Notes under the pieces: model-generated
Seen by the model: the letters and a program-made list of their open reading frames with translations, nothing else
Told to the model about the DNA's origin: nothing
The model's database searches: none
In this document: in pieces, positions 1 to 64,000 of the stretch
How positions within the stretch are numbered: the stretch's first letter is position 1
Layout: every line of letters starts with the position of its first letter
IMG/VR virus record: IMGVR_UViG_3300040801_003693
Location: 62,001-126,000 of that record
DNA length: 64,000 nt
Strand: one strand, 5' to 3'
DNA from: a virus
Position numbers and translations under genes: made by a program

Positions 1-3000
1 TATCTCTCCGGAGGAGGCAAGTATGTTTTTAATAGCACTCCAGCTATCTACTCCTAATGCTTGTTGTAAATCGTCAGTAGATACTGTTGCTCTAAGTTTA
101 CTGCCCTGATAACCTTTAACTGCACGATCTACAAAACCCTGTCGCATTCCACTGGAACCTCCGAATTCAGGGTTTGCATAATAGTAATCACTGTAAGCAC
201 CTTCTAACTGCATCAGCATTACAGAAGGACCATAGCGTTGAGAAGAACCTAAGAATCCTCTTACGGCAGAAGCATGAGTATCTATACTTAATAATGTAGC
301 TCTAAGTAATTCTGCTCCTACACCGTCATAGGTATCTTCTTCTCTAATTCCAAATTCAGTTGCTACTTGTTTTCTGATTGCTTCTAATTCTAAGGATAAC
401 TCCGCACTTAATACAGGTGCTATCCTATCTGCATATAATGCACCTAAAGAATATTTAGTAAAGTTGAAATTATTTCTATATCCATCTGCTAATCCACCTT
501 GAATATCTTTAACGTATAATTGTCTTAATTGATCTACAGTTTTAACCGTAGTTGTCTGACCCACGTTAGAAAATCTATTTGTATAAACCCCACTAAAATT
601 ATCAACAATATCTTGATAACTTTGAGATAAATCTCTTAAAGGTCTAGAACCAATTACGTTTTTAATTCTTTGTGGAATTTGAGATGCTTTCTTTTTTTGG
701 TCAAAGTAGAATTGCATTACAATTCCATCTTCTCCAGATAAGCTTTCCAACTGTTCTCTATAATCATCTGTTGTTTGTCTAGCAAAGTCGTCTCCTAAAA
801 AAGCAATAGTTTTAAAATAACTCTCTGCTTCTTCTACTCTTAATATTGCTCCTACGTGAGCATCCTCTATAATTTTTAAAGAGGTAACATCTCCTGTTTT
901 CTCATGCTTGTGATAAGGAAGCATATTATTTAAACCAAACTTAATACCTTCAAAATAATTTGATGTTTCTCTACTACCACCTCCTTCTGCAACTGCCATA
1001 TAAAGCAATTCACCCGTACCCAAATCTGAAGTAGCTCCAAAAGAAGCGGGAGTATTCATTAATGCAAATTTATTTAACGCTCCTACTCCTTCATATCCCG
1101 CTGTATTAATTACGTTAACAGTATCGTATCTTCTATCGTTAACTCCATATGCAGGTCTTTTTCTTCTTGCTTGCATTTTAGAATAAGTATTTGCCTGCCC
1201 GTATAACAAGAACGATTCAAACTTCTCTGTAGATAAATTCTTAATCGTTTTATTTAAATCTCTATTATATAAATAATCTTTTTGAGCAGAAACAAAATCA
1301 AATCTTACGTCTGCAAATGTATCGTCATCTCTACTCAATAATGTATTTAATCTGCCAATAATAGAATCTTCTGCCGATAAGTTAGCACCACCTAATAATA
1401 ATGCTTTACGAATGTCTACGTTATCCGTAGAAGCATAAGCTTTTATCTTATTAGTAATCTCTAATAATTCTGATAATCTACTTGTGTCCCCCGGCTTGAC
1501 ATTAGTTAAATTACGAATAGTTTGAGAAACATCTCCACTATCTTGTTTGTACTTAGCTTCAAACTGTGCTAATCCTAACAGCACTCTTTCTTTATCTATA
1601 CTAAGTAAACTGTTAATGTCTCCTGTAGAATCAAATATTCTATTTAAGTAATTAACGCTACCTGTAATTAAATTGTCATAGCTTTCCGTATTGACAGTGC
1701 TGTATCGTGTTACAAATTCATTCTTAGGAAATCTTACCAAGTTTAAATTAGCAGATTCAGATGCAACAGAAGCGATTAAAGATAGCGTGCTTTCTATAGG
1801 AGATAATGTTTCTCTTTGTCCTCTTCTAATTAAAACTTTATTTCCATTACGTTCAAAACCAGTAGCTATATCGCTGTTGGACATATTTACAAATTCTGTT
1901 TCACTGATTAATTTAGATTTGTTTATCTCTAATACAAAACCTTCACCTGCTCCAGAACCTGAAGATAAAGTTGTAAATTTATATTTTAATTGACTACCTC
2001 CGCCTTGGGAGTTACCTATGCTATAAGGATCTATTGTTAATGATAATGCTATAGGACCTTTCTCATCATACTCAAATCCTACTCCCATATTTATCTTAGT
2101 CATTTCTTCTAATGACTTAAGACGGTCGTGTAGTTGAACCAATCGTTTGCGGTCTACACTTCCTTGCCATTCCCCTCCCGTTACATCTTGATATTGTAAT
2201 TGTCCTACACGACCGGGAGTTGTATCGGATTCCATAATATGAAAGTTACGCGCAAACTTACCCATCTCTTCAGTTTCTTGATTTGCATTTAATCCATAAC
2301 CCATTCCTCCCGTGGAAGCTTGTTCATTACTTAAATCTCTAAGTTTCTGTCTTCCAAAAAGCATATCCATTTCATAGTTAACTGTTTCTCTCTCAAACAA
2401 GGAGTCTTCCATTGCTAAAGAATAAAGTCCCATGTTAGAACTTCCTTGCTTCCCAGCTAAGTAACCACTATTATCACTAAGTAAAAATCCTTTTACGTGT
2501 TGTCTGGGTACAGATGCTGTTTTGATATTTCCAGACTGCATTGCAAGTAGCTGTAATGCCATCGATTTATCTAATCCATGCCCCTCTAAAACCGAACCCA
2601 ATCTACTAATTTTATCTTCTGTACTTCCGCTACCCGATGCATCTTTTACAAGCTTGGATAAATCAAACCCATTGCTTTCTCCTAACAATCCTACAGTTCT
2701 TAACTTTCCATAAATAGGATCTAATACTTTTTCTTTATAGTTTCTAATATCAACTATTGCTGAAGCCCTTCCTTCTACTACAGCAGTTAAGAACTGATAC
2801 TGCATCTTTTGATATACTTCTGCCTTCGCACTTAAACTACGTTCGTTGGTACTTAGATAAGCAGCATCATGCTTACCCATCTCCCCGGCTTGAACTCCAC
2901 TAAATAAACTCTTTTCATATTGCAGTAAGAACACCTGGTCAAGAATCATTGACATTTTAGCTTTGTTTGTTCTACCCGCACCACTATCTAAATATTGCAA

Positions 3001-4299
3001 AGAGTTACGTAAATGTTCCATTGTTTCTACTGAACTTCCCACGTTATTCATTCCCGTAGAAAGAAATTTACTTTCTCCTCCAAATGTTCTTTGCATCACT
3101 TTACGTGCTTGAAGATACATTAAACTCTCTGCATCTACTTCACTAGTTTCTCTCTCTCCGGCATCAAGCTGTCTTGCTAATTCATCCGGAGCAATCCCAC
3201 TCATCTTATACTCAAGAACGCGCATGGTTTCATAGTTACTACCCGCTTGATATACCGACTGTCCAATTGGATTCGTTAAGTTTTGTGTTCCTATTACTGC
3301 AAATCTTTCGTTCAGTAAAAACTTAGGGTGGGATTTTTTATCCGCTAGCATCAAGTTAATATCTACTTCTTCCCCAAACTGGTCTTTCAATCTTTGCAGC
3401 TTGTTGAAGAATCCTAAGTTAGGTCCTAAAATATCAAAAGTCTTTAAATCAAAAGACTCGTCTGTAGGCATTGCTAACCTAACATTAAACTTAAATTTAT
3501 CTGGAAGCTCTCCTCGTGCGATCGCCTCTCTTCTGTCTTTGACTCTTTCTAATATATTTGCTACGTAATAATCTTGTAGCTTTTTCGACTGCAACTGGAA
3601 TATGTCTATGAAGAATTCTTTATCAGCATCCGCAAGCATTGCAGCCGCAGGTAATATACCCGGTCTATTTACGTAGTCTACATTTGATAACAATTTCTTT
3701 GCTCTACCCAAACTATTACTTTGAGTAACGTCATCAATCATTGAAGCGGTATTGAAAGACTCCTCTTGGAAACGGCGGAAGTCTCTTCTCATGTCCGCAC
3801 TACTTTTAACTGCATCAAACTTTATTTCCCTATCTGCTACAAAGTCTGCCTGTGCTTTTATATCCTGATAGTAAGGAATTAAATTACTATTCTTTACTGA
3901 ATTACCTGTCATATAACGAACTAAGTCCGTTGCAATATCTGACTGAAATTTACTGTCTAATTCTTCTTTACCAAATAAGCTTACATCAAAATCTTTGAAT
4001 AATCTTTTATAGAATGAAGTACTATCTTGATTATTCTCTGCGATTGCCCTACTAAAATTACTGCTGATACGATACATATAAGCGGACTGCACGCTCTCCT
4101 GTGCCGCCCGCTCATCTCTAGCTTTACGTTCTGCTAACTGCTTATATTCACTAGCAACAAACCCTTTATAGGTATCTTCAATGGTATCTAAATCTTTATT
4201 TTCCTCCTCGGAGAAAAGAAGATGGAATCTAGATACCTCTACTAAATTATTGTTTTGATAGTTACCTTGGTCGTCACTAGCGAATATCTTTCCAAACAT
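1..4299 (-). CDS. Very large protein of unknown function (3' end cut by window edge)
   Basis: An uninterrupted reverse-strand frame runs from an ATG at 4299 to base 1, giving 1433 residues with no stop, so the true C-terminus lies outside. The protein begins MFGKIFASDDQGNYQNN and is mostly charged and helical-looking, with long Gln/Glu/Lys/Arg-rich stretches and no obvious signal peptide or membrane helix. I recognise no catalytic motif. A weak AGGAG lies about 25 bases upstream, too far to decide the start. It points away from the capsid/tail genes that start at 6.7 kb. Its size and phage context make a virion or injected protein possible, but that is inference; a tape measure is less likely because no transmembrane segments are visible. 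Confidence 0.8.
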   Translation of the reverse strand, partial: MFGKIFASDDQGNYQNNNLVEVSRFHLLFSEEENKDLDTIEDTYKGFVASEYKQLAERKARDERAAQESVQSAYMYRISSNFSRAIAENNQDSTSFYKRLFKDFDVSLFGKEELDSKFQSDIATDLVRYMTGNSVKNSNLIPYYQDIKAQADFVADREIKFDAVKSSADMRRDFRRFQEESFNTASMIDDVTQSNSLGRAKKLLSNVDYVNRPGILPAAAMLADADKEFFIDIFQLQSKKLQDYYVANILERVKDRREAIARGELPDKFKFNVRLAMPTDESFDLKTFDILGPNLGFFNKLQRLKDQFGEEVDINLMLADKKSHPKFLLNERFAVIGTQNLTNPIGQSVYQAGSNYETMRVLEYKMSGIAPDELARQLDAGERETSEVDAESLMYLQARKVMQRTFGGESKFLSTGMNNVGSSVETMEHLRNSLQYLDSGAGRTNKAKMSMILDQVFLLQYEKSLFSGVQAGEMGKHDAAYLSTNERSLSAKAEVYQKMQYQFLTAVVEGRASAIVDIRNYKEKVLDPIYGKLRTVGLLGESNGFDLSKLVKDASGSGSTEDKISRLGSVLEGHGLDKSMALQLLAMQSGNIKTASVPRQHVKGFLLSDNSGYLAGKQGSSNMGLYSLAMEDSLFERETVNYEMDMLFGRQKLRDLSNEQASTGGMGYGLNANQETEEMGKFARNFHIMESDTTPGRVGQLQYQDVTGGEWQGSVDRKRLVQLHDRLKSLEEMTKINMGVGFEYDEKGPIALSLTIDPYSIGNSQGGGSQLKYKFTTLSSGSGAGEGFVLEINKSKLISETEFVNMSNSDIATGFERNGNKVLIRRGQRETLSPIESTLSLIASVASESANLNLVRFPKNEFVTRYSTVNTESYDNLITGSVNYLNRIFDSTGDINSLLSIDKERVLLGLAQFEAKYKQDSGDVSQTIRNLTNVKPGDTSRLSELLEITNKIKAYASTDNVDIRKALLLGGANLSAEDSIIGRLNTLLSRDDDTFADVRFDFVSAQKDYLYNRDLNKTIKNLSTEKFESFLLYGQANTYSKMQARRKRPAYGVNDRRYDTVNVINTAGYEGVGALNKFALMNTPASFGATSDLGTGELLYMAVAEGGGSRETSNYFEGIKFGLNNMLPYHKHEKTGDVTSLKIIEDAHVGAILRVEEAESYFKTIAFLGDDFARQTTDDYREQLESLSGEDGIVMQFYFDQKKKASQIPQRIKNVIGSRPLRDLSQSYQDIVDNFSGVYTNRFSNVGQTTTVKTVDQLRQLYVKDIQGGLADGYRNNFNFTKYSLGALYADRIAPVLSAELSLELEAIRKQVATEFGIREEDTYDGVGAELLRATLLSIDTHASAVRGFLGSSQRYGPSVMLMQLEGAYSDYYYANPEFGGSSGMRQGFVDRAVKGYQGSKLRATVSTDDLQQALGVDSWSAIKNILASSGEI

Positions 4300-4363
4300 A
4301 GAAATATAAATTTATATATACTCCTGTTATGATATGTAAATTTATATTTATGTTTGTAATCAA

Positions 4364-4696
4364 TTAATTTACATTCATTTTTGTCATATTAGACAACCAT
4401 CCGACACTCATGAATTTTTCTCTTGGTTTTTTTGTAAATCCTACCCCTTCTGTTTCAGTTAAATCATCAAAACAATATTCACCGTGAGGAACAATGTATA
4501 TTATGTTGTCTGCTCCTTTTACTTTTATTCCTCTAATACTAGAACTCTTTTTTATGTATGTTCCTATATAATCAAAAAAACTAAACTTTACTGAAGTGTC
4601 ATCAGTAGAATCACTGTCATTCTTTTTTGTTAAAATTTGTTCATTGTCTTCTTCATCCAACACGACTAACTTTGCACAACTGAATATTCTGAGCAT
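4364..4696 (-). CDS. Hypothetical small protein
   Basis: A 110-residue frame starting MLRIFSCAKLVVLDEEDNEQ and ending near MSVGWLSNMTKMNVN. A TTG start at 4738 would add 14 residues, but the ATG at 4696 is preferred because the upstream stretch (TTGTCAA, then A+T-rich DNA) looks more like promoter than coding sequence. It has no recognisable domain; the middle (IRGIKVKGADNIIYIVPHGEY) looks like beta strands. It lies between the giant reverse gene and the divergent forward gene at 4820. Function unknown. Confidence 0.5.
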   Translation of the reverse strand: MLRIFSCAKLVVLDEEDNEQILTKKNDSDSTDDTSVKFSFFDYIGTYIKKSSSIRGIKVKGADNIIYIVPHGEYCFDDLTETEGVGFTKKPREKFMSVGWLSNMTKMNVN

Positions 4697-4753
4697 GATT
4701 AAATTTGTATTGACAACTACATTTATTTTATGGTACAAAAATTTTGTACAAAA

Positions 4754-4790
4754 AAACCTACCCTCAATATATCAGTACGAGAGTAGGTTT
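4754..4790. promoter_or_regulatory. Hairpin in the leader of the 4820 gene
   Basis: Arms AAACCTACCCTC (4754-4765) and GAGAGTAGGTTT (4779-4790) pair with one mismatch. The hairpin ends 29 bases before the ATG at 4820. The paralogous gene starting at 40317 on the other strand has a perfect 12-bp hairpin at the same relative place, so this is likely a conserved leader element (attenuator, operator or protein-binding site) rather than a random terminator. Confidence 0.55.
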
Positions 4791-4819
4791 AAAATTATTT
4801 TACAATAATTGTAAGAATT

Positions 4820-5755
4820 ATGATAACCACAACTACAGTACAAAGTCAAGAACCTCAACCACAAAATCAGTTCCAAGTAGTTGCTCATGGGCTGTATAAT
4901 TCTTGGAAGTTTGTTGCTTCGGGAGATGAGGATAGAAAGTTAAAAGCAAGAAAAGAAGTAGCGAATACGCTTGAAGTAAGTAGCCGTGATATAAGCAGAT
5001 CCATTTCTGTAAAAGACTTCTACGAAGGAATTCCACTACAGCACTATTGGGATTTGCCAATAGATACAATATTATCGATTGCTAAAGAAAAATATTTAAT
5101 CCTCCGCGATAATCTAATGCAAATGCCTCACAACAAGGTTAGTATAGAGGCTCTACAGAAGATGGTGGATGAAAATGTTAAAGCATCTAAACCTCCCAAG
5201 GAACCAAGAAAAACCTTCAGTTGGAAGCGCGATCGCTATAACAATCGCAGAGCCATAATAGAACTACCTGATTGCGATACAGCAAGAGAACTAGAAGCGG
5301 ATTTAAAAGATAGCTGCCTGCCCGTACCAACCTACATTAAATCTTTGTTTGAGAAAAAAGAAAGATGCGAGAAGGCGGAACAAGTCCTTAAGGAGAAAGA
5401 AGCCGCAGTAGCAAAGTTAGAAGAATTAATTAAGCAGGAACCACAGCCATCGGTAGCATATGATATCTCAGAGAACAATAGCTCGGTTGCTGAGATTCCT
5501 ATACTTGATAGAAAGAATAGGTATGTACCCCTGGTTGAAGTGTATAAAAACGAAAGTCAAAGAATGAAACAGCACTGCAAGGAAGTATTCAAAAAATATT
5601 GTGATGCAAAGTGTAAATTAAGTGCTGCGATTGCTGAAATCAAAAAAATGAAGGCTGAAATAAAAGCAGCTATGGGTAGTATATTTATCAATTCGGGTTC
5701 TTCAGAAATCCCCGTGTCTTTAGACCGGGGAAGCTTAAAAAAAACAACTAGCTAG
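4820..5755 (+). CDS. Coiled-coil protein with hairpin leader, paralogue of the 39202-40317 gene
   Basis: 311 residues, starting MITTTTVQSQEPQ. The region LSIAKEKYLILRDNLM and the later stretch IIELPDCDTARELEADLKD followed by a Lys/Glu-rich helix (about residues 175-215) match the same segments of the protein at 39202-40317 (NLHKEKYLCIREKLL and ITIPCEDTAMQLQSRLNE). A second coiled coil covers the C-terminal 70 residues. A Lys/Arg-rich patch (SWKRDRYNNRR) near residue 135 could bind nucleic acid. The family is not one I recognise; the shared hairpin leader and plasmid-like look suggest a regulatory, partition or DNA-binding role, which is inference. It carries a HIP1 octamer at 5229. Its end overlaps the convergent gene at 5748 by 8 bases. 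Confidence 0.75.
   Translation: MITTTTVQSQEPQPQNQFQVVAHGLYNSWKFVASGDEDRKLKARKEVANTLEVSSRDISRSISVKDFYEGIPLQHYWDLPIDTILSIAKEKYLILRDNLMQMPHNKVSIEALQKMVDENVKASKPPKEPRKTFSWKRDRYNNRRAIIELPDCDTARELEADLKDSCLPVPTYIKSLFEKKERCEKAEQVLKEKEAAVAKLEELIKQEPQPSVAYDISENNSSVAEIPILDRKNRYVPLVEVYKNESQRMKQHCKEVFKKYCDAKCKLSAAIAEIKKMKAEIKAAMGSIFINSGSSEIPVSLDRGSLKKTTS
5710..5730. terminator. Hairpin at convergent gene ends
   Basis: CCCCGTGTC, TTTA loop, GACCGGGG form a stem with one bulged T. It lies inside the end of the forward gene and 18 bases beyond the stop of the reverse gene at 5748. No good T-run follows on either side, so it is only a weak terminator candidate. Confidence 0.3.
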
Positions 5756-6035
5756 CTGCAACTAAATCATAAAAAGCAACTACAATTCCGTCATATACAG
5801 AATTACCGCCAGACACTTCAACGTTAATTAGCTGCCACTTTACCTCTGGTTTGTCTAAAGAAGAAACTGTTTGGTATCTTTCTTTGACCAATTCAAGAGC
5901 TTGAGTACTTTTAAGTGAGACTGTGAACACAGGTAAAATATTGTCGTCACTTCTCCCTGGCAAAGGAAGAAAAACACACAAGCTTCCGATTTCAATTTCT
6001 AACATTTCTTTTAGATTTATTTTTTCAATGTACAT
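5748..6035 (-). CDS. Putative partner (immunity-like) protein of effector pair 1
   Basis: 95 residues from the ATG at 6035. An ATG at 6039-6041 is also in frame, but AAAGGAG lies one base from it and about seven from the 6035 ATG, so the second ATG is better spaced. The gene overlaps the end of the effector gene at 6017 by 19 bases, indicating translational coupling. The C-terminal segment VKWQLINVEVSGGNSVYDG aligns with CEWEIVQTYILEGGDSCYKK of the partner at 43123, and an N-terminal LPLP motif is shared with other partners. No signal peptide, so probably cytoplasmic. Role as cognate partner or immunity protein is inferred from pairing. Confidence 0.65.
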   Translation of the reverse strand: MYIEKINLKEMLEIEIGSLCVFLPLPGRSDDNILPVFTVSLKSTQALELVKERYQTVSSLDKPEVKWQLINVEVSGGNSVYDGIVVAFYDLVAAS

Positions 6036-6418
6036 TGCCATACTCCTTTTTTCTTGAATACCTTAATTTTTGATTTTGGTGGATATCCTAATTTAAATGC
6101 ACATTCTCTTAATGCAGCTTTCCAAGACTTTGCATTAAGCGGATAAATAGCACCTAAATCTTCTTGCTTCGGGTCTTCTAAATAATCACCATCTTCTATT
6201 TTTCTTACTATCCCTTTAATATTCGCAAAATATTTCTTCTTGGTTTGCCGATGGTACCAGACGTAAGAAGTTACACCACCGACAATAGTTGTACCTACCA
6301 ATACGCAAACTTTTGCACAAATAAGCGGTGCAATTACAATCGGTACTGCCTCAACCTTGCGAGGTGCATTTAGACTAGCTGCTAATCCAACAGCTACAAT
6401 TCTTGGTATTATTTTCAT
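6017..6418 (-). CDS. Secreted/membrane effector-like protein, pair 1
   Basis: 133 residues. The N-terminus MKIIPRIVAVGLAASL followed by NAPRKVEA looks like a signal peptide with a VEA-type cleavage site. A second hydrophobic segment (about residues 25-52) carries the motif CAKVCVLVGTT..GG that is almost identical in the 31318 protein and similar in the 42771 protein. The C-terminal domain starts KKKYFAN and has two cysteines in a pattern shared by all five family members: A..EC in a helix and G-V-W-Q-C in the last strand. Pairing with a small soluble gene suggests a toxin/immunity or exclusion module. I know no named family for it. Confidence 0.7.
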   Translation of the reverse strand: MKIIPRIVAVGLAASLNAPRKVEAVPIVIAPLICAKVCVLVGTTIVGGVTSYVWYHRQTKKKYFANIKGIVRKIEDGDYLEDPKQEDLGAIYPLNAKSWKAALRECAFKLGYPPKSKIKVFKKKGVWQCTLKK

Positions 6419-6431
6419 ATTGATGCATTAG

Positions 6432-6584
6432 TTAAATTTCAATATCTATGTTTTGTTCTTTAGTTATTTCATTGCTCCAAGGAGAAGGAATACCGTTTAA
6501 AGGACAAGTAAGCATAAATACCAATGAAAATTCTTCAAGATCGCCTATAAACAACATCTGATTTTTAATATAAATATTATTCAT
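6432..6584 (-). CDS. 50-residue ORF, possible partner-gene remnant
   Basis: An ATG at 6584 opens 50 codons ending in TAA at 6432: MNNIYIKNQMLFIGDLEE, then FSLVFMLTCPLNGIPSPWSN, ending IDIEI. The middle resembles the N-terminal part of the partner proteins (LPDCP.VFLNGSS..SEEI in the 9822 protein; IFMLTACPE in the 30995 protein). It lies just upstream of effector pair 1 on the same strand. A truncated or orphan partner gene is the best guess. A CTCC-AA-GGAG palindrome lies within it (6475-6484). Confidence 0.4.
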   Translation of the reverse strand: MNNIYIKNQMLFIGDLEEFSLVFMLTCPLNGIPSPWSNEITKEQNIDIEI

Positions 6585-6672
6585 TCTTTAGTTAAAAAGT
6601 TGCCTACTTTCTATACCCGCTTAATTTCTACCATTAGGTCAGTAATAAATATATCTATTTTTATAAAACTTA

Positions 6673-7044
6673 ATGTTTGAAATTAGTCTCCCTTCAAAAA
6701 AGAAAGTTCAATTTTCTGCTCCAACATTTAATGATCGAAGATTGATGCTGAAGAATTACGACCGTGCTGAAGGATATTTGCCAGAAGATTTATTAGCAGC
6801 AAAGTGTCTGACTCACGTGAATGAATCTCCTGTACAGCAAGATTGGGAAACAGAACCAATCAATAGATTTAATGGTTGGTCTTTAAAGGATCAAGCTTAT
6901 TACTTAGAAGTATTTATGAATATGTTTTCTTTGGATGAGAAAACTAAAGAAGCTGCTGCTCAAGAAGCAAAAAAGTTAATGGGTATGACTGGTACGCCGA
7001 AACCATCTCAAGTAGCTACTCGAAGTTCTGGCAGCGTAAGTTAA
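6673..7044 (+). CDS. Tail-assembly-chaperone / T4 gp26-like baseplate-assembly protein (frame 0 product)
   Basis: 123 residues: MFEISLPSKKKVQFSAPTF, then a charged helical body with DLLAAKCLTHVN, YYLEVFMNMFSLDEKT and KEAAAQEAKKLMG. This is the layout of small tail/baseplate assembly proteins of T4-like and related phages (recognised from memory, not searched). The upstream A+T-rich leader has no clear Shine-Dalgarno. At codons 100-101 it carries the heptamer A AAA AAG, and the -1 frame downstream stays open for 170 codons, so this gene probably encodes both a short product and a longer frameshift fusion, as tail chaperone genes commonly do. The portal gene follows. Confidence 0.7.
   Translation: MFEISLPSKKKVQFSAPTFNDRRLMLKNYDRAEGYLPEDLLAAKCLTHVNESPVQQDWETEPINRFNGWSLKDQAYYLEVFMNMFSLDEKTKEAAAQEAKKLMGMTGTPKPSQVATRSSGSVS
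6969..6975 (+). promoter_or_regulatory. Slippery heptamer A AAA AAG for -1 ribosomal frameshifting
   Basis: In the frame of the 6673 gene the codons read GCA AAA AAG, so the heptamer A-AAA-AAG is correctly phased for a -1 slip. The -1 frame opens at 6948, just upstream, and continues to 7487. This heptamer is the classic efficient bacterial slippery sequence (as in dnaX). Confidence 0.75.
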
Positions 7045-7487
7045 TCACAAAGTTTTTTACTGCTTCAATAGTTGCTCCTTATTTAGATAAGTTTACTAGT
7101 ATCATCCCTGAATATATAGATAGAGCAGGATATTGGAATTCTACTTTTCATTACGAACTTAAATTAAATAATCCTTCTTTCCCTGACCCAGAATTATATT
7201 CTCAAAAGAAATGGTTTGTTCAAGCAGTTGCTAAAAACATCCGGGATTTATCTCAAATAGATAAATGGGTGAGCATTGCTACTGTGACTAATATGACTCT
7301 TGATGAATTTCTAAATATGGATGAATTCTGGCAAGAGGCAGTATTTAGTGCTGTACAGGAACACGTTGAGTATCAAAATAAAGAACAGAAGAAATCATTT
7401 GAAGACATGACTAAAAGGATTGAAGATTTAAAACCACATTCTAGTTCTTTGAGTGGAGTATCTAAACCTTCTTTTGTTATGAGTTAA
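6975..7487 (+). CDS. -1 frame extension of the tail-assembly-chaperone-like gene
   Basis: After the slip the next codon is GTT at 6975 and translation runs 170 residues: VNGYDWYAETISSSYSKFWQ, then KLITKFFTASIVAPYLDKF and on to a TAA at 7485-7487. The fusion would be about 271 residues. The sequence is protein-like throughout (aromatic-rich, then a charged helix KEQKKSFEDMTKRIEDLK). No ATG with a ribosome-binding site lies near its beginning; a GTG at 7269 would give only the last 72 residues. The long open frame without a start and the phased slippery site are the main evidence for frameshift expression. Confidence 0.7.
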   Translation, partial: VNGYDWYAETISSSYSKFWQRKLITKFFTASIVAPYLDKFTSIIPEYIDRAGYWNSTFHYELKLNNPSFPDPELYSQKKWFVQAVAKNIRDLSQIDKWVSIATVTNMTLDEFLNMDEFWQEAVFSAVQEHVEYQNKEQKKSFEDMTKRIEDLKPHSSSLSGVSKPSFVMS

Positions 7488-7517
7488 CAACAATTATCAA
7501 TAAGCAAGTACTAACTG

Positions 7518-7552
7518 TTTATTGATAATTGTTTATTGTTTATTGATAATTG
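7518..7552. repeat. Short A+T repeats before the portal gene
   Basis: TATTGATAATTG occurs twice around two copies of TTTATTG directly upstream of the portal ATG. Similar TTATTG/TTATTAG strings occur at 14330-14390 and 17938-18054, also in front of structural or nuclease genes. They resemble the short A+T-rich repeats common between cyanobacterial genes. Confidence 0.5.
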
Positions 7553-7556
7553 TACC

Positions 7557-9092
7557 ATGCCCGATTTGCACCCTACTGAAGGTAATATTTCTACCTTACC
7601 TACATCTCCCCCTGTAGCGACAACAGCAGTATATAGAAAGCGACCTTTGATAGGTTCACAATTAGGAATGGCTACTAGTTATTCTCCCTCCGGAGAAGGA
7701 TTTGTATTAACAAGGAAGCCTTCTTACTATCAGCTATCAGTATGGGATGAAGCTAGAAGAAAAGAGCCTGTAATTAAACAGGGTATAGAATATATAGTTC
7801 AATCTTTACTAGCTAAGATTGGTTCTTATTCTCATCCTGATAAAAAGATTGATGCTTTTGTTCAGGCTAATATTGTTACCAGCTTACCTTTATGGGTTAA
7901 AGATATTGCCGAATCAATGCTTTGGTCTGGGTTTGGGGTATCAGAAATTAATTGGGTACAAAAGAAAGGTCCAGGTCTTATTCCTCAGATATGGGTTGAT
8001 AGTTTAATTAATTACCATCCTTTACAAATTTATTTAGAACCTAATGATTATGGTTTGATAAAGGATGGAGAGAAGATTACTAACTGTGCTTATAAATCAG
8101 GAATTTGGGTTCCCGCTCCTCCGGCTCATATTAATGTTAAATCTCGACGTTCCAAGAAACGAGAATATAATGGCAATTTAGTTAGATTACCACTGAGCAA
8201 AAGAATATACATGACTCTTGGTGGAGAGGGGAATAATATTTATGGTCGAAGTATTTTAGAATCTATTATCTCTTATCACTTTTTTAAAGAAGCTTTTAGA
8301 GATATGTTAACTACAGCATTAGATAGATATGGTACTCCACTAATCTATGCTATAGTTCCTCCTATGAATACCGATAAGGAGGTTATAAATCCTGACGGTA
8401 GTTCTCGTGAGATGACTTTGCATGAACTGACCGCAGAGGAATTAAAAAATCTTTCTTCTGAATCGGCTTTAGTATTCACTCAAATATCTAAAGATCAGCC
8501 TATTAAATTAGAAGCTTTAACTACCGGAAATAATTTCAGTACTGCGTTTACCGATGCGATGGAGATGTGTGACTATAATATGCAGATGGGCATTGGTATC
8601 CCTAATTTGCTTATGAAAGATAACAGTTCTAAACTTGGTTCTGGTGGTGCTAGTGAAAAGCAATTAGAACTTTATGATACGTTTATCTCTTCACTATTCG
8701 ATTTAATTGTAGCACCTTTTATTAAACAACTTTGCTCTCAATTAATTCAATATAACTTTGATGCTAGAACTAATCCCCTTGCTTATGACTGTGGTATTGT
8801 ACAGAAGAAACCTACTAAAACTACTGAACTAAAAGTTGTAGTTGGTGCAGTAGAGTCTTTGACCCGTATGGGTTACATCAATCCTTTTAACTCTTTAGAC
8901 TTTCATTACGTGAGAGATTTGATTGGATTACCTGCACGAGATCCTGATAAATTTAATGTTCTTCCAGATAACAAACAAGAGCGTACTAATATTAATAAAG
9001 AAGATATTAATACTGATGCTCCTACAGAAGAAGAAAAGCGGCTAATTGAAGTGGCTGCTTACCAAAGATACGTTAACCAAAATAATAGTTAA
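7557..9092 (+). CDS. Phage portal protein (DUF935/Mu gp29-like)
   Basis: 511 residues from ATG 7557 (MPDLHPTEGN); a TTG at 7536 is in frame but lies in the repeat leader. Features of the Mu-type portal family include VKQGIEYIVQSLLAKIG-like helices, SMLWSGFGVSEINWV, the central MTLGGEGNNIYGRSILESI motif and IGIPNLLMKDNSSKLGSG with the helix KQLELYDTFISSLFDLIVAP. The protein forms the dodecameric ring at the capsid vertex through which DNA enters and leaves. It precedes the protease/scaffold and capsid genes, with an accessory block between. A CTCCGGAG palindrome lies in frame (7688-7695), encoding SPSGEG. Confidence 0.85.
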   Translation: MPDLHPTEGNISTLPTSPPVATTAVYRKRPLIGSQLGMATSYSPSGEGFVLTRKPSYYQLSVWDEARRKEPVIKQGIEYIVQSLLAKIGSYSHPDKKIDAFVQANIVTSLPLWVKDIAESMLWSGFGVSEINWVQKKGPGLIPQIWVDSLINYHPLQIYLEPNDYGLIKDGEKITNCAYKSGIWVPAPPAHINVKSRRSKKREYNGNLVRLPLSKRIYMTLGGEGNNIYGRSILESIISYHFFKEAFRDMLTTALDRYGTPLIYAIVPPMNTDKEVINPDGSSREMTLHELTAEELKNLSSESALVFTQISKDQPIKLEALTTGNNFSTAFTDAMEMCDYNMQMGIGIPNLLMKDNSSKLGSGGASEKQLELYDTFISSLFDLIVAPFIKQLCSQLIQYNFDARTNPLAYDCGIVQKKPTKTTELKVVVGAVESLTRMGYINPFNSLDFHYVRDLIGLPARDPDKFNVLPDNKQERTNINKEDINTDAPTEEEKRLIEVAAYQRYVNQNNS

Positions 9093-9174
9093 AAGGCAAA
9101 GCATTCTAATAGCACATGATATAAGCATTCAAAAATACATGATATAGCCATATCAACCTCTTAAAATGCGCTTA

Positions 9175-9197
9175 TAATACGCCTAGTAAGCGTATTA
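9175..9197. terminator. Hairpin downstream of the portal gene
   Basis: TAATACGC and GCGTATTA form a perfect 8-bp stem around a 7-base loop, 83 bases after the portal stop. No long T-run follows, so termination is only possible. The surrounding 9093-9345 gap otherwise holds two copies of CATGATATA and no gene that I can support. Confidence 0.35.
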
Positions 9198-9345
9198 GTA
9201 AAAGCTATACTTAGAGCCTATTTTATGGATAAGTAAGTATTTACGTTGTAGCAAATAGTATTTGTTACTTCTCTGCGAATAGTACTCCAGGATATAAATA
9301 CGCAAAACACTTCTATTGTTTTGATAATTATTAATTATTTTCTAA

Positions 9346-9639
9346 TTATTCATTCTCAAATATTATTTCACAGTTATTAACAATAACTTCTTCAGGATAA
9401 TAAATAGTTTTGTTTTTACAATTAACGTCTTTAAAAATAATATTTACATATATCCCATCATCAGAACTTTTATTGAAAAGAGATTCAATATTTATATTCT
9501 TACATTTAAAAGTATCACAGCTAGAAGTTCCTTTTAAACCTCCTCCATATTCAGGATAAGCATCTACGTTTATAACCGTTACTTCAAATTCAGAAATAAC
9601 TTTTCCTTCTACTGTATATCCCGATTTAATAATTGTCAT
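9346..9639 (-). CDS. Hypothetical protein in accessory block
   Basis: 97 residues from ATG 9639 (MTIIKSGYTVEGKVISEFEV). Predicted mostly beta; four cysteines (SSCDTFKCKN, VNCKN, NNCEI). No membrane segment. It lies downstream of effector pair 2 on the same strand, separated by a hairpin, so it could be an extra partner of that cassette, but sequence similarity to the partners is not clear. Function unknown. Confidence 0.55.
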   Translation of the reverse strand: MTIIKSGYTVEGKVISEFEVTVINVDAYPEYGGGLKGTSSCDTFKCKNINIESLFNKSSDDGIYVNIIFKDVNCKNKTIYYPEEVIVNNCEIIFENE

Positions 9640-9679
9640 TCTATTTCAATATATTAACTTTTATGTAGTAAGGCTGCTG

Positions 9680-9689
9680 CTCCTGGGAG
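9680..9689. repeat. CTCC-TG-GGAG palindrome (intergenic copy)
   Basis: CTCCTGGGAG within GCTGCTCCTGGGAGAAGGAA, between two reverse genes. One of about twenty dispersed copies. The flanking GAAGGAAT also accompanies the copy at 6475. Confidence 0.6.
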
Positions 9690-9786
9690 AAGGAATAAAG
9701 TACAAGCGTTAAAGTAAGATAAAAGTAAGTTAATTATTTACTATATAAATGTAGATCTTTATATAGTAATACGTTCAGAGACTGAT

Positions 9787-9809
9787 ACCCAGCAGGGTTC
9801 CTGCTGGGT
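9787..9809. terminator. Strong GC hairpin after effector pair 2
   Basis: ACCCAGCAGG, GTT loop, CCTGCTGGGT: a perfect 10-bp stem. It follows the stop of the reverse gene at 9822 by 12 bases. The T-rich side (TTTATTTTTAAT) lies on the forward strand, so it could stop transcription from both directions. Confidence 0.65.
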
Positions 9810-9821
9810 GACGGTTTATTT

Positions 9822-10127
9822 TTAATCGTATACTTCAGGATGTAACGGTTTGTAATAATCTAGAAACACCTTTTTATAAGCTCCTTCTGGATTACAAATT
9901 AAACTTCCTTGATAAATCCATTTTCTATTTTCATCCTCCTCATAATTAGCTTCGTATACTGTTTTTTTCTCCATGAGTGTTGTATGCACTTCAATTTCTA
10001 TTTCTTCTGAATACATACTACTTCCATTTAAAAACACATCTGGACAGTCGGGTAAAGCGAGTGCGATGGATATCGTAGGAGGAATTTCCTCACCCCAGCT
10101 TTGTTTAATCAAATTAGTTATTTGCAT
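9822..10127 (-). CDS. Putative partner (immunity-like) protein of effector pair 2
   Basis: 101 residues from ATG 10127, two bases after the stop of the effector gene at 10130. Contains SWGEEIPPTISIALALPDCP and ends AYKKVFLDYYKPLHPEVYD. That tail is nearly the same as YKKVILNYYKPLHPEYYE in the partner at 43123, and EIYKPINPEL occurs in the 30995 protein. This shared tail defines a partner family at different loci. Acidic and without signal peptide, so cytoplasmic. Immunity function is inferred from pairing alone. Confidence 0.7.
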   Translation of the reverse strand: MQITNLIKQSWGEEIPPTISIALALPDCPDVFLNGSSMYSEEIEIEVHTTLMEKKTVYEANYEEDENRKWIYQGSLICNPEGAYKKVFLDYYKPLHPEVYD

Positions 10128-10129
10128 GA

Positions 10130-10585
10130 TTAATCTAGTAAAGCGTCTATGTCTAACTCTTGAGAAACATCAATGAAATCACATTGATATTTTCCTTTTC
10201 TTATTTTTGTAACTTGTACTATTGTTCCGGGTGGTTTTATTTTATCGCATTCTCTTTTCGCTTTTATTGCGCTAGACGCATTAACTATTTTATAGTTATG
10301 TCCTCCGCTCCCACTTTTAATTATTCTATTTAAGCTTGTGACTTTCTTACCGTTTATGCGTAACAAATAGTTAACCTGATTTTCCTTGTTATAAGTTTGA
10401 TAGTATTTTATCCCTCCTATCATTACTATTCCTAATACTACACAAGCAGGTAATTGAGGACCACTACAAAAAGGAGCAAAAGGAGCTAGAGCAGCTCCCC
10501 CTTTTGCTGTCGGCGTGTTGATGGTTAATGTGATACCTGTACTGAGAATAGCGATCGCACGGGTACAGATGAGAGAAAGCTTCAC
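10130..10585 (-). CDS. Secreted/membrane effector-like protein, pair 2
   Basis: 151 residues from a GTG at 10585, with AAGG about eight bases upstream (TTAAGGTTTTATAGTG). N-terminal signal-like segment (MKLSLICTRAIAILSTGITL), then a second hydrophobic stretch with cysteines (FCSGP.LPACVVLGIVMIGGI, about residues 37-58). The C-terminal domain has the family pattern: A..K-R-E-C-D in a helix, then VQVTKIRKGKYQCDF. The partner gene follows after 2 bases. A HIP1 octamer lies near the start (10552). Same architecture as the 6017 protein, but diverged. Confidence 0.65.
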   Translation of the reverse strand: MKLSLICTRAIAILSTGITLTINTPTAKGGAALAPFAPFCSGPQLPACVVLGIVMIGGIKYYQTYNKENQVNYLLRINGKKVTSLNRIIKSGSGGHNYKIVNASSAIKAKRECDKIKPPGTIVQVTKIRKGKYQCDFIDVSQELDIDALLD

Positions 10586-10691
10586 TATAAAACCTTAATT
10601 TCTTTTTTCATAAAATTTATACCATGACATACATTTAACTGCAAAACTATTTATTTTTATAATTGGGATAGATAAGGTATAGATACTGAAA

Positions 10692-10744
10692 GCAAGCAGG
10701 GGCAAACATATTGCGGAATATAAGCCCCATCTAATTTTGCTTGC
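10692..10744. promoter_or_regulatory. Inverted repeats upstream of the 10811 gene
   Basis: GCAAGC (10692-10697) pairs with GCTTGC (10739-10744), and inside it GGGGC (10699-10703) pairs with GCCCC (10724-10728). The structure lies in the 180-base divergent gap between pair 2 and the forward effector gene. It may be a shared operator or leader; the function is not known. Confidence 0.4.
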
Positions 10745-10810
10745 AGTTGTATAAAATTCTATCGTATGATATTAGTTGTATTAAGTTCTACTATAAAGAG
10801 AGTACGGTAC

Positions 10811-11281
10811 GTGAGTTTAAAGCAGTCTATAGCAGCAAGTTTAGGTTTGGCACTTGCGATAAATGCATCAAGCGTATTTATAAAAGTGGATGATACATCA
10901 AATTCTTCCCCAATCTCTTTCTCCGGGGAGAAAGCAAACGGTGCAGTATTAACTCTTACTGCTTTATGTGCAGTGGGCTGTAAACTAATTGGTGGAGCAG
11001 TTATTGTAGTAGCAGGAAAAGCAATTGAAACTGTAGTATACAAGGCTACTAAAGGGGGTCTTTATTACATAAAGAATCCGACTAGTAGTAAAAAGAATCA
11101 ATATGTTCAGGCTATTTATTATGTCAATTATGGTTCAATAAAAGCAGGGAGTTTGTTGGAAGCAGTTGAAGAATGTAAAAAATTAGCAAGGGAAAGAGGA
11201 GTTCAGTATCGTATGGTTGTAGATAGAAATAAAGCGGGGCGGTCGGATGGTAGGTATGACTGCATGGGAGCTTGGGAATAA
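10811..11281 (+). CDS. Secreted/membrane effector-like protein, locus 3
   Basis: 156 residues from GTG 10811 (MSLKQSIAASLGLALAINAS, a signal-peptide-like start with GAGAG about eight bases upstream). An ATG at 10766 would add 15 residues that disrupt the signal-like N-terminus. A second hydrophobic segment (TLTALCAVGCKLIGGAVIVV) carries cysteines as in the other members. The C-terminal domain has A-V-E-E-C-K-K in a helix and ends DGRYDCMGAWE, matching the shared two-cysteine pattern. A CTCCGGGGAG palindrome (10921-10930) is read in frame as FSGEK. The next gene starts one base after its stop. Confidence 0.6.
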   Translation: MSLKQSIAASLGLALAINASSVFIKVDDTSNSSPISFSGEKANGAVLTLTALCAVGCKLIGGAVIVVAGKAIETVVYKATKGGLYYIKNPTSSKKNQYVQAIYYVNYGSIKAGSLLEAVEECKKLARERGVQYRMVVDRNKAGRSDGRYDCMGAWE

Positions 11282-11282
11282 A

Positions 11283-11669
11283 ATGAATGCGAATAGAATT
11301 GAAGATTGCATAAGAGCTTATATAAATGGAAAGCCTTTTGAACTTATTGTTTATCAGAAAAAGGATAGAATTAATCATGCATTAACAGTAGACTTAAGCC
11401 ATTTCTCTAAATCAATGCAGGGTGTTCCAGAACGAACTCTTTCTTCTTATCTAAAAAAAGAATTTGCTAAAGGAGAATTATTTGAAAATAAAAATAATGT
11501 TTTTCCTTACCTAATTTTCTTAACCCAATTAGATAAAATTCCTACTGTTCTTAACTACACTGTAGGAGTCAATAGCTTTCAGTTAATTAATGATTCAAAA
11601 GTTAATCCCTATTTAACTCAACGTTATCGCAATGCAAAGTATAATATAGCGGTTAACTTTTATTTGTAA
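11283..11669 (+). CDS. Putative partner protein of locus 3 (second partner family)
   Basis: 128 residues from ATG 11283, directly after the TAA of the effector gene, with GGGAA before it. Longer starts at 11247 or 11256 would overlap the upstream gene. Sequence: MNANRIEDCIRAYINGKPFE, then LKKEFAKGELFENKNNVFPY and a Tyr-rich end. It is related to the protein at 43644 (LKQNLKSGK...NPKNIFPYLIIISKK; both end in a 'VNF' strand). So locus 3 carries a different partner family from pairs 1, 2, 4 and 5, but that family also follows pair 5. Confidence 0.6.
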   Translation: MNANRIEDCIRAYINGKPFELIVYQKKDRINHALTVDLSHFSKSMQGVPERTLSSYLKKEFAKGELFENKNNVFPYLIFLTQLDKIPTVLNYTVGVNSFQLINDSKVNPYLTQRYRNAKYNIAVNFYL

Positions 11670-11678
11670 CAAAATGTT

Positions 11679-11702
11679 GTAATCCTGTAATTGCAGGATT
11701 AC
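11679..11702. terminator. Bidirectional terminator hairpin
   Basis: GTAATCCTG, TAATTG loop, CAGGATTAC: a perfect 9-bp stem between convergent genes (forward stop 11669, reverse stop 11699), followed by a T-rich stretch on the forward strand. Confidence 0.75.
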
Positions 11703-11917
11703 TTCTTCGATTTTAATATTTCTTCTTTTATATCAATATAAAAATCATTACTTTCTAAATCAGCCATAGAGTTGATAATAGAAGTTGTTACTATTAATGC
11801 ATTCCTTTCTGTTAAACAATATTTAGATTGGATATACTCAACTAAATTTAATCCTGCTGCTGCAAGTTCTAATTTTAAACTTAGATGATTAATATGATCT
11901 GATATTTGTTTATTCAT
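11699..11917 (-). CDS. Hypothetical small helical protein
   Basis: 72 residues from ATG 11917 (MNKQISDHINHLSLKLELAA), all-helical in appearance, with LVEYIQSKYCLTERNALIVT. Overlaps the SWIM protein gene by 8 bases, so it is the last gene of a reverse operon (DHH, SWIM, this). No recognisable domain. Confidence 0.6.
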   Translation of the reverse strand: MNKQISDHINHLSLKLELAAAGLNLVEYIQSKYCLTERNALIVTTSIINSMADLESNDFYIDIKEEILKSKK

Positions 11918-12356
11918 CTTTATAATATTTTCTTTCTACTTTATAATTTGCAACTCTGCTTTGAAATAATAATAACCAATCCCTAAAAACTAAATGCTTA
12001 CATTTGCCTTTATAATTACCAATTGACTTACAAGTACAAGTATTGCTTTCAATTTGGTATTCCTCCCCGGAGGGAGATGCAACTATCCATCCTTCTAAAA
12101 TAGGAAAGATTATATATCCCTGCATTAACATATTAGCTGCAACATAAGTATGCCACACTACATCGACCTTATCCCAGAAATAATTAGCTAATTTTGTTTT
12201 ATACTTCCGGTTAGGTGAGAATTCTTTTACTTCAAATCTCAACCACAAATCTTTTTCTTCTTTTTCTCCTTTTGAATAAATCGAAAGATTTGTAATGTGC
12301 TTTAATATTTGTCTTTTTACAAAAATATGAGCGATGTATTCTTCTAGAAATTTCAT
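11910..12356 (-). CDS. SWIM zinc-finger protein
   Basis: 148 residues. Near the C-terminus it has NTCTCKSIGNYKGKCKHLVF, i.e. C-x-C-x(8)-C-x-H, the SWIM zinc-binding signature. The N-terminal 90 residues are mixed helix/strand with conserved-looking aromatic residues. SWIM domains bind DNA or proteins; the specific role here is unknown. Its ATG overlaps the stop of the DHH gene by four bases (ATGA), indicating coupled translation. A CTCC-CC-GGAG palindrome (12063-12072) lies in frame just before the finger. Confidence 0.75.
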   Translation of the reverse strand: MKFLEEYIAHIFVKRQILKHITNLSIYSKGEKEEKDLWLRFEVKEFSPNRKYKTKLANYFWDKVDVVWHTYVAANMLMQGYIIFPILEGWIVASPSGEEYQIESNTCTCKSIGNYKGKCKHLVFRDWLLLFQSRVANYKVERKYYKDE

Positions 12357-13297
12357 AATGTTATTAATTCTGATAAATTTTTAATGCTACATCCCGAAGC
12401 ATTTTTATGTCCCCCTCCACCATACTTAGCCGCAATTTGTTTAACATTAAAGTCTTTACCCACAAATGAATTTAAACTTCTTAGACTTAAGTTGTAACTG
12501 TTATCTTCATAGTAGTATACCGCAGCATAATCTACTTCGGCATACTTTGGATTCATAAGTAATTCTTCAGCTAAATTAGAACGTAGATAAATTTTTTCTA
12601 TTGGATACTCACAGAGTAAAACCTTGTTGTTGTGTACTGAGTCATAAACTTTAGCATTAGGTTCCAACTGGGAAATTTCTTTAAGAGTTTCTTTTCTAAC
12701 GATTTTACCTTTCTCTTTAAAAATTGCTTTCAAATCTTGGTCATAACTATACTTGATCGAATCAAATAATTGAAAATAATCTGTTAGTGTATTTAATGGT
12801 CTATCAAATATCCCTAAGTAAATTTCTTTTGTTTCTTCTTTAAACCATTCCTTTGTGCGGATATCTGCTGCTTTAATATATTTTAAAAACGGATAAGGGT
12901 TTATATCTTTATATAAATAATTAAAGGTAAGAGTAGAGCCACATTCATCTACTTTATATGCTACTTCTTTTACCCAATTAGTAATTTCAAACATCCTATC
13001 CCACATACTCAAATGATGATCGATAAACACCATCTCACAATTGAGTCCAGATAGTATTTGTATTTCTCTAGAAGATAAACTATAATCAACTACATAGACT
13101 AAACTATTACTTTTAACTAAAGAATTTAAACTATTAGAAAGATCACTGTACCAACAAGGAATAAAAATTATTTCTGCTTGCGAATTAAGATAGTTTTGAT
13201 AATGATTATAAAGCAACCAAGCTGAAGCTGCTCCATCTATACAAAAACTATTAGGATGGGTTTTATGAAAAATAATATAGACTGATTGCTGTGACAT
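12353..13297 (-). CDS. DHH/DHHA1-family phosphoesterase
   Basis: 314 residues. N-terminal FHKTHPNSFCIDGAASAWLL corresponds to the first metal-binding block (H..D..A), VDYS to the second and FIDHH to the DHH motif. The C-terminal DHHA1 domain ends YGGGGHKNASGCSI, the typical GGGH..A.G nucleotide-binding loop. Family members hydrolyse phosphodiester bonds in short RNAs, cyclic dinucleotides or single-stranded DNA (NrnA/RecJ relatives). In a phage this could serve nucleotide recycling or removal of cyclic-nucleotide defence signals; the substrate cannot be told from sequence. Operon with the SWIM gene. Confidence 0.85.
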   Translation of the reverse strand: MSQQSVYIIFHKTHPNSFCIDGAASAWLLYNHYQNYLNSQAEIIFIPCWYSDLSNSLNSLVKSNSLVYVVDYSLSSREIQILSGLNCEMVFIDHHLSMWDRMFEITNWVKEVAYKVDECGSTLTFNYLYKDINPYPFLKYIKAADIRTKEWFKEETKEIYLGIFDRPLNTLTDYFQLFDSIKYSYDQDLKAIFKEKGKIVRKETLKEISQLEPNAKVYDSVHNNKVLLCEYPIEKIYLRSNLAEELLMNPKYAEVDYAAVYYYEDNSYNLSLRSLNSFVGKDFNVKQIAAKYGGGGHKNASGCSIKNLSELITL

Positions 13298-13313
13298 AAT
13301 AAAATTGTCCTTA

Positions 13314-14315
13314 TTAAGAAATTAAATGACTGAACTTAGGCAATATTTGATTTTCGTAAAACCATAACCCCTGCGAAGCATTCACATTATAATCCAGTTT
13401 GATAAAATTTAATACACTCTCTACAAATTCTGATAGTTTAATAAAACTTATATCTTCCATACAACTGATAAGTCTACTAGCATCTTCTGTAATACCTTTA
13501 GGAGAAAGGAAGATTAATTTTACACTTTTATTCTTATATTTATTTTTAGCTAAATTTAAATAACCTTTCTCTCCCAGGGTGGAAGAGACATGATTGATAT
13601 TAATTTGATCCTTTTTAATTTCGTATATTTCAACCCGTGGTTGTTCTAAAGCGGGTTTGAATAAAGTTAAATCAAATCTGCGGCTTTTACAGTTATCTTT
13701 ACAAACAAGAAGATTGTTAACTGCATCTTCTTGTTTGAAATGATAATTAGAATAAGAGAGAAGTTCAACTAAACAAGAATGAATGTCTGCTTCGCTAAAG
13801 CAATTATTAGTTTTTATAGGTGGGATAACTATTTTAGATTGAAGTTTTTGAGCAGAAGGGGATACGAATTGTTTTAAGATTAACGAATCTTTTTTGTTAC
13901 AGCTATACTTATTTAGATTTCTGTCAATATAATCAAGACAAGTTTTCCAATCTCCTATCCATAAGACCTTTTTATTACCTAAATAAATATTGTATTTTAA
14001 ATAATAGTTTTTAACAAAATTATCTAAACTCTCTGAGTGCAGTCTAAAATGTCTTCCATACAAAGGAGACATATTTTCTTTGCGTTTATTATTCCTTTTT
14101 AGAATAGCGGCATTTGTCCAATGTTTTCTAAAGTTGCAGGCGTTATATCCTATCGAGGAAGAAACCTCTGACATTACAAAATAAGCACCGCTTTTAGTTT
14201 TAGGACTAGATATCCATTTTAAATCATACTGGACACAATACTCTTTTAACTTTTCTATACTTCTTAAATTTGAAGAGCTATCTTCTTTTAGTATTGCGTT
14301 ATTCAAATTAATCAT
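13314..14315 (-). CDS. Putative PD-(D/E)XK nuclease-like protein
   Basis: 333 residues from ATG 14315 (MINLNNAILKEDSSSNLRSI); a longer start at 14429 would translate the A+T repeat leader. The C-terminal half has SEADIHSCLVELLSYSNYHF, then RRFDLTLFKP followed by VEIYEIKKDQ: D...E-x-K spacing typical of the PD-(D/E)XK fold, where the Asp and the E-I-K bind metal. The N-terminal half has many Lys/Arg/Asn and could recognise DNA. It lies upstream of the DHH gene on the same strand, with a 16-base gap. Homing, restriction-like or recombination roles are all possible. Confidence 0.55.
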   Translation of the reverse strand: MINLNNAILKEDSSSNLRSIEKLKEYCVQYDLKWISSPKTKSGAYFVMSEVSSSIGYNACNFRKHWTNAAILKRNNKRKENMSPLYGRHFRLHSESLDNFVKNYYLKYNIYLGNKKVLWIGDWKTCLDYIDRNLNKYSCNKKDSLILKQFVSPSAQKLQSKIVIPPIKTNNCFSEADIHSCLVELLSYSNYHFKQEDAVNNLLVCKDNCKSRRFDLTLFKPALEQPRVEIYEIKKDQININHVSSTLGEKGYLNLAKNKYKNKSVKLIFLSPKGITEDASRLISCMEDISFIKLSEFVESVLNFIKLDYNVNASQGLWFYENQILPKFSHLIS

Positions 14316-14478
14316 ACAGCTATAATAATTAATAAACAATAAAAAATAAACAATAAACACAGTTACTAATAGTTTATTGTCCATCATATTAATAACTATT
14401 GTAAGCAATAAATAAAAGATTGACCACAATTAATTGCGTAATTCTTGTTAGTTGTAAATAAATATAATAAATAACTAT

Positions 14479-14871
14479 ATGGAAAATCCAACACAAGATG
14501 AGAAGTATTGGAGTCAGAAGCAGGCTTTATACGTAAAGCAGGCTCCAGAATTATTTATAGAAAGAAATACGGTATGTCAAAGCTGTGCCTTTTACCATGA
14601 AAAAAGTTGTGAAATAGTTAATGGGATTATTTCTAATACTGGATATTGTAGATTTTGGGAACAGTTAGAGGAAGTGACTGAACCATCTGAATCCTTAGAA
14701 AATTTAGCCCAAGAGGGTAAAGAGATAGTATTAGAACAGTTTTCTATATCTTCAGTTGTAAAGGAGCAAGGAGAACTATTTGAAAAGATTGAAGAGTTTA
14801 AAACTAAACAGTTTGCTGACTCCGAGGAGGAAGAAAAAAGTATTGAAATCTTATTTGATTATACTCAATAA
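14479..14871 (+). CDS. Small cysteine-cluster protein upstream of the protease/scaffold gene
   Basis: 130 residues. Residues about 32-55 hold CQSCAFYHEKSCEIVNGII followed by TGYCRFW, i.e. C-x2-C-x(8)-C-x(12)-C, a metal or iron-sulfur ligand pattern similar to small proteins found beside portal genes in other phages (from memory). The rest is acidic and helical. Its TAA overlaps the ATG of the next gene by one base (TAATG), so both are translationally coupled. Confidence 0.65.
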   Translation: MENPTQDEKYWSQKQALYVKQAPELFIERNTVCQSCAFYHEKSCEIVNGIISNTGYCRFWEQLEEVTEPSESLENLAQEGKEIVLEQFSISSVVKEQGELFEKIEEFKTKQFADSEEEEKSIEILFDYTQ

Positions 14872-16604
14872 TGTCATCTGAAAAAAATGTTTCCTTAAAA
14901 ATAGGAAAGCACAAAGACCGTAATGGTGGTCTAACCAAATCTGGAATAGAAAAGTATAACAAAGAAACCGGAAGTAATTTAAAAATGGGAGTAAAAGGAA
15001 AACCTAAAACCCCAGAAGATTATCGCCGTAAGGGTTCTTTTTTAACTAGATTTTATAATCGTAAAGACATACCACCTTTAGTTAAACCTAGTGGGAAACC
15101 TACCCGGTTTGCATTAGCTGCTGCCGCTTGGGGAGAATCTGTACCTACAAGTAAGGCTGCTGTTAAAAGGTTAGCAAACAAAGGCAAGTCTTTATTATCT
15201 CAATATCAAAGTATGAAAGAAAAAGAGAAAAAAAGTAAAAAACAAAATTTATCTAATAGTGGAAATCCTTACGTAGAATTGCTTTCTGATAATTTGTTGA
15301 AGATTCCTTTAGCAATGAAAGGAGAGTTTCAGCATAATCTATATCCAGAAGTAAAATTTGATGATGAAGATTTCGGTTCTATCGTAAATAATTTTAATAA
15401 TAAAGTTTTAGGTTTTACGCCTTATATAACTTATGGTCATTTAAAAGATAATAATTTATCAATTGATGCTGAATTAAAAAAAGGTGACTGTATCAAAATA
15501 GAAGCAGATACAGATATCCTTTATGGTTATTTTAAATCTTCTCCAGAGGCTTATGAGTATGTTTCTAAAGGAGAGTATGAATATAATTCAGGAGAATTTA
15601 TTCGTAATTATAAAGACAAGAAAACAGGAGAGAACTTAGGAACAGTTTTAGCAAGAACTGCTTTAACTAACTCTCCGTTCCTTCCTTTTGAAAATCATAA
15701 AGTAGAAGCTCTTTCTCAAAGTACTACAGAAGTGTATAGCATCAACCAGAGTATTCCAGTTGATATTAAACACAAAGTAAATAATGATTACTTATTACCC
15801 GACAATTCTAATATAAATAATAATAATAGTGAAAATATAAATAATCCTATGCCACAAGAATTAGAAGATACAAAATTAGATGAAACAGCTTCAACAATAG
15901 TAGAAGCTGAATCGGATAGTTCTTCTTCAACAAAAACTGAATCTCAAAATATTGATGAGATTGTTAAATCTGTTTTAGAAAAGATTCAGGGTCAAATTCC
16001 AGCACCATATAAATCTACAGAACCAGAGAAAGTAGTAGAGCCTGTTGTTGAAGAGCTTACTCCTGTTGTTGAAACAAAAAAAGAAAAGAAAGAAGAATAT
16101 AAAAATATTTCTGACATTATTAGTAGCGTTACCAATTCTTTAACTGAATCATTTAAAGTTCAGGTTGCAGAGATTAAAAGTCAACAGAAAGCTGTTATAG
16201 ACAATTTAGAAAATAAAATTAACGAATTAAGTAGTAAGTTAGGTCAGCAAGAACAAGTATCTCAAGCTTTTTCTAACTCCCTTTCTCAACAACAAAAGAA
16301 AGAAAGATATTCTGCTTTAGCAAAGTCAGGTATGTCTCCAGCATTTATTCAAAAGTTTTCTACTATTGAAAATGCAATTGAGACTGGTAACAATGTTATC
16401 AAACTTTCTAATAGCGAAGGCAAAGAAGTTGATACTGCCGTTACTGATATGATTGCAGAAACAATCCTTGAAGCACTATCTTCCGAAGCTGTAGAAGTAC
16501 AGCAGTTTGGTAATAGTAATAATCAAGGTACGGGTATTGTTGCAGATATTAAAAGCCTAATTACAGCGAATAAAGAAAAGGCTAAAAAAACTTCTATTAA
16601 TTAA
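14871..16604 (+). CDS. Head maturation protease/scaffold fusion (Mu I-like) with DUF6321-like N-terminus
   Basis: 577 residues in three parts. Residues 1-115 (GKHKDRNGGLTKSGIEKYNK, TGSNLKMGVKGKPKTPEDY, GKPTRFALAAAAWGE) match the DUF6321 pattern. Residues about 130-290 (MKGEFQHNLYPEVKFDDEDF to TALTNSPFLPF) resemble the Mu protein I-type protease, which cleaves the scaffold during capsid assembly. The rest is Glu/Ser/Lys-rich and ends in a coiled coil (QVAEIKSQQKAVIDNLENKI) like a scaffold. The position just before the capsid gene supports this. Confidence 0.75.
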   Translation: MSSEKNVSLKIGKHKDRNGGLTKSGIEKYNKETGSNLKMGVKGKPKTPEDYRRKGSFLTRFYNRKDIPPLVKPSGKPTRFALAAAAWGESVPTSKAAVKRLANKGKSLLSQYQSMKEKEKKSKKQNLSNSGNPYVELLSDNLLKIPLAMKGEFQHNLYPEVKFDDEDFGSIVNNFNNKVLGFTPYITYGHLKDNNLSIDAELKKGDCIKIEADTDILYGYFKSSPEAYEYVSKGEYEYNSGEFIRNYKDKKTGENLGTVLARTALTNSPFLPFENHKVEALSQSTTEVYSINQSIPVDIKHKVNNDYLLPDNSNINNNNSENINNPMPQELEDTKLDETASTIVEAESDSSSSTKTESQNIDEIVKSVLEKIQGQIPAPYKSTEPEKVVEPVVEELTPVVETKKEKKEEYKNISDIISSVTNSLTESFKVQVAEIKSQQKAVIDNLENKINELSSKLGQQEQVSQAFSNSLSQQQKKERYSALAKSGMSPAFIQKFSTIENAIETGNNVIKLSNSEGKEVDTAVTDMIAETILEALSSEAVEVQQFGNSNNQGTGIVADIKSLITANKEKAKKTSIN

Positions 16605-16627
16605 TTAATATAAAAATTCTATAATAA

Positions 16628-17935
16628 ATGGTTACACCAAATTTTGGACCTTACGTAAGTGAGGCGGTTACTGTTGCTAATTATGAAATGCAGGGCGAGC
16701 CTGTATTCACTGAATTAGCTAAATCTTTAGCTCCCCTTGTAGGAAATACTCCTTTATCCGAATTATTTCCTGAAGAAAATATATTAGAACGTCATGTTCG
16801 CATTCATCAAAAGTATGATGGCATGGATACCATTTTTCCAATGGTTGAAATGGGTAAGCCTGATGTGGTACTAAGTTCAGGTCATGGAACTATGACAGAA
16901 CGAATTGTACAACCTTTGTACATTCGTCGCTCTACGTTTCTATCTTACGGCGAAATTAACTCTAAGATTAAGCCCGGTACTTTTAATGAACGTTGGAGTC
17001 CTGCTGAACAGATCCAAGAAGCAATGACTCGGATGATGCGCGAGCAAGCTCTTACTTGGGATGTCTTTAGAGCAATGATGCTCCTGGGAGGAATCAACTA
17101 TACTGACCCCCGTACAGGTGTAGGCGCTCAAGTATCTGCTAGAATCCCTGCTCAAAACTTATGGCATTACAATGTGACTTCTGGATTTAGAGGTCGTGCG
17201 GAACATTCTTTATTCCGCAATATTGTTGATAGTAATGTAGAACGTCCCGCTGATGCTTTAGGTGGTATTCCTTGGACTCATCCTGATGCGGCGATCGCAG
17301 AAGGTGTGATGAAGTTTGCCAACTGGTTCTTAGATACCAACAAGAGTAAAATCTCTGCAATGTACATGGGTCCAGAACTACGCAACGTTTTATCTATGAA
17401 TAATGAGATTAAGCTTGCGTTAGGTGGATTTATTCCTCGCTTTGGTGCAGTTGCTGGAGACAGTACTACAGTGAGTGGAAGCGGAGTATTAATTCCGTCG
17501 GGTGGAGTAATGAATCGTGCTATGAACGGTTCTATTGGTCTTGATGGCGGCGGTCAACTAGCAAGTATTGGTGGAATTCCAATTCGTGTTATAGAAACTC
17601 AATATAAAGACCCTGTTGATGGAATTGTAAAAAGAGTAATTCCAAAGAACAAAGTAGTATTTGTTTCCGAAAGCGATTCTCAAGGCATGAGTGAATCTCC
17701 AGGTAGAACTCAGTACTGTGTATCAGAAGAGTCTGGTGGACAACCAGGTGTATGGACTCGTACTCAAACTCAAACTCAAATTCCTGCTGCTCCAGGGATG
17801 TATGTACAGATGGGTAATGCAGGTATGCCTTATCTTAAATATCCTTATCGCGTTGCACACATGACTGTATGTGAGGTTGCGGATATTGAAAATCGGATGG
17901 GTGTACTAGGCGATTTAGGTTTTGGCTTATTCTAA
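16628..17935 (+). CDS. Major capsid protein (lambda gpE-like fold family)
   Basis: 435 residues. Recognisable features of E-type capsid proteins: YVSEAVTVANYEMQGEPVFT, LVGNTPLSELFPEENILERH, the QIQEAMTRMMREQALTWDVF helix region, and a late RVIPKNKVVFVSES strand before the C-terminal domain. Forms the icosahedral shell after scaffold cleavage. Follows the protease/scaffold gene by 23 bases. Codon use looks more G+C-rich than in neighbours, as expected for a highly expressed gene, and it carries HIP1 (17290) and a CTCC-TG-GGAG palindrome (17091-17100). Confidence 0.85.
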   Translation: MVTPNFGPYVSEAVTVANYEMQGEPVFTELAKSLAPLVGNTPLSELFPEENILERHVRIHQKYDGMDTIFPMVEMGKPDVVLSSGHGTMTERIVQPLYIRRSTFLSYGEINSKIKPGTFNERWSPAEQIQEAMTRMMREQALTWDVFRAMMLLGGINYTDPRTGVGAQVSARIPAQNLWHYNVTSGFRGRAEHSLFRNIVDSNVERPADALGGIPWTHPDAAIAEGVMKFANWFLDTNKSKISAMYMGPELRNVLSMNNEIKLALGGFIPRFGAVAGDSTTVSGSGVLIPSGGVMNRAMNGSIGLDGGGQLASIGGIPIRVIETQYKDPVDGIVKRVIPKNKVVFVSESDSQGMSESPGRTQYCVSEESGGQPGVWTRTQTQTQIPAAPGMYVQMGNAGMPYLKYPYRVAHMTVCEVADIENRMGVLGDLGFGLF

Positions 17936-17937
17936 AA

Positions 17938-18054
17938 TCAATAAACAATTAGCGATTAACAATTAACAATGAATATCATTATTTATTAGTTATTGTTAGT
18001 TGATTATTAGTTATTGATTATTGATTATTGTTTATTGTTTATTGTTTATTGAAT
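17938..18054. repeat. A+T-rich short repeats between capsid gene and next gene
   Basis: Dense iterations of TTATTG, TTATTAG and TGTTTAT in both orientations (e.g. TTGATTATTGATTATTG, then TTTATTG three times). They can fold on themselves and may act as a leader, terminator or recombination hot spot. No gene. Confidence 0.55.
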
Positions 18055-19191
18055 ATGGGAATATTAAATTCAAATCAAGTATTAGCTGGAGCAAGAACTG
18101 CGGGTGGTTATAAAACTTATGCCCAAGTGTTTACAAAGAAAGCTCCAGAGGTAAGAAAGAGTGGAAGTACTATTACAGTTGAGGGTGGTATTTTTGAAGT
18201 AGAGGGTAATTTAGTATCAGAGGATCTTAGTTTAAATCTAAACTCAATAAAAGATTTGCTGATGGATGATACTGAATATACTTTAGGATTGGTTCCTAAA
18301 TATTTAGAACCAATGAGTAAAATGGATGCAGTTAGCAACAATGTTTCTTATTACGTTGGGATGGAAACTTCTTTGATGGGTAATGATAGTGTTGCTTATC
18401 AATTTATCAATCCAGATGTTGAAGAAGCTTTAAAAGCAAAAGGCGGTTATACTAAGCTATCACAAAAAGTTTATGATGGAACTGCAACACCAGGAGACAT
18501 TACTGTATTTAATTCTTATGAAGAAGAATTAGAAAAGTTAAGAGATCCCCGTTATGTTATATCTCCTTTATTCCCTATTGGAGTAGAACTAGTATTAATG
18601 CAAACTGTTTATCTAGATAATTCCAGTAAGGCAAACGCTTTATGGTATAAAGATGAAGCAGGGTTTAAAAATACTATTGCTCGCTTAGGAGAAGTACCCG
18701 CTTTCCGTAAAGTAATGACTACTTCCTCTGCAAACTCTATGTATTTATCTGGAAATAAAAAGTATTTAGTTAAATCAGCAATGAGTTATAGCTCTCAAGC
18801 AGACGCTATGGAAAATGAAAATGGAAATCAAATTGATATGGAATCTATTACTACTTCCTTCGGCGGTAGCTATGTAGCAATTTATGAGTACAACCTTCCT
18901 TCTCATATGCCTTACGGGCAAACTCGTAAAGTAGATGGGTTAGTTGAATACATTTCTAAAAAGCATTCTATGCTCTTAGGCAGAATTGATCCCATATACT
19001 TAGCTCGTCCCACTTTTCACAACTATACTCCACAAGAAGTTGCAATGTCCCCATTGACTCATTACGCAGACCCAGAACCTGTAGCTAAAGTTGCAGTTAG
19101 TATCTCTGGTCTTGGTGCATTGACTTTAGACAATTTGGAAGTAGTTAACGGTCAAGGATTTATGAATCCTTTGAACCCTGACGTAGCATAA
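18055..19191 (+). CDS. Virion structural protein, unknown class
   Basis: 378 residues from ATG 18055 (MGILNSNQVLAGARTAGGYK); an in-frame TTG at 18028 lies in the repeats. The protein is rich in beta-prone sequence (STITVEGGIFEVEGNLVSED, MTTSSANSMYLSGNKKYL). Position directly after the major capsid gene suggests a capsid decoration, head-completion or neck protein. I see no diagnostic motif. Followed by a hairpin terminator. Confidence 0.7.
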   Translation: MGILNSNQVLAGARTAGGYKTYAQVFTKKAPEVRKSGSTITVEGGIFEVEGNLVSEDLSLNLNSIKDLLMDDTEYTLGLVPKYLEPMSKMDAVSNNVSYYVGMETSLMGNDSVAYQFINPDVEEALKAKGGYTKLSQKVYDGTATPGDITVFNSYEEELEKLRDPRYVISPLFPIGVELVLMQTVYLDNSSKANALWYKDEAGFKNTIARLGEVPAFRKVMTTSSANSMYLSGNKKYLVKSAMSYSSQADAMENENGNQIDMESITTSFGGSYVAIYEYNLPSHMPYGQTRKVDGLVEYISKKHSMLLGRIDPIYLARPTFHNYTPQEVAMSPLTHYADPEPVAKVAVSISGLGALTLDNLEVVNGQGFMNPLNPDVA

Positions 19192-19196
19192 AAACT

Positions 19197-19224
19197 GAAA
19201 TTGCATTATAAAAAATGCAATTTC
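19197..19224. terminator. Hairpin after the 18055 gene
   Basis: GAAATTGCATT, loop ATAAAA, AATGCAATTTC: a perfect 11-bp stem beginning six bases after the stop. A+T-rich and without a long T-run, so it may be a processing or weak termination site in the head operon. Confidence 0.55.
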
Positions 19225-19251
19225 AATTCTATATTATTTACTATAAAAATT

Positions 19252-19743
19252 ATGTTAGCTAGAGTTCTAATACTTTCTCCTTTTAAATACATTTATAAGA
19301 ATAAACAACTTAACTGTAGAACTGGAGAAAGTTTTTATTTAAATTTAGATATTCCTCAAGAGAAAGAAGAGATTAATTATCTACTTAATTCCGAATATTC
19401 TGAGTTGGTTTATATAGAGAATAAACCCACTGTAGTAAGTAAACTACAAATAGATTCTTCACCCTCGGAGAAAGAGAATGAAGAAACAAATATTGATACG
19501 GATACAGTAGCAAAGGAAACATCTTTTATTGCAGAGCAAGTAAAGTTAAGAACTGAAGAATTAATGAGAATGCATTGGAGAGAAATTAAAGATGTAGCTG
19601 AAACTTTTGGTGTTAAGTATATTCAAAAAGAAGAAACAATTAAAAAAATTATTGAATTGGAATTTAGTGCAATAGACGTGAAGTCTGCCGAACAGAGTAC
19701 TCTACCCGGCGAACTTCATGAAGACTCAACTACCGAGGAATAA
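19252..19743 (+). CDS. Hypothetical neck/head-tail junction region protein
   Basis: 163 residues from ATG 19252 (MLARVLILSPFKYIYKNKQL); an upstream in-frame start at 19201 would translate the hairpin. N-terminal 70 residues look beta-rich; the C-terminal half has EELMRMHWREIKDVAETFGV followed by KYIQKEETIKKIIELE, which resembles an SAP/LEM-like or Rho-N-like helix-extension-helix. Flanked by structural genes, five bases before the next ATG. Role unknown. Confidence 0.6.
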   Translation: MLARVLILSPFKYIYKNKQLNCRTGESFYLNLDIPQEKEEINYLLNSEYSELVYIENKPTVVSKLQIDSSPSEKENEETNIDTDTVAKETSFIAEQVKLRTEELMRMHWREIKDVAETFGVKYIQKEETIKKIIELEFSAIDVKSAEQSTLPGELHEDSTTEE

Positions 19744-19748
19744 AATAA

Positions 19749-21944
19749 ATGTCATCCCAATTTGGAGGGGGTGCGCCTGGAGTAGGACATTTCCAAGGAC
19801 ATAATATTATTAAAGATTTCTTGAGAGCTAATATGTTGGATTTTTCCGACATGGTAATTTCTCATTCAGTAATTTTAAAAGCTTATGAAAGGAAGATGGA
19901 GGAGGTAATCCGTGTGGGTTATTCTCAGGTCTATCCTAGAATTGGTTTAATATTGTGTGCGGCGAAGAATTTAGATAACACTTTATTGTTTGGAGTGGGT
20001 CCCTCCTCTCCTCAATTACAAAGTGGTACGGGATACACTGCTGCAAGTTACAGTTCGGTTGAATTAAGCTTTCAGTTATTAAGGGATAACGTTCTTAATT
20101 TTATTACTTCGGATAGTTCCCCTTTTGCTGAGGGTATCACTAATGTTGCAGCCGCTCTTACTGCTTCTATTCTTATTCGACAACTACCTATTAATGCTGA
20201 TGTAAAGAATGTAGATTTAGGTAATCGCATTGAAGAGCAGGCAATCGCAGACTTGGATAGAATTATCTTTTTATATCAACAAGGTAGAGCGGTAGAAGAA
20301 GGGAGTTTAACTCTTCCTGCTCCTAGTCGTAGCAAGCAAACTATTTATATCGCTATGGATATAGATAGATCGACTTTACCGCCAGCTATGTTTAATGACG
20401 GAGATTTAAAAACTCCTAAGAGATTAGATGAAACAGACCCTGAGTATACGGTTAGAACCGAACGATCTTTAAGTATTGACGATTCACAGTTAGCCTGGTG
20501 TTATTATTACATATCTCCTATGGAAGGGCAGCCTTTAGTGGTAGTAAATGCAAATGCCCTTACAGATCCTATATACCAGATTAATCCAGGTGTTAGCGTT
20601 CCTCCTCCCAAAGAAGGAATTTTTTTTATTGAAGATGGTTGGGATGCTAATAATATTATTGAAGTCTTAGCAGATGAAATAAATGCAGCTTGTTTAAATC
20701 CCCGCGATCCGAAACACGCTACGAATATTATTCTCTCTCCCAATCATGGAGAAACTTTACTGAGTAATGTTGTTACTCCTAAGAAAAAAATATACCCAGA
20801 TATTATTGACGACCCTTACGAACGTAAAATACTCGCGTTCCGAATGATTCATCAAGTTAATTATTTAACCTTTGCTGCTAGAAGAAGAAGTAATATAGTT
20901 GATCGTGAATTGATTATTGTTAAATTCTACTCTGCAAACAAAACTGATTTGGCTTTAGATTTAATTCCAAATTTAGATAATTATACTTATCGTGGTAGAT
21001 ATAGAGAAGACTTTACTTATAATGCTGGAAACATTGTAGATGTTTCTAGCGGCTCTCAATCAGTTAGTTACATAGCTAAGACAAATAATGTTAAAGGTGA
21101 AACTCCAGCATCTAGTTCTCCCAACTGGAAATTATTATTTAGTGATTCATCTGATTTTAAATCTTTAAGAAAGAATCCTTCGGTAAATCCTTATATCAAT
21201 GGTTTGGTTTACGGACTCTCCCCCACATATGCTTATTTAGAAAAACAAGGTCCTGTTTCCATTACTCTAGAAGTTCGAGATGGTGATGTCAAAGCTATTA
21301 CCGCTAAGCAAGATTTACCCTCAGAGCTTACTCCAGAAGGTGAAGATGTTAATGATTATGTTATTGATTGCTTTTGGTTCAGACTCAGTGGTGGTAATGT
21401 CACTGGCACTTTAAAATTAAATATCTCTTCTTTTGATGTAACTCAGTTTCCTAACATTCTCTCCGGAGGAAACATTAATCCCGACGGAACTATAGACGTT
21501 AGCTTTACTGCCGCCGATGCAGAAGAAGTGGCGATCGCTGTACTACTCTCTTTGTATCCTTTGTCACAGGCTACTGATGTCTTAGCTGCTTTGGTTCACA
21601 GTAGTACTGAATTTGGTGCAGCATTACAATTTACTGCTTTCAAGAAAACTCCTTTAGAAATTAAAGAAGTTATTGATATTTTAAATGAAGTTGCGGGTTT
21701 GGAAGTAGCAACTGGCACTTGGTATCGCCCAATCACACCTTTCCGAATTAAACCCAGAAGTTTGATTATTGATGCTACTACTATTGATAAGTTAACTGCT
21801 ACACAAACTCCAAATAATTCAGAACTAATTAATGAAGGCTATAACCCAGGAGTAACAAGCGTTAGTCATATTCCTTTATCTAGCCGCATTCAACACGTTT
21901 ACGACAAGATAAGTTTTTTAAATAGGTTTAAAAATAATTGTTAA
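19749..21944 (+). CDS. Large virion protein with a carbohydrate-binding (CBM5/12-like) module
   Basis: 731 residues. Residues about 410-465 read YTYRGRYREDFTYNAGNIVD...SYIAKTNN...PASSSPNWKLLF. This Y-G-Y...Y..GD/N-x-V...SY.A.....P.....W.LL pattern is the chitin-binding type 5/12-like module often seen in phage tail proteins. The remainder has no motif I can name; the N-terminus (MSSQFGGGAPGVGHFQGHNI) is Gly-rich. It lies between neck and tail genes, so it may be a neck/whisker or head-fibre protein that touches the cell surface. HIP1 at 21532 and a CTCCGGAG palindrome at 21471. Confidence 0.7.
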   Translation: MSSQFGGGAPGVGHFQGHNIIKDFLRANMLDFSDMVISHSVILKAYERKMEEVIRVGYSQVYPRIGLILCAAKNLDNTLLFGVGPSSPQLQSGTGYTAASYSSVELSFQLLRDNVLNFITSDSSPFAEGITNVAAALTASILIRQLPINADVKNVDLGNRIEEQAIADLDRIIFLYQQGRAVEEGSLTLPAPSRSKQTIYIAMDIDRSTLPPAMFNDGDLKTPKRLDETDPEYTVRTERSLSIDDSQLAWCYYYISPMEGQPLVVVNANALTDPIYQINPGVSVPPPKEGIFFIEDGWDANNIIEVLADEINAACLNPRDPKHATNIILSPNHGETLLSNVVTPKKKIYPDIIDDPYERKILAFRMIHQVNYLTFAARRRSNIVDRELIIVKFYSANKTDLALDLIPNLDNYTYRGRYREDFTYNAGNIVDVSSGSQSVSYIAKTNNVKGETPASSSPNWKLLFSDSSDFKSLRKNPSVNPYINGLVYGLSPTYAYLEKQGPVSITLEVRDGDVKAITAKQDLPSELTPEGEDVNDYVIDCFWFRLSGGNVTGTLKLNISSFDVTQFPNILSGGNINPDGTIDVSFTAADAEEVAIAVLLSLYPLSQATDVLAALVHSSTEFGAALQFTAFKKTPLEIKEVIDILNEVAGLEVATGTWYRPITPFRIKPRSLIIDATTIDKLTATQTPNNSELINEGYNPGVTSVSHIPLSSRIQHVYDKISFLNRFKNNC

Positions 21945-21947
21945 GTT

Positions 21948-22733
21948 ATGTTACTAACTCCGGTTGTCCCTTCTCTTTGCCAGCTTCAGTATTCTTTACT
22001 TAAGTACATTAGTAGCCATCCTTTGATGCAGGCTCCTTTAGTATTTCATCCAGTAACAAAACTTCATATTCCTGTCAATAGCTATAGATTTCAACGAGGC
22101 ATTCCTCTTACTGATGGATTAAGTTGTGCAATTATTCCGGCTTATTATCAAAGCGATCCGAGTAGTGGATTTCCCAGTCCAGCTTCTATTAATACTTCTG
22201 TATTATATAAACCTTATGAACTAGGTAGACATAATGAAGAAGCTTTATATCAATTCTATATTGAATTTACTTATAGAGAAGTCAGTATTGAATCAATGGA
22301 TTTGTTAGAGGACCCTTATTTTACAGAAGTTTTTGAAGATGCTCCTATGCATCCTAATGAAATCATGCTTAAGGGATTAGAGACAAAGAATATTGAAGTT
22401 AGCATTAATCCTCCCCTGGAGATAATATCTAATTACTTAGAATTGGTTAGATTAATTATGTACGACAAAGTTCATATGCAGCAACAGCCTTTAAATCCAT
22501 TGTTTCCCGGACAGATCGAAGGAATAGAGTGCGTACACTTAAATTATTCTACTTCCAATTGGTCGGAGAATACCAATCCTGTATTCCATCAAGGACACCT
22601 TTGCTTGCGTCTACAAGTACATATTAATATGGGATGGAGAGATAAGTTTACTCCTATTCTAAATCAAATTAATACAGAGTATCAAAGAAAGATTAACATT
22701 ACTGTTGAACAACAAAAAATAACTTTTGATTAA
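21948..22733 (+). CDS. Putative tail-completion/neck protein
   Basis: 261 residues, starting four bases after the previous stop. Contains FQRGIPLTDGLSCAIIPAYY, EALYQFYIEFTYREVSIES and a C-terminal segment HLCLRLQVHINMGWRDKFTP. Mixed alpha/beta, no membrane segment. The location between capsid genes and sheath, and the size, suggest a tail terminator or head-tail connector; the family is not identified. Confidence 0.6.
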   Translation: MLLTPVVPSLCQLQYSLLKYISSHPLMQAPLVFHPVTKLHIPVNSYRFQRGIPLTDGLSCAIIPAYYQSDPSSGFPSPASINTSVLYKPYELGRHNEEALYQFYIEFTYREVSIESMDLLEDPYFTEVFEDAPMHPNEIMLKGLETKNIEVSINPPLEIISNYLELVRLIMYDKVHMQQQPLNPLFPGQIEGIECVHLNYSTSNWSENTNPVFHQGHLCLRLQVHINMGWRDKFTPILNQINTEYQRKINITVEQQKITFD

Positions 22734-22812
22734 TTCAAACACTAGCTTTTTACAATAATTAATATTAAGATAAAAAAATAACTTTTAATAAACTAATGAT
22801 AAAAAAATATGT

Positions 22813-22830
22813 TGTCTCATTAAGGAGACA
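22813..22830 (+). promoter_or_regulatory. Hairpin that masks the ribosome-binding site of the next gene
   Basis: TGTCTC (22813-22818) pairs with GAGACA (22825-22830). The Shine-Dalgarno AAGGAG (22822-22827) lies partly in the loop and partly in the right arm, eight bases from the ATG at 22835. It could keep translation low until opened. Confidence 0.5.
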
Positions 22831-22834
22831 GTAG

Positions 22835-23800
22835 ATGAAGAAATTTATATTCTTTCCTGCGGGATTATCAGGAGAATATTTACCGTTTTTTATTAATCCA
22901 AATCCAATTTCTTATTTCTGTTTAGATGTTCCGTTATTGATTGATAATGTAAAAAAACATGGAACAGCAAATGTACTGTGGGAACAAATTGGTGGACCAA
23001 TAATTGAAATTCAAAATGAAGCAACTTTAACTCCTACAATTATTTTCAATGACCAAGTTCAAGGACAGAAAATAACTATTAGATTAAAGTATATAGATAA
23101 GCCAAATATATTTACTGATGTAGAAATAGATCCTTTTGTATTTAGTTTAATATTGTCTCAATTTACTTCAGATTCAAAAGCTATACCAGATGTATATGAT
23201 ATTAGAACATTAGATATTACTTTTCCGCCACCCCAGTTTAATTTAATAGAGTCTTTCTGCTTTAATTCAGATTCGGAAGACATTTATATTAAATGGTTAA
23301 ATCCGTCGAGCGACTCGAATAAAATATTTGATTCAACTTTAATTAGAAGAAATGATGATGGAGAATATTCTGTAAAGGCATCTGTAGATAGTTCCGCTTT
23401 CCCCGGAGCATATACAAAGAATAACAGAAATCATAAGATCATTTCGGTATACAAGGATAAATTAGGAAATACTTTTTTCTATCAAGGTAAGACAAGAAGA
23501 ATTAAATTAGATTATGTTATTAGTGGAGTCAACGATTTAGTCTTATCAAGATTTTATTCTGATACTAAAAGAGTAAGTCATGAATACCCTTTCATATTAA
23601 GACTTAAAAATCAGATTGGCAAATCTACAGTTAATAATAACTTTAACTCTAAGTCATCTAGAGAAAGTTTTGTATATCCTTTTAGAGCTACTGTTACAGA
23701 GCAGAATGTAAGTTCTTCTGTTTCAAACAGTTTCGATTCACAAACTATAAGAAATAACGTTACATATATATTTATTGCCGGAGGTATAACCGTTGGATAA
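22835..23800 (+). CDS. Virion protein with PKD/Ig-like segment
   Basis: 321 residues, strong Shine-Dalgarno (AAGGAG). Residues about 35-95 (NVKKHGTANVLWEQIGGPII, then ATLTPTIIFNDQVQGQKIT) read like a PKD or K319-type Ig-like domain (W-x-Q-x-x-G-P). The C-terminal half is beta-rich with repeated 'NNFNSKSSRESFVYPFRATV'-type and 'SNSFDSQTIRNNVTYIF' segments that look like a short internal duplication. Probably an accessory adhesin or neck decoration translated together with the next, much larger gene, which overlaps by 8 bases. Confidence 0.6.
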   Translation: MKKFIFFPAGLSGEYLPFFINPNPISYFCLDVPLLIDNVKKHGTANVLWEQIGGPIIEIQNEATLTPTIIFNDQVQGQKITIRLKYIDKPNIFTDVEIDPFVFSLILSQFTSDSKAIPDVYDIRTLDITFPPPQFNLIESFCFNSDSEDIYIKWLNPSSDSNKIFDSTLIRRNDDGEYSVKASVDSSAFPGAYTKNNRNHKIISVYKDKLGNTFFYQGKTRRIKLDYVISGVNDLVLSRFYSDTKRVSHEYPFILRLKNQIGKSTVNNNFNSKSSRESFVYPFRATVTEQNVSSSVSNSFDSQTIRNNVTYIFIAGGITVG

Positions 23801-26800
23801 AAATTTAGGTATTACAGGAGAATTTACCATCTCCATTAAAGATCAAAATACAGATCGAGAGAGAATCAATTTAAAAGTTAAGAATAATATTACAGATGCG
23901 TTTTTTAAATCATTAATAGACAGCTTTCAATCTGTAAGATATTTCTCTAGTTATGTCATCGACCAAACTCAGCTAGGTTCATTATTGTCTTCTAATATTT
24001 CAATATCTACTTCGGATAAAAATTATGGAAAGCATATTAATATATTAGACCAAATTATAGCTACAGCAGAAACTAACACAGACATACTAGGACCTAAAGT
24101 TGGAATTATAGATAGAACGGATAGCTCTCCTTTGTTTATAGAATATAAACAAAGGATACTTTCAACAGAAGCAAAGTATGGTTCTGGAAATGGTTTTGAT
24201 AGATTTTTTAGAACTATTTGTTTAAGTCTTTCTACTTTAAGATCAAATATAGATCATACAGAAAATGGTGCTGCATCTTTTGCTAAGTCTGTTGTTTATG
24301 CCTATGCTGTATTAGATAGTGATTGCGAACAAAAAGCAAATGAAATAGTAGATGTAACCTATAGATTACAGATTCCAGATGACAATTCTAAATATTTTGC
24401 TGATTATTTAGCCTTAAAAATATTTAATAATGAATATATAGATTCTGCTTATAAACAAAGATCTATATCTTATTTTCCATCTGAAGATTATAAAAATATT
24501 TTTAGGTCTGGTGATGGATATAAAGCGGATAATACAATTTCAGTACTTAAATCCCAAAAACAAAAAGCATCTTTTGGAGGATTAAAGACTACTTATATTC
24601 AAGACCATGAGGTAATTGATGATAAAAACTATGGTAGAATTTTTGGAAGTGTTCAATCTGGAATAGCAAATAATTCCACTTTTGTTACTAGTGTCAATTC
24701 TTCTAAAACAAGTCCTATTCAATCTGTTTTTTCTCACAGCGCAAATGCTTATAAACCTTTACAAGACATTAACACTTTAGCCGGAGCTTACGTTAAACCA
24801 GTACTTAGTGGAGATCCAAATCCGACTCTACCCAAATATTATAAGATTAATATGACGGTAGCCGGGGAGATTGGAACAAGTGCATATAGTATTTGTAGAA
24901 GAAACATTACAGGTTTTACTGATTCAGCTTCTACTGGATTTATCAATAATGACGAACATATACCTTTCTTTGCAATAACAGATAATTTAGGGGGAGTAGA
25001 AAATAATACTACTCCGGTAATGATTAAACCTTATGATGATTATCATGGAGGGGTTAGAAACAATACTAGATTTATAAAAATTAATGAATTTAATATAGTT
25101 AGTTGGGATAGAACTGGTGTAACGGTAACTAATATTATTACAGGTAAACACGTTAGTTATGAATCAATTAATGGAGTAAATTTAACTGATGTTCGTAACT
25201 GCTCTGTTGAAAGGATAGATAGTGATAGCTATAAATTATATATCGCTTGTGCAGACAAAGGTTTATTTGTAGTTCAATTTTTTAACATTAATACTAGTTT
25301 TGGTTCTGCTGTAATTAATCCTACTAGCACACCTTGTTTAAGCGTTGATTGTGGAAAGCAGGTCTTTGCTTTATTTAATCAAGGGGGAGAGTTAAAACTT
25401 AGAAATTCAGATGACTGGGGTGCAAACTTAAGCTTTAGTTTACCACTTTCCCAATTAAGTGAAGGTTCAATTGATTCTGTTTATTATATCAAAGCAGATA
25501 AAGATGTAACAAATAACGAATCAATTAATTATGTTGCTATATGTGCTGTTGATAGTAGCAATACAATAGGTTTGTTTTGGTGGGATGATAATAGTTCAAC
25601 TACTAGATCAAGTTTATTCTCTGCTTTTTATCGTAGCTGGGATGGTACAAATGGTATAATCCCAAGTCAATATTGGAATACTCCTTTTGACGTTGCAACA
25701 AACGATAATAATTATTATTATGTAAATCCTGTTAACTTAGCTTGTGATAGTAGAGGAAACTGGTATGCATGGAATAGTAATAGTACCTTCTCCTCCGGGG
25801 AGACAAATACTTCAAATATAATTCCGTTACCTTCTTCAGAAGCTTTTGCTTTTAATATTCCAATGGTTACAGAAGAAGATTATGTCTTAGGGAAAGAAAA
25901 TATATTCTATTTTGATAATGGAGCTTTCTATAAAGTAGCTTCAAGAGATAGAACCAGTGTAAGCTGTTCTGGAAGTGGATATTCAAATGCACAAGAAAGA
26001 ACAAGTTCTAATATTCGTGAAGTAGTTCCAGTTTATTTATCTAAAGGATCTATATTTTATAATAACGGTCTTTGTAATCCATACTACAGTGCTATTTCTA
26101 ATGAAGCTTCAACTATTGGAGAAGGTAGACAGCTAAACCAGAGTAACGTAATACTAAATCCTATTGTCTGGGATTATTATAGTTATGATGGTAATGATTG
26201 GATTAAAACTAATCCCACATTTAATTCCTCTACTGGTGTGTGGGATATGCCTGCAATTACAGGTCGGTTAACTCATTCTACAGACCAACAGTTAGAAGGA
26301 ATTGATTCTCTTTTATCTTTAAGATGGGATGCGCTACAAGGAGTATCAACTCCATCAGAAATAGGAGAATGGTATTCTTACGTAGTTTGCGTAGGAGAAA
26401 TGAAGGATGAAACTAATACTCAAACCTACAAAAATTCTTGGTATTTAGCAAAGTTAATAGACGCGACTTTAACAAGTACTGCTATTCCGACTTCAGGAGA
26501 AATGTATGCTCCTGTATCTTTATACGGCGGTAGTTCACCCGATGATAAATATCGCTCTTTAGAACCTGATAATATTAGTTATTACGATTTAAATATTCAA
26601 GGTTATTCTGTTGCAGCTAATATCATCTTAGACCCAAACATTGAACCGGGACTAAATGACATTTTAATTAATACCGCAACTGGTAAGTTAATTTTTAACA
26701 GTGCGGATATTGGGAAGAATGTAAGTGGTACATATAAGTATGTGCAAACTGATTATTCTTTACCTGTACCTAGTATTAATTCTTTGCCTTCAGAAATAAA

Positions 26801-27485
26801 TACTATTCAAGAGCCTAAATTAATATTAAGTGGAACAGAAGGTCTTACTTTAGATGGAACAAATGTAGTTTCTTGGGAAGATTCTTCTCCCCGGCAGATA
26901 ATTTACTCCCAAACTGAAGCTGCAAATAGACCTACCACTAAAACCAAGAATGGTAATCCTGTAGTTGCTTTTGACGATATTGTACCTCAGTGGTTAGAAG
27001 CAGAAGATTATCCTTTGTTACTAAAAAATGGAATTAGTTTTGTAACTGCTATTCGTCCGGAAGATGCAGATGGAGGAATTTTATCTATTAATCATGAAAT
27101 TGATTATCCAGTTTTCGGATTATCTTATGATTCTACTAAAATAAGAATTAAATTTACTAATTCTGGATTTTATCTTGATATTCCATATACTCTACCTGTA
27201 GATAGCTGGTCTTTAATAACCGCTTCTTTAAATTTCAATGAACTAAAATTTACCATAAACATAAATGGAAATACAAATTTTACTGGAGATATTCCAAAAG
27301 TTCCGTTATTTGATGCAGTAACTAAAGTCACTTTGGGAAGAGTAATTCGTTTTAACAATAGCACCACATCAGTCAAGAATTTCAAAGGTTGTATTGCATA
27401 CTTATCTTTATATGATAATTATTTGACAAAACCAGAGTTAGAAAAAATTCAAAATTATGTAAATTCTTTATATGCAATTTACTAA
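23793..27485 (+). CDS. Large adhesin-like virion protein with C-terminal LamG/ConA-like lectin domain
   Basis: 1230 residues from TTG 23793. The TTG is supported by GGAGG eight bases upstream and by the 8-base overlap with the preceding gene. The C-terminal residues about 1005-1230 (EPKLILSGTEGLTLDGTNVV, SWEDSSPRQ, FVTAIRPE, KVTLGRVIRFNN, FKGCIAYLSLYDNYLTKPEL) have the pattern of a LamG/concanavalin-A-like glycan-binding domain. The middle is beta-rich with many Asn/Ser and WxDN-type loops that could form a propeller. Probably a fibre that binds host surface polysaccharide. A strong terminator follows. Confidence 0.7.
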   Translation: MDKNLGITGEFTISIKDQNTDRERINLKVKNNITDAFFKSLIDSFQSVRYFSSYVIDQTQLGSLLSSNISISTSDKNYGKHINILDQIIATAETNTDILGPKVGIIDRTDSSPLFIEYKQRILSTEAKYGSGNGFDRFFRTICLSLSTLRSNIDHTENGAASFAKSVVYAYAVLDSDCEQKANEIVDVTYRLQIPDDNSKYFADYLALKIFNNEYIDSAYKQRSISYFPSEDYKNIFRSGDGYKADNTISVLKSQKQKASFGGLKTTYIQDHEVIDDKNYGRIFGSVQSGIANNSTFVTSVNSSKTSPIQSVFSHSANAYKPLQDINTLAGAYVKPVLSGDPNPTLPKYYKINMTVAGEIGTSAYSICRRNITGFTDSASTGFINNDEHIPFFAITDNLGGVENNTTPVMIKPYDDYHGGVRNNTRFIKINEFNIVSWDRTGVTVTNIITGKHVSYESINGVNLTDVRNCSVERIDSDSYKLYIACADKGLFVVQFFNINTSFGSAVINPTSTPCLSVDCGKQVFALFNQGGELKLRNSDDWGANLSFSLPLSQLSEGSIDSVYYIKADKDVTNNESINYVAICAVDSSNTIGLFWWDDNSSTTRSSLFSAFYRSWDGTNGIIPSQYWNTPFDVATNDNNYYYVNPVNLACDSRGNWYAWNSNSTFSSGETNTSNIIPLPSSEAFAFNIPMVTEEDYVLGKENIFYFDNGAFYKVASRDRTSVSCSGSGYSNAQERTSSNIREVVPVYLSKGSIFYNNGLCNPYYSAISNEASTIGEGRQLNQSNVILNPIVWDYYSYDGNDWIKTNPTFNSSTGVWDMPAITGRLTHSTDQQLEGIDSLLSLRWDALQGVSTPSEIGEWYSYVVCVGEMKDETNTQTYKNSWYLAKLIDATLTSTAIPTSGEMYAPVSLYGGSSPDDKYRSLEPDNISYYDLNIQGYSVAANIILDPNIEPGLNDILINTATGKLIFNSADIGKNVSGTYKYVQTDYSLPVPSINSLPSEINTIQEPKLILSGTEGLTLDGTNVVSWEDSSPRQIIYSQTEAANRPTTKTKNGNPVVAFDDIVPQWLEAEDYPLLLKNGISFVTAIRPEDADGGILSINHEIDYPVFGLSYDSTKIRIKFTNSGFYLDIPYTLPVDSWSLITASLNFNELKFTININGNTNFTGDIPKVPLFDAVTKVTLGRVIRFNNSTTSVKNFKGCIAYLSLYDNYLTKPELEKIQNYVNSLYAIY

Positions 27486-27536
27486 CTGATAAAATCTACC
27501 CACAATATATAACAACAAATAATTAATAATTAATAG

Positions 27537-27572
27537 TTAGAAGAGATCTAAAGTATCTCTTCTAATTTTTTT
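27537..27572 (+). terminator. Rho-independent terminator
   Basis: TTAGAAGAGAT, loop CTAAAGT, ATCTCTTCTAA followed by TTTTTTT: an 11-bp perfect stem with a T-run, 52 bases after the adhesin stop and just before the sheath gene. Confidence 0.85.
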
Positions 27573-27594
27573 ATAAGATATTTTAAAATTTTAA

Positions 27595-29832
27595 ATGTTA
27601 ATTCCATCCGTTAACTTTGTTGAAAACAATATAGGAATAACTCCGATTACGCCGGGGGTAAGAAATAGAATAGGAATAGTAGGTGAGTTTAGTAGGGGAC
27701 CGGCTAATGTCGCTACTTATATTACTGGCTATACTGACTTTTCTACTCGTTATGGTTCTGATACTAATAAAGGTTCATTAGCCTATCAAGCTGCATTCGA
27801 CCAGGGTGCGGAAGAGTTTATGGCTGTTCGGGTATTAGGAAGAGGAAAGGTTAGTAAAGGTGCAGTAGTATTTGGTGGGGAAGTAGCTAAGCCAAATAGA
27901 TTATTAATGAATCTTAAGTTTATTGGTAATGTTGTTGACAAAGGCACTATTCCAATGGTGAGTAGTGCTTTTACTACCGGGATGTATACAGGTTCGGTAA
28001 GCGGAAGATATTATTTTTATGTTAGTACCGCAGACAGTACCAATGCCACTATCAAATGGAAATTCTATAGATTAGGTGCAGAGCCTACAGTTATTGATTG
28101 GAGTGAGATAACAGATACTTTAACTATTAATTTAACAACTGATAAAGGTTTAGAGAAAGAAGTTGAGAATGGATTAAAAGTAATTTTTGGTACTGCATCT
28201 CAAACAGATCCTTTGTATTTAAGTGTAGGAAATAGTTTCTCTGTAAGGTGTAATTCTTATTTATTAGAAACTGAAATTAATACTGGGGAGTTACCTCCTC
28301 AAATGATTACTCAGTTTATTGATAGTGTTGTAGGATTATACCCACTAGGAAATATAGTTAGAGACGAATTCCAAACTGGAGCTATTTTTGAATTAGAAGA
28401 AGATTTAATTGGTTCTATCGGGAATAAATTTTATTACTGGTTTGAATTACAAGATGAAGTTGATTCTGGTGTTACAGTTTATCCCCACGGAATAGAAGAA
28501 GCATTGACTTTCCAGGGTGGAGAAGACCAGCCAAGAAATGCTTTTAGAGACTTTTATACTTTATCTGGAATTCCTTTAATTAGAATAATAGCTTTATCAG
28601 AAGGAAGTTGGGGTAATCAACTTAATGTTTCAATCTTCCCTTTAAATAATAAAAAGTTTAGATTAAGTATTGAAGATTTAAATGCAGAGAATTTTAATCC
28701 TCGTTTTGAAGCTGAATCTTATATTATTAATATTAATGAAGTTGACGCTGATGGTCAACTAAATCAATTATCAAATAGCTCTTTAGTAAGAGGATTCTTT
28801 ATTCCAAAATTAAATAATCCTGCTGGATTTGATAGCTCTTTGCTTTTGCAATCTCCTCAAAGAATTGCTCCTATTAATGAATTAATTGTAGACCTTGAAG
28901 ACCCTACTCATAAAGATCATTTTGGCATTAATTTCTTACAGAATATTTCTTTACAAAATGGTTATGATGGACCGGGTATTACTGATGAAGATTATATAAA
29001 CGGTTTAGAAGTTATTAAAGAGCAACCTGCACATATTATTATTTGTCCTGGACAGTATCAATCTACAAATATTAGACAAGCGATGATCTCTCATGCTGAG
29101 AATGCTTCTGAACTTGAAGGATTAAGAATCGCAGTACTAAATGCTCGACCAAGATTAGTCCCTGGTGCTGCCAATCAAGAGACTGTAGGATTAGAATCTA
29201 CTAGAGCAGTTATGGTTTCTGGTTGGTGTTCCTATAGCGGACAACCTAATGCCCCTCGGTTCGGAACTTCTCCTGATGCTTTCTATGCAGGTAAGCTAGC
29301 TAATACCCCTTTCTTTGCAGGACCTAACAGTAGAAGAACTGCTGGCTCTGTTCAAGCTGTTTCTGAATGCGATGCTTCTAAATTCTCTTCTAAAAATTCT
29401 TTACAAATTTTTACTGATGCTAAACTAGAGATTTTAACTTTAGATCCTTCTACTCAATCTTATGTTTTCACTAACGGCAGAACCTTAAGCGCTAACATTG
29501 ATTGGGAAAAGGTTTCCTTCCGACGGACTTACGATTATATTAGACAAGACTTATTTGACCTGCTTCAACAGTACAAATCTGAACCTCATACTAATTTGTT
29601 ACGTACACAAATTGTTACTGCTATTAATGGCTATATGAATGAACGTGCTAGAAACAGCGAGATTGCTTCCTACGGCGGAACTATAGCTGACTCTAGTAAT
29701 AACACTGTTGAAAGTTATATCCGTGGTGAGCTTAATATTAGTGTAAGATTTCTTCCAGTTTATGCCCTAGACTACATAAACGTAATCTTAATACGTGATA
29801 GCCAAACTGGTTTGGTTAGCTTTGGTAGTTAA
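27595..29832 (+). CDS. Contractile tail sheath protein
   Basis: 745 residues. N-terminal GVRNRIGIVGEFSRGPANVA with TRYGSD and the C-terminal block (DWEKVSFRRTYDYIRQDLFD, NGYMNERARNSEIASYGGTI, LNISVRFLPVYALDYINVIL) are typical of phage tail sheath proteins; the middle also has EDYINGLEVIKEQPAHIIIC and VSGWCSYSG. Sheath subunits surround the tube and contract to drive it into the host. At 745 residues it is longer than the roughly 400-500 of P2/Mu-type sheaths, so it probably has inserted outer domains as in T4-like phages. The tube gene is separated from it by the accessory island, an unusual arrangement. Confidence 0.9.
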   Translation: MLIPSVNFVENNIGITPITPGVRNRIGIVGEFSRGPANVATYITGYTDFSTRYGSDTNKGSLAYQAAFDQGAEEFMAVRVLGRGKVSKGAVVFGGEVAKPNRLLMNLKFIGNVVDKGTIPMVSSAFTTGMYTGSVSGRYYFYVSTADSTNATIKWKFYRLGAEPTVIDWSEITDTLTINLTTDKGLEKEVENGLKVIFGTASQTDPLYLSVGNSFSVRCNSYLLETEINTGELPPQMITQFIDSVVGLYPLGNIVRDEFQTGAIFELEEDLIGSIGNKFYYWFELQDEVDSGVTVYPHGIEEALTFQGGEDQPRNAFRDFYTLSGIPLIRIIALSEGSWGNQLNVSIFPLNNKKFRLSIEDLNAENFNPRFEAESYIININEVDADGQLNQLSNSSLVRGFFIPKLNNPAGFDSSLLLQSPQRIAPINELIVDLEDPTHKDHFGINFLQNISLQNGYDGPGITDEDYINGLEVIKEQPAHIIICPGQYQSTNIRQAMISHAENASELEGLRIAVLNARPRLVPGAANQETVGLESTRAVMVSGWCSYSGQPNAPRFGTSPDAFYAGKLANTPFFAGPNSRRTAGSVQAVSECDASKFSSKNSLQIFTDAKLEILTLDPSTQSYVFTNGRTLSANIDWEKVSFRRTYDYIRQDLFDLLQQYKSEPHTNLLRTQIVTAINGYMNERARNSEIASYGGTIADSSNNTVESYIRGELNISVRFLPVYALDYINVILIRDSQTGLVSFGS

Positions 29833-29992
29833 TCAAAAAACGATTTAAAGCGGGGGTTAAAACAGATACTACTTCTGGATTGTTTTTAATAATCTCAGCA
29901 TCTCTTGCACAATTACTACAACCACAATCGCAGCCATGCTCTTTTAAATTTATAGCTGCTTCTATTACAAGTTGCGTTATTTTTTTATTCAT
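29816..29992 (-). CDS. Small cysteine-rich protein
   Basis: 58 residues from ATG 29992 (MNKKITQLVIEAAINLKEHG); an ATG at 30031 would add 13. The cluster CDCGCSNCARD gives four cysteines in eight residues, a likely metal site. Convergent with the sheath gene and overlapping its end by 17 bases. Function unknown. Confidence 0.5.
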   Translation of the reverse strand: MNKKITQLVIEAAINLKEHGCDCGCSNCARDAEIIKNNPEVVSVLTPALNRFLINYQS

Positions 29993-30068
29993 AAGAAAAT
30001 TTCTGCTTACAAAACTATATAAGTTTGCCATATGATTATATAATCATATTCTAAACTTATACAAAAAT

Positions 30069-30212
30069 ATGCTTGATAAATTTTTAGGGAAGTTAGAACA
30101 AAACATAAAACTACCTACTATTGGAGCAGTTATTGGTTCCGCTTTTGGAATCCCAGGTTCTGTTCTAGGATTACTTATTGTAATTGGTTATTTCACTATT
30201 TCGGAAGAGTAA
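30069..30212 (+). CDS. 47-residue glycine-rich membrane peptide
   Basis: ATG 30069 to TAA 30212: MLDKFLGKLEQNIKLPTIGA, then VIGSAFGIPGSVLGLLIVIG, YFTISEE. An amphipathic N-terminus is followed by one membrane helix with Gly-x3-Gly-like spacing. A perfect terminator hairpin follows. Divergent from the 29816 gene. It could be a small holin-like, exclusion or bacteriocin-like peptide; no family is recognised. Confidence 0.45.
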   Translation: MLDKFLGKLEQNIKLPTIGAVIGSAFGIPGSVLGLLIVIGYFTISEE

Positions 30213-30228
30213 ATTAATTGTTAATTAT

Positions 30229-30257
30229 GAAGTCACGTTCTATAAAAACGTGACTTC
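30229..30257. terminator. Bidirectional terminator hairpin
   Basis: GAAGTCACGTT, loop CTATAAA, AACGTGACTTC: a perfect 11-bp stem between the forward 30069 gene and the reverse 30270 gene, with T-rich sequence after it on the forward strand. Confidence 0.75.
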
Positions 30258-30269
30258 TTCTAATTCTAT

Positions 30270-30749
30270 TTAAGTATTAATTAATTCTAAATTAAATATT
30301 TCAGCACAAATATTACCAAGATATACTGGAGCATTTGGAGCTAATTCATATCTAAAGTATTTAGGATTAGTCTCAATCTTTCCATTCTTATTAAAGATTA
30401 AAGGCTTCCATACCACTTGATTTAATTGTGGTTGTTTATTCTTGATTGTAATCTTGTCGTATTCAATAATATCAAATGAATGTGGATAGTCCCTTTCTCC
30501 TGGGAGATAAGGATAGTGATGAATCCATTTAGTATTAAGTGGATTTAGATTAAAATCATGAATAATTAAAGGTGTAATAAATTCTACTGAATTAGTAATG
30601 CTAGTTCCAGTATTTGAATCTGTCATAATAACAATTGTTTCAGATTCAAATTCTACTAGTTTTAATTGACAATAAGAATCCCAATTACCAAATCCATTTC
30701 CAAATCCTTTCCAATTATATTTTGTATTAACTAAAATGTTATATTCCAT
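30270..30749 (-). CDS. Hypothetical protein downstream of the solitary CRISPR repeat
   Basis: 159 residues from ATG 30749, with AGGA nine bases upstream. Sequence MEYNILVNTKYNWKGFGNGF, then LVEFESETIVIMTDSNTG, TKWIHHYPYLPGERDYPHSF and a Pro/Asn-rich end. Looks like a compact beta-rich soluble protein without signal peptide. Its start is 38 bases from the end of a CRISPR-repeat-like unit, so it could be an anti-CRISPR-type or effector-associated gene, but nothing in its sequence proves this. A CTCC-TG-GGAG palindrome lies in frame (30497-30506). Confidence 0.6.
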   Translation of the reverse strand: MEYNILVNTKYNWKGFGNGFGNWDSYCQLKLVEFESETIVIMTDSNTGTSITNSVEFITPLIIHDFNLNPLNTKWIHHYPYLPGERDYPHSFDIIEYDKITIKNKQPQLNQVVWKPLIFNKNGKIETNPKYFRYELAPNAPVYLGNICAEIFNLELINT

Positions 30750-30787
30750 TGCGGTTTTATCCTACTTGAAAATTTAATTAAATAGCA

Positions 30788-30824
30788 GTTTCAATCCCTG
30801 ATAGGGATTAGAATTAATTTCCAC
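30788..30824 (-). CRISPR. Solitary CRISPR-repeat-like unit (single copy, no array)
   Basis: On the reverse strand a 37-base unit starts GTGGAAATTAATTC, has the palindromic core AATCCCT-ATC-AGGGATT and ends ATTGAAAC. The hairpin core and the 8-base ATTGAAAC end are hallmarks of cyanobacterial type I/III CRISPR repeats (a very similar core occurs in Anabaena repeats, from memory). I found no second copy in the window. The 38 bases between its ATTGAAAC end and the ATG at 30749 equal a spacer in length. Solitary repeats in phages are known as mini-arrays or RNA-based anti-CRISPRs. Confidence 0.65.
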
Positions 30825-30864
30825 GGGTAGTACTCGATATGAGAACATTGACCGAGCTTTGAAG

Positions 30865-30892
30865 CCGTGCGCCCCACGGACTTTTTATCAAA
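30865..30892 (+). terminator. Terminator-like hairpin on the forward strand
   Basis: CCGTG, CGCCC loop, CACGG, then ACTTTTT. There is no coding gene directly upstream on this strand; the sequence before it is the complement of the CRISPR-like unit and about 40 bases of unassigned DNA, so it might end a small forward RNA. No convincing promoter was found. Confidence 0.45.
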
Positions 30893-30940
30893 TTGTTTTT
30901 TGAAGTTGCAGGCTGCATTTCTGCATTTAATTGGATTACA

Positions 30941-31008
30941 TTTCATCTCACACTTTTCATTTCGGGTAGGGTGTGAGACTTCCCGCCGAGAAAGTTAAAG
31001 TTTCATCA
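30941..31008 (-). repeat. Hairpin element A flanking effector pair 4 (IS200/IS605-end-like)
   Basis: On the reverse strand: AACTTTCTCGGCGGGAAGTC, then CACAC...GTGTG hairpin and GAGATGAAAT. It aligns over about 70 bases with element B (31834-31904). The form 'GAAGTCccaca...tgtggGATGAAT' resembles the hairpin end of cyanobacterial IS200/IS605 elements, where the TnpB guide RNA scaffold lies (from memory). No tnpA or tnpB is present. It overlaps the stop of the 30995 gene. Confidence 0.45.
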
Positions 31009-31321
31009 TTTTTTCAAAGTACCTCATCTTATAAATCAACATAACCAAAGATGGAAGTTCTGGATTTATTGGTTTATAAATCTCAAAGTCCTGGTAATCC
31101 CATATATGATTAGGATTACCTTGACAGCCTACAGTGTAAGCGTGCAAAAACTTATAGCCTTTAATTTTCTTTTGACTACTTAGGTATTTTTTGACTGCTT
31201 CTTCCGGACTTATTTCGCAGCACAAACGTGGTGTTGTAGGAAGACTAAAGTATGAATTAGTTTCAGGACAGGCGGTTAGCATAAAAATAGTTTTTACGCC
31301 TTCTAAAATTTCTGATTTCAT
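30995..31321 (-). CDS. Putative partner (immunity-like) protein of effector pair 4
   Basis: 108 residues from ATG 31321, overlapping the end of the effector gene at 31318 by four bases (ATGA). Contains TIFMLTACPETNSYF near the N-terminus, GNPNHIWDYQDFEIYKPINP near the C-terminus and several cysteines. EIYKPINPEL matches the YYKPLHPE tail of the partners at 9822 and 43123. Soluble, no signal peptide. Coupled translation and the shared tail support a role as cognate partner. Confidence 0.65.
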   Translation of the reverse strand: MKSEILEGVKTIFMLTACPETNSYFSLPTTPRLCCEISPEEAVKKYLSSQKKIKGYKFLHAYTVGCQGNPNHIWDYQDFEIYKPINPELPSLVMLIYKMRYFEKMMKL

Positions 31322-31710
31322 TTAGCAATACATCTCCAACTTCCATTTGATTTTTGTTCAACACGGACAAATTCTAATCCATGCATATCACTTTCTCTTT
31401 GACATCTTTCTTCTGCTTGTTCTTGGGTTAATTCTTTCCCATATATATTGATAACCTGCTCTTCCTCAAAAGCGTCTGGTTCATCAATCATCTTGCGTAC
31501 ATTACCTTTCTCGTCTGCAAAGTATTTCTTCTTTGCAGTGCGGTTATGCCAAACATAAGAAGTCACTCCACCAATAATAGTAGTGCCCAACAAAACACAA
31601 ACCTTCGCGCAAACCAAAGGCGCAATAACTATCGGCACTGCCTCAACTTTACGAGGCATATTTAAACTAACTGCTAATCCAACAGCCAGCATTTCTGATA
31701 AAATCTTCAT
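31318..31710 (-). CDS. Secreted/membrane effector-like protein, pair 4
   Basis: 130 residues from ATG 31710 (MKILSEMLAVGLAVSL...NMPRKVEA); the frame stays open to an ATG at 31839, but the paralogue at 6017 starts at the equivalent MKI and the extra part covers structured DNA. The segment VEAVPIVIAPLVCAKVCVLL is almost identical to the 6017 protein; after it KKKYFADEKGNVRK also matches. The C-terminal part then diverges (EQVINIYGKELTQEQAEERC) but keeps the two cysteines and ends GSWRCIAK. Strong N-terminal identity with a divergent C-terminal domain is what is seen in polymorphic effectors. Confidence 0.7.
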   Translation of the reverse strand: MKILSEMLAVGLAVSLNMPRKVEAVPIVIAPLVCAKVCVLLGTTIIGGVTSYVWHNRTAKKKYFADEKGNVRKMIDEPDAFEEEQVINIYGKELTQEQAEERCQRESDMHGLEFVRVEQKSNGSWRCIAK

Positions 31711-31742
31711 ATTGAGTAACCCGCCTCTAACGGGTGAAAGAT

Positions 31743-31794
31743 TGCCGCGATAATACCAACGTGTCCAGCGTTGGTTGCGGTATATTTTTTTACC
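31743..31794. repeat. 52-base repeat copy 1 (second copy 42699-42751)
   Basis: Begins TGCCGC, has AGCGTTGGTT in the middle and ends ATATTTTTTTACC, as does the copy in front of effector pair 5. This copy also folds: CCAACG pairs with CGTTGG around TGTCCAG. With the T-run on the forward strand it looks like a terminator. It lies inside the alternative 5' extension of the pair 4 effector gene. Confidence 0.5.
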
Positions 31795-31833
31795 ATTCAA
31801 AATACTTCCACGGCAATCAATATCCGGTTCGTA

Positions 31834-31904
31834 ATTCATCCCAACACTTCTCTTACGGGTAAGTGTGGGACTTCTTACGATTGAAAGTTAAATTTTCATG
31901 GTGC
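31834..31904 (-). repeat. Hairpin element B flanking effector pair 4 (IS200/IS605-end-like)
   Basis: On the reverse strand: CTTTCAATCGTAAGAAGTCC, then ACACTT...AAGTGT hairpin with CCCGT in the loop, then GGGATGAATTAC. Related to element A (30941-31008), same orientation, so the effector/partner pair sits between two imperfect direct repeats. Resembles IS200/IS605 hairpin ends; no transposase is nearby. Confidence 0.5.
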
Positions 31905-31964
31905 TTTTCAATATTATATAGGTATAAAAAATAATAATCAGAAAAAGATACAAAATGTAATATT

Positions 31965-32125
31965 TAATCAGCCCCTAAGTATTTTTATTCCACTATCAAG
32001 TATAAAAATTCAGCATAAAATTCGCGGAGGGTTTTTATTGCTTGATAGCTTAAATCCTTTCTCTATATACATTTGAGCCTCAACTCATAACAACTACGAC
32101 TTAATACTTGCTCTTCCGCGAATTT
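31965..32125 (-). promoter_or_regulatory. CRISPR-leader-like, highly structured sequence after the cas1-like gene
   Basis: Directly downstream of the Cas1-like stop. TCCGCGAATTT (32115-32125) and AAATTCGCGGA (32018-32028) are perfect 11-base inverted arms 86 bases apart; CTATCAAG (31993-32000) pairs with CTTGATAG (32041-32048). On the reverse strand the order 'TTCGCGGAag...CTCCGCGAATTTTATGCTGAA..ACTTGATAG...AGGGGCTG' resembles leaders in front of cyanobacterial arrays (from memory). No repeat follows directly. It could also be another structured RNA or the cas1 3' end. Confidence 0.45.
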
Positions 32126-32129
32126 GTTT

Positions 32130-33101
32130 TTATCTTAAATAAAAAGGATTGTACATTTGAGAGCCATCCTCACAAATATTTTTTATTTGCTGCACCCGGA
32201 TAGAAATTGCATCAGAATAATTTACTTCCATCTTTGTATTGGGATATTTAAATTTGTATTTTAATTTGTTGCTAAAAGATTGTGCTAATTTCTTTTGAAT
32301 AATTTCAGGAAGTACATCCTCAGTGTATTCATTAAAATCAGAAGCGCATATAGTTTTCAGATTGAATACTTTAATTAATATAGGATCGATTAGATAAGGC
32401 GACATTTCAAATTTAAGATCGGCAACTAATGCTCCACATTTGTGCTTCTCACTATGCCTAAATAAGGATATTTCTTCACTGACATTATTAGCAATCAAAG
32501 TAATTCTTATTTGCTTTTCTAATAAACTTTCTAGAAAGACAATACACATTTGTGCTATCGAATCTTTTCTCTTACCGTAATATTCGATATCATCTATAAA
32601 GAATTTTCCTAGTAAAGCATAATATTTTGCATGAATTAATCCTAAGTACCCGTTGATTGAATCTATCCCTTTGCTTAATTGAATTTGCTGTAAACTGTAA
32701 TTATAAAATATTTTAAATTGTTTTAATTCCTCTTCGCTAATAGAATTTCTATCACGATACTGTCTTCTTAAAAAGTTGTACCTTCTTTTCGTAACTAAAA
32801 TTGATTGTTGCTTCACAATGTCTAATCGTAAAGCATTATAGTTAATAGCATAACTATTAATTGCTTTTCCAAACTTATATATCCCCCCAGGAGAAGAGAT
32901 AATTACAGTAATGTTCTTATCAATTAAAAGCTGTAATACTCCAGAGCTAATACTTATATCTGAAGTATTTATACATAAGCAAACATTGTTTAAGTCTTCA
33001 ATTGTTTCTAATATATATTCAGGATTAACATAGCCTGTTTCTAGTTCTGTACTGTCAAGAGATATTATTTTAGAGAATGGATAATGATTACTGCTATTCA
33101 A
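32130..33101 (-). CDS. Cas1-like protein, apparently lacking the catalytic glutamate
   Basis: 323 residues from TTG 33101 (AGGA eight bases upstream). The N-terminal domain has strands ending ITVIISSPGGIYKFGK (residues 64-79). The C-terminal helical domain matches Cas1: GYLGLIHAKYYALLG (151-165, equal to G-x-E-G..A..YF), KDSIAQMCIVFLESLLE (179-195), FRHSEKHKCGALVADLKFEM (214-233) with His216 and Asp228, then SPYLIDPILIKVF, and NYSDAISIRVQQI (294-306). The usual catalytic Glu falls at Leu153, so integrase activity is doubtful. No cas2 or effector cas gene is nearby. Upstream gene ends 9 bases before. Possibly repurposed or a dominant-negative adaptation protein. Confidence 0.7.
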   Translation of the reverse strand: MNSSNHYPFSKIISLDSTELETGYVNPEYILETIEDLNNVCLCINTSDISISSGVLQLLIDKNITVIISSPGGIYKFGKAINSYAINYNALRLDIVKQQSILVTKRRYNFLRRQYRDRNSISEEELKQFKIFYNYSLQQIQLSKGIDSINGYLGLIHAKYYALLGKFFIDDIEYYGKRKDSIAQMCIVFLESLLEKQIRITLIANNVSEEISLFRHSEKHKCGALVADLKFEMSPYLIDPILIKVFNLKTICASDFNEYTEDVLPEIIQKKLAQSFSNKLKYKFKYPNTKMEVNYSDAISIRVQQIKNICEDGSQMYNPFYLR

Positions 33102-33110
33102 ATTAATTTC

Positions 33111-33410
33111 CTAATTAACTATTTGAAACACTGCTGAATAATTTAGAAGAAATTGCATTAAAGAATCTTGAGAACCAGCATAAAGATAGTTTCTATGTCC
33201 GGCTCTAGAAGGAACTTGTTTGGAAAAGATTATAAATTCATTAATTAAACCTAACTTTTGTTTATCTAATATATTTGAAATTAATACATGAGTAAAAGAA
33301 TCTTCTCTTGTTTGATGTTCTCTACCAATGGCTATACCTTTATTATTATTTAACCAAGGTTCTGCATCTGTATAGTTGATAAACTTATATACTTTAATTT
33401 TATTGTTCAT
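33111..33410 (-). CDS. Hypothetical protein upstream of the cas1-like gene
   Basis: 99 residues from ATG 33410 (MNNKIKVYKFINYTDAEPWL). Continues FTHVLISNILDKQKLGLINE and RAGHRNYLYAGSQDSLMQFL. Alpha/beta, soluble, about the size of Cas2, but it lacks the N-terminal Y-D-I/D strand of Cas2, so I do not call it that. In operon with the Cas1-like gene (9-base gap). Confidence 0.55.
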   Translation of the reverse strand: MNNKIKVYKFINYTDAEPWLNNNKGIAIGREHQTREDSFTHVLISNILDKQKLGLINEFIIFSKQVPSRAGHRNYLYAGSQDSLMQFLLNYSAVFQIVN

Positions 33411-33486
33411 TTTTATAAACTGCTTTTCCAAATTTATTATTGTTAGTAAACAAGCTGATTTTAAAATGAAACATATAATTAATTTC

Positions 33487-33933
33487 TTAACTCCACGGAT
33501 TGTTTTCTTCTAAATATCTTTCTATCTTAGTTTCTATTTCAGATTCCATTACATCCATGTGTCCATCAACATCTGCATACCATCCATGTTCGTTTAGTGT
33601 TTTTATTAATGCTTGAACTGCACGTGCCTTTGCTAATTTTACTCTTCCTTGAGGAGTTTTAAAATACTCCTCACGCTTCTTAGCTCTTTCTCTTTTTGCT
33701 CTCTCTGCTTCTTCTAATAATTGTTTAACCTTCTCTACATCACATAAGTAACCTGGGTCGTATCCCGCTCCTATTTCTTTTCCTTGTGCAGTATAACGTT
33801 TTCCGTTAGATAACTTCACCTGTCCTGACTTGGTTATATTACTCACTATTCCTATCTTTGCTTTTATTCCTCTTCTATCGTTGTAGTAATAAATCCCTAT
33901 CTCTTGTCCTAGTTTTAAGTTTGATGTGTTCAT
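33487..33933 (-). CDS. Hypothetical protein with N-terminal beta-barrel-like and charged helical parts
   Basis: 148 residues from ATG 33933. Residues 1-55 (LKLGQEIGIYYYNDRRGIKA, VSNITKSGQVKLSNGKRYTA) look like a small SH3/KOW-type barrel; residues 65-105 form a strongly basic-acidic helix (EEAERAKRERAKKREEYFKT), and the end is acidic. Proteins of this plan are common among small phage genes. Function unknown. Confidence 0.6.
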   Translation of the reverse strand: MNTSNLKLGQEIGIYYYNDRRGIKAKIGIVSNITKSGQVKLSNGKRYTAQGKEIGAGYDPGYLCDVEKVKQLLEEAERAKRERAKKREEYFKTPQGRVKLAKARAVQALIKTLNEHGWYADVDGHMDVMESEIETKIERYLEENNPWS

Positions 33934-34312
33934 AGTTTACTTTTAATTCTGTTGATTGAATATCAGTTTAGTACATTCTCTCTCCGGAGAGAAGAGTCGT
34001 ACATTAGCCTTATTGAAAGGTTTATTTTAGGTTGTACAAGGTTCTTGTACAAGGTTTTTAGCACCAGAAAAACTTTTGCAATGATTCTAAGAGATAAGTC
34101 TTATATTTCTTTAATTCATTTATATAAACTCTACAGATGATTATTTTAAGTATATAGTCTTTATTTATTAATATTTTATAACTCTGTATGCCTTATAGTA
34201 TAAGCTTTGCAGCTATTCTCAAGTGTAGTCTATTTCAAGAAGGTTGACTAGTTTATATGTAATAAAGATTGTTATATTGAGTTATAATAATATTAGGAGA
34301 AACTCACGTAGT
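33934..34312. other. 379-base intergenic region before the tube gene
   Basis: Holds a long palindrome, TTCTCTCTCCGGAGAGAAGAG (CTCCGGAG at 33982-33989), two CTTGTACAAG-type palindromes in tandem near 34035-34060, and A+T-rich DNA with TATAGTATAA and TTGACT/TATAAT-like promoter strings before an AGGAGA. A 62-codon forward frame exists here but lacks protein-like composition. Most likely promoter and leader of the tube gene. Confidence 0.5.
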
Positions 34313-34987
34313 ATGCAATTATACCAAGCCCCGGTAAACAATGTGGGACTCGACCCTTTGCAGGGTTTTGATTTCGAGTGTTGGTGTCAAGATGTAGCTT
34401 CTGGAAAAATTGCTTGGTTTGGAAAGTTTCAATCTTTGACGCTTTCTGTACGGGACGCAACGGAAACATATCTAGAATTAGGACAACGTATACCTATTTA
34501 CCTTAATGGTGAAATTCAAGTAGCGTGGGTTTTAGAACAAGGACTTGTTGATATGTCTTTTATTAAGAGAACCTTTGGTGCAGATGAATTATCACGTCAA
34601 CAGTTCATTACTAGAGGACCGCGTTTTCAAGTTACCTTTGATGCGAATGCAGCAGAACTCAATGGAGTTCCTGATAGACCAATAAATAGTACTAATGGTA
34701 ATGTACTCAGACAAGGAACTACAGAATACTCTGTGCTTAAGGATGATTTATTTATCGGGTCTTCAGCACAAAGAGCAAAAGGAAGATACGAATTGTTAAG
34801 ATGTAAAGTAGACTCAGTATCTTTAGGTATCATGCCAGGTCGTCGTGTCGCGGCGGTTCGTTGGGAAGGTGTAGCAGAAGGTTTGAGATTTAGAGAGAAT
34901 CAAACCGTTCAGGAATTTAAGACTACTAGAAATAATGTCGGTAGAAACTTTGGTGGTTTCGATCCCGGTTCTCAAGAAATTGCTTAA
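34313..34987 (+). CDS. Contractile tail tube protein
   Basis: 224 residues from ATG 34313 (MQLYQAPVNNVGLDPLQGFD), with GGAG 12-15 bases upstream. Features: SLTLSVRDATETYLELGQRI near the N-terminus, IQVAWVLEQGLVDMSFIKRT and the C-terminal RYELLRCKVDSVSLGIMPGR. Size and beta-rich composition fit the tube subunit that stacks inside the sheath. It is the first virion gene after the sheath on the forward strand, about 4.5 kb later because of the accessory island. Named by position and composition rather than a unique motif. Confidence 0.6.
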   Translation: MQLYQAPVNNVGLDPLQGFDFECWCQDVASGKIAWFGKFQSLTLSVRDATETYLELGQRIPIYLNGEIQVAWVLEQGLVDMSFIKRTFGADELSRQQFITRGPRFQVTFDANAAELNGVPDRPINSTNGNVLRQGTTEYSVLKDDLFIGSSAQRAKGRYELLRCKVDSVSLGIMPGRRVAAVRWEGVAEGLRFRENQTVQEFKTTRNNVGRNFGGFDPGSQEIA

Positions 34988-34995
34988 TTGAAAAA

Positions 34996-35349
34996 ATGAT
35001 TTTTTCAGTCTTTAAAGTTAATGGTAAGTTTTGTGTTTGTAATACAAGTGGTACTTTTATTTTTAATTTAATTAATAGAAATATTATTAAAGGGGAGAAT
35101 ATTTGCCTCGATTTCGATCGGGTCAAAATATTCTCCGCTGTCTTTTTTAATGCAGCAATAGGTAGATTATTTAAATTTCATTCTTCTGAAGTAATTGAAG
35201 ACCGACTTAGCATTATTAATTTAGATGAGGATGCAATCCGTCTTTTGAATTTAGTTAAAAGAAATTCACAAAGATATTACACCGATGCTGAATATAGAGC
35301 AGCGGTAGATAAAGCCATAAATAATCATATACATGAAACCTCAGAATGA
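34996..35349 (+). CDS. STAS-like protein (DUF4325-like)
   Basis: 117 residues, 8 bases after the tube gene. GENICLDFDRVKIFSAVFFN followed by IGRLFKF and SIINLDEDAIRLLNLVKRNS matches the STAS-like DUF4325 pattern (conserved D-F...F..A..G.L). These small proteins occur with ATPases or as regulators in mobile elements and defence loci. Inside the gene, GGAGAATATTT (35094-35104) and AAATATTCTCC (35126-35136) form an 11-base inverted repeat, a possible operator or RNA hairpin. Confidence 0.65.
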   Translation: MIFSVFKVNGKFCVCNTSGTFIFNLINRNIIKGENICLDFDRVKIFSAVFFNAAIGRLFKFHSSEVIEDRLSIINLDEDAIRLLNLVKRNSQRYYTDAEYRAAVDKAINNHIHETSE

Positions 35350-35376
35350 AGCTATTAGAGTAAATGTGCAAGTATG

Positions 35377-36324
35377 TTATTTATATAATCCTTCCCTTGG
35401 GAGAGGATTGTACTTTAGAAGAATCTTTGCCCACTCTTTATTCAATTTAGCTCTAAGATATCTTTGAGGTCTAAGCTGAATATGCTCTTCAGAAATATAG
35501 TAGATATTAGTATAAGGTTTGAATGCCAAATCTTTAAATTTATTATTAGTAAAGATTGGTTTACAATTTTCTCCTTCTGAATTTAGAAAACGAGTTTCAT
35601 GAAATTCATTACGAACATCTTCTTTGTCTAATCGTATACATTGCTGCTTTTTAATTACAGGTTTTAAGCCACGAGCTTTTCTGTAATTATTATCCAATCT
35701 TCTTTGAATGGTGGATGTGGAATATCCTGAATGCTTTGCAATATATTCTTGTGATGCTCCATATAGAAGGTTAGAAGAATTAACGTAAATAAATCTATCT
35801 GATAAAAAAAGTATCCGCTTGGATTTGCAGCAGAGTTTTTCAGCAGATAAAGTTTTTCGTATTAAATCTTTCTTCCCAACTGTCGCAGCATACAAACTTT
35901 TATCTTGCGCTCTAATAGCGTCAGCTTCAGTTGCTTTAAACTTTATATCTTTTAGTTCATCTACTCCTATTTCTGTTACTGCACCCAAGTTTTTAATTCC
36001 GTATCTAAGGCAGAGTTTGATTACGGAACAATAATAAAATCTGTAATAACCTTTTCTTAACTTTATTACATTTCTAAATAGACCTAACCTTTCTGCAAAT
36101 CTTATCCACCTACGAATTACCGAACACGATCTATCAAATATTCTAGCTGCTTCATTAATCTTAATATCCGCATATCCACTTCCTGCTTCATCTAAAGCTT
36201 TCGTTAAATAGAATAGTTTAATTGCACTATGCCCTTCTAATTGGCTGTTGTAGGTGTTACAGCCAGACCATAAAGCTTGATTAACGAGAGAACTGTGGAT
36301 ATGTATATAAAGCAAAGCAACCAA
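35377..36324 (-). CDS. Putative DNA-binding helix-turn-helix protein
   Basis: About 315 residues. The start is uncertain: no ATG near the 5' end, TTG at 36324 is the longest. Two helix-turn-helix-like stretches: EAARIFDRSCSVIRRWIRFA (N-terminal quarter) and SQEYIAKHSGYSTSTIQRRL (middle), each with basic residues after the turn. The remainder is Lys/Arg/Tyr-rich. This plan fits a replication initiator or regulator of phage-plasmid type. Upstream lies an inverted repeat with a central TATAAT and then the RHH gene on the same strand. Confidence 0.6.
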   Translation of the reverse strand: MVALLYIHIHSSLVNQALWSGCNTYNSQLEGHSAIKLFYLTKALDEAGSGYADIKINEAARIFDRSCSVIRRWIRFAERLGLFRNVIKLRKGYYRFYYCSVIKLCLRYGIKNLGAVTEIGVDELKDIKFKATEADAIRAQDKSLYAATVGKKDLIRKTLSAEKLCCKSKRILFLSDRFIYVNSSNLLYGASQEYIAKHSGYSTSTIQRRLDNNYRKARGLKPVIKKQQCIRLDKEDVRNEFHETRFLNSEGENCKPIFTNNKFKDLAFKPYTNIYYISEEHIQLRPQRYLRAKLNKEWAKILLKYNPLPREGLYK

Positions 36325-36338
36325 CCTTTTTTAAAGCT

Positions 36339-36451
36339 GTTTGCCCACACACACAAAATAAGTATTATAATGAATCTATCTTTTGTTGTTTGTTCTCTTG
36401 TGTTTGATAACAAAGAAACTTTTGTTACAGATGTGAGGTGTGTGGACAAAC
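36339..36451. promoter_or_regulatory. Inverted repeat around a TATAAT box upstream of the HTH gene
   Basis: GTTTGCCCACACAC (36339-36352) and GTGTGTGGACAAAC (36438-36451) match in 13 of 14 positions as inverted arms. Between them is TATTATAATG. Located between the RHH gene and the HTH gene, it is a good candidate operator or origin-linked site for one of these two DNA-binding proteins. Confidence 0.5.
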
Positions 36452-36477
36452 ATTTTCTTATTTAACTATTCAGAATA

Positions 36478-36660
36478 TCACCTTTTCGCAAAAGGATTAA
36501 TGTCAGGCTTATTTTTCTCTACATAATCTTTCACAATCCCGTTTGCAATAGTGGACATTGATTCTTCTTTGATAGCGCAAATAAGTTTAAACTGTTGTTT
36601 TAAGTCTTTATCTATGTACACTGCTAGTTCCGCACTTCCTGGCGGGATATATTTTGGCAT
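36478..36660 (-). CDS. Ribbon-helix-helix (CopG/Arc-like) regulator
   Basis: 60 residues from ATG 36660: ELAVYIDKDLKQQFKLICAI gives the basic strand and first helix, and KEESMSTIANGIVKDYVEKN the second helix, the ribbon-helix-helix fold. Such proteins repress their own promoter or act as antitoxins or copy-control proteins. It probably forms an operon or divisional control unit with the HTH gene. Confidence 0.75.
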   Translation of the reverse strand: MPKYIPPGSAELAVYIDKDLKQQFKLICAIKEESMSTIANGIVKDYVEKNKPDINPFAKR

Positions 36661-36825
36661 GATATCTATCGTATATACTGATTACCCGGCTCTAATAATA
36701 TAACATTGTCAGGGTACAGATTGCATCTCTTTAAAATTCTGTAAATAAATTGAAGATATAATAAGAATATTAAAAGTATTTTAAATATATTTTAATTAGT
36801 TAAAACATATATAAATTTTTATTAC

Positions 36826-38673
36826 ATGAAAACTTGGACTGAGACTGCTTCAATACCTGCTGCGGCAATTACTTACGCCGGGGGAAATACCAATAATCAA
36901 CCAATTGTATTTACAACCCAATACGACACTAAAGGATACATATCGTCAGAGACAGAAGTAAAAGATGTAGAGTTGAAGTGGACTATTAAGAGTATATCCG
37001 TAACCCTTACGAGAGATTGGAATACATCTCAGTGTCTTATTTCTCTTACGTGCAATTTACCTAGTGTAGATAGTCCTATACCTAGCTTACCAGATGTATC
37101 AATTATTCGTGGTGGTAGTTATCCTTATCTTTCTAGTGAGGATGAGATTAGAGTATATGCAGGATATGTAGAGTCCAGTTCGGTTTGTATTACTCCAGAT
37201 TTATTAGATGAGATTCCCTTTGACTTTGAGGATTTAGATGAAGTGGAATATAAGCAAGACCCAACCAAACCTTTAGCTCCAATCTTCTGGGGGTTTATAG
37301 ATAAAATAGATTTCTCTGGAAATGACAAAGGAGTGCATATGCTGATCTCTTGTCGCGATCGCACTAGAATATTTGCAGATACCCGGTTGTTGTCTATCCC
37401 TGCTTTTAGTGGAAGTTCTAAAGGAGAAGCAATTGGGGATAATGCGGAGTTGGATAATACAGGAATATCAAAAGGCGATCGCCATAAAATATTATTAGGT
37501 ATAGCAAACGGAGCGGCTGGAAGTCCTTTAGGAGAGGAGGAGTTTGGAAAGAAAGACGACTGCGCTCGTTGTTGGAAACCAATACTAGAAGGAGACAAAG
37601 TTGTAGGATTTAGTTACGACAATGACGGGAACCCAAAAAGAATTGTACCTCAGATGGACCCTTCAAGATGGGTAAGAAGCACATCTTTTAAACTACACGC
37701 AGATAAATCTGAACCAAGATTTCATATATGGTCAGAAAGACCTCCCATTAAAAAAGGAGAAGCCAACGCTACTCTACAGATAGTTAACAAAACTCCAATG
37801 GAGATTATTAACTACTTAGCAAAGACAGAAGAAAGACCAATGGATTTCTTCGCTTCTCACGTTAATGGAGATTTTACATTCGGACCTAGAGCTATAGACT
37901 TTTCAGGTAGCTTAGACCCCGATCGATATTACCGCACTTACTTCTTTAAAACTTATCCTAAAGAAAAAGTAACCTGCCCTCCCCTACCCAATCAAATGAT
38001 TCTTAGTATTAGAGCAGTAACCTCTACTTTGGCTACTTACAATAATTTTATAATTGTTGATAGTTCAAGTAGAGGTGGTAGTGGGGGATTACTCAATCAA
38101 GTCCGACAAGGAGTATTTGCATTACCCGCTCAGTTAGAAGGGCGATCGCCTACTCCTCCTTGTAGAACTCAGATTGTTTATGATGGTGCAGTGGCTACTT
38201 ATGGAAGTGGCGCTCAACAGGAATATGGAACATTGATGCTTTCCCTGGCGGCAGCAAGAATCTTAGCCCGTGATGTAAACGGAGTTCAGGTAGAGTTATT
38301 GGGAGATCCTACTCTGTATCCGGGAGAAGCAATTAGAATTTATAATACTGTAGTGCATGACAATTCTACTGTTGTAACTGTGAATGAAAAGGAATCAGAA
38401 CAACGCACTAGAGATATTCAAGAAAAAGCTGAAGAGATAGCTGTTCGCACTGAGAAAGTAGATAAAAAAGATAAACTTGATAGGTGTAAAAATACTGAAG
38501 CAAGTGAGTTAATTAAAGAAGTTTTTCAAGCAACACCCGGTAGTGGTAAGGTTTCCACTGATTATAGTAAACTTATACTGCCGACGTATAAGATCCGCAC
38601 AATTCAACACGTCCTCAAGGCAACGGGCAAAAGAGGATTTACTTCTACTGTTGCTGCTGTTGCTGATTATTGA
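36826..38673 (+). CDS. Baseplate hub protein (gpD/gp27-like)
   Basis: 615 residues. After an N-terminal domain with KWTIKSISVTLTRDWNTSQC and YLSSEDEIRVYAGY, the sequence has FWGFIDKIDFSGNDKGVHML and LISCRDRTRIF, the 'G.I..i....g....v...D.t..l' pattern of late control protein D and T4 gp27-type hub domains; ATLQIVNKTPMEIINYLAKT follows. The hub caps the tube and holds the spike. Three HIP1 octamers occur in this gene (37365, 37478, 38141). It is followed by convergent genes, and the spike/lysin gene is at 44478. Confidence 0.75.
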   Translation: MKTWTETASIPAAAITYAGGNTNNQPIVFTTQYDTKGYISSETEVKDVELKWTIKSISVTLTRDWNTSQCLISLTCNLPSVDSPIPSLPDVSIIRGGSYPYLSSEDEIRVYAGYVESSSVCITPDLLDEIPFDFEDLDEVEYKQDPTKPLAPIFWGFIDKIDFSGNDKGVHMLISCRDRTRIFADTRLLSIPAFSGSSKGEAIGDNAELDNTGISKGDRHKILLGIANGAAGSPLGEEEFGKKDDCARCWKPILEGDKVVGFSYDNDGNPKRIVPQMDPSRWVRSTSFKLHADKSEPRFHIWSERPPIKKGEANATLQIVNKTPMEIINYLAKTEERPMDFFASHVNGDFTFGPRAIDFSGSLDPDRYYRTYFFKTYPKEKVTCPPLPNQMILSIRAVTSTLATYNNFIIVDSSSRGGSGGLLNQVRQGVFALPAQLEGRSPTPPCRTQIVYDGAVATYGSGAQQEYGTLMLSLAAARILARDVNGVQVELLGDPTLYPGEAIRIYNTVVHDNSTVVTVNEKESEQRTRDIQEKAEEIAVRTEKVDKKDKLDRCKNTEASELIKEVFQATPGSGKVSTDYSKLILPTYKIRTIQHVLKATGKRGFTSTVAAVADY

Positions 38674-39200
38674 AAATTTAATTTAGATTTAAATGTAACA
38701 AATTTTACTTCTAAAAAACGAATAGCTTGTAGCAGAAATCTTTTTATAGGGTTGACTTCCGCATCTAATTGCAAAGTCAAACTAATCAGTTGATCCGTAA
38801 CATAGTTAATGTCTTTGAAGGAAACATTGTTTGAAACATGGATTTTAGACTGAATTAATATAGCCTGATGGATTTTAGACTGAATTAATATAGCCTGTGC
38901 TTCTTTCAAATATTCCTTTTCAATTAAATCTAAATCTGGTAAATCGTTGTAATGACCGCAATCAAAACCAATCCACCATTTATGACTTAACAATTCATCC
39001 ACTCCGGTGAACGTAATCCCACCGTGACAAATGTAATTTAACTCAAAATCATCTTTAGCATAAGCACTATACAGATTATCAATTCTGAGATAACCACAGA
39101 GATATCCCATCTCATTTTTACAGATGACATACTTAAAGCCACGGATAAATCCAGACTTAATTACTTTCGATGGCAAATAAACTTGGTGATACAGACACAT
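38667..39200 (-). CDS. Phage hypothetical protein of the 'GFDCGH..D' type
   Basis: 177 residues. MGYLCGYLRI, ICHGGITFTG and HKWWIGFDCGHYNDLPD follow the pattern (CGYV...HGGLTF...WW.GFDCAH..D.P) of a widespread small phage protein of unknown function (from memory). It contains an exact in-frame duplication QAILIQSKIH twice, from a 30-bp tandem repeat at 38838-38897. Convergent with the hub gene, overlapping by 7 bases. Confidence 0.65.
   Translation of the reverse strand: MCLYHQVYLPSKVIKSGFIRGFKYVICKNEMGYLCGYLRIDNLYSAYAKDDFELNYICHGGITFTGVDELLSHKWWIGFDCGHYNDLPDLDLIEKEYLKEAQAILIQSKIHQAILIQSKIHVSNNVSFKDINYVTDQLISLTLQLDAEVNPIKRFLLQAIRFLEVKFVTFKSKLNFQ
38838..38897. repeat. Perfect 2 x 30-bp tandem duplication
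   Basis: ATGGATTTTAGACTGAATTA plus 10 more bases is repeated exactly once directly after itself (38838-38867 and 38868-38897). It adds ten residues in frame to the 38667 protein, so it is likely recent. Confidence 0.9.
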
Positions 39201-39201
39201 A

Positions 39202-40317
39202 TTATGTAATTAAAGATATTTCATAACCATCCCAGTGAATCAAATTCTTCTCAACCAATTTCTCTAGAACAACATTCATTTCCATGAACGTTCTAAAGAA
39301 ATTTCTTATTTCAGAAGCAATTGAAGTATCGAGAATAGTTTCTCCCTTCTCTTTTATATAATGTAAAATAGTTTGTTCCTTTTCAGTTATAATCAATGGT
39401 TTGTTATTAGATTCGATACATATTTCACTTTGTTCTTCATTGTAATCTTCTGCAAATAATTCTATCCCCTCCGGAGAGAAAAGTTCTTTAGAAAGACTCA
39501 ATGACATTTCTAATTGTTCAATATGCTGTTCTTTTTGCAATAGCTGTAGCTGCAAGTCTTTTCTTGCCTGTTCTATAATTTCCTTTTCCTCAACTGCATC
39601 TAGAAGCTCTTGGAAGAACAATACGGGCGGTACTTTTCTTTCATTGAGTCTAGACTGTAATTGCATTGCAGTGTCTTCACAGGGGATAGTTATATGCATC
39701 TCCCGGTGCCCCCAAGCATTACGGGTGATTTGAATAGCTTTTTTATATAAAGGTTTTTCTGTCTGTGAAGGTTCTATTTCTGCTTCTGGTTCAGGTTCAA
39801 GTTCTACTTCTGGTTCGGGTTCAGGAGGTGATACTGATATTGGCTCAGGTTCAACAATAGATTGTTCTTGCGGAGCTTCTAAAGAAAGTCTTTTCTGTTC
39901 TTTCGCTTCTGCTGCCCGCCGCTTCTTATCTTTATCTATTTGTCTCATCCAAACAGCAACTTTGTCCATCCCTAAATTCGTAGTTAAAAGCTTCTCTCTA
40001 ATACATAAGTATTTCTCCTTGTGAAGATTTAGGATTATGAACAAATTTAAATTTTTAAGATTTTCTATGGGAATATGTACCCAAGTACCAAAGTGTTTAA
40101 CTATTGTCCCTAGTCCTTTGGTTGTAAATCCATTCAAAGCAGCGTATTCTTTTATCTTCTCTTTGTCATAGGTCGTAAAGGCGAGTACATGATTTTCTAG
40201 TAACGAAATCAATAATCCTATAATCTGCTTTAGAATAATTTCATTATGCTCAGTAAGCCTTTGAACACAATTTTTGTCTTCGGGGTTGAAATGTGCGGGA
40301 GAAGTTGTTATAGTCAT
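39202..40317 (-). CDS. Coiled-coil protein with hairpin leader, paralogue of the 4820 gene
   Basis: 371 residues from ATG 40317 (MTITTSPAHFNPEDKNCVQR). A longer start at 40368 would lie in the leader hairpin. An N-terminal helical domain is followed by NLHKEKYLCIREKLLTTNLG, a Pro/Glu repeat (PEPISVSPPEPEPEVELEPE), then REMHITIPCEDTAMQLQSRL and a coiled coil (LQLQLLQKEQHIEQLEMSL). The C-terminal 90 residues look like a winged helix (EQTILHYIKEKGETILDTSI). Same order and leader as the 4820 protein, so the two are duplicates. A DNA-binding or regulatory role is inferred from the winged helix and duplicated leader. Confidence 0.75.
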   Translation of the reverse strand: MTITTSPAHFNPEDKNCVQRLTEHNEIILKQIIGLLISLLENHVLAFTTYDKEKIKEYAALNGFTTKGLGTIVKHFGTWVHIPIENLKNLNLFIILNLHKEKYLCIREKLLTTNLGMDKVAVWMRQIDKDKKRRAAEAKEQKRLSLEAPQEQSIVEPEPISVSPPEPEPEVELEPEPEAEIEPSQTEKPLYKKAIQITRNAWGHREMHITIPCEDTAMQLQSRLNERKVPPVLFFQELLDAVEEKEIIEQARKDLQLQLLQKEQHIEQLEMSLSLSKELFSPEGIELFAEDYNEEQSEICIESNNKPLIITEKEQTILHYIKEKGETILDTSIASEIRNFFRTFMEMNVVLEKLVEKNLIHWDGYEISLIT

Positions 40318-40350
40318 AACTAATTTAATATTATCAACATTAAATTTACA

Positions 40351-40387
40351 AAGGTTAGAGGTCTTCAATACCTCTAACCTTTTTTTA
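40351..40387. promoter_or_regulatory. Perfect hairpin in the leader of the 39202-40317 gene
   Basis: AAGGTTAGAGGT, loop CTTCAAT, ACCTCTAACCTT: 12 bp, followed by TTTTTT on the forward strand and with an A-run on the other side. It ends 33 bases before the reverse ATG at 40317, the same spacing class as the hairpin before the 4820 paralogue. Terminator-like on the forward strand, but the nearest forward gene is far, so a leader role is favoured. Confidence 0.6.
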
Positions 40388-40542
40388 TTTATGCACGACG
40401 ACTAACTGTATGTCAAACTACATCCGGATAAAATACATTGAAATTAGTTATAGCAGTAGGAGCTACTTATAATCAATACTAATCCATTTAGTTATATTTT
40501 GCTTGTAGAATAATTTTGAGTTGTACATATACAGGTATAGAC

Positions 40543-41085
40543 ATGAAGGGAATACTTAAAGAGATAAAAAAATTAGGATCTCAAGGAAAACATAAGGAAG
40601 AAGAATTAATAAAAAGGTATATAGATAATATTAAAGAGGAATCAGAAGAAATATATATACAAAGTTTTAATAGTATTTATGATAATTATCTTGAAGAAGT
40701 TGATAATAGTTATAAATATTATATTAAAAATTTAAATTCTATTGTAGAAACTGAGCGATACAAAGAAATAGATAATAAAAGAAAATCTTGTCTTAAAGAT
40801 ATTATTTTGCAAACAGCCGATGCATATGATCTAAGTCCATCTTCTATTATCTGTGGAGAATTAATAGAAAGATATATAATAATAAAACCCAACTCAGATG
40901 AAAACGTTGAAGAAAATTCTAAAGAAATAGCATTGAAATTAATATGTAAACATCTTGACTACATAAAAAATAGTACTGATGAATCTATTTGTAAACTATT
41001 AGAGGAGTATCGTACTCGTCTTTTGGAAATAGTTAAACATACTCAAAAAGTAGTTAAAGAAATGAATGCTAATAAAACTAAATAA
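40543..41085 (+). CDS. Hypothetical helical protein
   Basis: 180 residues from ATG 40543 (MKGILKEIKKLGSQGKHKEE). All-helical, highly charged (NIKEESEEIYIQSFNSIYDN, LLEEYRTRLLEIVKHTQKVV). No known motif. Convergent with the reverse gene at 41078, overlapping by 8 bases. A+T-rich (AAA/AAT/ATA codons), more so than the virion genes, in keeping with an accessory gene. Confidence 0.55.
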   Translation: MKGILKEIKKLGSQGKHKEEELIKRYIDNIKEESEEIYIQSFNSIYDNYLEEVDNSYKYYIKNLNSIVETERYKEIDNKRKSCLKDIILQTADAYDLSPSSIICGELIERYIIIKPNSDENVEENSKEIALKLICKHLDYIKNSTDESICKLLEEYRTRLLEIVKHTQKVVKEMNANKTK

Positions 41086-41860
41086 TATAAGCTCTATTTA
41101 CAATTTCATATATTCTTTTCTGGTACCAAGAAGGCATAGTCCACTTCTTGTTAAAAACAATATTGTACTTAGAATTGTATCTTCTTAAATTACAATCTTT
41201 AAAATGCTTAACTAATATATCTCTTCTTCTGTCGTACCTCTTTTCTATGTTACTTCCTTTGCTCCTGGGACAGGGATAATAGCCTACATATTTATTCAAA
41301 CAGTAGTCAGAAAGTAAACTGCATAAAGCTATTTTACTTAAGTTATGATTTCTAAACAAAGGGACTATCTTAACTTCATCTATATAATAAATCTCTTCAG
41401 GTACAGCGCCCTTTTTGTTTAGAGTAGTTTCTATATAGTGGTTATAGAAATTTCCATTCCCTTCTCCACGCGCACAACCATCTATAGTCCAAAAGGCTCT
41501 CTCTAAATCAGAGAGCTTTAAGATTAAAGGTACATTAAATTTAATTAAACTTATTTCTCCAACTTTAATTTCTTCACCATGTAAATATTCATAGCATGAT
41601 TGTTGATTTATTATTGCTTCAGAATCATCTTCATCTATTACAAGAGATAATATATTGAATGCTTCTGATTGATCTTTATCAAGGATATTAACTAGCCCTT
41701 CTTTGTTTTGTTCAACGTATATATATTCGTATAAGTCTAAAGCGTTAATCTTTACATCAAAATATATTGGGACTAAGAATTTACCAATCTCTTCTTTTAC
41801 GTAAGATGTGGAAGACTCTAATGTTAACGAATCAAATTTGTATATATCCTTTGACTTCAT
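41078..41860 (-). CDS. Hypothetical protein, possibly GNAT-like
   Basis: 260 residues from ATG 41860, overlapping the stop of the 41857 gene by four bases. The central part EEIYYIDEVKIVPLFRNHNL followed by SKIALCSLLSDYCL loosely recalls the V/I-x-P-x-x-R-x(3)-[GI]-x-x-L helix of GNAT acetyltransferases; the C-terminus is basic and aromatic. This is a weak resemblance. Function unknown. Confidence 0.5.
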   Translation of the reverse strand: MKSKDIYKFDSLTLESSTSYVKEEIGKFLVPIYFDVKINALDLYEYIYVEQNKEGLVNILDKDQSEAFNILSLVIDEDDSEAIINQQSCYEYLHGEEIKVGEISLIKFNVPLILKLSDLERAFWTIDGCARGEGNGNFYNHYIETTLNKKGAVPEEIYYIDEVKIVPLFRNHNLSKIALCSLLSDYCLNKYVGYYPCPRSKGSNIEKRYDRRRDILVKHFKDCNLRRYNSKYNIVFNKKWTMPSWYQKRIYEIVNRAYII

Positions 41861-42624
41861 GATTCTGTTGTAGTAACTGCAACTTTATCTTTCACCGCGT
41901 CTTTCTCTTTGTTAGTAATTACTTTCTTTTTCTTCTTGTTTGGATTCTTCTTCTTAGTTTTAAACTTTATAAACCGAGGTATCTCCTCAGTAGGTATTCC
42001 AATTAAGCTATCAAATCCAAAAGCATCTTTACTTGGCAGGAATCTAGCTTTAATTTTTACAAAATAAAGTTTACCTTGTTCTTCCCTTTTCACTTTTGGA
42101 TTAAATCTAAAAGGATTTACTATTGCATCCTTCCAGAATAAAGGTACATGGCTAGCTTTTGCTAATTTTCTTTTACCTTCTACTTCTAGCTCTTTAAAAT
42201 AATCTACTCTTTCTTTTGAAAAGTTTTTATGGATGGTAACTACAGGAGTTTTGCAGCAAGGAATAAACTGCCACTTGCCAGTTAAAACAAACATATTGTC
42301 TTCCAGTTGACTCGTTACCCCATTTGAAGTCTCATTACTAAAGCCGACTAATTGAAATGCCAAAAAATAGGGTTTATTTCTATCGGGGAAATGGATTACT
42401 TTTGGGTATACTATTAATCTTAATTCTTCCCTAGGATTATTTTTCATCTCTAACTTCAACGCTAAAAAACTTTTGTAGTTTCTTTTGCTATAGAATACTC
42501 TGTATTTCTTTTCTTCCCCCTTGTCTTTAATTTCTATATATAACTCCTCCTTCTCTTCAGTTTTCTCCAAAGAAACTTTTCCACGAATTACTCCAATAGC
42601 CTGATATATATTTTCTTCTGTCAT
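41857..42624 (-). CDS. Hypothetical protein with beta-rich body and Lys-rich tail
   Basis: 255 residues from ATG 42624. Beta-rich segments IGVIRGKVSLEKTEEKEELY, ELRLIVYPKVIHFPDRNKPY and MFVLTGKWQFIPCCKTPVVT could be OB-fold-like. The C-terminus is strongly basic (KFKTKKKNPNKKKKKVITNK), which suggests nucleic-acid binding. Translationally coupled to the 41078 gene. I recognise it as a type of protein seen on cyanobacterial mobile elements but cannot name it. Confidence 0.55.
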   Translation of the reverse strand: MTEENIYQAIGVIRGKVSLEKTEEKEELYIEIKDKGEEKKYRVFYSKRNYKSFLALKLEMKNNPREELRLIVYPKVIHFPDRNKPYFLAFQLVGFSNETSNGVTSQLEDNMFVLTGKWQFIPCCKTPVVTIHKNFSKERVDYFKELEVEGKRKLAKASHVPLFWKDAIVNPFRFNPKVKREEQGKLYFVKIKARFLPSKDAFGFDSLIGIPTEEIPRFIKFKTKKKNPNKKKKKVITNKEKDAVKDKVAVTTTES

Positions 42625-42698
42625 TTTTAATAATTAAAATAAACTACTTTGCGTTACTTAATTTAAATTTTTACCTTGAAATGCTAGAGTTATATTTC

Positions 42699-42751
42699 TG
42701 CCGCAACAAGCATCTATAGCGTTGGTTTTAACAGCAGCATATTTTTTTACC
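42699..42751. repeat. 52-base repeat copy 2 (first copy 31743-31794)
   Basis: Starts TGCCGCAACA, contains AGCGTTGGTT and ends ATATTTTTTTACC. It lies 19 bases before the ATG of effector pair 5, in forward orientation. Copy 1 is close to effector pair 4 but in the opposite orientation relative to its gene. Confidence 0.5.
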
Positions 42752-42770
42752 TGCAAGGACAGACTAATCG

Positions 42771-43142
42771 ATGAAATTCATTATATCCTTTTTATGTATG
42801 GCTAGTGTTACGGTTAGTCCTTTTAATTTTGTAAAGAACAATAAAGCAATACCATTGGCGATCGCAGCACCTGTAGTTTGTGCTAAGTACTGCGTGTTAA
42901 TTGGAACAGCAATTCTGGGTGGAAGCACTACTGTATATATATGGCATAACAAAAAGACAAACCAAAGATATATCAGTACTAATAATGGTAATATTATTGA
43001 GAGTAAAGGTGTGTATGCTAAAGATTTAGAGGAGGCTACCAAAAGGTGCTTAAAAATAAAACCCAGAAATAAGAAATTGAAGAATGTTGTCAAAAGAAAA
43101 GATGTAAGTGGTGGATTTTACTATGAATGTGAATATAGATAA
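42771..43142 (+). CDS. Secreted/membrane effector-like protein, pair 5
   Basis: 123 residues. Signal-like N-terminus (MKFIISFLCMASVTVSPFNF), then a second hydrophobic segment with CAKYCVLIGTAILGGSTTVY, matching CAKVCVLVGTTIVGGVTSYV of pair 1. The C-terminal domain has EATKRCLKIKPRNK and ends GGFYYECEYR, fitting the family pattern of a helix cysteine and a last-strand cysteine. HIP1 at 42859. The partner gene overlaps its end by 20 bases. Confidence 0.7.
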   Translation: MKFIISFLCMASVTVSPFNFVKNNKAIPLAIAAPVVCAKYCVLIGTAILGGSTTVYIWHNKKTNQRYISTNNGNIIESKGVYAKDLEEATKRCLKIKPRNKKLKNVVKRKDVSGGFYYECEYR

Positions 43143-43476
43143 GATAGCAGTTGAATGGGGCAAAAACATTCCAGATTATATTTCATTTAATTTGCCCAGT
43201 CCCAAATCTTTTGATGCTGACTTAGAAGCAGGAGGTTGGGGATGGTTAGATAAACAAGAAATATATATCCCGGACGAAAAAGTATTTGAAGCTGGTTTTG
43301 CAAATATTCTATTATGTGAATGGGAAATAGTTCAAACTTATATTCTTGAAGGGGGAGATTCTTGTTACAAGAAAGTAATTTTAAATTATTACAAACCCTT
43401 GCATCCAGAATATTACGAACAGAAATGGAACAAGTTTAAAGAAACGCTCTGTAATACTTTTGAATCTACACAATAA
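43123..43476 (+). CDS. Putative partner (immunity-like) protein of effector pair 5
   Basis: 117 residues from ATG 43123 (MNVNIDKIAVEWGKNIPDYI), inside the end of the effector gene. A start at 43108 is possible but less well placed. The C-terminal part ILEGGDSCYKKVILNYYKPL shares its end with the 9822 partner and GG(D/N)S.Y with the 5748 partner. Acidic, soluble. The overlap shows coupled translation with the effector. Confidence 0.7.
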   Translation: MNVNIDKIAVEWGKNIPDYISFNLPSPKSFDADLEAGGWGWLDKQEIYIPDEKVFEAGFANILLCEWEIVQTYILEGGDSCYKKVILNYYKPLHPEYYEQKWNKFKETLCNTFESTQ

Positions 43477-43505
43477 ATAAATAATCATTACATTATTACC
43501 CTCCT

Positions 43506-43547
43506 GCGAAGTTTGCGACGGGGAGTACTCCCTGTCGCAAACTTCGC
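43506..43547. terminator. Near-perfect 42-base palindrome after pair 5
   Basis: GCGAAGTTTGCGAC (43506-43519) pairs with GTCGCAAACTTCGC (43534-43547); between them GGGAG and CTCCC pair around TA with one G-T wobble. The GC content is far above that of its surroundings. It follows the partner stop by 29 bases, so it may be a terminator; its length also fits a cruciform or recombination site. Confidence 0.6.
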
Positions 43548-43643
43548 GTTTGTTGTACATTTGTGCTGCAACCATTTCTGCAATACATTTTAAATTTTGT
43601 TATAGAATATATGTATAATTTAGTTCAGGCATGAATGTAAAAA

Positions 43644-44048
43644 ATGAGTTCAATACAGTTAGAATCAAAAATAGTTGAATACTTAACGGCAGCACCTTTT
43701 CAATTAATTATTCAAGTTAACAGGTTGGGGATAGATGTTTTAGAAACCAATTCTTTAGATGTAGAAGACAATAAGATGTCAGATATTTGTAAGTTCTACC
43801 TCAAGCAAAATTTGAAAAGTGGAAAATATATTTATGGAGAATATTTTTATAATCCTAAAAATATATTTCCTTACCTGATAATTATTAGTAAGAAAGTTTT
43901 GTTAAGTAATAAAGAGTTTTATTATTTTAATAACGAATTTTTATCTAGAGTCGCTGTTACTTTAGATAACAACAAACAAATTGTTAAAACAGAAACTTAC
44001 AAAAAAGCAGGTAGTTCAGTAACTATCAACTTTGTTGAAATTAAATGA
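43644..44048 (+). CDS. Partner-family protein, relative of the 11283 protein
   Basis: 134 residues from ATG 43644. FQLIIQVNRLGIDVLETNSL, then CKFYLKQNLKSGKYIYGEYF and NPKNIFPYLIIISKKVLL align with FELIVYQKK, LKKEFAKGELFENKNNVFPY and LIFLTQLDK of the 11283 protein; both end in a short 'VNF' strand. In both places it lies downstream of an effector-type gene. No signal peptide. Confidence 0.6.
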   Translation: MSSIQLESKIVEYLTAAPFQLIIQVNRLGIDVLETNSLDVEDNKMSDICKFYLKQNLKSGKYIYGEYFYNPKNIFPYLIIISKKVLLSNKEFYYFNNEFLSRVAVTLDNNKQIVKTETYKKAGSSVTINFVEIK

Positions 44049-44095
44049 ACCAAATAATCCATCTAAAATCTAATATCTCCGAGGGGAAGTCCTCT

Positions 44096-44425
44096 TTATG
44101 AGATAAATTGAGATAAATAATGATCATAACTATTTCCAAACAAATAGTTTTGGAATTCATATCTACTAATGCTTGGTACTTCTTTATAGAGTTCAGTTAC
44201 TTCTATAGCATTTAACCAAGTAGGATTATAGATTAATTCAGATTTATATCTGTCGTAAGTAATTCTAGTCAAACCAGAGATTTTATCTGGAAGTCCTTTA
44301 AACTTGACTTTATTCTTTTCAAGAAAATCTCTAACGTTAGATGTTTGGAGTATAGTGGCATGGTTGTAGAATAACCATTGTTCTTTTACTTTTAATTCTA
44401 CACAGCAAACAATATCTAATCCCAT
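44096..44425 (-). CDS. Small phage protein of the 'MG-D-I' type
   Basis: 109 residues from ATG 44425: MGLDIVCCVELKVKEQWLFY. The start MG.DI...VE and the later LNAIEVTELYKEVPSISRYE resemble small proteins common in phages that act on unknown targets (pattern known from memory). Convergent with 43644. Function unknown. Confidence 0.5.
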   Translation of the reverse strand: MGLDIVCCVELKVKEQWLFYNHATILQTSNVRDFLEKNKVKFKGLPDKISGLTRITYDRYKSELIYNPTWLNAIEVTELYKEVPSISRYEFQNYLFGNSYDHYLSQFIS

Positions 44426-44477
44426 TTTTCAATCTTTTTCTGAATTTATATTAATACTATCTTAACTATTTAACTAA

Positions 44478-46010
44478 ATGAACATTATAAATAATTCTAA
44501 TGACAAATATTTATGGGGGCATGGGTATGAGACATATCAATCGGAGAATAAATTAAAAGAAGCAAGAGTAATAAATGTAGGTTATAGAAATCATTTATTG
44601 CTTTCTTACGATGTGGTTCTATTAGATACTGGAATTGAAGTACCGGGATGTAGAGTAGCATTAGGTAGTGGTGGGTTTAACGGTAACGGAGAAGCTATAA
44701 CTTTAGAAGAAGGTACACCTGTACTTGTTTCTTTTAAAGATGGAATGATGCAGGATGGTTATATAGTAGGGACTTTCAATACTCCTGGAATTTATAAAGA
44801 GATATTAGAGCAAGGCAATTTACAAAAGCCTGGAGAATTAGCAGAAGATTCTGAATTCAATCAGCCGAGCGGGCATCCTAATCGGATTACTCAGATTGAT
44901 GCTTTATTCAAATCAATGGGAAGCAAAATATTAAATACTGCTTATGATTCTCCAGAGTACCATTCAGAAAAAGAGAATATTTCTGCTTCTAGAGGAGTTC
45001 CGGGTTCTATTGAAATTCGTAATTCCCTTGGGGATATAGTTCAGTATTCTACTGGAGCTTCTGTTACTTATTCCGATGGCAACATTATCCAGGTTGCTGG
45101 AGGCGATCGCGAAGAGAAAACTACTAAATTATTACGTATAGCGGCGATGCATGAAAAGCGTGCGGAGTTAATGGAGAAAAAGAATGGCATTGAGCCAGAT
45201 ACAAATCCGGTTGTAGGAGAGGATGGAATTAGACCAATATTCAAAAACGTTTCAGAGAATAATCCTTTTGTTCTTACTGCTAGTTACCGCGCTCAGGAAG
45301 AAAGGAAATTAGCAAAGCTTTATAGAGAAGCTGCAAAACATCAGTCTCAACAAGCTTCTATGCGATTATCACAAGCGAATTCAATGCAACAGCAGTTTAG
45401 TTCGGAAATTAATCCTACTCCTACTAACGGAACGGCAGTACCTGCTAATTACAAACCTAAAATTTCCAAGGTTCCTCCTGCTAAAAATAACTATGGCAAC
45501 CGCAGACCTACTCCTTATGCTCCTATAGTAGTGCTTCATGAAACAGCAGTCTCAGGTCAGAAGACTCTTGAAATTATGAAGAACCCTAAAAGTGAAGTCT
45601 CTTATCATGCTATAGTTTTACGTAATGGGGAAGTAATTAATTTAGCTCCTTCTCAAAACAGAGCTTATGGTGCAGGCAGATCGGAGTTTAAAGGTGAAAA
45701 ATATTTAAATTCAGTTAATGATTTTGCCTATCAAATATCACTAGTATCTCCTGAAGATGGATACTGGGTTCCTAATAAACCTACTATTAGAAAACATAGT
45801 GGATATACTGAAGAACAATATCTAAGTTTAGCTTATATGGTTGCTAAAACAGGAGTGCCTAATGAAAGAATTACAACTCATGAAGCAGTATTTAGAGACA
45901 CTAGCACCACTCGTTATGACCCCGTTAGTTTTGACTTTAATAAGTTTTTTAATTTACTAGCTAAATTTCCTAGAGTAGCAGAGATTGATTTAGGTATTGC
46001 TAATAAATAA
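44478..46010 (+). CDS. Baseplate spike/lysin: OB-fold N-terminus fused to N-acetylmuramoyl-L-alanine amidase
   Basis: 510 residues. Residues about 20-115 (EARVINVGYRNHLLLSYDVV, MMQDGYIVGTFNTPGIYK) resemble the gp5/gpV-type OB domain of baseplate spikes. After a Gln/Ser-rich helical region, residues about 340-510 form an amidase-2 domain: IVVLHETA, SYHAIVLRNGEVI, ITTHEAVFRD supply the histidines and acid for zinc and catalysis. The enzyme would cleave peptidoglycan between muramic acid and L-Ala while the tube penetrates. First gene of a long forward baseplate operon. Confidence 0.8.
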   Translation: MNIINNSNDKYLWGHGYETYQSENKLKEARVINVGYRNHLLLSYDVVLLDTGIEVPGCRVALGSGGFNGNGEAITLEEGTPVLVSFKDGMMQDGYIVGTFNTPGIYKEILEQGNLQKPGELAEDSEFNQPSGHPNRITQIDALFKSMGSKILNTAYDSPEYHSEKENISASRGVPGSIEIRNSLGDIVQYSTGASVTYSDGNIIQVAGGDREEKTTKLLRIAAMHEKRAELMEKKNGIEPDTNPVVGEDGIRPIFKNVSENNPFVLTASYRAQEERKLAKLYREAAKHQSQQASMRLSQANSMQQQFSSEINPTPTNGTAVPANYKPKISKVPPAKNNYGNRRPTPYAPIVVLHETAVSGQKTLEIMKNPKSEVSYHAIVLRNGEVINLAPSQNRAYGAGRSEFKGEKYLNSVNDFAYQISLVSPEDGYWVPNKPTIRKHSGYTEEQYLSLAYMVAKTGVPNERITTHEAVFRDTSTTRYDPVSFDFNKFFNLLAKFPRVAEIDLGIANK

Positions 46011-46017
46011 TTATATT

Positions 46018-46248
46018 TTATTGTTTTTTGTTCCCCATTTTAGACCTATTATTTTTTCTTCTTAAGATTAATTCTTTTTCAATAATCTCTTTTTGAGTGG
46101 GGTCGTTCCAGTCTTCTAGCAGTCTAGATATAGCTACATTAACTACGTTAACGGAAGTTGGAACATCTTTTAAATCGACTACTTCTATACTGTTTATGAT
46201 TGTTTTTATCTGAGAGTAAGTTTCTGTTGATATTCTAATTGTATTCAT
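46018..46248 (-). CDS. Small RHH-like / antitoxin-like protein
   Basis: 76 residues from ATG 46248. MNTIRISTETYSQIKTIINS gives a strand followed by a helix, and VNVVNVAISRLLEDWNDPTQ a second helix, similar to short CopG-like or antitoxin regulators; the C-terminus is basic (RRKNNRSKMGNKKQ). Translationally coupled to a 21-codon upstream ORF. On the strand opposite to the baseplate operon. Confidence 0.5.
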   Translation of the reverse strand: MNTIRISTETYSQIKTIINSIEVVDLKDVPTSVNVVNVAISRLLEDWNDPTQKEIIEKELILRRKNNRSKMGNKKQ

Positions 46249-46310
46249 TTTATATTATTTACTAGTCTTTGAATAACATCTTGAATGCTATAGATTGTTA
46301 AAGTTTTCAT
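46245..46310 (-). CDS. 21-residue ORF coupled to the 46018-46248 gene
   Basis: ATG 46310 to TGA ending at 46245: MKTLTIYSIQDVIQRLVNNI plus K. Its stop overlaps the ATG of the regulator gene (ATGA), so it could be a leader peptide or a very small protein. Chance cannot be excluded. Confidence 0.3.
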   Translation of the reverse strand: MKTLTIYSIQDVIQRLVNNIK

Positions 46311-46393
46311 AACTACTGTTTTTGTTTTAGTTAAAGAGTTTAAATTAAATATTTATTATATAATAAGTTTAACTAATTAATATTAATAAATAT

Positions 46394-47770
46394 ATGGGAG
46401 AACTGTTAGAAAAAGCTTTAGACCACTCAGAGAAGAAAGGTTATTTTGCTAAACATCCTCCGGGGGAGAAAGATAGAACAAGAGCGGCAGTACAGCAGGT
46501 TGCAGCATCAATTGGTCTGCCAGAAGAGTGGGTCGTGAAGATGGTAATGATAGAAGCAGGAGGGTTTAATTCGTTTAAAGATTCAGGTAGATGTACTGGG
46601 ATTGTTCAAGTATGTAGGGGTGAATCTACTATGGATGATACTGGGTACATAAGAAGAGTGGGAGGTCATGAAACATGGAAAAAATTAGGTCCAGCAAAAC
46701 AATTATTGGCTTGGGAAAAAGAACATTATGATTATTGGTTAAAAATAAATAAACATAAACCAGAAAATTTAGGACAGTTTTATTCTGTAAATTTATATCC
46801 AGCTTATGTTGGATATTTTGGTAAGAAGTCCAAGGGCATTACTTCAAACGATGCTAAAATCCCAGCGGGTAAACAGGCTCATATTCTTTATGATACTTGG
46901 GATAATAACAAGCGACGTAAAGGTCCTGGTGGAAAATTAACTTTTAATTCCATGACTAGGGGATTAAATTACCATGCAGAGAATATGTTAGGGATCAAAA
47001 GTACAGATAGTGTTGTTAGTAATTCTCCTACAGGTTCATTACCGGGAGACGTAAATAATTTACCCAACATAACTGGAAATGCGAGCGTAGCTAAATCTGC
47101 CATTATTAATGCAGAGAATTGTCCTCCTCCACCTTTTACAATTCAAGATAGGATTATATATGCGGGATGTCAACCTAAAATACAGTCAGCAGTTGCTGCG
47201 GCGGGAATGTCTTTAGGTAGTGCTGCTCCGGGTATGGCTAGTGTAAATGGGGAGGCTGGTTCTAGCGGTGGTGCTGCGGTAATTGAAGGAACGATAAACC
47301 CAGGTGGGTTTATATATCCTTGTACAGGAACTCTTACTTCTATGTGGAGACGACAGAAAGGAGCATTTCATGGAGCATGGGATATAGCTAAGCCTCGCAA
47401 TACTCCTATTTATGCTGTAGCAGATGGAGTAGTAGTTGCAACTTATAACAAATGCGTTGTGGGTCCTAAAAGATGTGGATTACCCCCCGGCGCAATTAAA
47501 GGACAACCTGGATTTGAAGGTTATGGCAATATAGTTTACATTGATCACGGAGGTGGATTGTTTACACTCTATGCTCATAATACTTCTGTAATTGCAAATG
47601 TTGGGGATAAGGTTAAGCAGGGTCAGAAGATTTCTTTGATGGGTGATACAGGACATTCTTATGGTTCCCATCTTCATTTTGAAGTTAGAAGAAATGGGAA
47701 GAAGGTAGATCCTCAAACCTTTTTCCCTAAGTTATATTTTAATTACAAAATTACTAGTTTAAAACCATAA
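46394..47770 (+). CDS. Tail lysin with lytic-transglycosylase-like and M23 peptidase domains
   Basis: 458 residues. Residues about 20-130 (LPEEWVVKMVMIEAGGFNSF, TGIVQVCRGE, YWLKINKHKPENLGQFYSVN) resemble a lysozyme/transglycosylase-like fold with Glu as possible catalyst. Residues about 300-445 are an M23 metallopeptidase: HGAWD (H...D), GYGNIVYIDHGGGLFTLYAH, VKQGQKISLMGDTG and SYGSHLHFEVR with the zinc-binding HLH. Together these enzymes would cut glycan and peptide cross-links at the baseplate. Two wall-degrading proteins (this and 44478) in one operon suit the thick cyanobacterial wall. Confidence 0.8.
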   Translation: MGELLEKALDHSEKKGYFAKHPPGEKDRTRAAVQQVAASIGLPEEWVVKMVMIEAGGFNSFKDSGRCTGIVQVCRGESTMDDTGYIRRVGGHETWKKLGPAKQLLAWEKEHYDYWLKINKHKPENLGQFYSVNLYPAYVGYFGKKSKGITSNDAKIPAGKQAHILYDTWDNNKRRKGPGGKLTFNSMTRGLNYHAENMLGIKSTDSVVSNSPTGSLPGDVNNLPNITGNASVAKSAIINAENCPPPPFTIQDRIIYAGCQPKIQSAVAAAGMSLGSAAPGMASVNGEAGSSGGAAVIEGTINPGGFIYPCTGTLTSMWRRQKGAFHGAWDIAKPRNTPIYAVADGVVVATYNKCVVGPKRCGLPPGAIKGQPGFEGYGNIVYIDHGGGLFTLYAHNTSVIANVGDKVKQGQKISLMGDTGHSYGSHLHFEVRRNGKKVDPQTFFPKLYFNYKITSLKP

Positions 47771-47773
47771 ACA

Positions 47774-48436
47774 ATGACTGCAATATTAAGAAATAAGAAT
47801 AAGAATTCTAAGTCTTTAATTAAATCTGCATTATGTCACAGTGATGCCAGTCTTAATGAGTCTGTTTTGTTTAGCTATTTATTATCAAATAGTATCACCG
47901 CAGTTAAAGATAATCAGCTAATTAATATTTTTGACTACAGAAGTTCTGCTTGTTTATTAATTAACTTTACTTTCGATCTGCAAGCTATACTTGCATACAT
48001 TATATATAAAGAAGAATCTTTTATTTATCAAGCTAAAGTTGATTCTAATTACTATACTAAAGTTAATAATTACATATTAAAACCAGATGAAATTATTAAA
48101 ATTAATTATAGAATATTAAATGTTAATCCTTCAGCTTTTATTGAAGAGATATTTGAAACTGTATCTTTCTCCTCGGAGGTAAGGAAATACTTTAATGTTA
48201 ATTTAGATATGGGTTTAATTGAAGCTGACATTCCAATTAGAGAGAAGATGGAATATGCTTTTGATTTATGTAAATTTAAGAATAAAGAGTTTAGAGAACT
48301 ATTTTTAAATATAACCAGCGTTAACAATAGGTATGCAGCAGCTAGGGTGTTAGTAGAATACTTTGGTTACAAGCAACAGACAATTGATATTATTTTAGGA
48401 GAAGTAGAGAAATGGGTAGCGAACAGTTTTATTTAG
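47774..48436 (+). CDS. Baseplate-operon protein, unknown
   Basis: 220 residues, four bases after the lysin stop. Leu/Ile/Asn/Ser-rich, alpha/beta (SVLFSYLLSNSITAVKDNQL, RVLVEYFGYKQQTIDIILGE). A CTCC-TC-GGAG palindrome (48169-48178) is read in frame. No motif recognised; probably a baseplate wedge or chaperone component by position. Confidence 0.6.
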   Translation: MTAILRNKNKNSKSLIKSALCHSDASLNESVLFSYLLSNSITAVKDNQLINIFDYRSSACLLINFTFDLQAILAYIIYKEESFIYQAKVDSNYYTKVNNYILKPDEIIKINYRILNVNPSAFIEEIFETVSFSSEVRKYFNVNLDMGLIEADIPIREKMEYAFDLCKFKNKEFRELFLNITSVNNRYAAARVLVEYFGYKQQTIDIILGEVEKWVANSFI

Positions 48437-49746
48437 ACTCTGTTCCTTTGGAGGAGGAGTTATTATCTGTTAAAAGTTCTGACTTGGAAAGACGTTTAGA
48501 TTATAGAAAGCAGTTAAATTTTGGGATGGTAATTAATAATGCTGAGAATCAATCGGCAGAACTTATTAATACTACCCGTAGAAATTTAGATTCAACTATA
48601 ACTTTTACTCAATATAATCAGTTAATTGAGTCTTACTTATATACATTAATGCAAACTTCTTTTCTCGGAGAGATAGATCAATCTAGTTTAAGTTCTCATT
48701 ATTCTAGAAAGAAAAAGTTATTTAATACCAAACGAATTATTCCCTCTTCTCAATATTTAGAAGAATTGCTTTATGGTAATCAGCTTGTATGGGGAGGTAA
48801 GTATGGTAGCATTGCTTATTATAATTATATAACAGAGGATAAAAATAATTATCAAAATCCTTCGCAAATACTTTATAGATCAATTAGTGAAATTATTAAT
48901 CAAACTTCGATTATAAATAATGATTCAACAAAGGTATTGAGTTATTTAGAAAGGTTTAAGAATTTAATATTAGAAGATTCCATAGCAGCGGATACAGAAT
49001 TGTACGATTTAAGTTTTGATTTTATTAGAGTGTGGGATTTAACTTCTTCTGTAGAGCTAACTGAATTCTTGCCTCAATGGTTAATAGGTTTAATTGATGA
49101 TTATAAACAAGGTAGATTAAATCAAGCTTCAGAAAACAATCAAATTAATGCACTAAATAGTTTAAGAGAAATAGTTAATTTAACTTTTAGATTAGGATTA
49201 GATGATGCTAATTTAGATACTAATTTAACCTATAGTTTTTTGCATCAAAGTATTTCTCCAATATATTTTTCTTTAGTAGAAGACATTTATTCAATTAGAA
49301 AGAGAACTTTATTTAGAACTTCAGATAATAGATTTAGTTATGTTGAGGAAAAGTTAAAAGAGCTTACTGACTTTTTAAAATTAGATAATTCTGATGGGAT
49401 TATTAGAGAAAAATCCTATAAAATTTTAACTAATTTATTTCCCATTGGGGGATTAAACGAATTGCTTTTAAGTTTATCATTAAGTTTATTGTTAAGAGTT
49501 TATATTATTACTCATGTAACTAATAATGTTTATAGAGATTTAGAAGTATATCCTTTTAAAGCATCTCTGCCGGGGGGAACAGAACTAAAAGGAAGGTGTA
49601 ATAAATTAGTTTATATGTCTGGTTATTTATTAAAGAAGTGTAATTTAAATTATTTAAATAATATAGGGAATAATTTAATTGCGTTAAGTAATTTATATGA
49701 AGAGTCAGAGTTAGAAATAGAAAGAGTATTAGATTTAACAAGATAA
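48412..49746 (+). CDS. Baseplate-operon protein, unknown
   Basis: 444 residues, overlapping the preceding gene by 25 bases. Helical, with many Leu/Asn/Ser (QLIESYLYTLMQTSFLGEID, LLLSLSLSLLLRVYIITHVT). The latter hydrophobic stretch near residue 360 could be a membrane or buried helix. No family recognised. Position between lysin and the large 49751 gene suggests a structural role. Confidence 0.6.
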   Translation: MGSEQFYLDSVPLEEELLSVKSSDLERRLDYRKQLNFGMVINNAENQSAELINTTRRNLDSTITFTQYNQLIESYLYTLMQTSFLGEIDQSSLSSHYSRKKKLFNTKRIIPSSQYLEELLYGNQLVWGGKYGSIAYYNYITEDKNNYQNPSQILYRSISEIINQTSIINNDSTKVLSYLERFKNLILEDSIAADTELYDLSFDFIRVWDLTSSVELTEFLPQWLIGLIDDYKQGRLNQASENNQINALNSLREIVNLTFRLGLDDANLDTNLTYSFLHQSISPIYFSLVEDIYSIRKRTLFRTSDNRFSYVEEKLKELTDFLKLDNSDGIIREKSYKILTNLFPIGGLNELLLSLSLSLLLRVYIITHVTNNVYRDLEVYPFKASLPGGTELKGRCNKLVYMSGYLLKKCNLNYLNNIGNNLIALSNLYEESELEIERVLDLTR

Positions 49747-49750
49747 TAGT

Positions 49751-52700
49751 ATGTCGATAGAAAAAGTAAAAGAGATAAAATCTGAAGCTGCGGGGAATAT
49801 TCTTTTTCAAAACAAGAGTACTTTCTTAGCAAGTTTTTTTAATAACGATACGATGGCGACGTTTAATGCTGCTTTAAGTTTAGAGAGTTTACAAGCGAGC
49901 AGTGCTTCAACCGATAATTCGCTTGCTAAGAAAGAGATTTCTCATCAGATATTATTAGAGCCTGCCAAAGCAATTTCTGCTAATACCATGTCTAATCAAG
50001 TCATTGAAAATAATACTACGGCAGCGAATTCTTTTTTAAAAGAAGTTCCGGATAAATTAGAAAAAGCAGGAGAACTATCTCAAAACAAACCCGCAGTAGA
50101 CAATAAAGTTATTAAAGACTGTGTAAAATCAGCAGCAAAGAAATGTTCTACAGTAGTTGAGAACGAAGCTGTGAGTGGAGAGTTAGCTCACGGTAATGTT
50201 TTTAGCATTACTCACGGGAATCAGATTACTGCGGCAAATAGCATCAAGGTTCATTCTGATACCAACTATAGTTTGCGATCGCCTGCTGCTAGCGTCAATA
50301 CTCAAGACTACATAATACAAGCTAACAACAGCAGTACTACAATTACTGATACATTGATTTCGCAGACCAAGAACAGCGTTGAGTTTGCAGAGAATTCAAA
50401 GATTACTCAAAGTTCTGATAGTTTGAATGTTGCGACGAATGCTTCTGATTACGTATCTAAACATTTTAGAACAATAGGAGTAGAACAGAATACTTCTATG
50501 GGGAAGACTAATCAGATAGTTGCTGATGAGAAAATGCTTCAGGTGTCTGGGAATAGTTTTTCTCAAGCTTCTTATGGGGACTTTTCTACTCAGTCCAATG
50601 GAAATATAAATATAATTGCAAGTAAAGGAAGTAAAGAAGTCGGAACTATTTTTGCTTTGGGGCACGATCATGGAGCAGTAGATTTTGATGAAGTAGCTGA
50701 AACTTTTAACTCCATCAATATTATTAATGATAACATAAGCAGTAATAATATATTTTCATTAAGTAATAAAGGGAACTTATTTACTACTACAGGGAACAGT
50801 ACTATATCAGCAAGTGGTTCTGCGGTGGTATCTGGAGATAAAGGTGTAGTAAATTATTCTAATAAAGTAGTTTATTTAGGAGGTCCGAGTGGAGGGGTAA
50901 TAGTAAAAGGGAATAAATTATTTCTTAATTCTATTCCTTTACCTATAGGAAATTTCTCTCCTCCTAAAGTTTTAGAGCTACCTCCTCTGCCTGAGTTTCC
51001 AGATTTGCCATCACAAGAATTAGAGAATTGTATTCCGGATAAATTTAAGCCAAAAGGATTAAAGCGTTCGGAACCTGGCAAAGAAATATTTTCTGGAAGG
51101 ATAGAAGATTTTGAAGACGGATTATTTAACGGGGATAAAACGACTCCTCCATTTATTGAAGAAGGTAGTCTTCCCACAGTATCAGATGATATAGAAGGGC
51201 AACTAAGAAGAGCGGGGGTTAACAATGATATCCCTTCAGATAGTTTACCTACGGTATCAGATGATATACAGGGGCAGTTAGATCGAGCAGGAGTAGAAAG
51301 AGAAGAGAATTCTAATAAAGTTATTCTTAATCCTACTCCAGAAGATATTGTTACCTCTCGTAATAATAAAAAGAAATCTTCAATTGTTTTAACCAAACCG
51401 GGTAATGTTGCCTCTGAAAATCAAGTAGATAGAAAACTACCAGGAGTAACGGTAAAGAAAGATGATGCAGTAGGAGCATCTAATTTTACAAAGATAGATG
51501 CCTCTGCAATGACTGGAGGTGGTTTTAATATTTACATGGATAAAATCAATACTGATTCTTATAACAATGTATTTAAACTTATGCAAAAAGGTATCTTTGC
51601 CGAAGGTGCTAGTTTATATAAAGTATTAGAATCAGAAGAAGAGTTAGAACTTTTTGCTGCTGATTTTAAGAATTCAGAGAATCAAGTTAATGAACTTATT
51701 ATTTACAATAATTTACAAAGCTTTCTTCCTAATTCAGTTATAGAGAAATATTCCGATCCTGCTATATACATTGCCTTATCTACCCTTTCTCCGGAGGAAG
51801 TAAAGAGCTTTAAGATTACTAAAGATTCTTTTGGTAAAGATGTATCGGAAGAAGTAGTAAAAAAAGCATTAGATTTAATTAAGCTTTATCCTCAATCATA
51901 TCCGGGGATAAAAAATATTATTAATATTATTAATTCTATTCCCGCGATAGGATTTCTTAGTTTAGCTTCGAGTTTATTAGGTGGATTTGGGGGTTTAAAT
52001 ATTTCAGAAAGTTTGTTTGGAAATATTAATGGGATTATAAACATACCTAATTTCGTGAGCAACGAAGACTATTCGTCTATTTACAGTTTAACAAAGCCCG
52101 TACTTAGCGATATATTCTCCGGTAGTATTGTTGGTGACATTATTGACAACCCTACCTTGAATAACATTGGCAAAGAAATATTATCGGGAGAAGATGCAAG
52201 TACTGTTCTAGAAAAAAATATCCGCAATACTATTGAATCAGAACTCCTTAAAAGACTTCCTGGGAATTTAAAATCTACCATACCCACGTTAAAGAATTTA
52301 ATTATAAATATTCAATCAAATAAACCTTTAGACGAAACACAATTAATTCAAGATATATCTTCAGCTTTAGGGAATATAACTGGTATTGAAGATTTAAAAT
52401 TAGCAAATAAAGTTTATAGTCAAATTAAAGATGTAATAAAAGTTGTAAATGGAGGAGACTTATTAAAATTAATTACAGGTACTTCTTTAGAAGGGTTAGT
52501 ATCAACTTTGGGTGGGAATAAAAATAAAAGTTTTATTACTGATATATTTGGATTATTAAGGGATACAGTTGGAACTGTAGAGGCTATCAAACTGCTTCCA
52601 GAATTAATTGATTTAATGAATCAATATAATATTCCGGGGTTAGAGCAAATTAATATTGCCTTATCTTGTTTAGATTTATTTAATAAAATTAGAAACTTGT

Positions 52701-53311
52701 TAGATAGAGTAAAAGGATTAACTAGCAAAAATAAATCTGCGGCTAGTTTAATTGAACAGTCTCCTAGAATAATTCAAGGGATAAATAGTATTAACGATTC
52801 ACAAAAAGATTCTCAATTAAACGATCTAATTAAAAGTGAGAGTGGAGATAGAATTAGTTTAGAGGAAATATCTACACTGGAGATTCCTTTGAGCTTAGAC
52901 CTTTGTTTTAAAGTTCCAGTATTAACTTTGTCTCAAGCAGATGTTGAGATTATATCTGTAGAGAAAGGAGTGGTTCAATTCTCCATGAAGAATTCTGATT
53001 TCTTTCTTAGTAATAATAATTATATTCCAAAGTTAAATGATGTGTTACAAATTAGAGTAGAGTCTTATTATAAAAATATAGATTATAGTTTCCTTACTCC
53101 TTATCAAACTGAATTTCAATATACCCCTTCGATTTTAAATTTTATAATTGCTAACTACGACCTTAATAATAATTTAGGTATTGCAGTTTTTGACGCTTCT
53201 AACGGATCGTTAATTTTAGAAGCAGATGATGGAATTCTTTATGAATTCAACAGCGCAGATTTAGGAAGTAGTTTGGAATTAAACATAGATAGTGCCTATT
53301 TATTAGCTTAA
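49751..53311 (+). CDS. Large baseplate/tail protein with beta-helix-like N-terminal half
   Basis: 1186 residues. Residues about 150-400 consist of short repeated beta-prone, Asn/Ser/Thr-rich segments (ISTHGNQI-type, STTITDTLISQTKNSVEFAE, NIFSLSNKGNLFTTTGNSTI, KVVYLGGPSGG) that look like a beta-helix or spike stalk. Residues about 475-515 hold SLPTVSDDI.GQL.RAGV twice. The C-terminal half has hydrophobic and amphipathic helices (IPAIGFLSLASSLLGGFGGL), so a tape-measure-like role for this part is possible. HIP1 at 50277, palindrome at 51789. Exact role unknown. Confidence 0.65.
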   Translation: MSIEKVKEIKSEAAGNILFQNKSTFLASFFNNDTMATFNAALSLESLQASSASTDNSLAKKEISHQILLEPAKAISANTMSNQVIENNTTAANSFLKEVPDKLEKAGELSQNKPAVDNKVIKDCVKSAAKKCSTVVENEAVSGELAHGNVFSITHGNQITAANSIKVHSDTNYSLRSPAASVNTQDYIIQANNSSTTITDTLISQTKNSVEFAENSKITQSSDSLNVATNASDYVSKHFRTIGVEQNTSMGKTNQIVADEKMLQVSGNSFSQASYGDFSTQSNGNINIIASKGSKEVGTIFALGHDHGAVDFDEVAETFNSINIINDNISSNNIFSLSNKGNLFTTTGNSTISASGSAVVSGDKGVVNYSNKVVYLGGPSGGVIVKGNKLFLNSIPLPIGNFSPPKVLELPPLPEFPDLPSQELENCIPDKFKPKGLKRSEPGKEIFSGRIEDFEDGLFNGDKTTPPFIEEGSLPTVSDDIEGQLRRAGVNNDIPSDSLPTVSDDIQGQLDRAGVEREENSNKVILNPTPEDIVTSRNNKKKSSIVLTKPGNVASENQVDRKLPGVTVKKDDAVGASNFTKIDASAMTGGGFNIYMDKINTDSYNNVFKLMQKGIFAEGASLYKVLESEEELELFAADFKNSENQVNELIIYNNLQSFLPNSVIEKYSDPAIYIALSTLSPEEVKSFKITKDSFGKDVSEEVVKKALDLIKLYPQSYPGIKNIINIINSIPAIGFLSLASSLLGGFGGLNISESLFGNINGIINIPNFVSNEDYSSIYSLTKPVLSDIFSGSIVGDIIDNPTLNNIGKEILSGEDASTVLEKNIRNTIESELLKRLPGNLKSTIPTLKNLIINIQSNKPLDETQLIQDISSALGNITGIEDLKLANKVYSQIKDVIKVVNGGDLLKLITGTSLEGLVSTLGGNKNKSFITDIFGLLRDTVGTVEAIKLLPELIDLMNQYNIPGLEQINIALSCLDLFNKIRNLLDRVKGLTSKNKSAASLIEQSPRIIQGINSINDSQKDSQLNDLIKSESGDRISLEEISTLEIPLSLDLCFKVPVLTLSQADVEIISVEKGVVQFSMKNSDFFLSNNNYIPKLNDVLQIRVESYYKNIDYSFLTPYQTEFQYTPSILNFIIANYDLNNNLGIAVFDASNGSLILEADDGILYEFNSADLGSSLELNIDSAYLLA

Positions 53312-53312
53312 G

Positions 53313-53684
53313 ATGAAATTAATTAATCCTTTAGAAATAACCAAATACGGAATAGTTGTATATCAACAAGCAGTTAATAACAAAAACATTATTAATTTAA
53401 AAATCTTTTTTACAAAAGTTAATCCATTATTCAACTGGTTAACTTGCGATAATGGTGAAAGATTAATTTGGGACAAAACTATTTCTGACAGCACGGACGG
53501 AACTATTTTTATTTATGAGACTAGAAATAGTTTAGAAGAGGGTTTTTATAGGATAGTAGTAGAGAGTTACAGCTACAACGGGCAATCAAAATTAGGAGAG
53601 AAAACAATTGGAGTATTGGAAGAGACAGATAAAATAATTATAGGGCTTCCTTATTCCATATACGATCCTATTACGCTTTCATAA
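53313..53684 (+). CDS. Baseplate-operon protein, unknown
   Basis: 123 residues, one base after the previous stop. Beta-rich with PLFNWLTCDNGERLIWDKTI and SLEEGFYRIVVESYSYNGQS, like a small Ig-like or baseplate accessory domain. No named family. Confidence 0.55.
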   Translation: MKLINPLEITKYGIVVYQQAVNNKNIINLKIFFTKVNPLFNWLTCDNGERLIWDKTISDSTDGTIFIYETRNSLEEGFYRIVVESYSYNGQSKLGEKTIGVLEETDKIIIGLPYSIYDPITLS

Positions 53685-53694
53685 GAATAAATAT

Positions 53695-54120
53695 ATGGAT
53701 ATAAAAAAAACGACAAGAGGAGACATTGGAATTAAGCATTCTGATGAAGACAATGATGGCAACAAATTATATGACCTAATAACTATTTCAGACTACATAA
53801 ATGTTTTAGTAAGAAGGGCTGTAGAAACACCATTAAGATACATTGCAATGTGGTCTTATTCCTCCGAGGGGTTGGATTATATTGATGAGAAGTATGGTAA
53901 TGGAATTTATTTTAAGTTATCAGAACCAGGAACTAACGTTTTAATATCTGGGATGAGACAGGATGTTATTAATGCACTAGTTTCGGTTGAGGATTATATT
54001 ACAGATGTGTCTGTTGAGACTAATCTTTCTAATTTAAAAACTCTATATATTTATGTAAATTATAAAGAGAAAGAGACAGATACAGAAAAACAAACTGTAG
54101 TAGATATAGAGGTGACTTAG
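53695..54120 (+). CDS. gp25/gpW-like baseplate wedge protein
   Basis: 141 residues. NKLYDLITISDYINVLVRRA, VETPLRYIAMWSYSSEGLDY, GMRQDVINALVSVEDYITDV and a final beta strand set fit the gp25/gpW-type wedge protein (lysozyme-like in T4), which connects baseplate to sheath. Its TAG overlaps the next gene's GTG by one base. Its location just before the J-like gene is the usual order. Confidence 0.7.
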   Translation: MDIKKTTRGDIGIKHSDEDNDGNKLYDLITISDYINVLVRRAVETPLRYIAMWSYSSEGLDYIDEKYGNGIYFKLSEPGTNVLISGMRQDVINALVSVEDYITDVSVETNLSNLKTLYIYVNYKEKETDTEKQTVVDIEVT

Positions 54121-55184
54121 TGAGAAATGTAGCGGATGTATTAAAATCTATACAGAATAATTTAGCAAAACTAAATTCTCCTTTAGCGGATTTTAAAGAG
54201 TTCAGTAATATTTACATTATATTAAGAGGATTAGCAAATCTTTTTGTTGAGCAGTCAAATGATTTAGTGACAGAAAGAGACAACAAATTTTTAATGACAG
54301 CAAAAGGGATTGAATTAGATAGAATAGGATTGCTTTATGGTCAAACTAGGGCTACAGGTGAGTTTGCTAGGGGTTATGTTTTAGTTAAAAGTTTGCTAGC
54401 AAATACAAGATTAGAAGAAGGATTAATTTTAACTACAGCAGATGGTTCAAATCAGTATAGATTATCAACCAGCATTGTATTAAATTCTGATTTTGAATTA
54501 CCAGTAGAGATTGTAGCTACAGCAAAAAAGACTGAAAGTAATTTAAATGCGGGCACCAGATTATACTCTAGCTTTTATCCTAATGTAGAATTTACTATTG
54601 GTAAATATCGCAATTCATTATCAGTTCCGGTGTTAGGATTAATAGGAGGAAGAGAGAGTGAGGCAGATGATTCTTTTCGAGATAGATTAAGGCTTTACAT
54701 TGGCTCTTTAGAAAAAGGTACTCTTGACTCTATTAAAAGTACGATTCTCTCTCAGGAGTTTAAGAAAGTTTACATATTAGAACAGGCTCCTGTTACAGGC
54801 TATATTACTATATATGTTTCAAGTAACAATCAAGAAAAGATTGATGATCTATACTTTTTAATAGATAAAGTAAAACCAGTTGGATTATCTTATGAAATTC
54901 AACCCATTCCTTTACTCTCAACTGATATAAGATTAAACGTTACGCTAACAGATAATGTTGATATTGATGATACTTTAAATTTAATCAGAAGCAGCATTTA
55001 TAATTCAGTTGACGATTTAGAGCTAGGTGATTCTTTATCTATAAACTTACTTTTAAGTTTAATATTAAATGTAGATGGAGTTAGAACAGCAACTATTATT
55101 AATCCTACTAATGATGTCATAGCTAATTTTAATGAATTAATTAGTATAAGTGATATTTTTATAAATGTGCTTCAAGGATTGTAA
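54120..55184 (+). CDS. Baseplate J-like (gp6/gpJ family) wedge protein
   Basis: 354 residues from GTG 54120 (TAGTG overlap). Contains ANLFVEQSNDLVTERDNKFL, LDRIGLLYGQTRATGEFARG, the conserved IGGRESEADDSFRDRLRLYI and the later GYITIYVSSNNQEKIDDLYF, all typical of baseplate J/gp47-type proteins. These form the wedge ring and couple to sheath contraction. Its TAA overlaps the next ATG by one base, so translation is coupled along the operon. Confidence 0.85.
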   Translation: MRNVADVLKSIQNNLAKLNSPLADFKEFSNIYIILRGLANLFVEQSNDLVTERDNKFLMTAKGIELDRIGLLYGQTRATGEFARGYVLVKSLLANTRLEEGLILTTADGSNQYRLSTSIVLNSDFELPVEIVATAKKTESNLNAGTRLYSSFYPNVEFTIGKYRNSLSVPVLGLIGGRESEADDSFRDRLRLYIGSLEKGTLDSIKSTILSQEFKKVYILEQAPVTGYITIYVSSNNQEKIDDLYFLIDKVKPVGLSYEIQPIPLLSTDIRLNVTLTDNVDIDDTLNLIRSSIYNSVDDLELGDSLSINLLLSLILNVDGVRTATIINPTNDVIANFNELISISDIFINVLQGL

Positions 55185-57940
55185 TGAATTTATATTATAA
55201 GTTATTAAAAAGTTTACATAATAATAACGGTTCTACTCTTTACAATAACAAATTAGTCACGGGTTGTTTTGTTAAAGGTCAGCAGGAAGATTATGAAGGT
55301 ATAGTTAAAGTTAAAGTTAACAATTTAACTTTAACTGGAGGTGCAGTTACCGACCATGATTGCTTTACTGATGATTGTTTGTATGGTTCGGGAATTTACC
55401 AGTCTGCTATTCCAACAGATATACAAGATCCTTTATCTAAATTATATTTTCTTAAAGGTTTAGTAGACACTAATGGCAATGTATGGACGGTTGATTTTGT
55501 TTCTTTATGTCCTAGTAGTTCTAGCTATAATTATTTAGAAAGAAATATTCCTCTTGACGTAAGAGGATATGCTAATTCTTCTGTAATTATTTCTTCTAAA
55601 TTAAAAATTGCTCTTATTCGTAAGACTAGTGTAGATAAATCTGAAATTGCTTTGACGCTTTACGGAGATTATCCTTTATCAGAACAGCCCTTTTTAACTC
55701 AACCTTTCTGCCAGGGAGAAAGGAACTATACTGCGAACAATCAAGTAATAGATATTGAGGAGATATCGTTTACAATTATATCATTAATTCTAAACAACTA
55801 TCATCATGTAGAAGATTTTGAATTAAAGTTTCCTATTCAAGGAGAAGTAGATAAATTATTTACTTCTATAATAGATGATAATTATACTAGGCTATATAAC
55901 CTAGTAGATTTAGATTCTACTAGTAATAGATTTGGTTCTATTCCCAGATACATAGCTAGTTACAGTACTAATAAAAATCTTTATAGTAGTGCAGATGAGA
56001 GGTATAATAATTCGGATATTAATTTTCATAACGATAATTGTTTTGATAATGGTTGTTTTGCAGTAACTGATGTTTCTAGTCTTTTAGTTTCTAGGTATGT
56101 TTCAACAAGAGCGATTGCCTGGTTACTTTATTCACTATGTTTGCATAAAGAATATTTTAATGAGACTAAGTATGATAGATTAATTAACTATTTAAGTTCT
56201 TATATTACTTCTCAAATTGATAAGAATTACTTAGTAACAGAAGGATGGGAACATCACAATACTCTTGCATTATCTGCAAGGATAGAGTCACATTCTTTGT
56301 CTACAAATGTAATAAGTTGCTTAGCATTATTCAAGCTATTCGATCTAACAAGCAGAGCTTACTATCATGAGTTAGCGATTGGAATTTATCAATCTATTTT
56401 TGATAATTTTTATTCTTACAAATTAAATAAATTTAACAGTAAGAATGATTCGGACTTAGCGACAGTTACTTACGGAATGTTGTTTGCAACTGCTATAAAA
56501 AGAGAAGACATAATAGAAGTATTGTTAAATAACTTATCTAAAAGTTTAGTTAAGACTAATTATGGTAATAAGCTTTATGAATATGATGAGACTTATTCTT
56601 CTTATGAAGCGATCGATTATTTAAATAAAGATTATTTGGATTCAGATAACTATAACTATTTAAAAAGTTTAAGCTTTATAAATTTAAATTCTGTAATAAA
56701 TACCAGAGACTTTTTTAAAGAGTTATATTTGTTAAGGGAATTAATTGAATCGAATGTTAATAATGGGTTTAGCATTTCTTCCGAAGTATTAAATAGAAAT
56801 ATAGAATTATTTGATAGCTACATAGAGAATTATTTTAAGTGTTATTCTAGTTTTATAATTGCGGACAAGATAAATTTTCCATTAAGGAATTATGTAGAGG
56901 AATTGTTCTCAGTAAATATAACTTATACAGATACAAGTGTTTTTTATCGTAATTTTTTAACAGAGAAATTAAAGAAATGGATACCAATTAATTTTGGTTG
57001 GTTTTCAGATAACTCTCTTCTTCCTCAAAGTCAGTTAAACAAGTTTTTAAAAAGTATTTCTTTAGTCATTGCTACATTTAACGTACTTAAATCTAGAGCA
57101 TTTAATGCGGATATTTATACATTAGGATACTTAGAGTTAAAATTAACTGCTAGAGAGTTAAGTACTGATAGGTTAATTCAGGAAACAACAAAGAGATTTA
57201 TAGATTATTTAATATCTTTTTATAATGAAGTAGATAATAGTCTAACCGAATCTGGGCTTAAGCTTCAGACAAGAAGATATAACTATGAGATATGTATTGA
57301 GGATAAATGGAATGAAATTATATCTACTAATGGATTCTATTCAAGAAGGTTTACACCTTTCATAGGACTTGGATACCTCTCCGGGGAAGAGATGTATAGT
57401 GCGGGGTTAATCAAGGTAACAGTTTTTAGACCATTAAGAGAAGTAATAGACAAAGTAATTCATAGGTTTAAACCAGCGGGAACAAAAGTTGTATATGAAG
57501 AGGTACTGACAGTATCACCGGATATATCAATATTTAGTAATAGTAGTTGTATGCTAATTAAATCTATTAGTATACCACCAGAATGTGTAGTACTGCTAGA
57601 AAACGGAAACTATATGCTTACAGAATTAGAAGAGTATGTAGGGTTAGAAACCTGTTTACCTGTAGAAGGATGTGGGATATTAACAGAATTAGGAGAGTTA
57701 ATAATTTCAGAGATAGGTGTTGATTTAAGATTAGAAGATGCGGATTGTGATTCGGAGATAGCTTTAATTGAATGTGGAATATTAACAGAGTTAGGTGAAT
57801 ATGTTTTATCAGAAATTGAGAATAATTTAGTACAAGAGAATAGTAGCTGTATATTTATAAATCAAAATAGCTACATTATTCAAGAAGATTCTAATAGGAT
57901 AAATACAGAAGTAAATGATTTTAATTTAATACTAGAATAA
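55184..57940 (+). CDS. Large baseplate/tail protein with helical-toroid-like domain and C-terminal repeats
   Basis: 918 residues. Residues about 300-470 (SRYVSTRAIAWLLYSLCLHK, GWEHHNTLALSARIESHSLS, TNVISCLALFKLFDLTSRAY) look like paired helices of an alpha/alpha toroid, as in glycoside hydrolases or lyases. Residues about 715-775 (FYSRRFTPFIGLGYLSGEEM, LREVIDKVIHRFKPAGTKVV) resemble the end of P2 gpI-type tail proteins that follow gpJ. The last 110 residues repeat the unit CGILTELGE..(L/I)SEI at least twice (ECVVLLENGNYMLTELEEYV is similar). May combine a wedge role with a saccharide-processing domain. Confidence 0.65.
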   Translation: MNLYYKLLKSLHNNNGSTLYNNKLVTGCFVKGQQEDYEGIVKVKVNNLTLTGGAVTDHDCFTDDCLYGSGIYQSAIPTDIQDPLSKLYFLKGLVDTNGNVWTVDFVSLCPSSSSYNYLERNIPLDVRGYANSSVIISSKLKIALIRKTSVDKSEIALTLYGDYPLSEQPFLTQPFCQGERNYTANNQVIDIEEISFTIISLILNNYHHVEDFELKFPIQGEVDKLFTSIIDDNYTRLYNLVDLDSTSNRFGSIPRYIASYSTNKNLYSSADERYNNSDINFHNDNCFDNGCFAVTDVSSLLVSRYVSTRAIAWLLYSLCLHKEYFNETKYDRLINYLSSYITSQIDKNYLVTEGWEHHNTLALSARIESHSLSTNVISCLALFKLFDLTSRAYYHELAIGIYQSIFDNFYSYKLNKFNSKNDSDLATVTYGMLFATAIKREDIIEVLLNNLSKSLVKTNYGNKLYEYDETYSSYEAIDYLNKDYLDSDNYNYLKSLSFINLNSVINTRDFFKELYLLRELIESNVNNGFSISSEVLNRNIELFDSYIENYFKCYSSFIIADKINFPLRNYVEELFSVNITYTDTSVFYRNFLTEKLKKWIPINFGWFSDNSLLPQSQLNKFLKSISLVIATFNVLKSRAFNADIYTLGYLELKLTARELSTDRLIQETTKRFIDYLISFYNEVDNSLTESGLKLQTRRYNYEICIEDKWNEIISTNGFYSRRFTPFIGLGYLSGEEMYSAGLIKVTVFRPLREVIDKVIHRFKPAGTKVVYEEVLTVSPDISIFSNSSCMLIKSISIPPECVVLLENGNYMLTELEEYVGLETCLPVEGCGILTELGELIISEIGVDLRLEDADCDSEIALIECGILTELGEYVLSEIENNLVQENSSCIFINQNSYIIQEDSNRINTEVNDFNLILE

Positions 57941-57952
57941 AGATTAAGAATT

Positions 57953-58840
57953 ATGGCGCAAAGTGATAAAAAGATTTCTGAATTTACGGATGCAATAGCC
58001 GCAGATATATCAGATTTAACAATTATTCCGGCTATTACATTAGATGGATCGCAGGGATATAAAAACGTTAAAGCAAGTTTAGGACAGATATTAAAGGATG
58101 CAACTTCAAGTGCTAAAGGTAGAATTCAACTGACAGGTGATTTGGGAGGTACTGCTGAATCTCCAACGGTTCCAGGATTAGGAGATAAAGCCCCTATTGC
58201 AAATCCTACATTTACGGGTACTGTATCCGTTCCAGATGCTGTCAGTGGAGATAGTAGTAATATTGCGGCTAATACTCGGTTTGTAACTGAGGCTTTAAGT
58301 AATGTAAGTGCGGGGGATACTCCAGACGCTACCAATATTATTAAAGGTAAACTACAAATATCTCAAGACTTAAGTGGTACTGCGGATGCTCCTACTGTAG
58401 TAGGATTAAATGGAGTCGCTATTGACTTTTCTAATTTAACTAATAATTCTTACCTGAATTATAACGGTACTAGTTATGAATTCTCTCCTCTAACCAAAGT
58501 TATTACAGAAACTATTTCCTCTCAGATTGAAATACCTTTAGCTAAAGAATACACCTTAGAACTTAAAGCTCCCGTAGCATTTAAAGTAGATGCAATTACG
58601 ATTAAAAGTGTAATAGGTGGCGGAGAATATTGGTTGGCAGTAGACGGAGTTCCAGTACAGGGTGGAATTAAGGATGCTTCTAATTATACTGGTATTGTTA
58701 CTACTACTGAATCCACAATTACCTTTACAGGAACAGCTAAGGAGGTAGCGATAGGACAAGACTTAGTATTGGAATTTGCTAGTATTGTAGAAAACACTAC
58801 TGATATTATATTAACAGTTCAAACAAGTCGTATAATTTGA
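57953..58840 (+). CDS. Tail fibre protein
   Basis: 295 residues. KGRIQLTGDLGGTAESPTVP and GKLQISQDLSGTADAPTVVG are two copies of the 'I.L.GDL.GTA..PTV' repeat typical of phage tail fibres. NPTFTGTVSVPD and the coiled N-terminus (SDKKISEFTDAIAADI) also fit. The C-terminal domain (VIGGGEYWLAVDGVPVQGGI) is beta-rich and may bind receptor. Located after the baseplate genes, as is usual. Confidence 0.8.
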   Translation: MAQSDKKISEFTDAIAADISDLTIIPAITLDGSQGYKNVKASLGQILKDATSSAKGRIQLTGDLGGTAESPTVPGLGDKAPIANPTFTGTVSVPDAVSGDSSNIAANTRFVTEALSNVSAGDTPDATNIIKGKLQISQDLSGTADAPTVVGLNGVAIDFSNLTNNSYLNYNGTSYEFSPLTKVITETISSQIEIPLAKEYTLELKAPVAFKVDAITIKSVIGGGEYWLAVDGVPVQGGIKDASNYTGIVTTTESTITFTGTAKEVAIGQDLVLEFASIVENTTDIILTVQTSRII

Positions 58841-58845
58841 GTTAA

Positions 58846-59985
58846 ATGGAAATTCATATATTAGGTGCTGGACCTAGAGGATTAAGTGTAGCAATACTTG
58901 CATTATCAAAAGGACTTTCTGTAACTTTAATAGATAAAGATCCTCTATCTTCTTGGCACCAAGATAATTTAATATCTGATATAGAAATGCGCTCCCCGGC
59001 AAGTTTTGATCTTGTAAGTTTTCTTCCGAAATACTCCCAGTTTAGTTTGACTAATTATTTAGGATATGATCTACAGTTCTCTTCTCAAAAAGAAGTAGAA
59101 GAATGTAATATTAAAGTTAAGCGCTCCCAATTTTATGGTTATATAGAATTTATTTTTAATAAATTATTGGAACATCCTTCATTTACTTTTGTATCAGAAG
59201 AAGTTAAAGGTATTAGTCAAGAGCATATTTTTACTTCTAAAGATATTATTGGTTATCAGCATTTAGTTTTAGCTTTAGGAAATAAATTTAATGATATAAA
59301 AATTCCTTTATGGATTAAAAATAGGGATTTAAAGTTTAAATTAAAATCTGCTTCTGAAGTATTGAATTCTTCTTCAGAAGTTCGGGATGTTTTAGTTGTC
59401 GGTTCGGGTCAGGGAGCAGCAGAAGTAGCAGCTTATTTACAAAGTCATGATTATAACGTTGATTGGGTAGTAAATAAATACCCTTTAATTAATAAATATC
59501 CATTACCCACTTATAAAGAGTGGGGAATGAGAAGTGGTTTGTCAAACTATTATAAAAAATATTTAAGTAATTGGAATTTAAAAGCAAACTATTTAAAAAA
59601 GATAAAAGGCTGGCAGCCTTCAATTACTCCTAAAATAAAAGAGGAGTTGGATATTTATAAACCAAATAGGATTTTAGTAAAGAGTTTTTCCGATTTAGAT
59701 AAATTAAAATCTAACTATGACGCAGTAATTTGTTTGAGTGGATTTTATTTGAACAAAGAGAAGCTATCTAATTTTGGGAAGGTTAGTACAGAGATTGATT
59801 TGCATCCTTACTTTAATAATTTTGTTAACATCTCATCTAATTTTAAATTAAAAGGTAAAAGATTAAAGGGAGTATATACCACTGGAATATTAGCAACTGG
59901 TTACGATGGTCCCAGACAAAACTCTTTAATCAGTGCCGGAATTACTGCTGATATAATTATTGAAGATGTGATAAATAATATATAA
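58846..59985 (+). CDS. FAD/NAD(P)-binding oxidoreductase (monooxygenase-like) inside the tail operon
   Basis: 379 residues. N-terminal MEIHILGAGPRGLSVAILAL is a dinucleotide-binding GxGxxG strand-loop-helix for FAD, followed by LIDKDPLSSWHQDN. A second site, DVLVVGSGQGAAEVAAYLQS (about residues 183-203), would bind NAD(P)H. YTTGILATGYDGPRQNSLIS near the end is a typical ATG-x-[YD] closing motif. The plan resembles lysine/ornithine N-hydroxylases and related flavoprotein monooxygenases. Six bases after the fibre gene and seven before the next, so it is cotranscribed with virion genes. Substrate unknown; it may modify virion or host-surface components. Confidence 0.75.
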   Translation: MEIHILGAGPRGLSVAILALSKGLSVTLIDKDPLSSWHQDNLISDIEMRSPASFDLVSFLPKYSQFSLTNYLGYDLQFSSQKEVEECNIKVKRSQFYGYIEFIFNKLLEHPSFTFVSEEVKGISQEHIFTSKDIIGYQHLVLALGNKFNDIKIPLWIKNRDLKFKLKSASEVLNSSSEVRDVLVVGSGQGAAEVAAYLQSHDYNVDWVVNKYPLINKYPLPTYKEWGMRSGLSNYYKKYLSNWNLKANYLKKIKGWQPSITPKIKEELDIYKPNRILVKSFSDLDKLKSNYDAVICLSGFYLNKEKLSNFGKVSTEIDLHPYFNNFVNISSNFKLKGKRLKGVYTTGILATGYDGPRQNSLISAGITADIIIEDVINNI

Positions 59986-59991
59986 TAAACT

Positions 59992-60552
59992 ATGACAGAT
60001 GTTATTAAATATCAAGTTCCAATAGTGGGAAAAGTAGATAGGCTATTAAATTTAATTAACAATAATATATTCTATTTTGTATTAGGAAAATCTACTCAAT
60101 GGGAAGATGATTCAGAACCACCATCACCCTCTGAAGAAATTGAATTAGTAGCAGAGCCAATTATTATAAAACAGGCTAAGTTTGTAAATCCTGCGGTACT
60201 TTCTGATTGTGGAGATATAGATTTTAGAGATTGTGGATTTACTAATCTTGATGGTCAGAAGTTAACTTTAGTAGATTTGGAAAATACTTCTATTTCTAAT
60301 CTTAAAAAATTAAATCCTCAGTATTTATATGTTAGCGTTGAAATAACTCCTGCCGATTTACCAGTAGACAGTTGGAGAATTGTAGGTTTGTTTAATGATG
60401 TTATTTTTAAAAGCGATGTAAACCCTAATAAAGTATTTTTTCTTCCGGAAGAAGTACAAGAATATGGCTCTCTTTATTGGGCATCTTATTCTACTCCTCT
60501 GTTTAAGCAAGTAAACAAAATAACAGTACTAGAAGTACTTTTAAATATATAG
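59992..60552 (+). CDS. Tail-operon protein, unknown
   Basis: 186 residues: MTDVIKYQVPIVGKVDRLLN, then a Pro/Ser/Glu linker (DDSEPPSPSEEIELVAEPII) and beta-rich C-terminal part (LKKLNPQYLYVSVEITPADL, DSWRIVGLFNDVIF). It looks like a small fibre-associated or capping protein. Follows the oxidoreductase by seven bases. Confidence 0.55.
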   Translation: MTDVIKYQVPIVGKVDRLLNLINNNIFYFVLGKSTQWEDDSEPPSPSEEIELVAEPIIIKQAKFVNPAVLSDCGDIDFRDCGFTNLDGQKLTLVDLENTSISNLKKLNPQYLYVSVEITPADLPVDSWRIVGLFNDVIFKSDVNPNKVFFLPEEVQEYGSLYWASYSTPLFKQVNKITVLEVLLNI

Positions 60553-60562
60553 GTTAACGTTT

Positions 60563-63500
60563 ATGGCAATTGATGATTTTTACAAACAGGACCCTCTTTT
60601 TCCAGACAGATATAATAAAGATTCTCGATGGCAGAAAATATTATTTAGAAGCGGCGCTCCTTTACAATCTGCGGAACTAATAGAAATTCAGAGTATGCTT
60701 CAAGATAAATTGAAGCAAGGTTTAGATTTACTTTATTATGATGGAGGAATAGTTGAAGGGTTAAGGTTAAATATTATCTCAAAAAATGTAGATAGTATAG
60801 AATGTTCTGTATCATCAGGTCGAATTTACGTTGAGGGTAGAATAATATCTGTTGACTCAAGTACTGTTGTTGTTCCAATTGTGGGTGAATTTGATATTGG
60901 AATTAATTTAAATCCTAATATAGTTACAGAATATGAAGATCCCAATTTAAGAGATCCAATAAAGGGCGGTTCTAGATATGGTTTAGAAGGAGCTTATAGA
61001 TTAACTATATCACCTACAATTGAAATTAATAATAACAATGCTTATTGTATAGGTAAAGTAAAAGATGGTAATCTAATAACTCTTAATAACTCTACCTTTA
61101 AAAAGATTGATGAATTATTAGCTCAAACTACATATGAACAATCGGGAAACTTTTGTGTAGATGGGCTTACTGTTTCCTCCCTCCCCGTGGAGGAAAGAAT
61201 TGTTTTAGATAGAGCCAAGTATGACAACTTATTAGAGGCTCAAAGTAATGCCGAAGAACAATATAATACGGTTATTAATAGTGTTGCGGAGTCGCAATCT
61301 AGATTAGATAATTTAACTAATTTACTTTCTGAGGCTATAGAGAAAGCAAGACTTACTCCAACAAATGCTAATTTAATAGCTGTTAGCGAATTAGAATCTT
61401 TAATATTGAAAGAACAATCTTTTAATCAGAATCAATTAAGTGTATTAGCAAGTAAGCAGAGAAATTTAACTGAGGAGAATGAAAATTTAAATTCTTCTAA
61501 AAGTTTATTAGCGGACAAAGCTATTCTAAATGTAGAGCCAGGAATAGCATACGTATTGGGATATAGAATTGTTAAGAGCAGCCCCAGTAAAATAGTTATT
61601 CCAATTGAAAGGGCGACTTCGATAGTTCGTAGCGCTCAGTTTAGTTATTCAGGAAGAGTTGCAGCTACTCTACGAACTTTTACAATTAATGGGTTGTATA
61701 GTAGCTTAATTCCAGACAATATAATTATTGGAATTAAATTTGATAATCTACTTTACAATGAAGCAAGAATCTCCGCTACTTTAAATATTGAGATAAGTAA
61801 ACTTAATACAAATACACTCACAGAATTATTAAATTTAATAGTAGCAGAATTGAATAAAAAATCTCCTAACGTTTCTGCTGTAGGGATTAATTTTATTTCT
61901 AAGGAACAGATAGACGTACAAGAGATAAGAAGAATTATAAAAAATAATATTAACGTATCTCTAAATACAAATGATTCATTATTATTTGAGTCAGTGTCTT
62001 TAAATGAATCTGCAAATCAGTTAAAAGTTAGTTTAGATATTTTTAAAAGAGATAGTAATAATAATATAATTGAACGTTCTCAATTATTAGAAGTGGATTT
62101 AATCGAAGCATACTTGTCAGGTGCTGGAACTTATAACGATTATAGATTAGGATTTAGACCAGTAGCAGACGTACTAAGAATAGTAGCTGAAGTAGAAGCT
62201 AATTCAGTCCCTGTTGTTAGAGGAGTAGTTCCTGGAACTAGTGATAATTTAGGTGATGACTCTATTATAAAAATAAAGACGGTATCTCAAGGAGAGACTT
62301 TATATGTTGAAGATGTTGATTATAAATTAATTAATCAATCTCAAATCGACTGGTCCGTAACTTCAGTTGGAGAAGAAGGACGGGAACCTGCTCCGGGTAC
62401 AACTTACTATGTATCTTTTATTTATACTCAGCCTTTAGCCAAAGACATTGATTATAAATTAAATACAAATACTGATTCTATTGAATTTATTGGAAATACT
62501 CCAGGCACTAATTTAAATTTTACAGTTGATTATAGCTATTACTTAGGAGTTGGAGGAGTTCTTTATTTAGATTATAAAGGAGATATTCTTTATAGTCTTG
62601 GCAATCCTGCTGTTAATCCTGTTTCTCCATCGGTGGAAGAAGATGTTTTAGTTTTGGCTACATTCAAATTGTTTTTAGACCGGGTTGAGATTGTTAATAA
62701 AGAATGTAAAGTTATTAAATTTAAAGAAATTAATCAGATTGTAAATCAAGTTAATACCAATGTAAATCTTTTAGGAGAATTAGAGTTAGACAATAAAGCT
62801 ACTTCTATTGCCTATCAAGAGATTCAAGATTTACCTTTAGGGCTATTCACAGATTCTTTAAAAAGCTTAAAAAAAATAGATATTGAGAATAGTACTGCAA
62901 CTATTAGTGTTGCTTCCCAAGGTATAACTGCGGGTTATTTACATAAAGACGTTGGATTAAAATATGTAGAGGGAGGAGTTATTAATAATAATTTATATAT
63001 TACTTTACCTTTTTCTTCTACTAGTTTTAAATCAAACGAACGTGCTACTAAAACTAGAAGGGTTAAAGCGTCTCCTAATTATATTAAAGCAGGAAGGATG
63101 AATCTTTCTTGTAATCAAATGTTTCTCAATAAAAACATTAAAGTTTTAAATCCTTGTGATTACTTAGCTAACATTACTTCACTGCTTGCAAGAATTAGTA
63201 ATAATAAAACTAAATTGTTATCTGAAGTATCTCAAAACAATCAATCCTTATTTTCTTCTATTGCTGATAAAATTGTAAGTTCGATTAGAAATGGTGTACC
63301 TGCCAATTTTACAAACGATAACAATAGTAATACTTTTCTTAACTTTATCTCTTCTCAACCAAGAGCAAGCAATATTGAAATTGAAGTAAGAGTCTCTGGA
63401 CTCAAGCCTAAAAGTGACGGGTATGAACTGTTTTTCTCAGGTCAAAAGATTCCAGATTTTACTTTACTTGAAAATACTCAGTTAAGTTTAACTACTTTTG

Positions 63501-64000
63501 GGACTCTTAAAGCTTCTGATAGGGGAGAGATTGCAGTCAAGTTTGATCTTTTAAGTAAAAATTTAAAGGGAGATATTAGAGTTGGTACTCATCTTATTGA
63601 ACTAAAAAGCTCTGTGTCTCAAGGATATGCGGCAAGTAACTTTTATGTTAATAATAATTTAGCTACTCAAATAGTTATCTCTGCACTTCGTAATTGGAAT
63701 ATAGAATATTCGAGTAACGTTACTGAGAAATTTAATATTCCTTTTCATGTAGAAAACGAAGCTTTCTCTCAATCTGAATATCAAAATTATTACGATTCTA
63801 TCAATCAAGTCTTTACGGTTCTTGACTATACCTATTTAACCTCTATTGATTTAAAATTAAAGTCAATGGATATTAATTATCCTTTAGTAGTTAAAGTTAG
63901 AACAGCTTCTTTATTCTCCCCAGAGTTTGACATATATAGTTTAGGATATACAAACAACTATAATCCTAGTAATTCGGGTTTAATCAGAACTCGCTTTAAT
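60563..64000 (+). CDS. Large DUF4815-like tail protein (3' end cut by window edge)
   Basis: 1146 residues to the window end with no stop. N-terminus MAIDDFYKQDPLFPDRYNKD, then LFRSGAPLQSAELIEIQSML and the beta segments VSSGRIYVEGRIISVDSSTV match DUF4815-type tail proteins. Between residues about 220 and 320 a coiled coil (QSRLDNLTNLLSEAIEKARL, LASKQRNLTEENENLNSSKS) appears to be inserted. ILNVEPGIAYVLGYRIV follows, another family motif. The rest is beta-rich. It is likely a long tail fibre or baseplate-attached adhesin. A CTCC-CCGT-GGAG palindrome (61181-61192 region) is read in frame. Confidence 0.75.
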   Translation, partial: MAIDDFYKQDPLFPDRYNKDSRWQKILFRSGAPLQSAELIEIQSMLQDKLKQGLDLLYYDGGIVEGLRLNIISKNVDSIECSVSSGRIYVEGRIISVDSSTVVVPIVGEFDIGINLNPNIVTEYEDPNLRDPIKGGSRYGLEGAYRLTISPTIEINNNNAYCIGKVKDGNLITLNNSTFKKIDELLAQTTYEQSGNFCVDGLTVSSLPVEERIVLDRAKYDNLLEAQSNAEEQYNTVINSVAESQSRLDNLTNLLSEAIEKARLTPTNANLIAVSELESLILKEQSFNQNQLSVLASKQRNLTEENENLNSSKSLLADKAILNVEPGIAYVLGYRIVKSSPSKIVIPIERATSIVRSAQFSYSGRVAATLRTFTINGLYSSLIPDNIIIGIKFDNLLYNEARISATLNIEISKLNTNTLTELLNLIVAELNKKSPNVSAVGINFISKEQIDVQEIRRIIKNNINVSLNTNDSLLFESVSLNESANQLKVSLDIFKRDSNNNIIERSQLLEVDLIEAYLSGAGTYNDYRLGFRPVADVLRIVAEVEANSVPVVRGVVPGTSDNLGDDSIIKIKTVSQGETLYVEDVDYKLINQSQIDWSVTSVGEEGREPAPGTTYYVSFIYTQPLAKDIDYKLNTNTDSIEFIGNTPGTNLNFTVDYSYYLGVGGVLYLDYKGDILYSLGNPAVNPVSPSVEEDVLVLATFKLFLDRVEIVNKECKVIKFKEINQIVNQVNTNVNLLGELELDNKATSIAYQEIQDLPLGLFTDSLKSLKKIDIENSTATISVASQGITAGYLHKDVGLKYVEGGVINNNLYITLPFSSTSFKSNERATKTRRVKASPNYIKAGRMNLSCNQMFLNKNIKVLNPCDYLANITSLLARISNNKTKLLSEVSQNNQSLFSSIADKIVSSIRNGVPANFTNDNNSNTFLNFISSQPRASNIEIEVRVSGLKPKSDGYELFFSGQKIPDFTLLENTQLSLTTFGTLKASDRGEIAVKFDLLSKNLKGDIRVGTHLIELKSSVSQGYAASNFYVNNNLATQIVISALRNWNIEYSSNVTEKFNIPFHVENEAFSQSEYQNYYDSINQVFTVLDYTYLTSIDLKLKSMDINYPLVVKVRTASLFSPEFDIYSLGYTNNYNPSNSGLIRTRFN

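What the first reader, a model, noticed from the sequence alone, without database searches (positions are those of the whole stretch)
6673..7487. Predicted -1 programmed frameshift (A AAA AAG) in the tail-assembly gene
The heptamer is in phase at codons 100-101 and the -1 frame is open from 6948 to 7487 with protein-like composition and no good start of its own. Tail-chaperone genes of many phages use such frameshifts. The arrangement next to the portal gene rather than before a tape-measure gene is unusual.
Basis: partly seen in the sequence, partly recalled or inferred. Interest (0 to 1): 0.7.

Follow-up and report, generated by a model that had tools for sequence, protein, structure and literature searches.

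The report
Frameshifted tail-assembly chaperone gene in cyanophage
A gene of a cyanobacterial virus almost certainly makes a short protein and, when some ribosomes slip back one base, a longer fusion; this is a well-known trick for building phage tails, here found conserved in the Microcystis-phage lineage, where databases list the parts as separate hypothetical genes.

Summary
In window 6673-7044 the slippery heptamer A AAA AAG (6969-6975) is in phase at codons 100-101. The -1 frame is open 6948-7487, with no ATG/GTG/TTG before 7269. Comparative evidence strongly supports a programmed -1 frameshift. All relatives found (Fukuivirus phages Ma-LMM01 and MaMV-DC, Microcoleus phage My-WqHQDG, ten IMG/VR loci) keep a short ORF followed by a 169-188-codon -1 ORF. 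The heptamer sits at the same codons in every lineage except one subclade, which keeps a single-tRNA A_AAG site there. The -1 frame is under purifying selection where no start codon could explain it. The short product is predicted to have a tail-assembly-chaperone fold (HK97 chaperone 2OB9 and YqbN 3KLU are among the top matches, with middling scores). Best explanation: a lambda G/GT-like chaperone pair (123 aa and 271 aa). It lies between a giant gene and the portal gene, not between tail tube and tape measure. No downstream RNA stimulator is detectable in this phage. It is a new, previously unannotated member of a known kind. The frameshift has not been measured.

The parts
6673..7044 (+). 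Zero-frame gene (lambda gpG-like short tail-assembly chaperone), 123 aa, 14.0 kDa
   Evidence: ORF; PHROG 32670, unknown function; homologs in 10 phage records and 10 IMG/VR loci; AlphaFold2 mean pLDDT 77, beta-hairpin plus helices, similar to HK97 chaperone 2OB9 and YqbN 3KLU
6969..6975 (+). Slippery heptamer A AAA AAG, codons 100-101
   Evidence: Sequence; same place in L014, Fukuivirus (L002, L003, L015-L020, L022) and L023; reduced to A_AAG in L004/L021
6948..7487 (+). -1 reading frame, stop to stop; the part translated after the slip, 6975-7484 (170 codons), gives the T-like extension of a 271-aa, 31.8 kDa fusion
7269..7487 (+). 72-codon ORF from an internal GTG: what a gene caller would report for the second frame (compare Ma-LMM01 gp082); judged not an independent gene
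   Evidence: conservation extends upstream of this start
7548..9092 (+). Portal protein gene (Mu-type, PF06074) directly downstream
   Evidence: Pfam E=4.9e-20, PHROG 113 portal; coordinates of the part scanned, the ORF may begin at TTG 7536

Best explanation
A tail-assembly-chaperone gene of the lambda G/GT type. Most ribosomes make the 123-aa short protein. A minority slip back one base at A AAA AAG and make a 271-aa fusion ending in a mostly helical extension. By analogy with lambda, the short protein and the common N-terminal part coat the tape-measure protein, and the -1-encoded part recruits tail-tube subunits; both would leave before the tail is finished. Shown here: the anatomy, its conservation, selection on the -1 frame where no start codon exists, and a chaperone-like predicted fold of the short protein. 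Inferred: that slipping happens, at what rate, and the chaperone function.
For: (a) In all 14 loci compared, a short ORF is followed by a -1-frame ORF of 169-188 codons; A AAA AAG is at the same codons in all but the L004/L021 subclade. (b) In L004/L021 the remaining A_AAG at the same codon is the only X_XXN site (L004) or one of two (L021) in the overlap; A_AAG is a documented single-tRNA shift site, and A_AAA_AAG a highly shift-prone site in E. coli, used by dnaX (PMC5009743). (c) The -1 frame lacks ATG/GTG/TTG for 57-108 codons past the zero-frame stop in window, L014, LMM01, L015, L019 and L023; the late starts are not conserved. (d) That pre-start segment evolves as protein: dN 0.15 vs dS 0.67-1.6 for L004/L021 vs L023; whole -1 frame dN 0.13 vs dS about 1.0-1.1. 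(e) GCA AAA AAG has probability 0.04-0.07 per lineage given the peptide. (f) Predicted fold: VIA-align Z 7.2 to YqbN and 5.3 to HK97 chaperone; BFVD hits include T4-like baseplate hub assembly proteins and several annotated tail-assembly chaperones. (g) It lies in the head-tail structural module of a contractile-tailed phage (sheath, PHROG 30392).
Against: No chaperone family in Pfam or NCBIfam matches. Profile comparisons with T4 gp26, gp51 and Mu gp41 are not convincing, the best being a 36-column N-terminal match to gp51, E 0.013. Fold-match scores are middling (Foldseek E about 3 to 2OB9). No downstream RNA structure stands out in the window (z +1.3); only part of Fukuivirus shows a modest hairpin (z about -2). 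The C-terminal extension is modelled poorly (pLDDT 55). The gene is not beside the tail-tube gene, and no tape-measure gene was identified. Window vs L014 alone gives only a mild dN/dS (0.62/0.97) in the pre-start segment.
Confidence: 0.88

Rival explanations
1. Two separate genes: the second begins at an internal start in the -1 frame (as annotated in Ma-LMM01 gp082, from a GTG), perhaps by translational coupling.
For: GenBank annotations of Ma-LMM01 and MaMV-DH01 show it this way; GTG 7269 exists in the window.
Against: The proposed starts differ in position between lineages and lie 25-108 codons past the zero-frame stop. Conservation and purifying selection extend upstream of them. The long -1 frame would not need to stay open back to just before the slip site.
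Confidence: 0.05
2. The shift is made by RNA polymerase slipping on the A run (transcriptional slippage), not by the ribosome.
For: The site is a run of six A, and slippage adding an A would also give the -1 frame.
Against: Six A is short for bacterial polymerase slippage (general knowledge, not tested here). The subclade L004/L021 has only three A there yet keeps the -1 ORF.
Confidence: 0.04
3. The frameshift is real but the protein is not a tail-assembly chaperone (for example a head-neck or portal-associated factor).
For: Position beside the portal and a gene of unknown function; no sequence match to named chaperone families.
Against: Predicted fold and two-product design match chaperones; the usual place after the tail-tube-like gene holds a DUF4325 STAS-like gene instead.
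Confidence: 0.1
4. A sequencing error or decayed gene produced the two frames.
For: None beyond the general risk with metagenome assemblies.
Against: Same arrangement in independently sequenced isolates and contigs, with purifying selection.
Confidence: 0.01

Closest known systems
Phage lambda G/GT tail-assembly chaperones (-1 frameshift)
   Same: Short ORF with a slip site near its 3' end; long -1 extension without a usable start; proposed low-level fusion; part of the virion-assembly gene module
   Different: A AAA AAG heptamer; no sequence similarity to a named chaperone family detected; lies between a giant gene and the portal gene rather than between tail tube and tape measure
HK97 tail assembly chaperone (PDB 2OB9) and YqbN (PDB 3KLU)
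   Same: Predicted fold of the short protein aligns over 82-84 residues (Z 5.3 and 7.2)
   Different: 8-12% identity; middling scores
T4 gp26/gp51 baseplate-hub assembly chaperones
   Same: Myovirus; BFVD fold hits to T4-like hub assembly proteins; weak N-terminal match to gp51
   Different: T4-like phages are reported not to use frameshifting for these (title of Vladimirov et al. 2022, cited in PMC10885494; PMC5009743 also excepts T4); here one gene with a -1 frameshift
Vandenendeviridae/Andersonviridae chaperone locus (phage Adele, PMC12846349)
   Same: Myovirus chaperone with a conserved -1 shift inferred by the same comparative argument; second part misannotated as a separate hypothetical gene
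   Different: GTTTTT slip motif; gene directly upstream of the tape measure

Membership tests
Programmed -1 ribosomal frameshift gene | In-phase X_XXY_YYZ (or X_XXN) site within the frame overlap | tested here: met
   A AAA AAG at 6969-6975; A_AAG in the one deviating subclade
Programmed -1 ribosomal frameshift gene | -1 frame conserved and under purifying selection without its own start | tested here: met
Programmed -1 ribosomal frameshift gene | Downstream RNA stimulator or upstream Shine-Dalgarno-like stimulator | tested here: inconclusive
   None in window; modest hairpin in LMM01/L015 (z about -2); not a strict requirement
Programmed -1 ribosomal frameshift gene | Fusion protein made | not testable with these tools
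   Needs proteomics or a reporter
Tail-assembly chaperone (lambda G/GT type) | Short product has the chaperone fold | tested here: inconclusive
   Chaperone 2OB9 and YqbN are among the best aligned solved structures but Z is 5-7
Tail-assembly chaperone (lambda G/GT type) | Matches a curated chaperone sequence family (supporting, not strictly defining) | tested here: inconclusive
   No Pfam/NCBIfam hit; PHROG 32670 is unnamed. Chaperones of different phages have low sequence similarity (PMC5009743), so a missing hit does not exclude membership
Tail-assembly chaperone (lambda G/GT type) | Gene between tail-tube and tape-measure genes (usual, not strictly defining) | tested here: not met
   Lies between a giant gene of unknown function (PHROG 31006) and the portal gene; the tail-tube-like gene is about 27 kb away
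Tail-assembly chaperone (lambda G/GT type) | Binds tape measure and tail tube, absent from virions | not testable with these tools
   Needs biochemistry

The most novel reading that the evidence does not exclude
A tail-assembly chaperone displaced from the tape-measure locus to the portal/giant-gene locus. Its slip site has decayed in one subclade from a two-tRNA heptamer to a single-tRNA A_AAG site while frameshifting is kept, which would make the lineage a natural experiment on how frameshift signals evolve.
Probability: 0.4. Interest if true: 0.45.

Novelty: new member of a known kind. Interest (0 to 1): 0.35.

Why it matters
It gives a likely function and a corrected gene model to two 'hypothetical' genes in Ma-LMM01-type Microcystis phages, and shows that these myoviruses, sometimes called T4-like, use the lambda-type frameshift strategy that T4 is reported not to use. 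The change from heptamer to A_AAG in one subclade gives a testable case of a reduced slip site. The mechanism itself is well known.

Tried and rejected
Single-sequence search of viral contigs with the -1 ORF found nothing confirmed. Search of 84,980 bacterial and archaeal species genomes with the alignment, and of plasmids with the protein, found no relative. Rfam found no frameshift element in 6673-7600. Scanning for a downstream stimulator at several spacings gave nothing in the window. The idea that the giant neighbouring gene (2186 + 1467 aa; Ma-LMM01 gp080, 3562 aa) is the tape measure could not be settled: no named family or PDB match, a few hydrophobic stretches near its C-terminus, and by the rule of thumb of about 0.15 nm per residue (from memory) it would be too long for the reported 230-260 nm tail of MaMV-DH01. 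The extension was modelled too poorly to search by fold. Literature searches found no report of this frameshift, but the library lacks most subscription papers.

Full report
WHAT IS THERE. The window is bases 62001-126000 of a 135,938-base IMG/VR virus record. It is a contractile-tailed phage (sheath gene at 27595, Mu-type portal at 7548) distantly related to the Fukuivirus phages of Microcystis (Ma-LMM01, MaMV-DC, MaMV-DH01) and to Microcoleus phage My-WqHQDG. The 123-codon ORF at 6673-7044 carries A AAA AAG in phase at codons 100-101. The -1 frame is open 6948-7487. Slipping there would join residues 1-101 to 170 residues of the -1 frame, a 271-aa, 31.8 kDa fusion against 14.0 kDa for the short product.

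IS IT MORE THAN CHANCE. The heptamer alone is not remarkable: the window's larger ORFs hold 134 in-phase XXXYYYZ sites, and the gene itself has a second A AAA AAG at codon 8. What is remarkable is conservation. Fourteen loci were compared, from four diverged lineages: the window; L014 at 57% identity; the Fukuivirus clade at about 38%; and the Microcoleus-type clade at about 33%. Every one has a short ORF followed by a -1 frame of 169-188 open codons. GCA AAA AAG is present at the equivalent codons in all but L004 and L021, although codon usage gives it only 4-7% among the ways to encode Ala-Lys-Lys. In L004 and L021 the site has become GCA AAG GAG, and its A_AAG is the only X_XXN site in the overlap of L004 and one of two in L021. 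A_AAG is a documented minimal -1 site, and A_AAA_AAG is highly shift-prone in E. coli and used by dnaX (PMC5009743).

NO SEPARATE START. Past the zero-frame stop there is no ATG, GTG or TTG in the -1 frame for 74 codons in the window, 87 in L014, 57-60 in Fukuivirus and 108 in L023; L004 and L021 have a TTG after 25. These starts are not at equivalent positions, yet the protein sequence is conserved upstream of them. In the Microcoleus-type clade the segment that only a frameshift could translate has dN 0.15 against dS 0.67-1.6 (25 codons), and the whole -1 frame dN 0.13 against dS about 1.0-1.1. The window/L014 comparison is milder (0.62/0.97), with synonymous sites near saturation. GenBank lists the second part from an internal GTG in Ma-LMM01 and MaMV-DH01, and not at all in MaMV-DC.

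WHAT THE PROTEIN IS. AlphaFold2 on ten relatives gives the short protein a confident core: a beta hairpin followed by helices (pLDDT 77). Among solved structures the best aligned are YqbN (Z 7.2), a Vibrio PICI protein (Z 6.1) and the HK97 tail assembly chaperone (Z 5.3); Foldseek ranks HK97 second, with a weak E-value. The viral library returns T4-like baseplate hub assembly proteins and several annotated tail assembly chaperones. No curated sequence family matches, and profile comparison with T4 gp51 gives only a short N-terminal match. The extension is predicted mostly helical but at low confidence. The chaperone function is thus likely but not proven.

GENOMIC PLACE. In the loci that reach far enough the gene pair lies beside a giant gene (PHROG 31006 family; divergent in the window, L014 and Fukuivirus, same strand and upstream in the Microcoleus-type clade), with a large gene directly downstream that is the portal in the window. 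In the window an extra gene pair (4820-6418) lies between the giant gene and the chaperone gene. Whether the giant protein is the tape measure is open. The place just after the tail-tube-like gene (34244-34987) holds a DUF4325 STAS-like gene.

STIMULATORS. No RNA structure after the slip site stands out in the window. Ma-LMM01 and L015 have a hairpin with z about -2, which L019 largely lacks. This neither supports nor refutes frameshifting.

VERDICT. A conserved programmed -1 frameshift (confidence about 0.95 for the frameshift; 0.88 for frameshift plus chaperone role). It is ordinary in kind: the same inference was recently made for Vandenendeviridae (PMC12846349). What is new is the lineage, an unusual location, corrected annotation of Microcystis phage genes, and a subclade with a reduced slip site.

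Noticed in passing
window 30788-30824 (-): A solitary CRISPR direct repeat of the cyanobacterial DR5 type (Rfam RF01318) with no array around it, just upstream of a small gene; resembles the solitary repeat units that some phages are reported (from memory) to use as RNA anti-CRISPRs.
   Followed up: partly
G000:C1:55200-66299 (-), i.e. window 1-4299 and upstream (L011:3200-14299): The giant gene near the chaperone gene is split into 2186 and 1467 codons by a single in-frame TGA; the relative L014 reads straight through at that place.
   Followed up: partly
window 5748-6418, 9822-11669, 31318-31839, 42771-44048: Several copies of a diverged cassette of two or three small genes (one with a hydrophobic N-terminal segment) scattered between structural genes, often on the opposite strand; those tested have no significant Pfam match.
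   Followed up: partly
window 58846-59985: A FAD/NAD-dependent oxygenase-like gene inside the tail module; Fukuivirus MaMV-DH01 has a gene annotated lysine/ornithine N-monooxygenase in a similar place.
   Followed up: no
window 34996-35349: A STAS-like DUF4325 protein gene directly after the tail-tube-like gene (Pfam E 3.6e-11), where many phages carry the tail chaperone.
   Followed up: no

What the first reader, a model, noticed from the sequence alone, without database searches (positions are those of the whole stretch)
30788..30824. A single CRISPR repeat, with ATTGAAAC handle, stranded in a phage genome
Reverse-strand 37-base unit with the palindromic core AATCCCT-ATC-AGGGATT and ATTGAAAC end, as in cyanobacterial type I/III repeats. 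No second copy was seen. Exactly 38 bases, a typical spacer length, separate it from the start codon of the 30270-30749 gene. Phage solitary repeats can act as RNA-based anti-CRISPRs or as mini-arrays against competitors. If transcribed it could occupy host Cas6 or Cas effector proteins.
Basis: partly seen in the sequence, partly recalled or inferred. Interest (0 to 1): 0.85.

Follow-up and report, generated by a model that had tools for sequence, protein, structure and literature searches.

The report
Lone CRISPR repeat beside dead Cas1
A virus of cyanobacteria carries one copy of its hosts' type I-D CRISPR repeat and, about 1.3 kb away on the same strand, a Cas1 gene that has lost two of its four catalytic residues; the pair looks like a small kit for jamming the host's CRISPR immunity, but this has not been tested.

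Summary
Window 30788-30824 (minus strand) is one intact 37-nt CRISPR repeat: Rfam CRISPR-DR5 (45.3 bits, gathering score 40), 31/37 to the family consensus, next best place in the window 23/37, no second copy in the 136-kb record. The closest sampled host arrays are in Nostocales (4-6 mismatches); one follows a full type I-D cas operon. The phage is a Ma-LMM01/Fukuivirus relative. The repeat lies in a 4.4-kb insert between two structural genes that are neighbours in sister phages. That Cas1 lacks two metal-binding acids (Glu to Leu, Glu to Phe) kept in 50 of 50 other cyanobacterial Cas1 aligned here. No Cas2, Cas4 or Cas6 was found, and no host-type leader. The 38-nt gap is a 5' UTR with a Shine-Dalgarno site, not a bounded spacer. 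Best reading: a type I-D solitary repeat unit acting as an RNA anti-CRISPR, carried with a catalytically dead Cas1 decoy. Support by analogy: Ma-LMM01 and MaMV phages carry Microcystis I-D repeats behind a consensus promoter, with spacers matching each other's genomes. Transcription and function are untested. New variant of a known kind.

The parts
30788..30824 (-). Solitary 37-nt type I-D-like (DR5) CRISPR repeat
   Evidence: Rfam RF01318 45.3 bits over gathering 40, 37/37 positions; unique in the record
30788..30795 (-). ATTGAAAC, the 8-nt end that would become the crRNA 5' handle after Cas6 cleavage
   Evidence: sequence; identical in host arrays; cleavage itself not tested
30793..30809 (-). 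Palindromic core AATCCCT-ATC-AGGGATT, predicted Cas6 hairpin
   Evidence: fold -9.1 kcal/mol, z -1.93; Rfam structure line
30750..30787 (-). 38-nt 5' UTR of the downstream gene with AGGA at 30763-30760; not a bounded spacer
   Evidence: sequence; no credible protospacer in phage records
30270..30749 (-). 159-aa protein P0001, probably translated from the repeat-bearing transcript; candidate accessory or anti-defence protein
   Evidence: no Pfam, PHROG or NCBIfam hit; weak PADLOC SduA N-terminal match 1.5e-6; distant cyanobacterial homologue, 29% over 103 aa
30825..30994 (-). 170-nt intergenic stretch upstream of the repeat; lacks the conserved host type I-D leader and any consensus sigma-70 promoter
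32130..33101 (-). Cas1 homologue P0002 (323 aa) lacking two catalytic acids (Leu153, Phe231); His216 and Asp228 kept
   Evidence: Pfam PF01867 2e-11, PADLOC Cas1d 1.3e-15; alignments; the only Cas1 in the record
33111..33431 (-). 106-aa ORF P0003 directly upstream of cas1; not recognised as Cas2
   Evidence: no hit in PADLOC, Pfam or NCBIfam; no Cas2 in the record
30995..31839 (-). Two small orphan ORFs (P0005 30995-31321, P0004 31318-31839) between cas1 and the repeat, same strand
33487..33933 (-). 148-aa ORF of the same insert (weak phrog_9662)
29833..34243 (.). 4.4-kb insert between the tail-sheath gene (27595-29832) and the LMM01 gp092 homologue (34244-34987), which are adjacent in Ma-LMM01 and Microcoleus phage My-WqHQDG

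Best explanation
The unit is a type I-D solitary repeat unit that the phage uses as an RNA mimic of the host repeat (Racr-like). Read from the minus strand, alone or in the leader of the P0001 mRNA, it would be bound and cut by host Cas6d eight bases before its end. Cas6d and backbone subunits would then sit on a transcript that cannot become a complete crRNA. The cargo block that carries it also encodes a catalytically dead Cas1, which would most simply act as a dominant-negative decoy for host spacer acquisition. Shown: the identity, single-copy state and I-D-like sequence of the repeat; the cas1 homology and loss of two catalytic acids; the missing leader, Cas2, Cas4 and Cas6; the insertion as a cargo block. 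Inferred: transcription, Cas6d binding, inhibition, and the decoy role of Cas1.
For: Full-length DR5 match, unique in the record. DR5 repeats of Nostoc follow cas10d-csc2-csc1-cas6d-cas4-cas1-cas2. The 3' 23 nt with the Cas6 hairpin and handle is identical to host repeats while the 5' part drifts. No host-type leader, so it is unlikely to be a working array. Cas1 in the same insert has E-H-D-E changed to L-H-D-F, while 50 of 50 other cyanobacterial Cas1 sequences aligned, apart from the degenerate one of genome G384, keep E-H-D-E; it still has an intact 323-codon ORF, whereas the longest stop-free run in 302 shuffles of the insert is 187. The block is absent at this site in two relatives. Sister phages Ma-LMM01 and MaMV-CH01/CH02/DL01 carry host type I-D repeats shortly behind a 12/12 sigma-70 promoter, and MaMV-DL02 has the same repeats (repeat subtype from PMC4428289). 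Solitary repeats are proven RNA anti-CRISPRs for other subtypes, and one is bicistronic with an acr gene (PMC10651486). A phage Cas homologue that poisons the host complex has precedent in AcrIB3, a Cas5 mimic (PMC13131331).
Against: No expression data and no consensus promoter within 170 nt upstream, unlike Ma-LMM01. The host is unknown; the nearest sampled repeat differs at 4 positions, all in the 5' part. Of 420 host spacers extracted here, no convincing match to this phage was seen (the output was partly cut). No protein relative of this Cas1 was found in viral collections, so a conserved repeat plus dead-Cas1 pairing is not shown; they may be independent passengers of one cargo region.
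Confidence: 0.5

Rival explanations
1. Single-repeat seed of a phage mini-array: the host's own Cas1-Cas2 can insert spacers at the lone repeat, producing crRNAs against competing phages.
For: Sister phages carry I-D mini-arrays of 2-3 repeats; the MaMV-CH01/DL01 spacer matches Ma-LMM01 39/39 with a GTT flank, which fits the type I-D PAM GTH (PMC7648086), while the MaMV own copy has 4 mismatches at spacer positions 7-10; Ma-LMM01 spacer 1 matches MaMV-DC 35/36. The same arrangement is described for archaeal viruses SPV1/SPV2 (PMC6858448), and Nostoc phage N-1 has a DR5 array without cas genes (PMC4916379).
Against: This unit has no second repeat, no spacer with a target and none of the leader conserved in host arrays. 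The phage's own Cas1 lacks catalytic acids.
Confidence: 0.2
2. Relic: the phage once picked up a host CRISPR fragment (array end plus cas1) that is decaying; neither part has a function.
For: Cas1 has lost active-site residues and sits on a very long branch; no other cas genes; in genome G384 a second catalytically degenerate Cas1 lies 40 bp after a DR5 array, so array-adjacent dead cas1 genes exist in hosts.
Against: The repeat's hairpin and handle are perfect, the cas1 ORF is intact over 323 codons although deeply diverged, and dispensable DNA is usually lost from lytic phage genomes (general knowledge). In the phage, cas1 precedes the repeat with two ORFs between, unlike G384.
Confidence: 0.18
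3. Cis-regulatory element: the repeat in the 5' UTR lets host Cas6d cut the P0001 mRNA, so the gene senses an active type I-D system.
For: The repeat ends 38 nt before the ATG, just upstream of the Shine-Dalgarno site; the fold can pair the repeat's 5' GUGG with the CCGC just before the start codon.
Against: No relative shows a conserved repeat-gene arrangement; P0001 has no known function.
Confidence: 0.08
4. Chance or a non-CRISPR palindrome that happens to look like a repeat.
For: Short palindromes are common; the T4-like coliphage hits to the unit (90% over 30 nt, E 0.1) show that partial matches occur by chance.
Against: Full-length covariance-model match above the curated cut-off and 31/37 to consensus with no near second-best.
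Confidence: 0.02

Closest known systems
Solitary repeat units acting as RNA anti-CRISPRs (Racrs; Camara-Wilpert et al. 2023, PMC10651486)
   Same: One intergenic host-like repeat in a phage, no second repeat within 100 bp, beside small orphan genes; hairpin and handle intact
   Different: Those units are described as not associated with cas genes and often immediately behind a promoter; here a degenerate cas1 lies in the same insert and no consensus promoter was found. Inhibition is not tested
Cyanophage N-1 DR5 array (Chenard et al. 2016, PMC4916379)
   Same: DR5 family (called type I-D there) repeats of cyanobacterial origin in a cyanophage
   Different: N-1 has five repeats, four spacers and an AT-rich leader, and no cas genes; here one repeat, no spacer, no leader, plus cas1
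Virus-borne mini-CRISPR arrays and stand-alone repeats of Sulfolobales viruses (PMC6858448)
   Same: Phage or virus use of host repeats; stand-alone repeats also occur
   Different: Archaeal, with host-like leaders; this unit has no leader or spacer. The Ma-LMM01/MaMV arrays seen in passing are the closer match
Cas-homologue anti-CRISPRs such as AcrIB3, a Cas5 mimic (review PMC13131331)
   Same: A phage-borne, altered Cas protein that could poison the host's version
   Different: AcrIB3 is 38% identical to Cas5 and blocks interference; here the homologue is Cas1 at 18-24% identity and the expected target is adaptation
Type I-D Cas1 (e.g. Cas1 of PDB 7cr6)
   Same: Sequence homology over most of the protein; active-site His and one Asp kept
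   Different: Two of the four metal ligands and the RRPPTDP loop are lost; no Cas2 partner in the record

Membership tests
CRISPR-DR5 / type I-D repeat | Sequence and hairpin match to the curated repeat family | tested here: met
   RF01318 45.3 bits over gathering 40, full length
CRISPR-DR5 / type I-D repeat | Same repeat class used by a type I-D cas operon | tested here: met
   Nostoc T09 array (6 mismatches) directly follows cas10d-csc2-csc1-cas6d-cas4-cas1-cas2
Solitary repeat unit (SRU) | Single full match, intergenic, no second repeat or partial repeat nearby | tested here: met
   lies between ORFs 30270-30749 and 30995-31321
RNA anti-CRISPR (Racr) | Expressed as a small RNA during infection | not testable with these tools
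   no transcript data; no consensus promoter upstream
RNA anti-CRISPR (Racr) | Binds or is cut by host Cas proteins and lowers interference | not testable with these tools
   needs experiment
RNA anti-CRISPR (Racr) | Repeat subtype matches the host's CRISPR type | tested here: inconclusive
   host unknown; closest repeats in Nostocales
CRISPR array / mini-array | At least two repeats separated by a spacer | tested here: not met
   one repeat only
CRISPR array / mini-array | Leader upstream of the first repeat | tested here: not met
   conserved host leader motif (ccttgaaaacc..) absent upstream of the unit
Active Cas1 integrase | Cas1 sequence homology | tested here: met
   PF01867 2e-11, PADLOC Cas1d 1.3e-15, PDB 7cr6 E 0.0015
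Active Cas1 integrase | Catalytic Glu-His-Asp-Asp/Glu set | tested here: not met
   L153-H216-D228-F231 in place of E-H-D-E; 50 of 53 aligned rows keep it, the others being this protein and the G384 protein twice
Active Cas1 integrase | Cas2 partner encoded | tested here: not met
   no PF09827 match in the record at E 10; the record may be incomplete
Fukuivirus-like (Ma-LMM01) myophage | Homologous, collinear structural genes | tested here: met
   sheath 40%, major head 49%, gp092 homologue 55% and further genes in the same order

The most novel reading that the evidence does not exclude
A phage counter-CRISPR cassette that attacks both arms of one type I-D system: a repeat-mimicking RNA that ties up Cas6d/Cascade and a catalytically dead Cas1 that poisons spacer acquisition, the two being functionally linked, for example through Cas1 recognition of the repeat. 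Inhibition of adaptation by a Cas1 mimic was not found in the literature searched here.
Probability: 0.2. Interest if true: 0.85.

Novelty: new variant of a known kind. Interest (0 to 1): 0.62.

Why it matters
If right, this would be an RNA anti-CRISPR candidate for type I-D in a cyanophage lineage, paired with a Cas1-derived inhibitor candidate. It also makes an open question testable: M. [quoted passage not shown] Ma-LMM01 carries four near-exact I-D repeat copies, three of them behind a consensus promoter, which could explain that.

Tried and rejected
P0003 as Cas2: rejected, no match in three libraries and no Cas2 in the record. Naive array awaiting spacers with its own adaptation module: rejected as the main reading because Cas1 is degenerate, Cas2 is absent and the leader is missing. 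Protospacer for the 38 bases: best E 0.5, spurious AT-rich hits. Spacers of 43 host or phage loci against this phage: 420 spacers, no convincing match seen, best E about 0.003 in the part of the output that was printed. Viral relatives of Cas1, P0001 and the sheath by the search for related loci: none. Structure prediction without alignments gave useless models for Cas1 and P0001 (pLDDT 39 and 32), so no fold search was run. Tree placement of Cas1: branch length 7.9, position not trusted, so I do not claim that it shares an origin with the degenerate Cas1 of G384. Exact 37-mer in genome contigs with two to three free bases at the 5' end: none. T4-like coliphage BLAST hits to the unit judged chance.

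Full report
OBSERVATION. The minus strand of 30788-30824 reads GTGGAAATTAATTCTAATCCCTATCAGGGATTGAAAC. Rfam finds exactly one RNA family in the window, CRISPR-DR5 (RF01318), at this place, over its full length and above the curated cut-off. The unit agrees with the DR5 consensus at 31 of 37 positions; the next best place in 64 kb has 23. The record is a 135,938-bp IMG/VR virus contig. The rest of it holds no other copy and no other CRISPR family. The repeat is therefore real and solitary.

WHOSE REPEAT. The exact unit (first bases loosened) is not in the 84,980-species collection. A looser pattern finds 12 stretches, all in Nostocales. The nearest repeat is from Anabaena sp. 4-3 with 4 mismatches; others have 5-7. 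All differences from these arrays lie in the 5' part, and the last 23 bases, with hairpin and handle, are identical. In Nostoc sp. T09 the array stands directly behind cas10d, csc2, csc1, cas6d, cas4, cas1 and cas2, so this repeat class works with type I-D. Host leaders before the first repeat are strongly alike between genera; the 170 nt before the phage unit show none of that leader. No consensus promoter lies there either.

THE 38 BASES. They are not a spacer: no second repeat closes them, they contain AGGA ten bases before the ATG of the 30270-30749 gene, and they have no credible match in phage records. They are better read as the end of the 5' UTR of P0001, which puts the repeat in that gene's leader. 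P0001 is an orphan with a distant cyanobacterial homologue and a weak match to the N-terminal part of Shedu SduA.

About 1.3 kb upstream on the same strand, 32130-33101 encodes a Cas1 homologue (Pfam 2e-11; PADLOC best Cas1d 1.3e-15; NCBIfam type I-D Cas1 2.5e-13, below its curated cut-off; PDB 7cr6). It is 18-24% identical to host Cas1 sequences over most of its best matches. Alignments put Leu153 at the catalytic Glu and Phe231 at the second acidic position, with His216 and Asp228 kept, and the conserved RRPPTDP loop is lost. Of 53 aligned rows, 50 keep E-H-D-E; the exceptions are this phage protein and P0006 from genome G384, which appears twice because two loci hold it. That an inactive active site follows is inferred from established Cas1 biochemistry, not shown. 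The ORF is intact over 323 codons in 31% GC DNA. The record has no other Cas1, and no Cas2, Cas6 or Cas4 by Pfam profile; it may be incomplete.

THE SETTING. The phage is a relative of Ma-LMM01 (Fukuivirus): sheath 40%, major head 49%, gp092 homologue 55% identical, genes collinear. In Ma-LMM01 and in Microcoleus phage My-WqHQDG the sheath gene is directly followed by the gp092 homologue. Here 4.4 kb of mostly minus-strand genes with the repeat and cas1 stand between them. This is a cargo insertion, absent at this site in both relatives.

SISTER PHAGES. Searching the unit brought up Ma-LMM01 and the MaMV phages. Ma-LMM01 has three units spaced 73 and 70 nt at 35763-35942 and one more at 13614. 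MaMV-CH01, CH02 and DL01 have two units each, and DL02 also has two places. The sequence is GTTCCAATTAATCTTAAACCCTATTAGGGATTGAAAC, the type I-D repeat DR1 of M. aeruginosa (PMC4428289), except that the last base is A in the Ma-LMM01 array and two bases differ in its fourth unit. FACHB-524, the host of the MaMV phages, has the same repeat with one change (PMC11855584). TTGACA-N17-TATAAT stands upstream of the first unit in the four loci read. The MaMV spacer is 39/39 identical to the Ma-LMM01 promoter region with GTT at the PAM side; the MaMV genomes' own copy differs at spacer positions 7-10. The I-D PAM is GTH (PMC7648086). Ma-LMM01 spacer 1 matches MaMV-DC 35/36 and others 34/36, but next to GCC, not a GTH PAM. 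This resembles the reciprocal targeting of SPV1 and SPV2, whose spacers also hit near the mini-arrays (PMC6858448). So this phage lineage repeatedly takes up host I-D repeats. My-WqHQDG has none.

MECHANISM. Solitary repeats in other phages are shown to be RNA anti-CRISPRs; the type I-F one occupies Cas6f and Cas7f, and a type I-C one is bicistronic with an acr gene (PMC10651486). The window unit has the parts needed for that: hairpin, handle, intergenic place, small orphan genes around it. It lacks a recognisable promoter, so I think it is read from an unrecognised phage promoter or as part of the minus-strand cargo transcript. Dead Cas1 most simply acts as a decoy subunit that blocks spacer acquisition. 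A phage Cas5 mimic that poisons Cascade is the nearest precedent (PMC13131331). Steps shown: sequence, subtype, solitude, setting, loss of catalytic residues. Steps inferred: transcription, Cas6d binding, inhibition, Cas1 decoy, and any link between repeat and Cas1.

LIMITS. Single metagenomic record, unknown host, no expression data, no relative of the cas1 in the viral collections searched, failed structure models. The literature library is open-access only, and I could not read the supplementary SRU lists, so I cannot say whether this record or Ma-LMM01 is already listed there.

Noticed in passing
L020 (NC_008562.1 35763-35942), L092/L107/L108 (PP681321/PP681323/PP681322): Ma-LMM01 and MaMV phages carry mini-arrays of Microcystis type I-D repeats behind a perfect sigma-70 promoter. 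The MaMV spacer matches Ma-LMM01 39/39 with a GTT PAM and its own genome only 35/39 (mismatches at positions 7-10); Ma-LMM01 spacer 1 matches MaMV phages 34-35/36 but without a GTH PAM. Looks like reciprocal phage-phage targeting.
   Followed up: partly
L091 (NC_008562.1 13614-13650): A separate solitary DR5-like unit in Ma-LMM01, overlapping the 3' end of gp016 on the other strand.
   Followed up: partly
L056:8954-10729 (G384:C4): A cyanobacterial Cas1 homologue (P0006) with the same two catalytic positions lost (Ile, Thr) starts about 40 bp after the last repeat of a 10-repeat DR5 array on the same strand; the genome has another Cas1 elsewhere.
   Followed up: partly
L002:5263-5299, L007:5515-5551: Another DR5 solitary repeat (43.8 bits) in an intergenic region of a different viral contig, no Cas1 in the contig.
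   Followed up: partly
L025:10344-10559 (record 134344-134559): HEARO RNA (HNH endonuclease-associated RNA, RF02033, 128.8 bits) near the end of the phage record.
   Followed up: no
30270-30749: P0001 matches the N-terminal part of the Shedu SduA profile (1.5e-6) and a small cyanobacterial protein that shares a WIHH/WIEH motif and is encoded next to a Uma2 nuclease gene.
   Followed up: partly
30229-30257: Strong 11-bp hairpin between P0001 and the sheath side, terminator-like on the plus strand.
   Followed up: no
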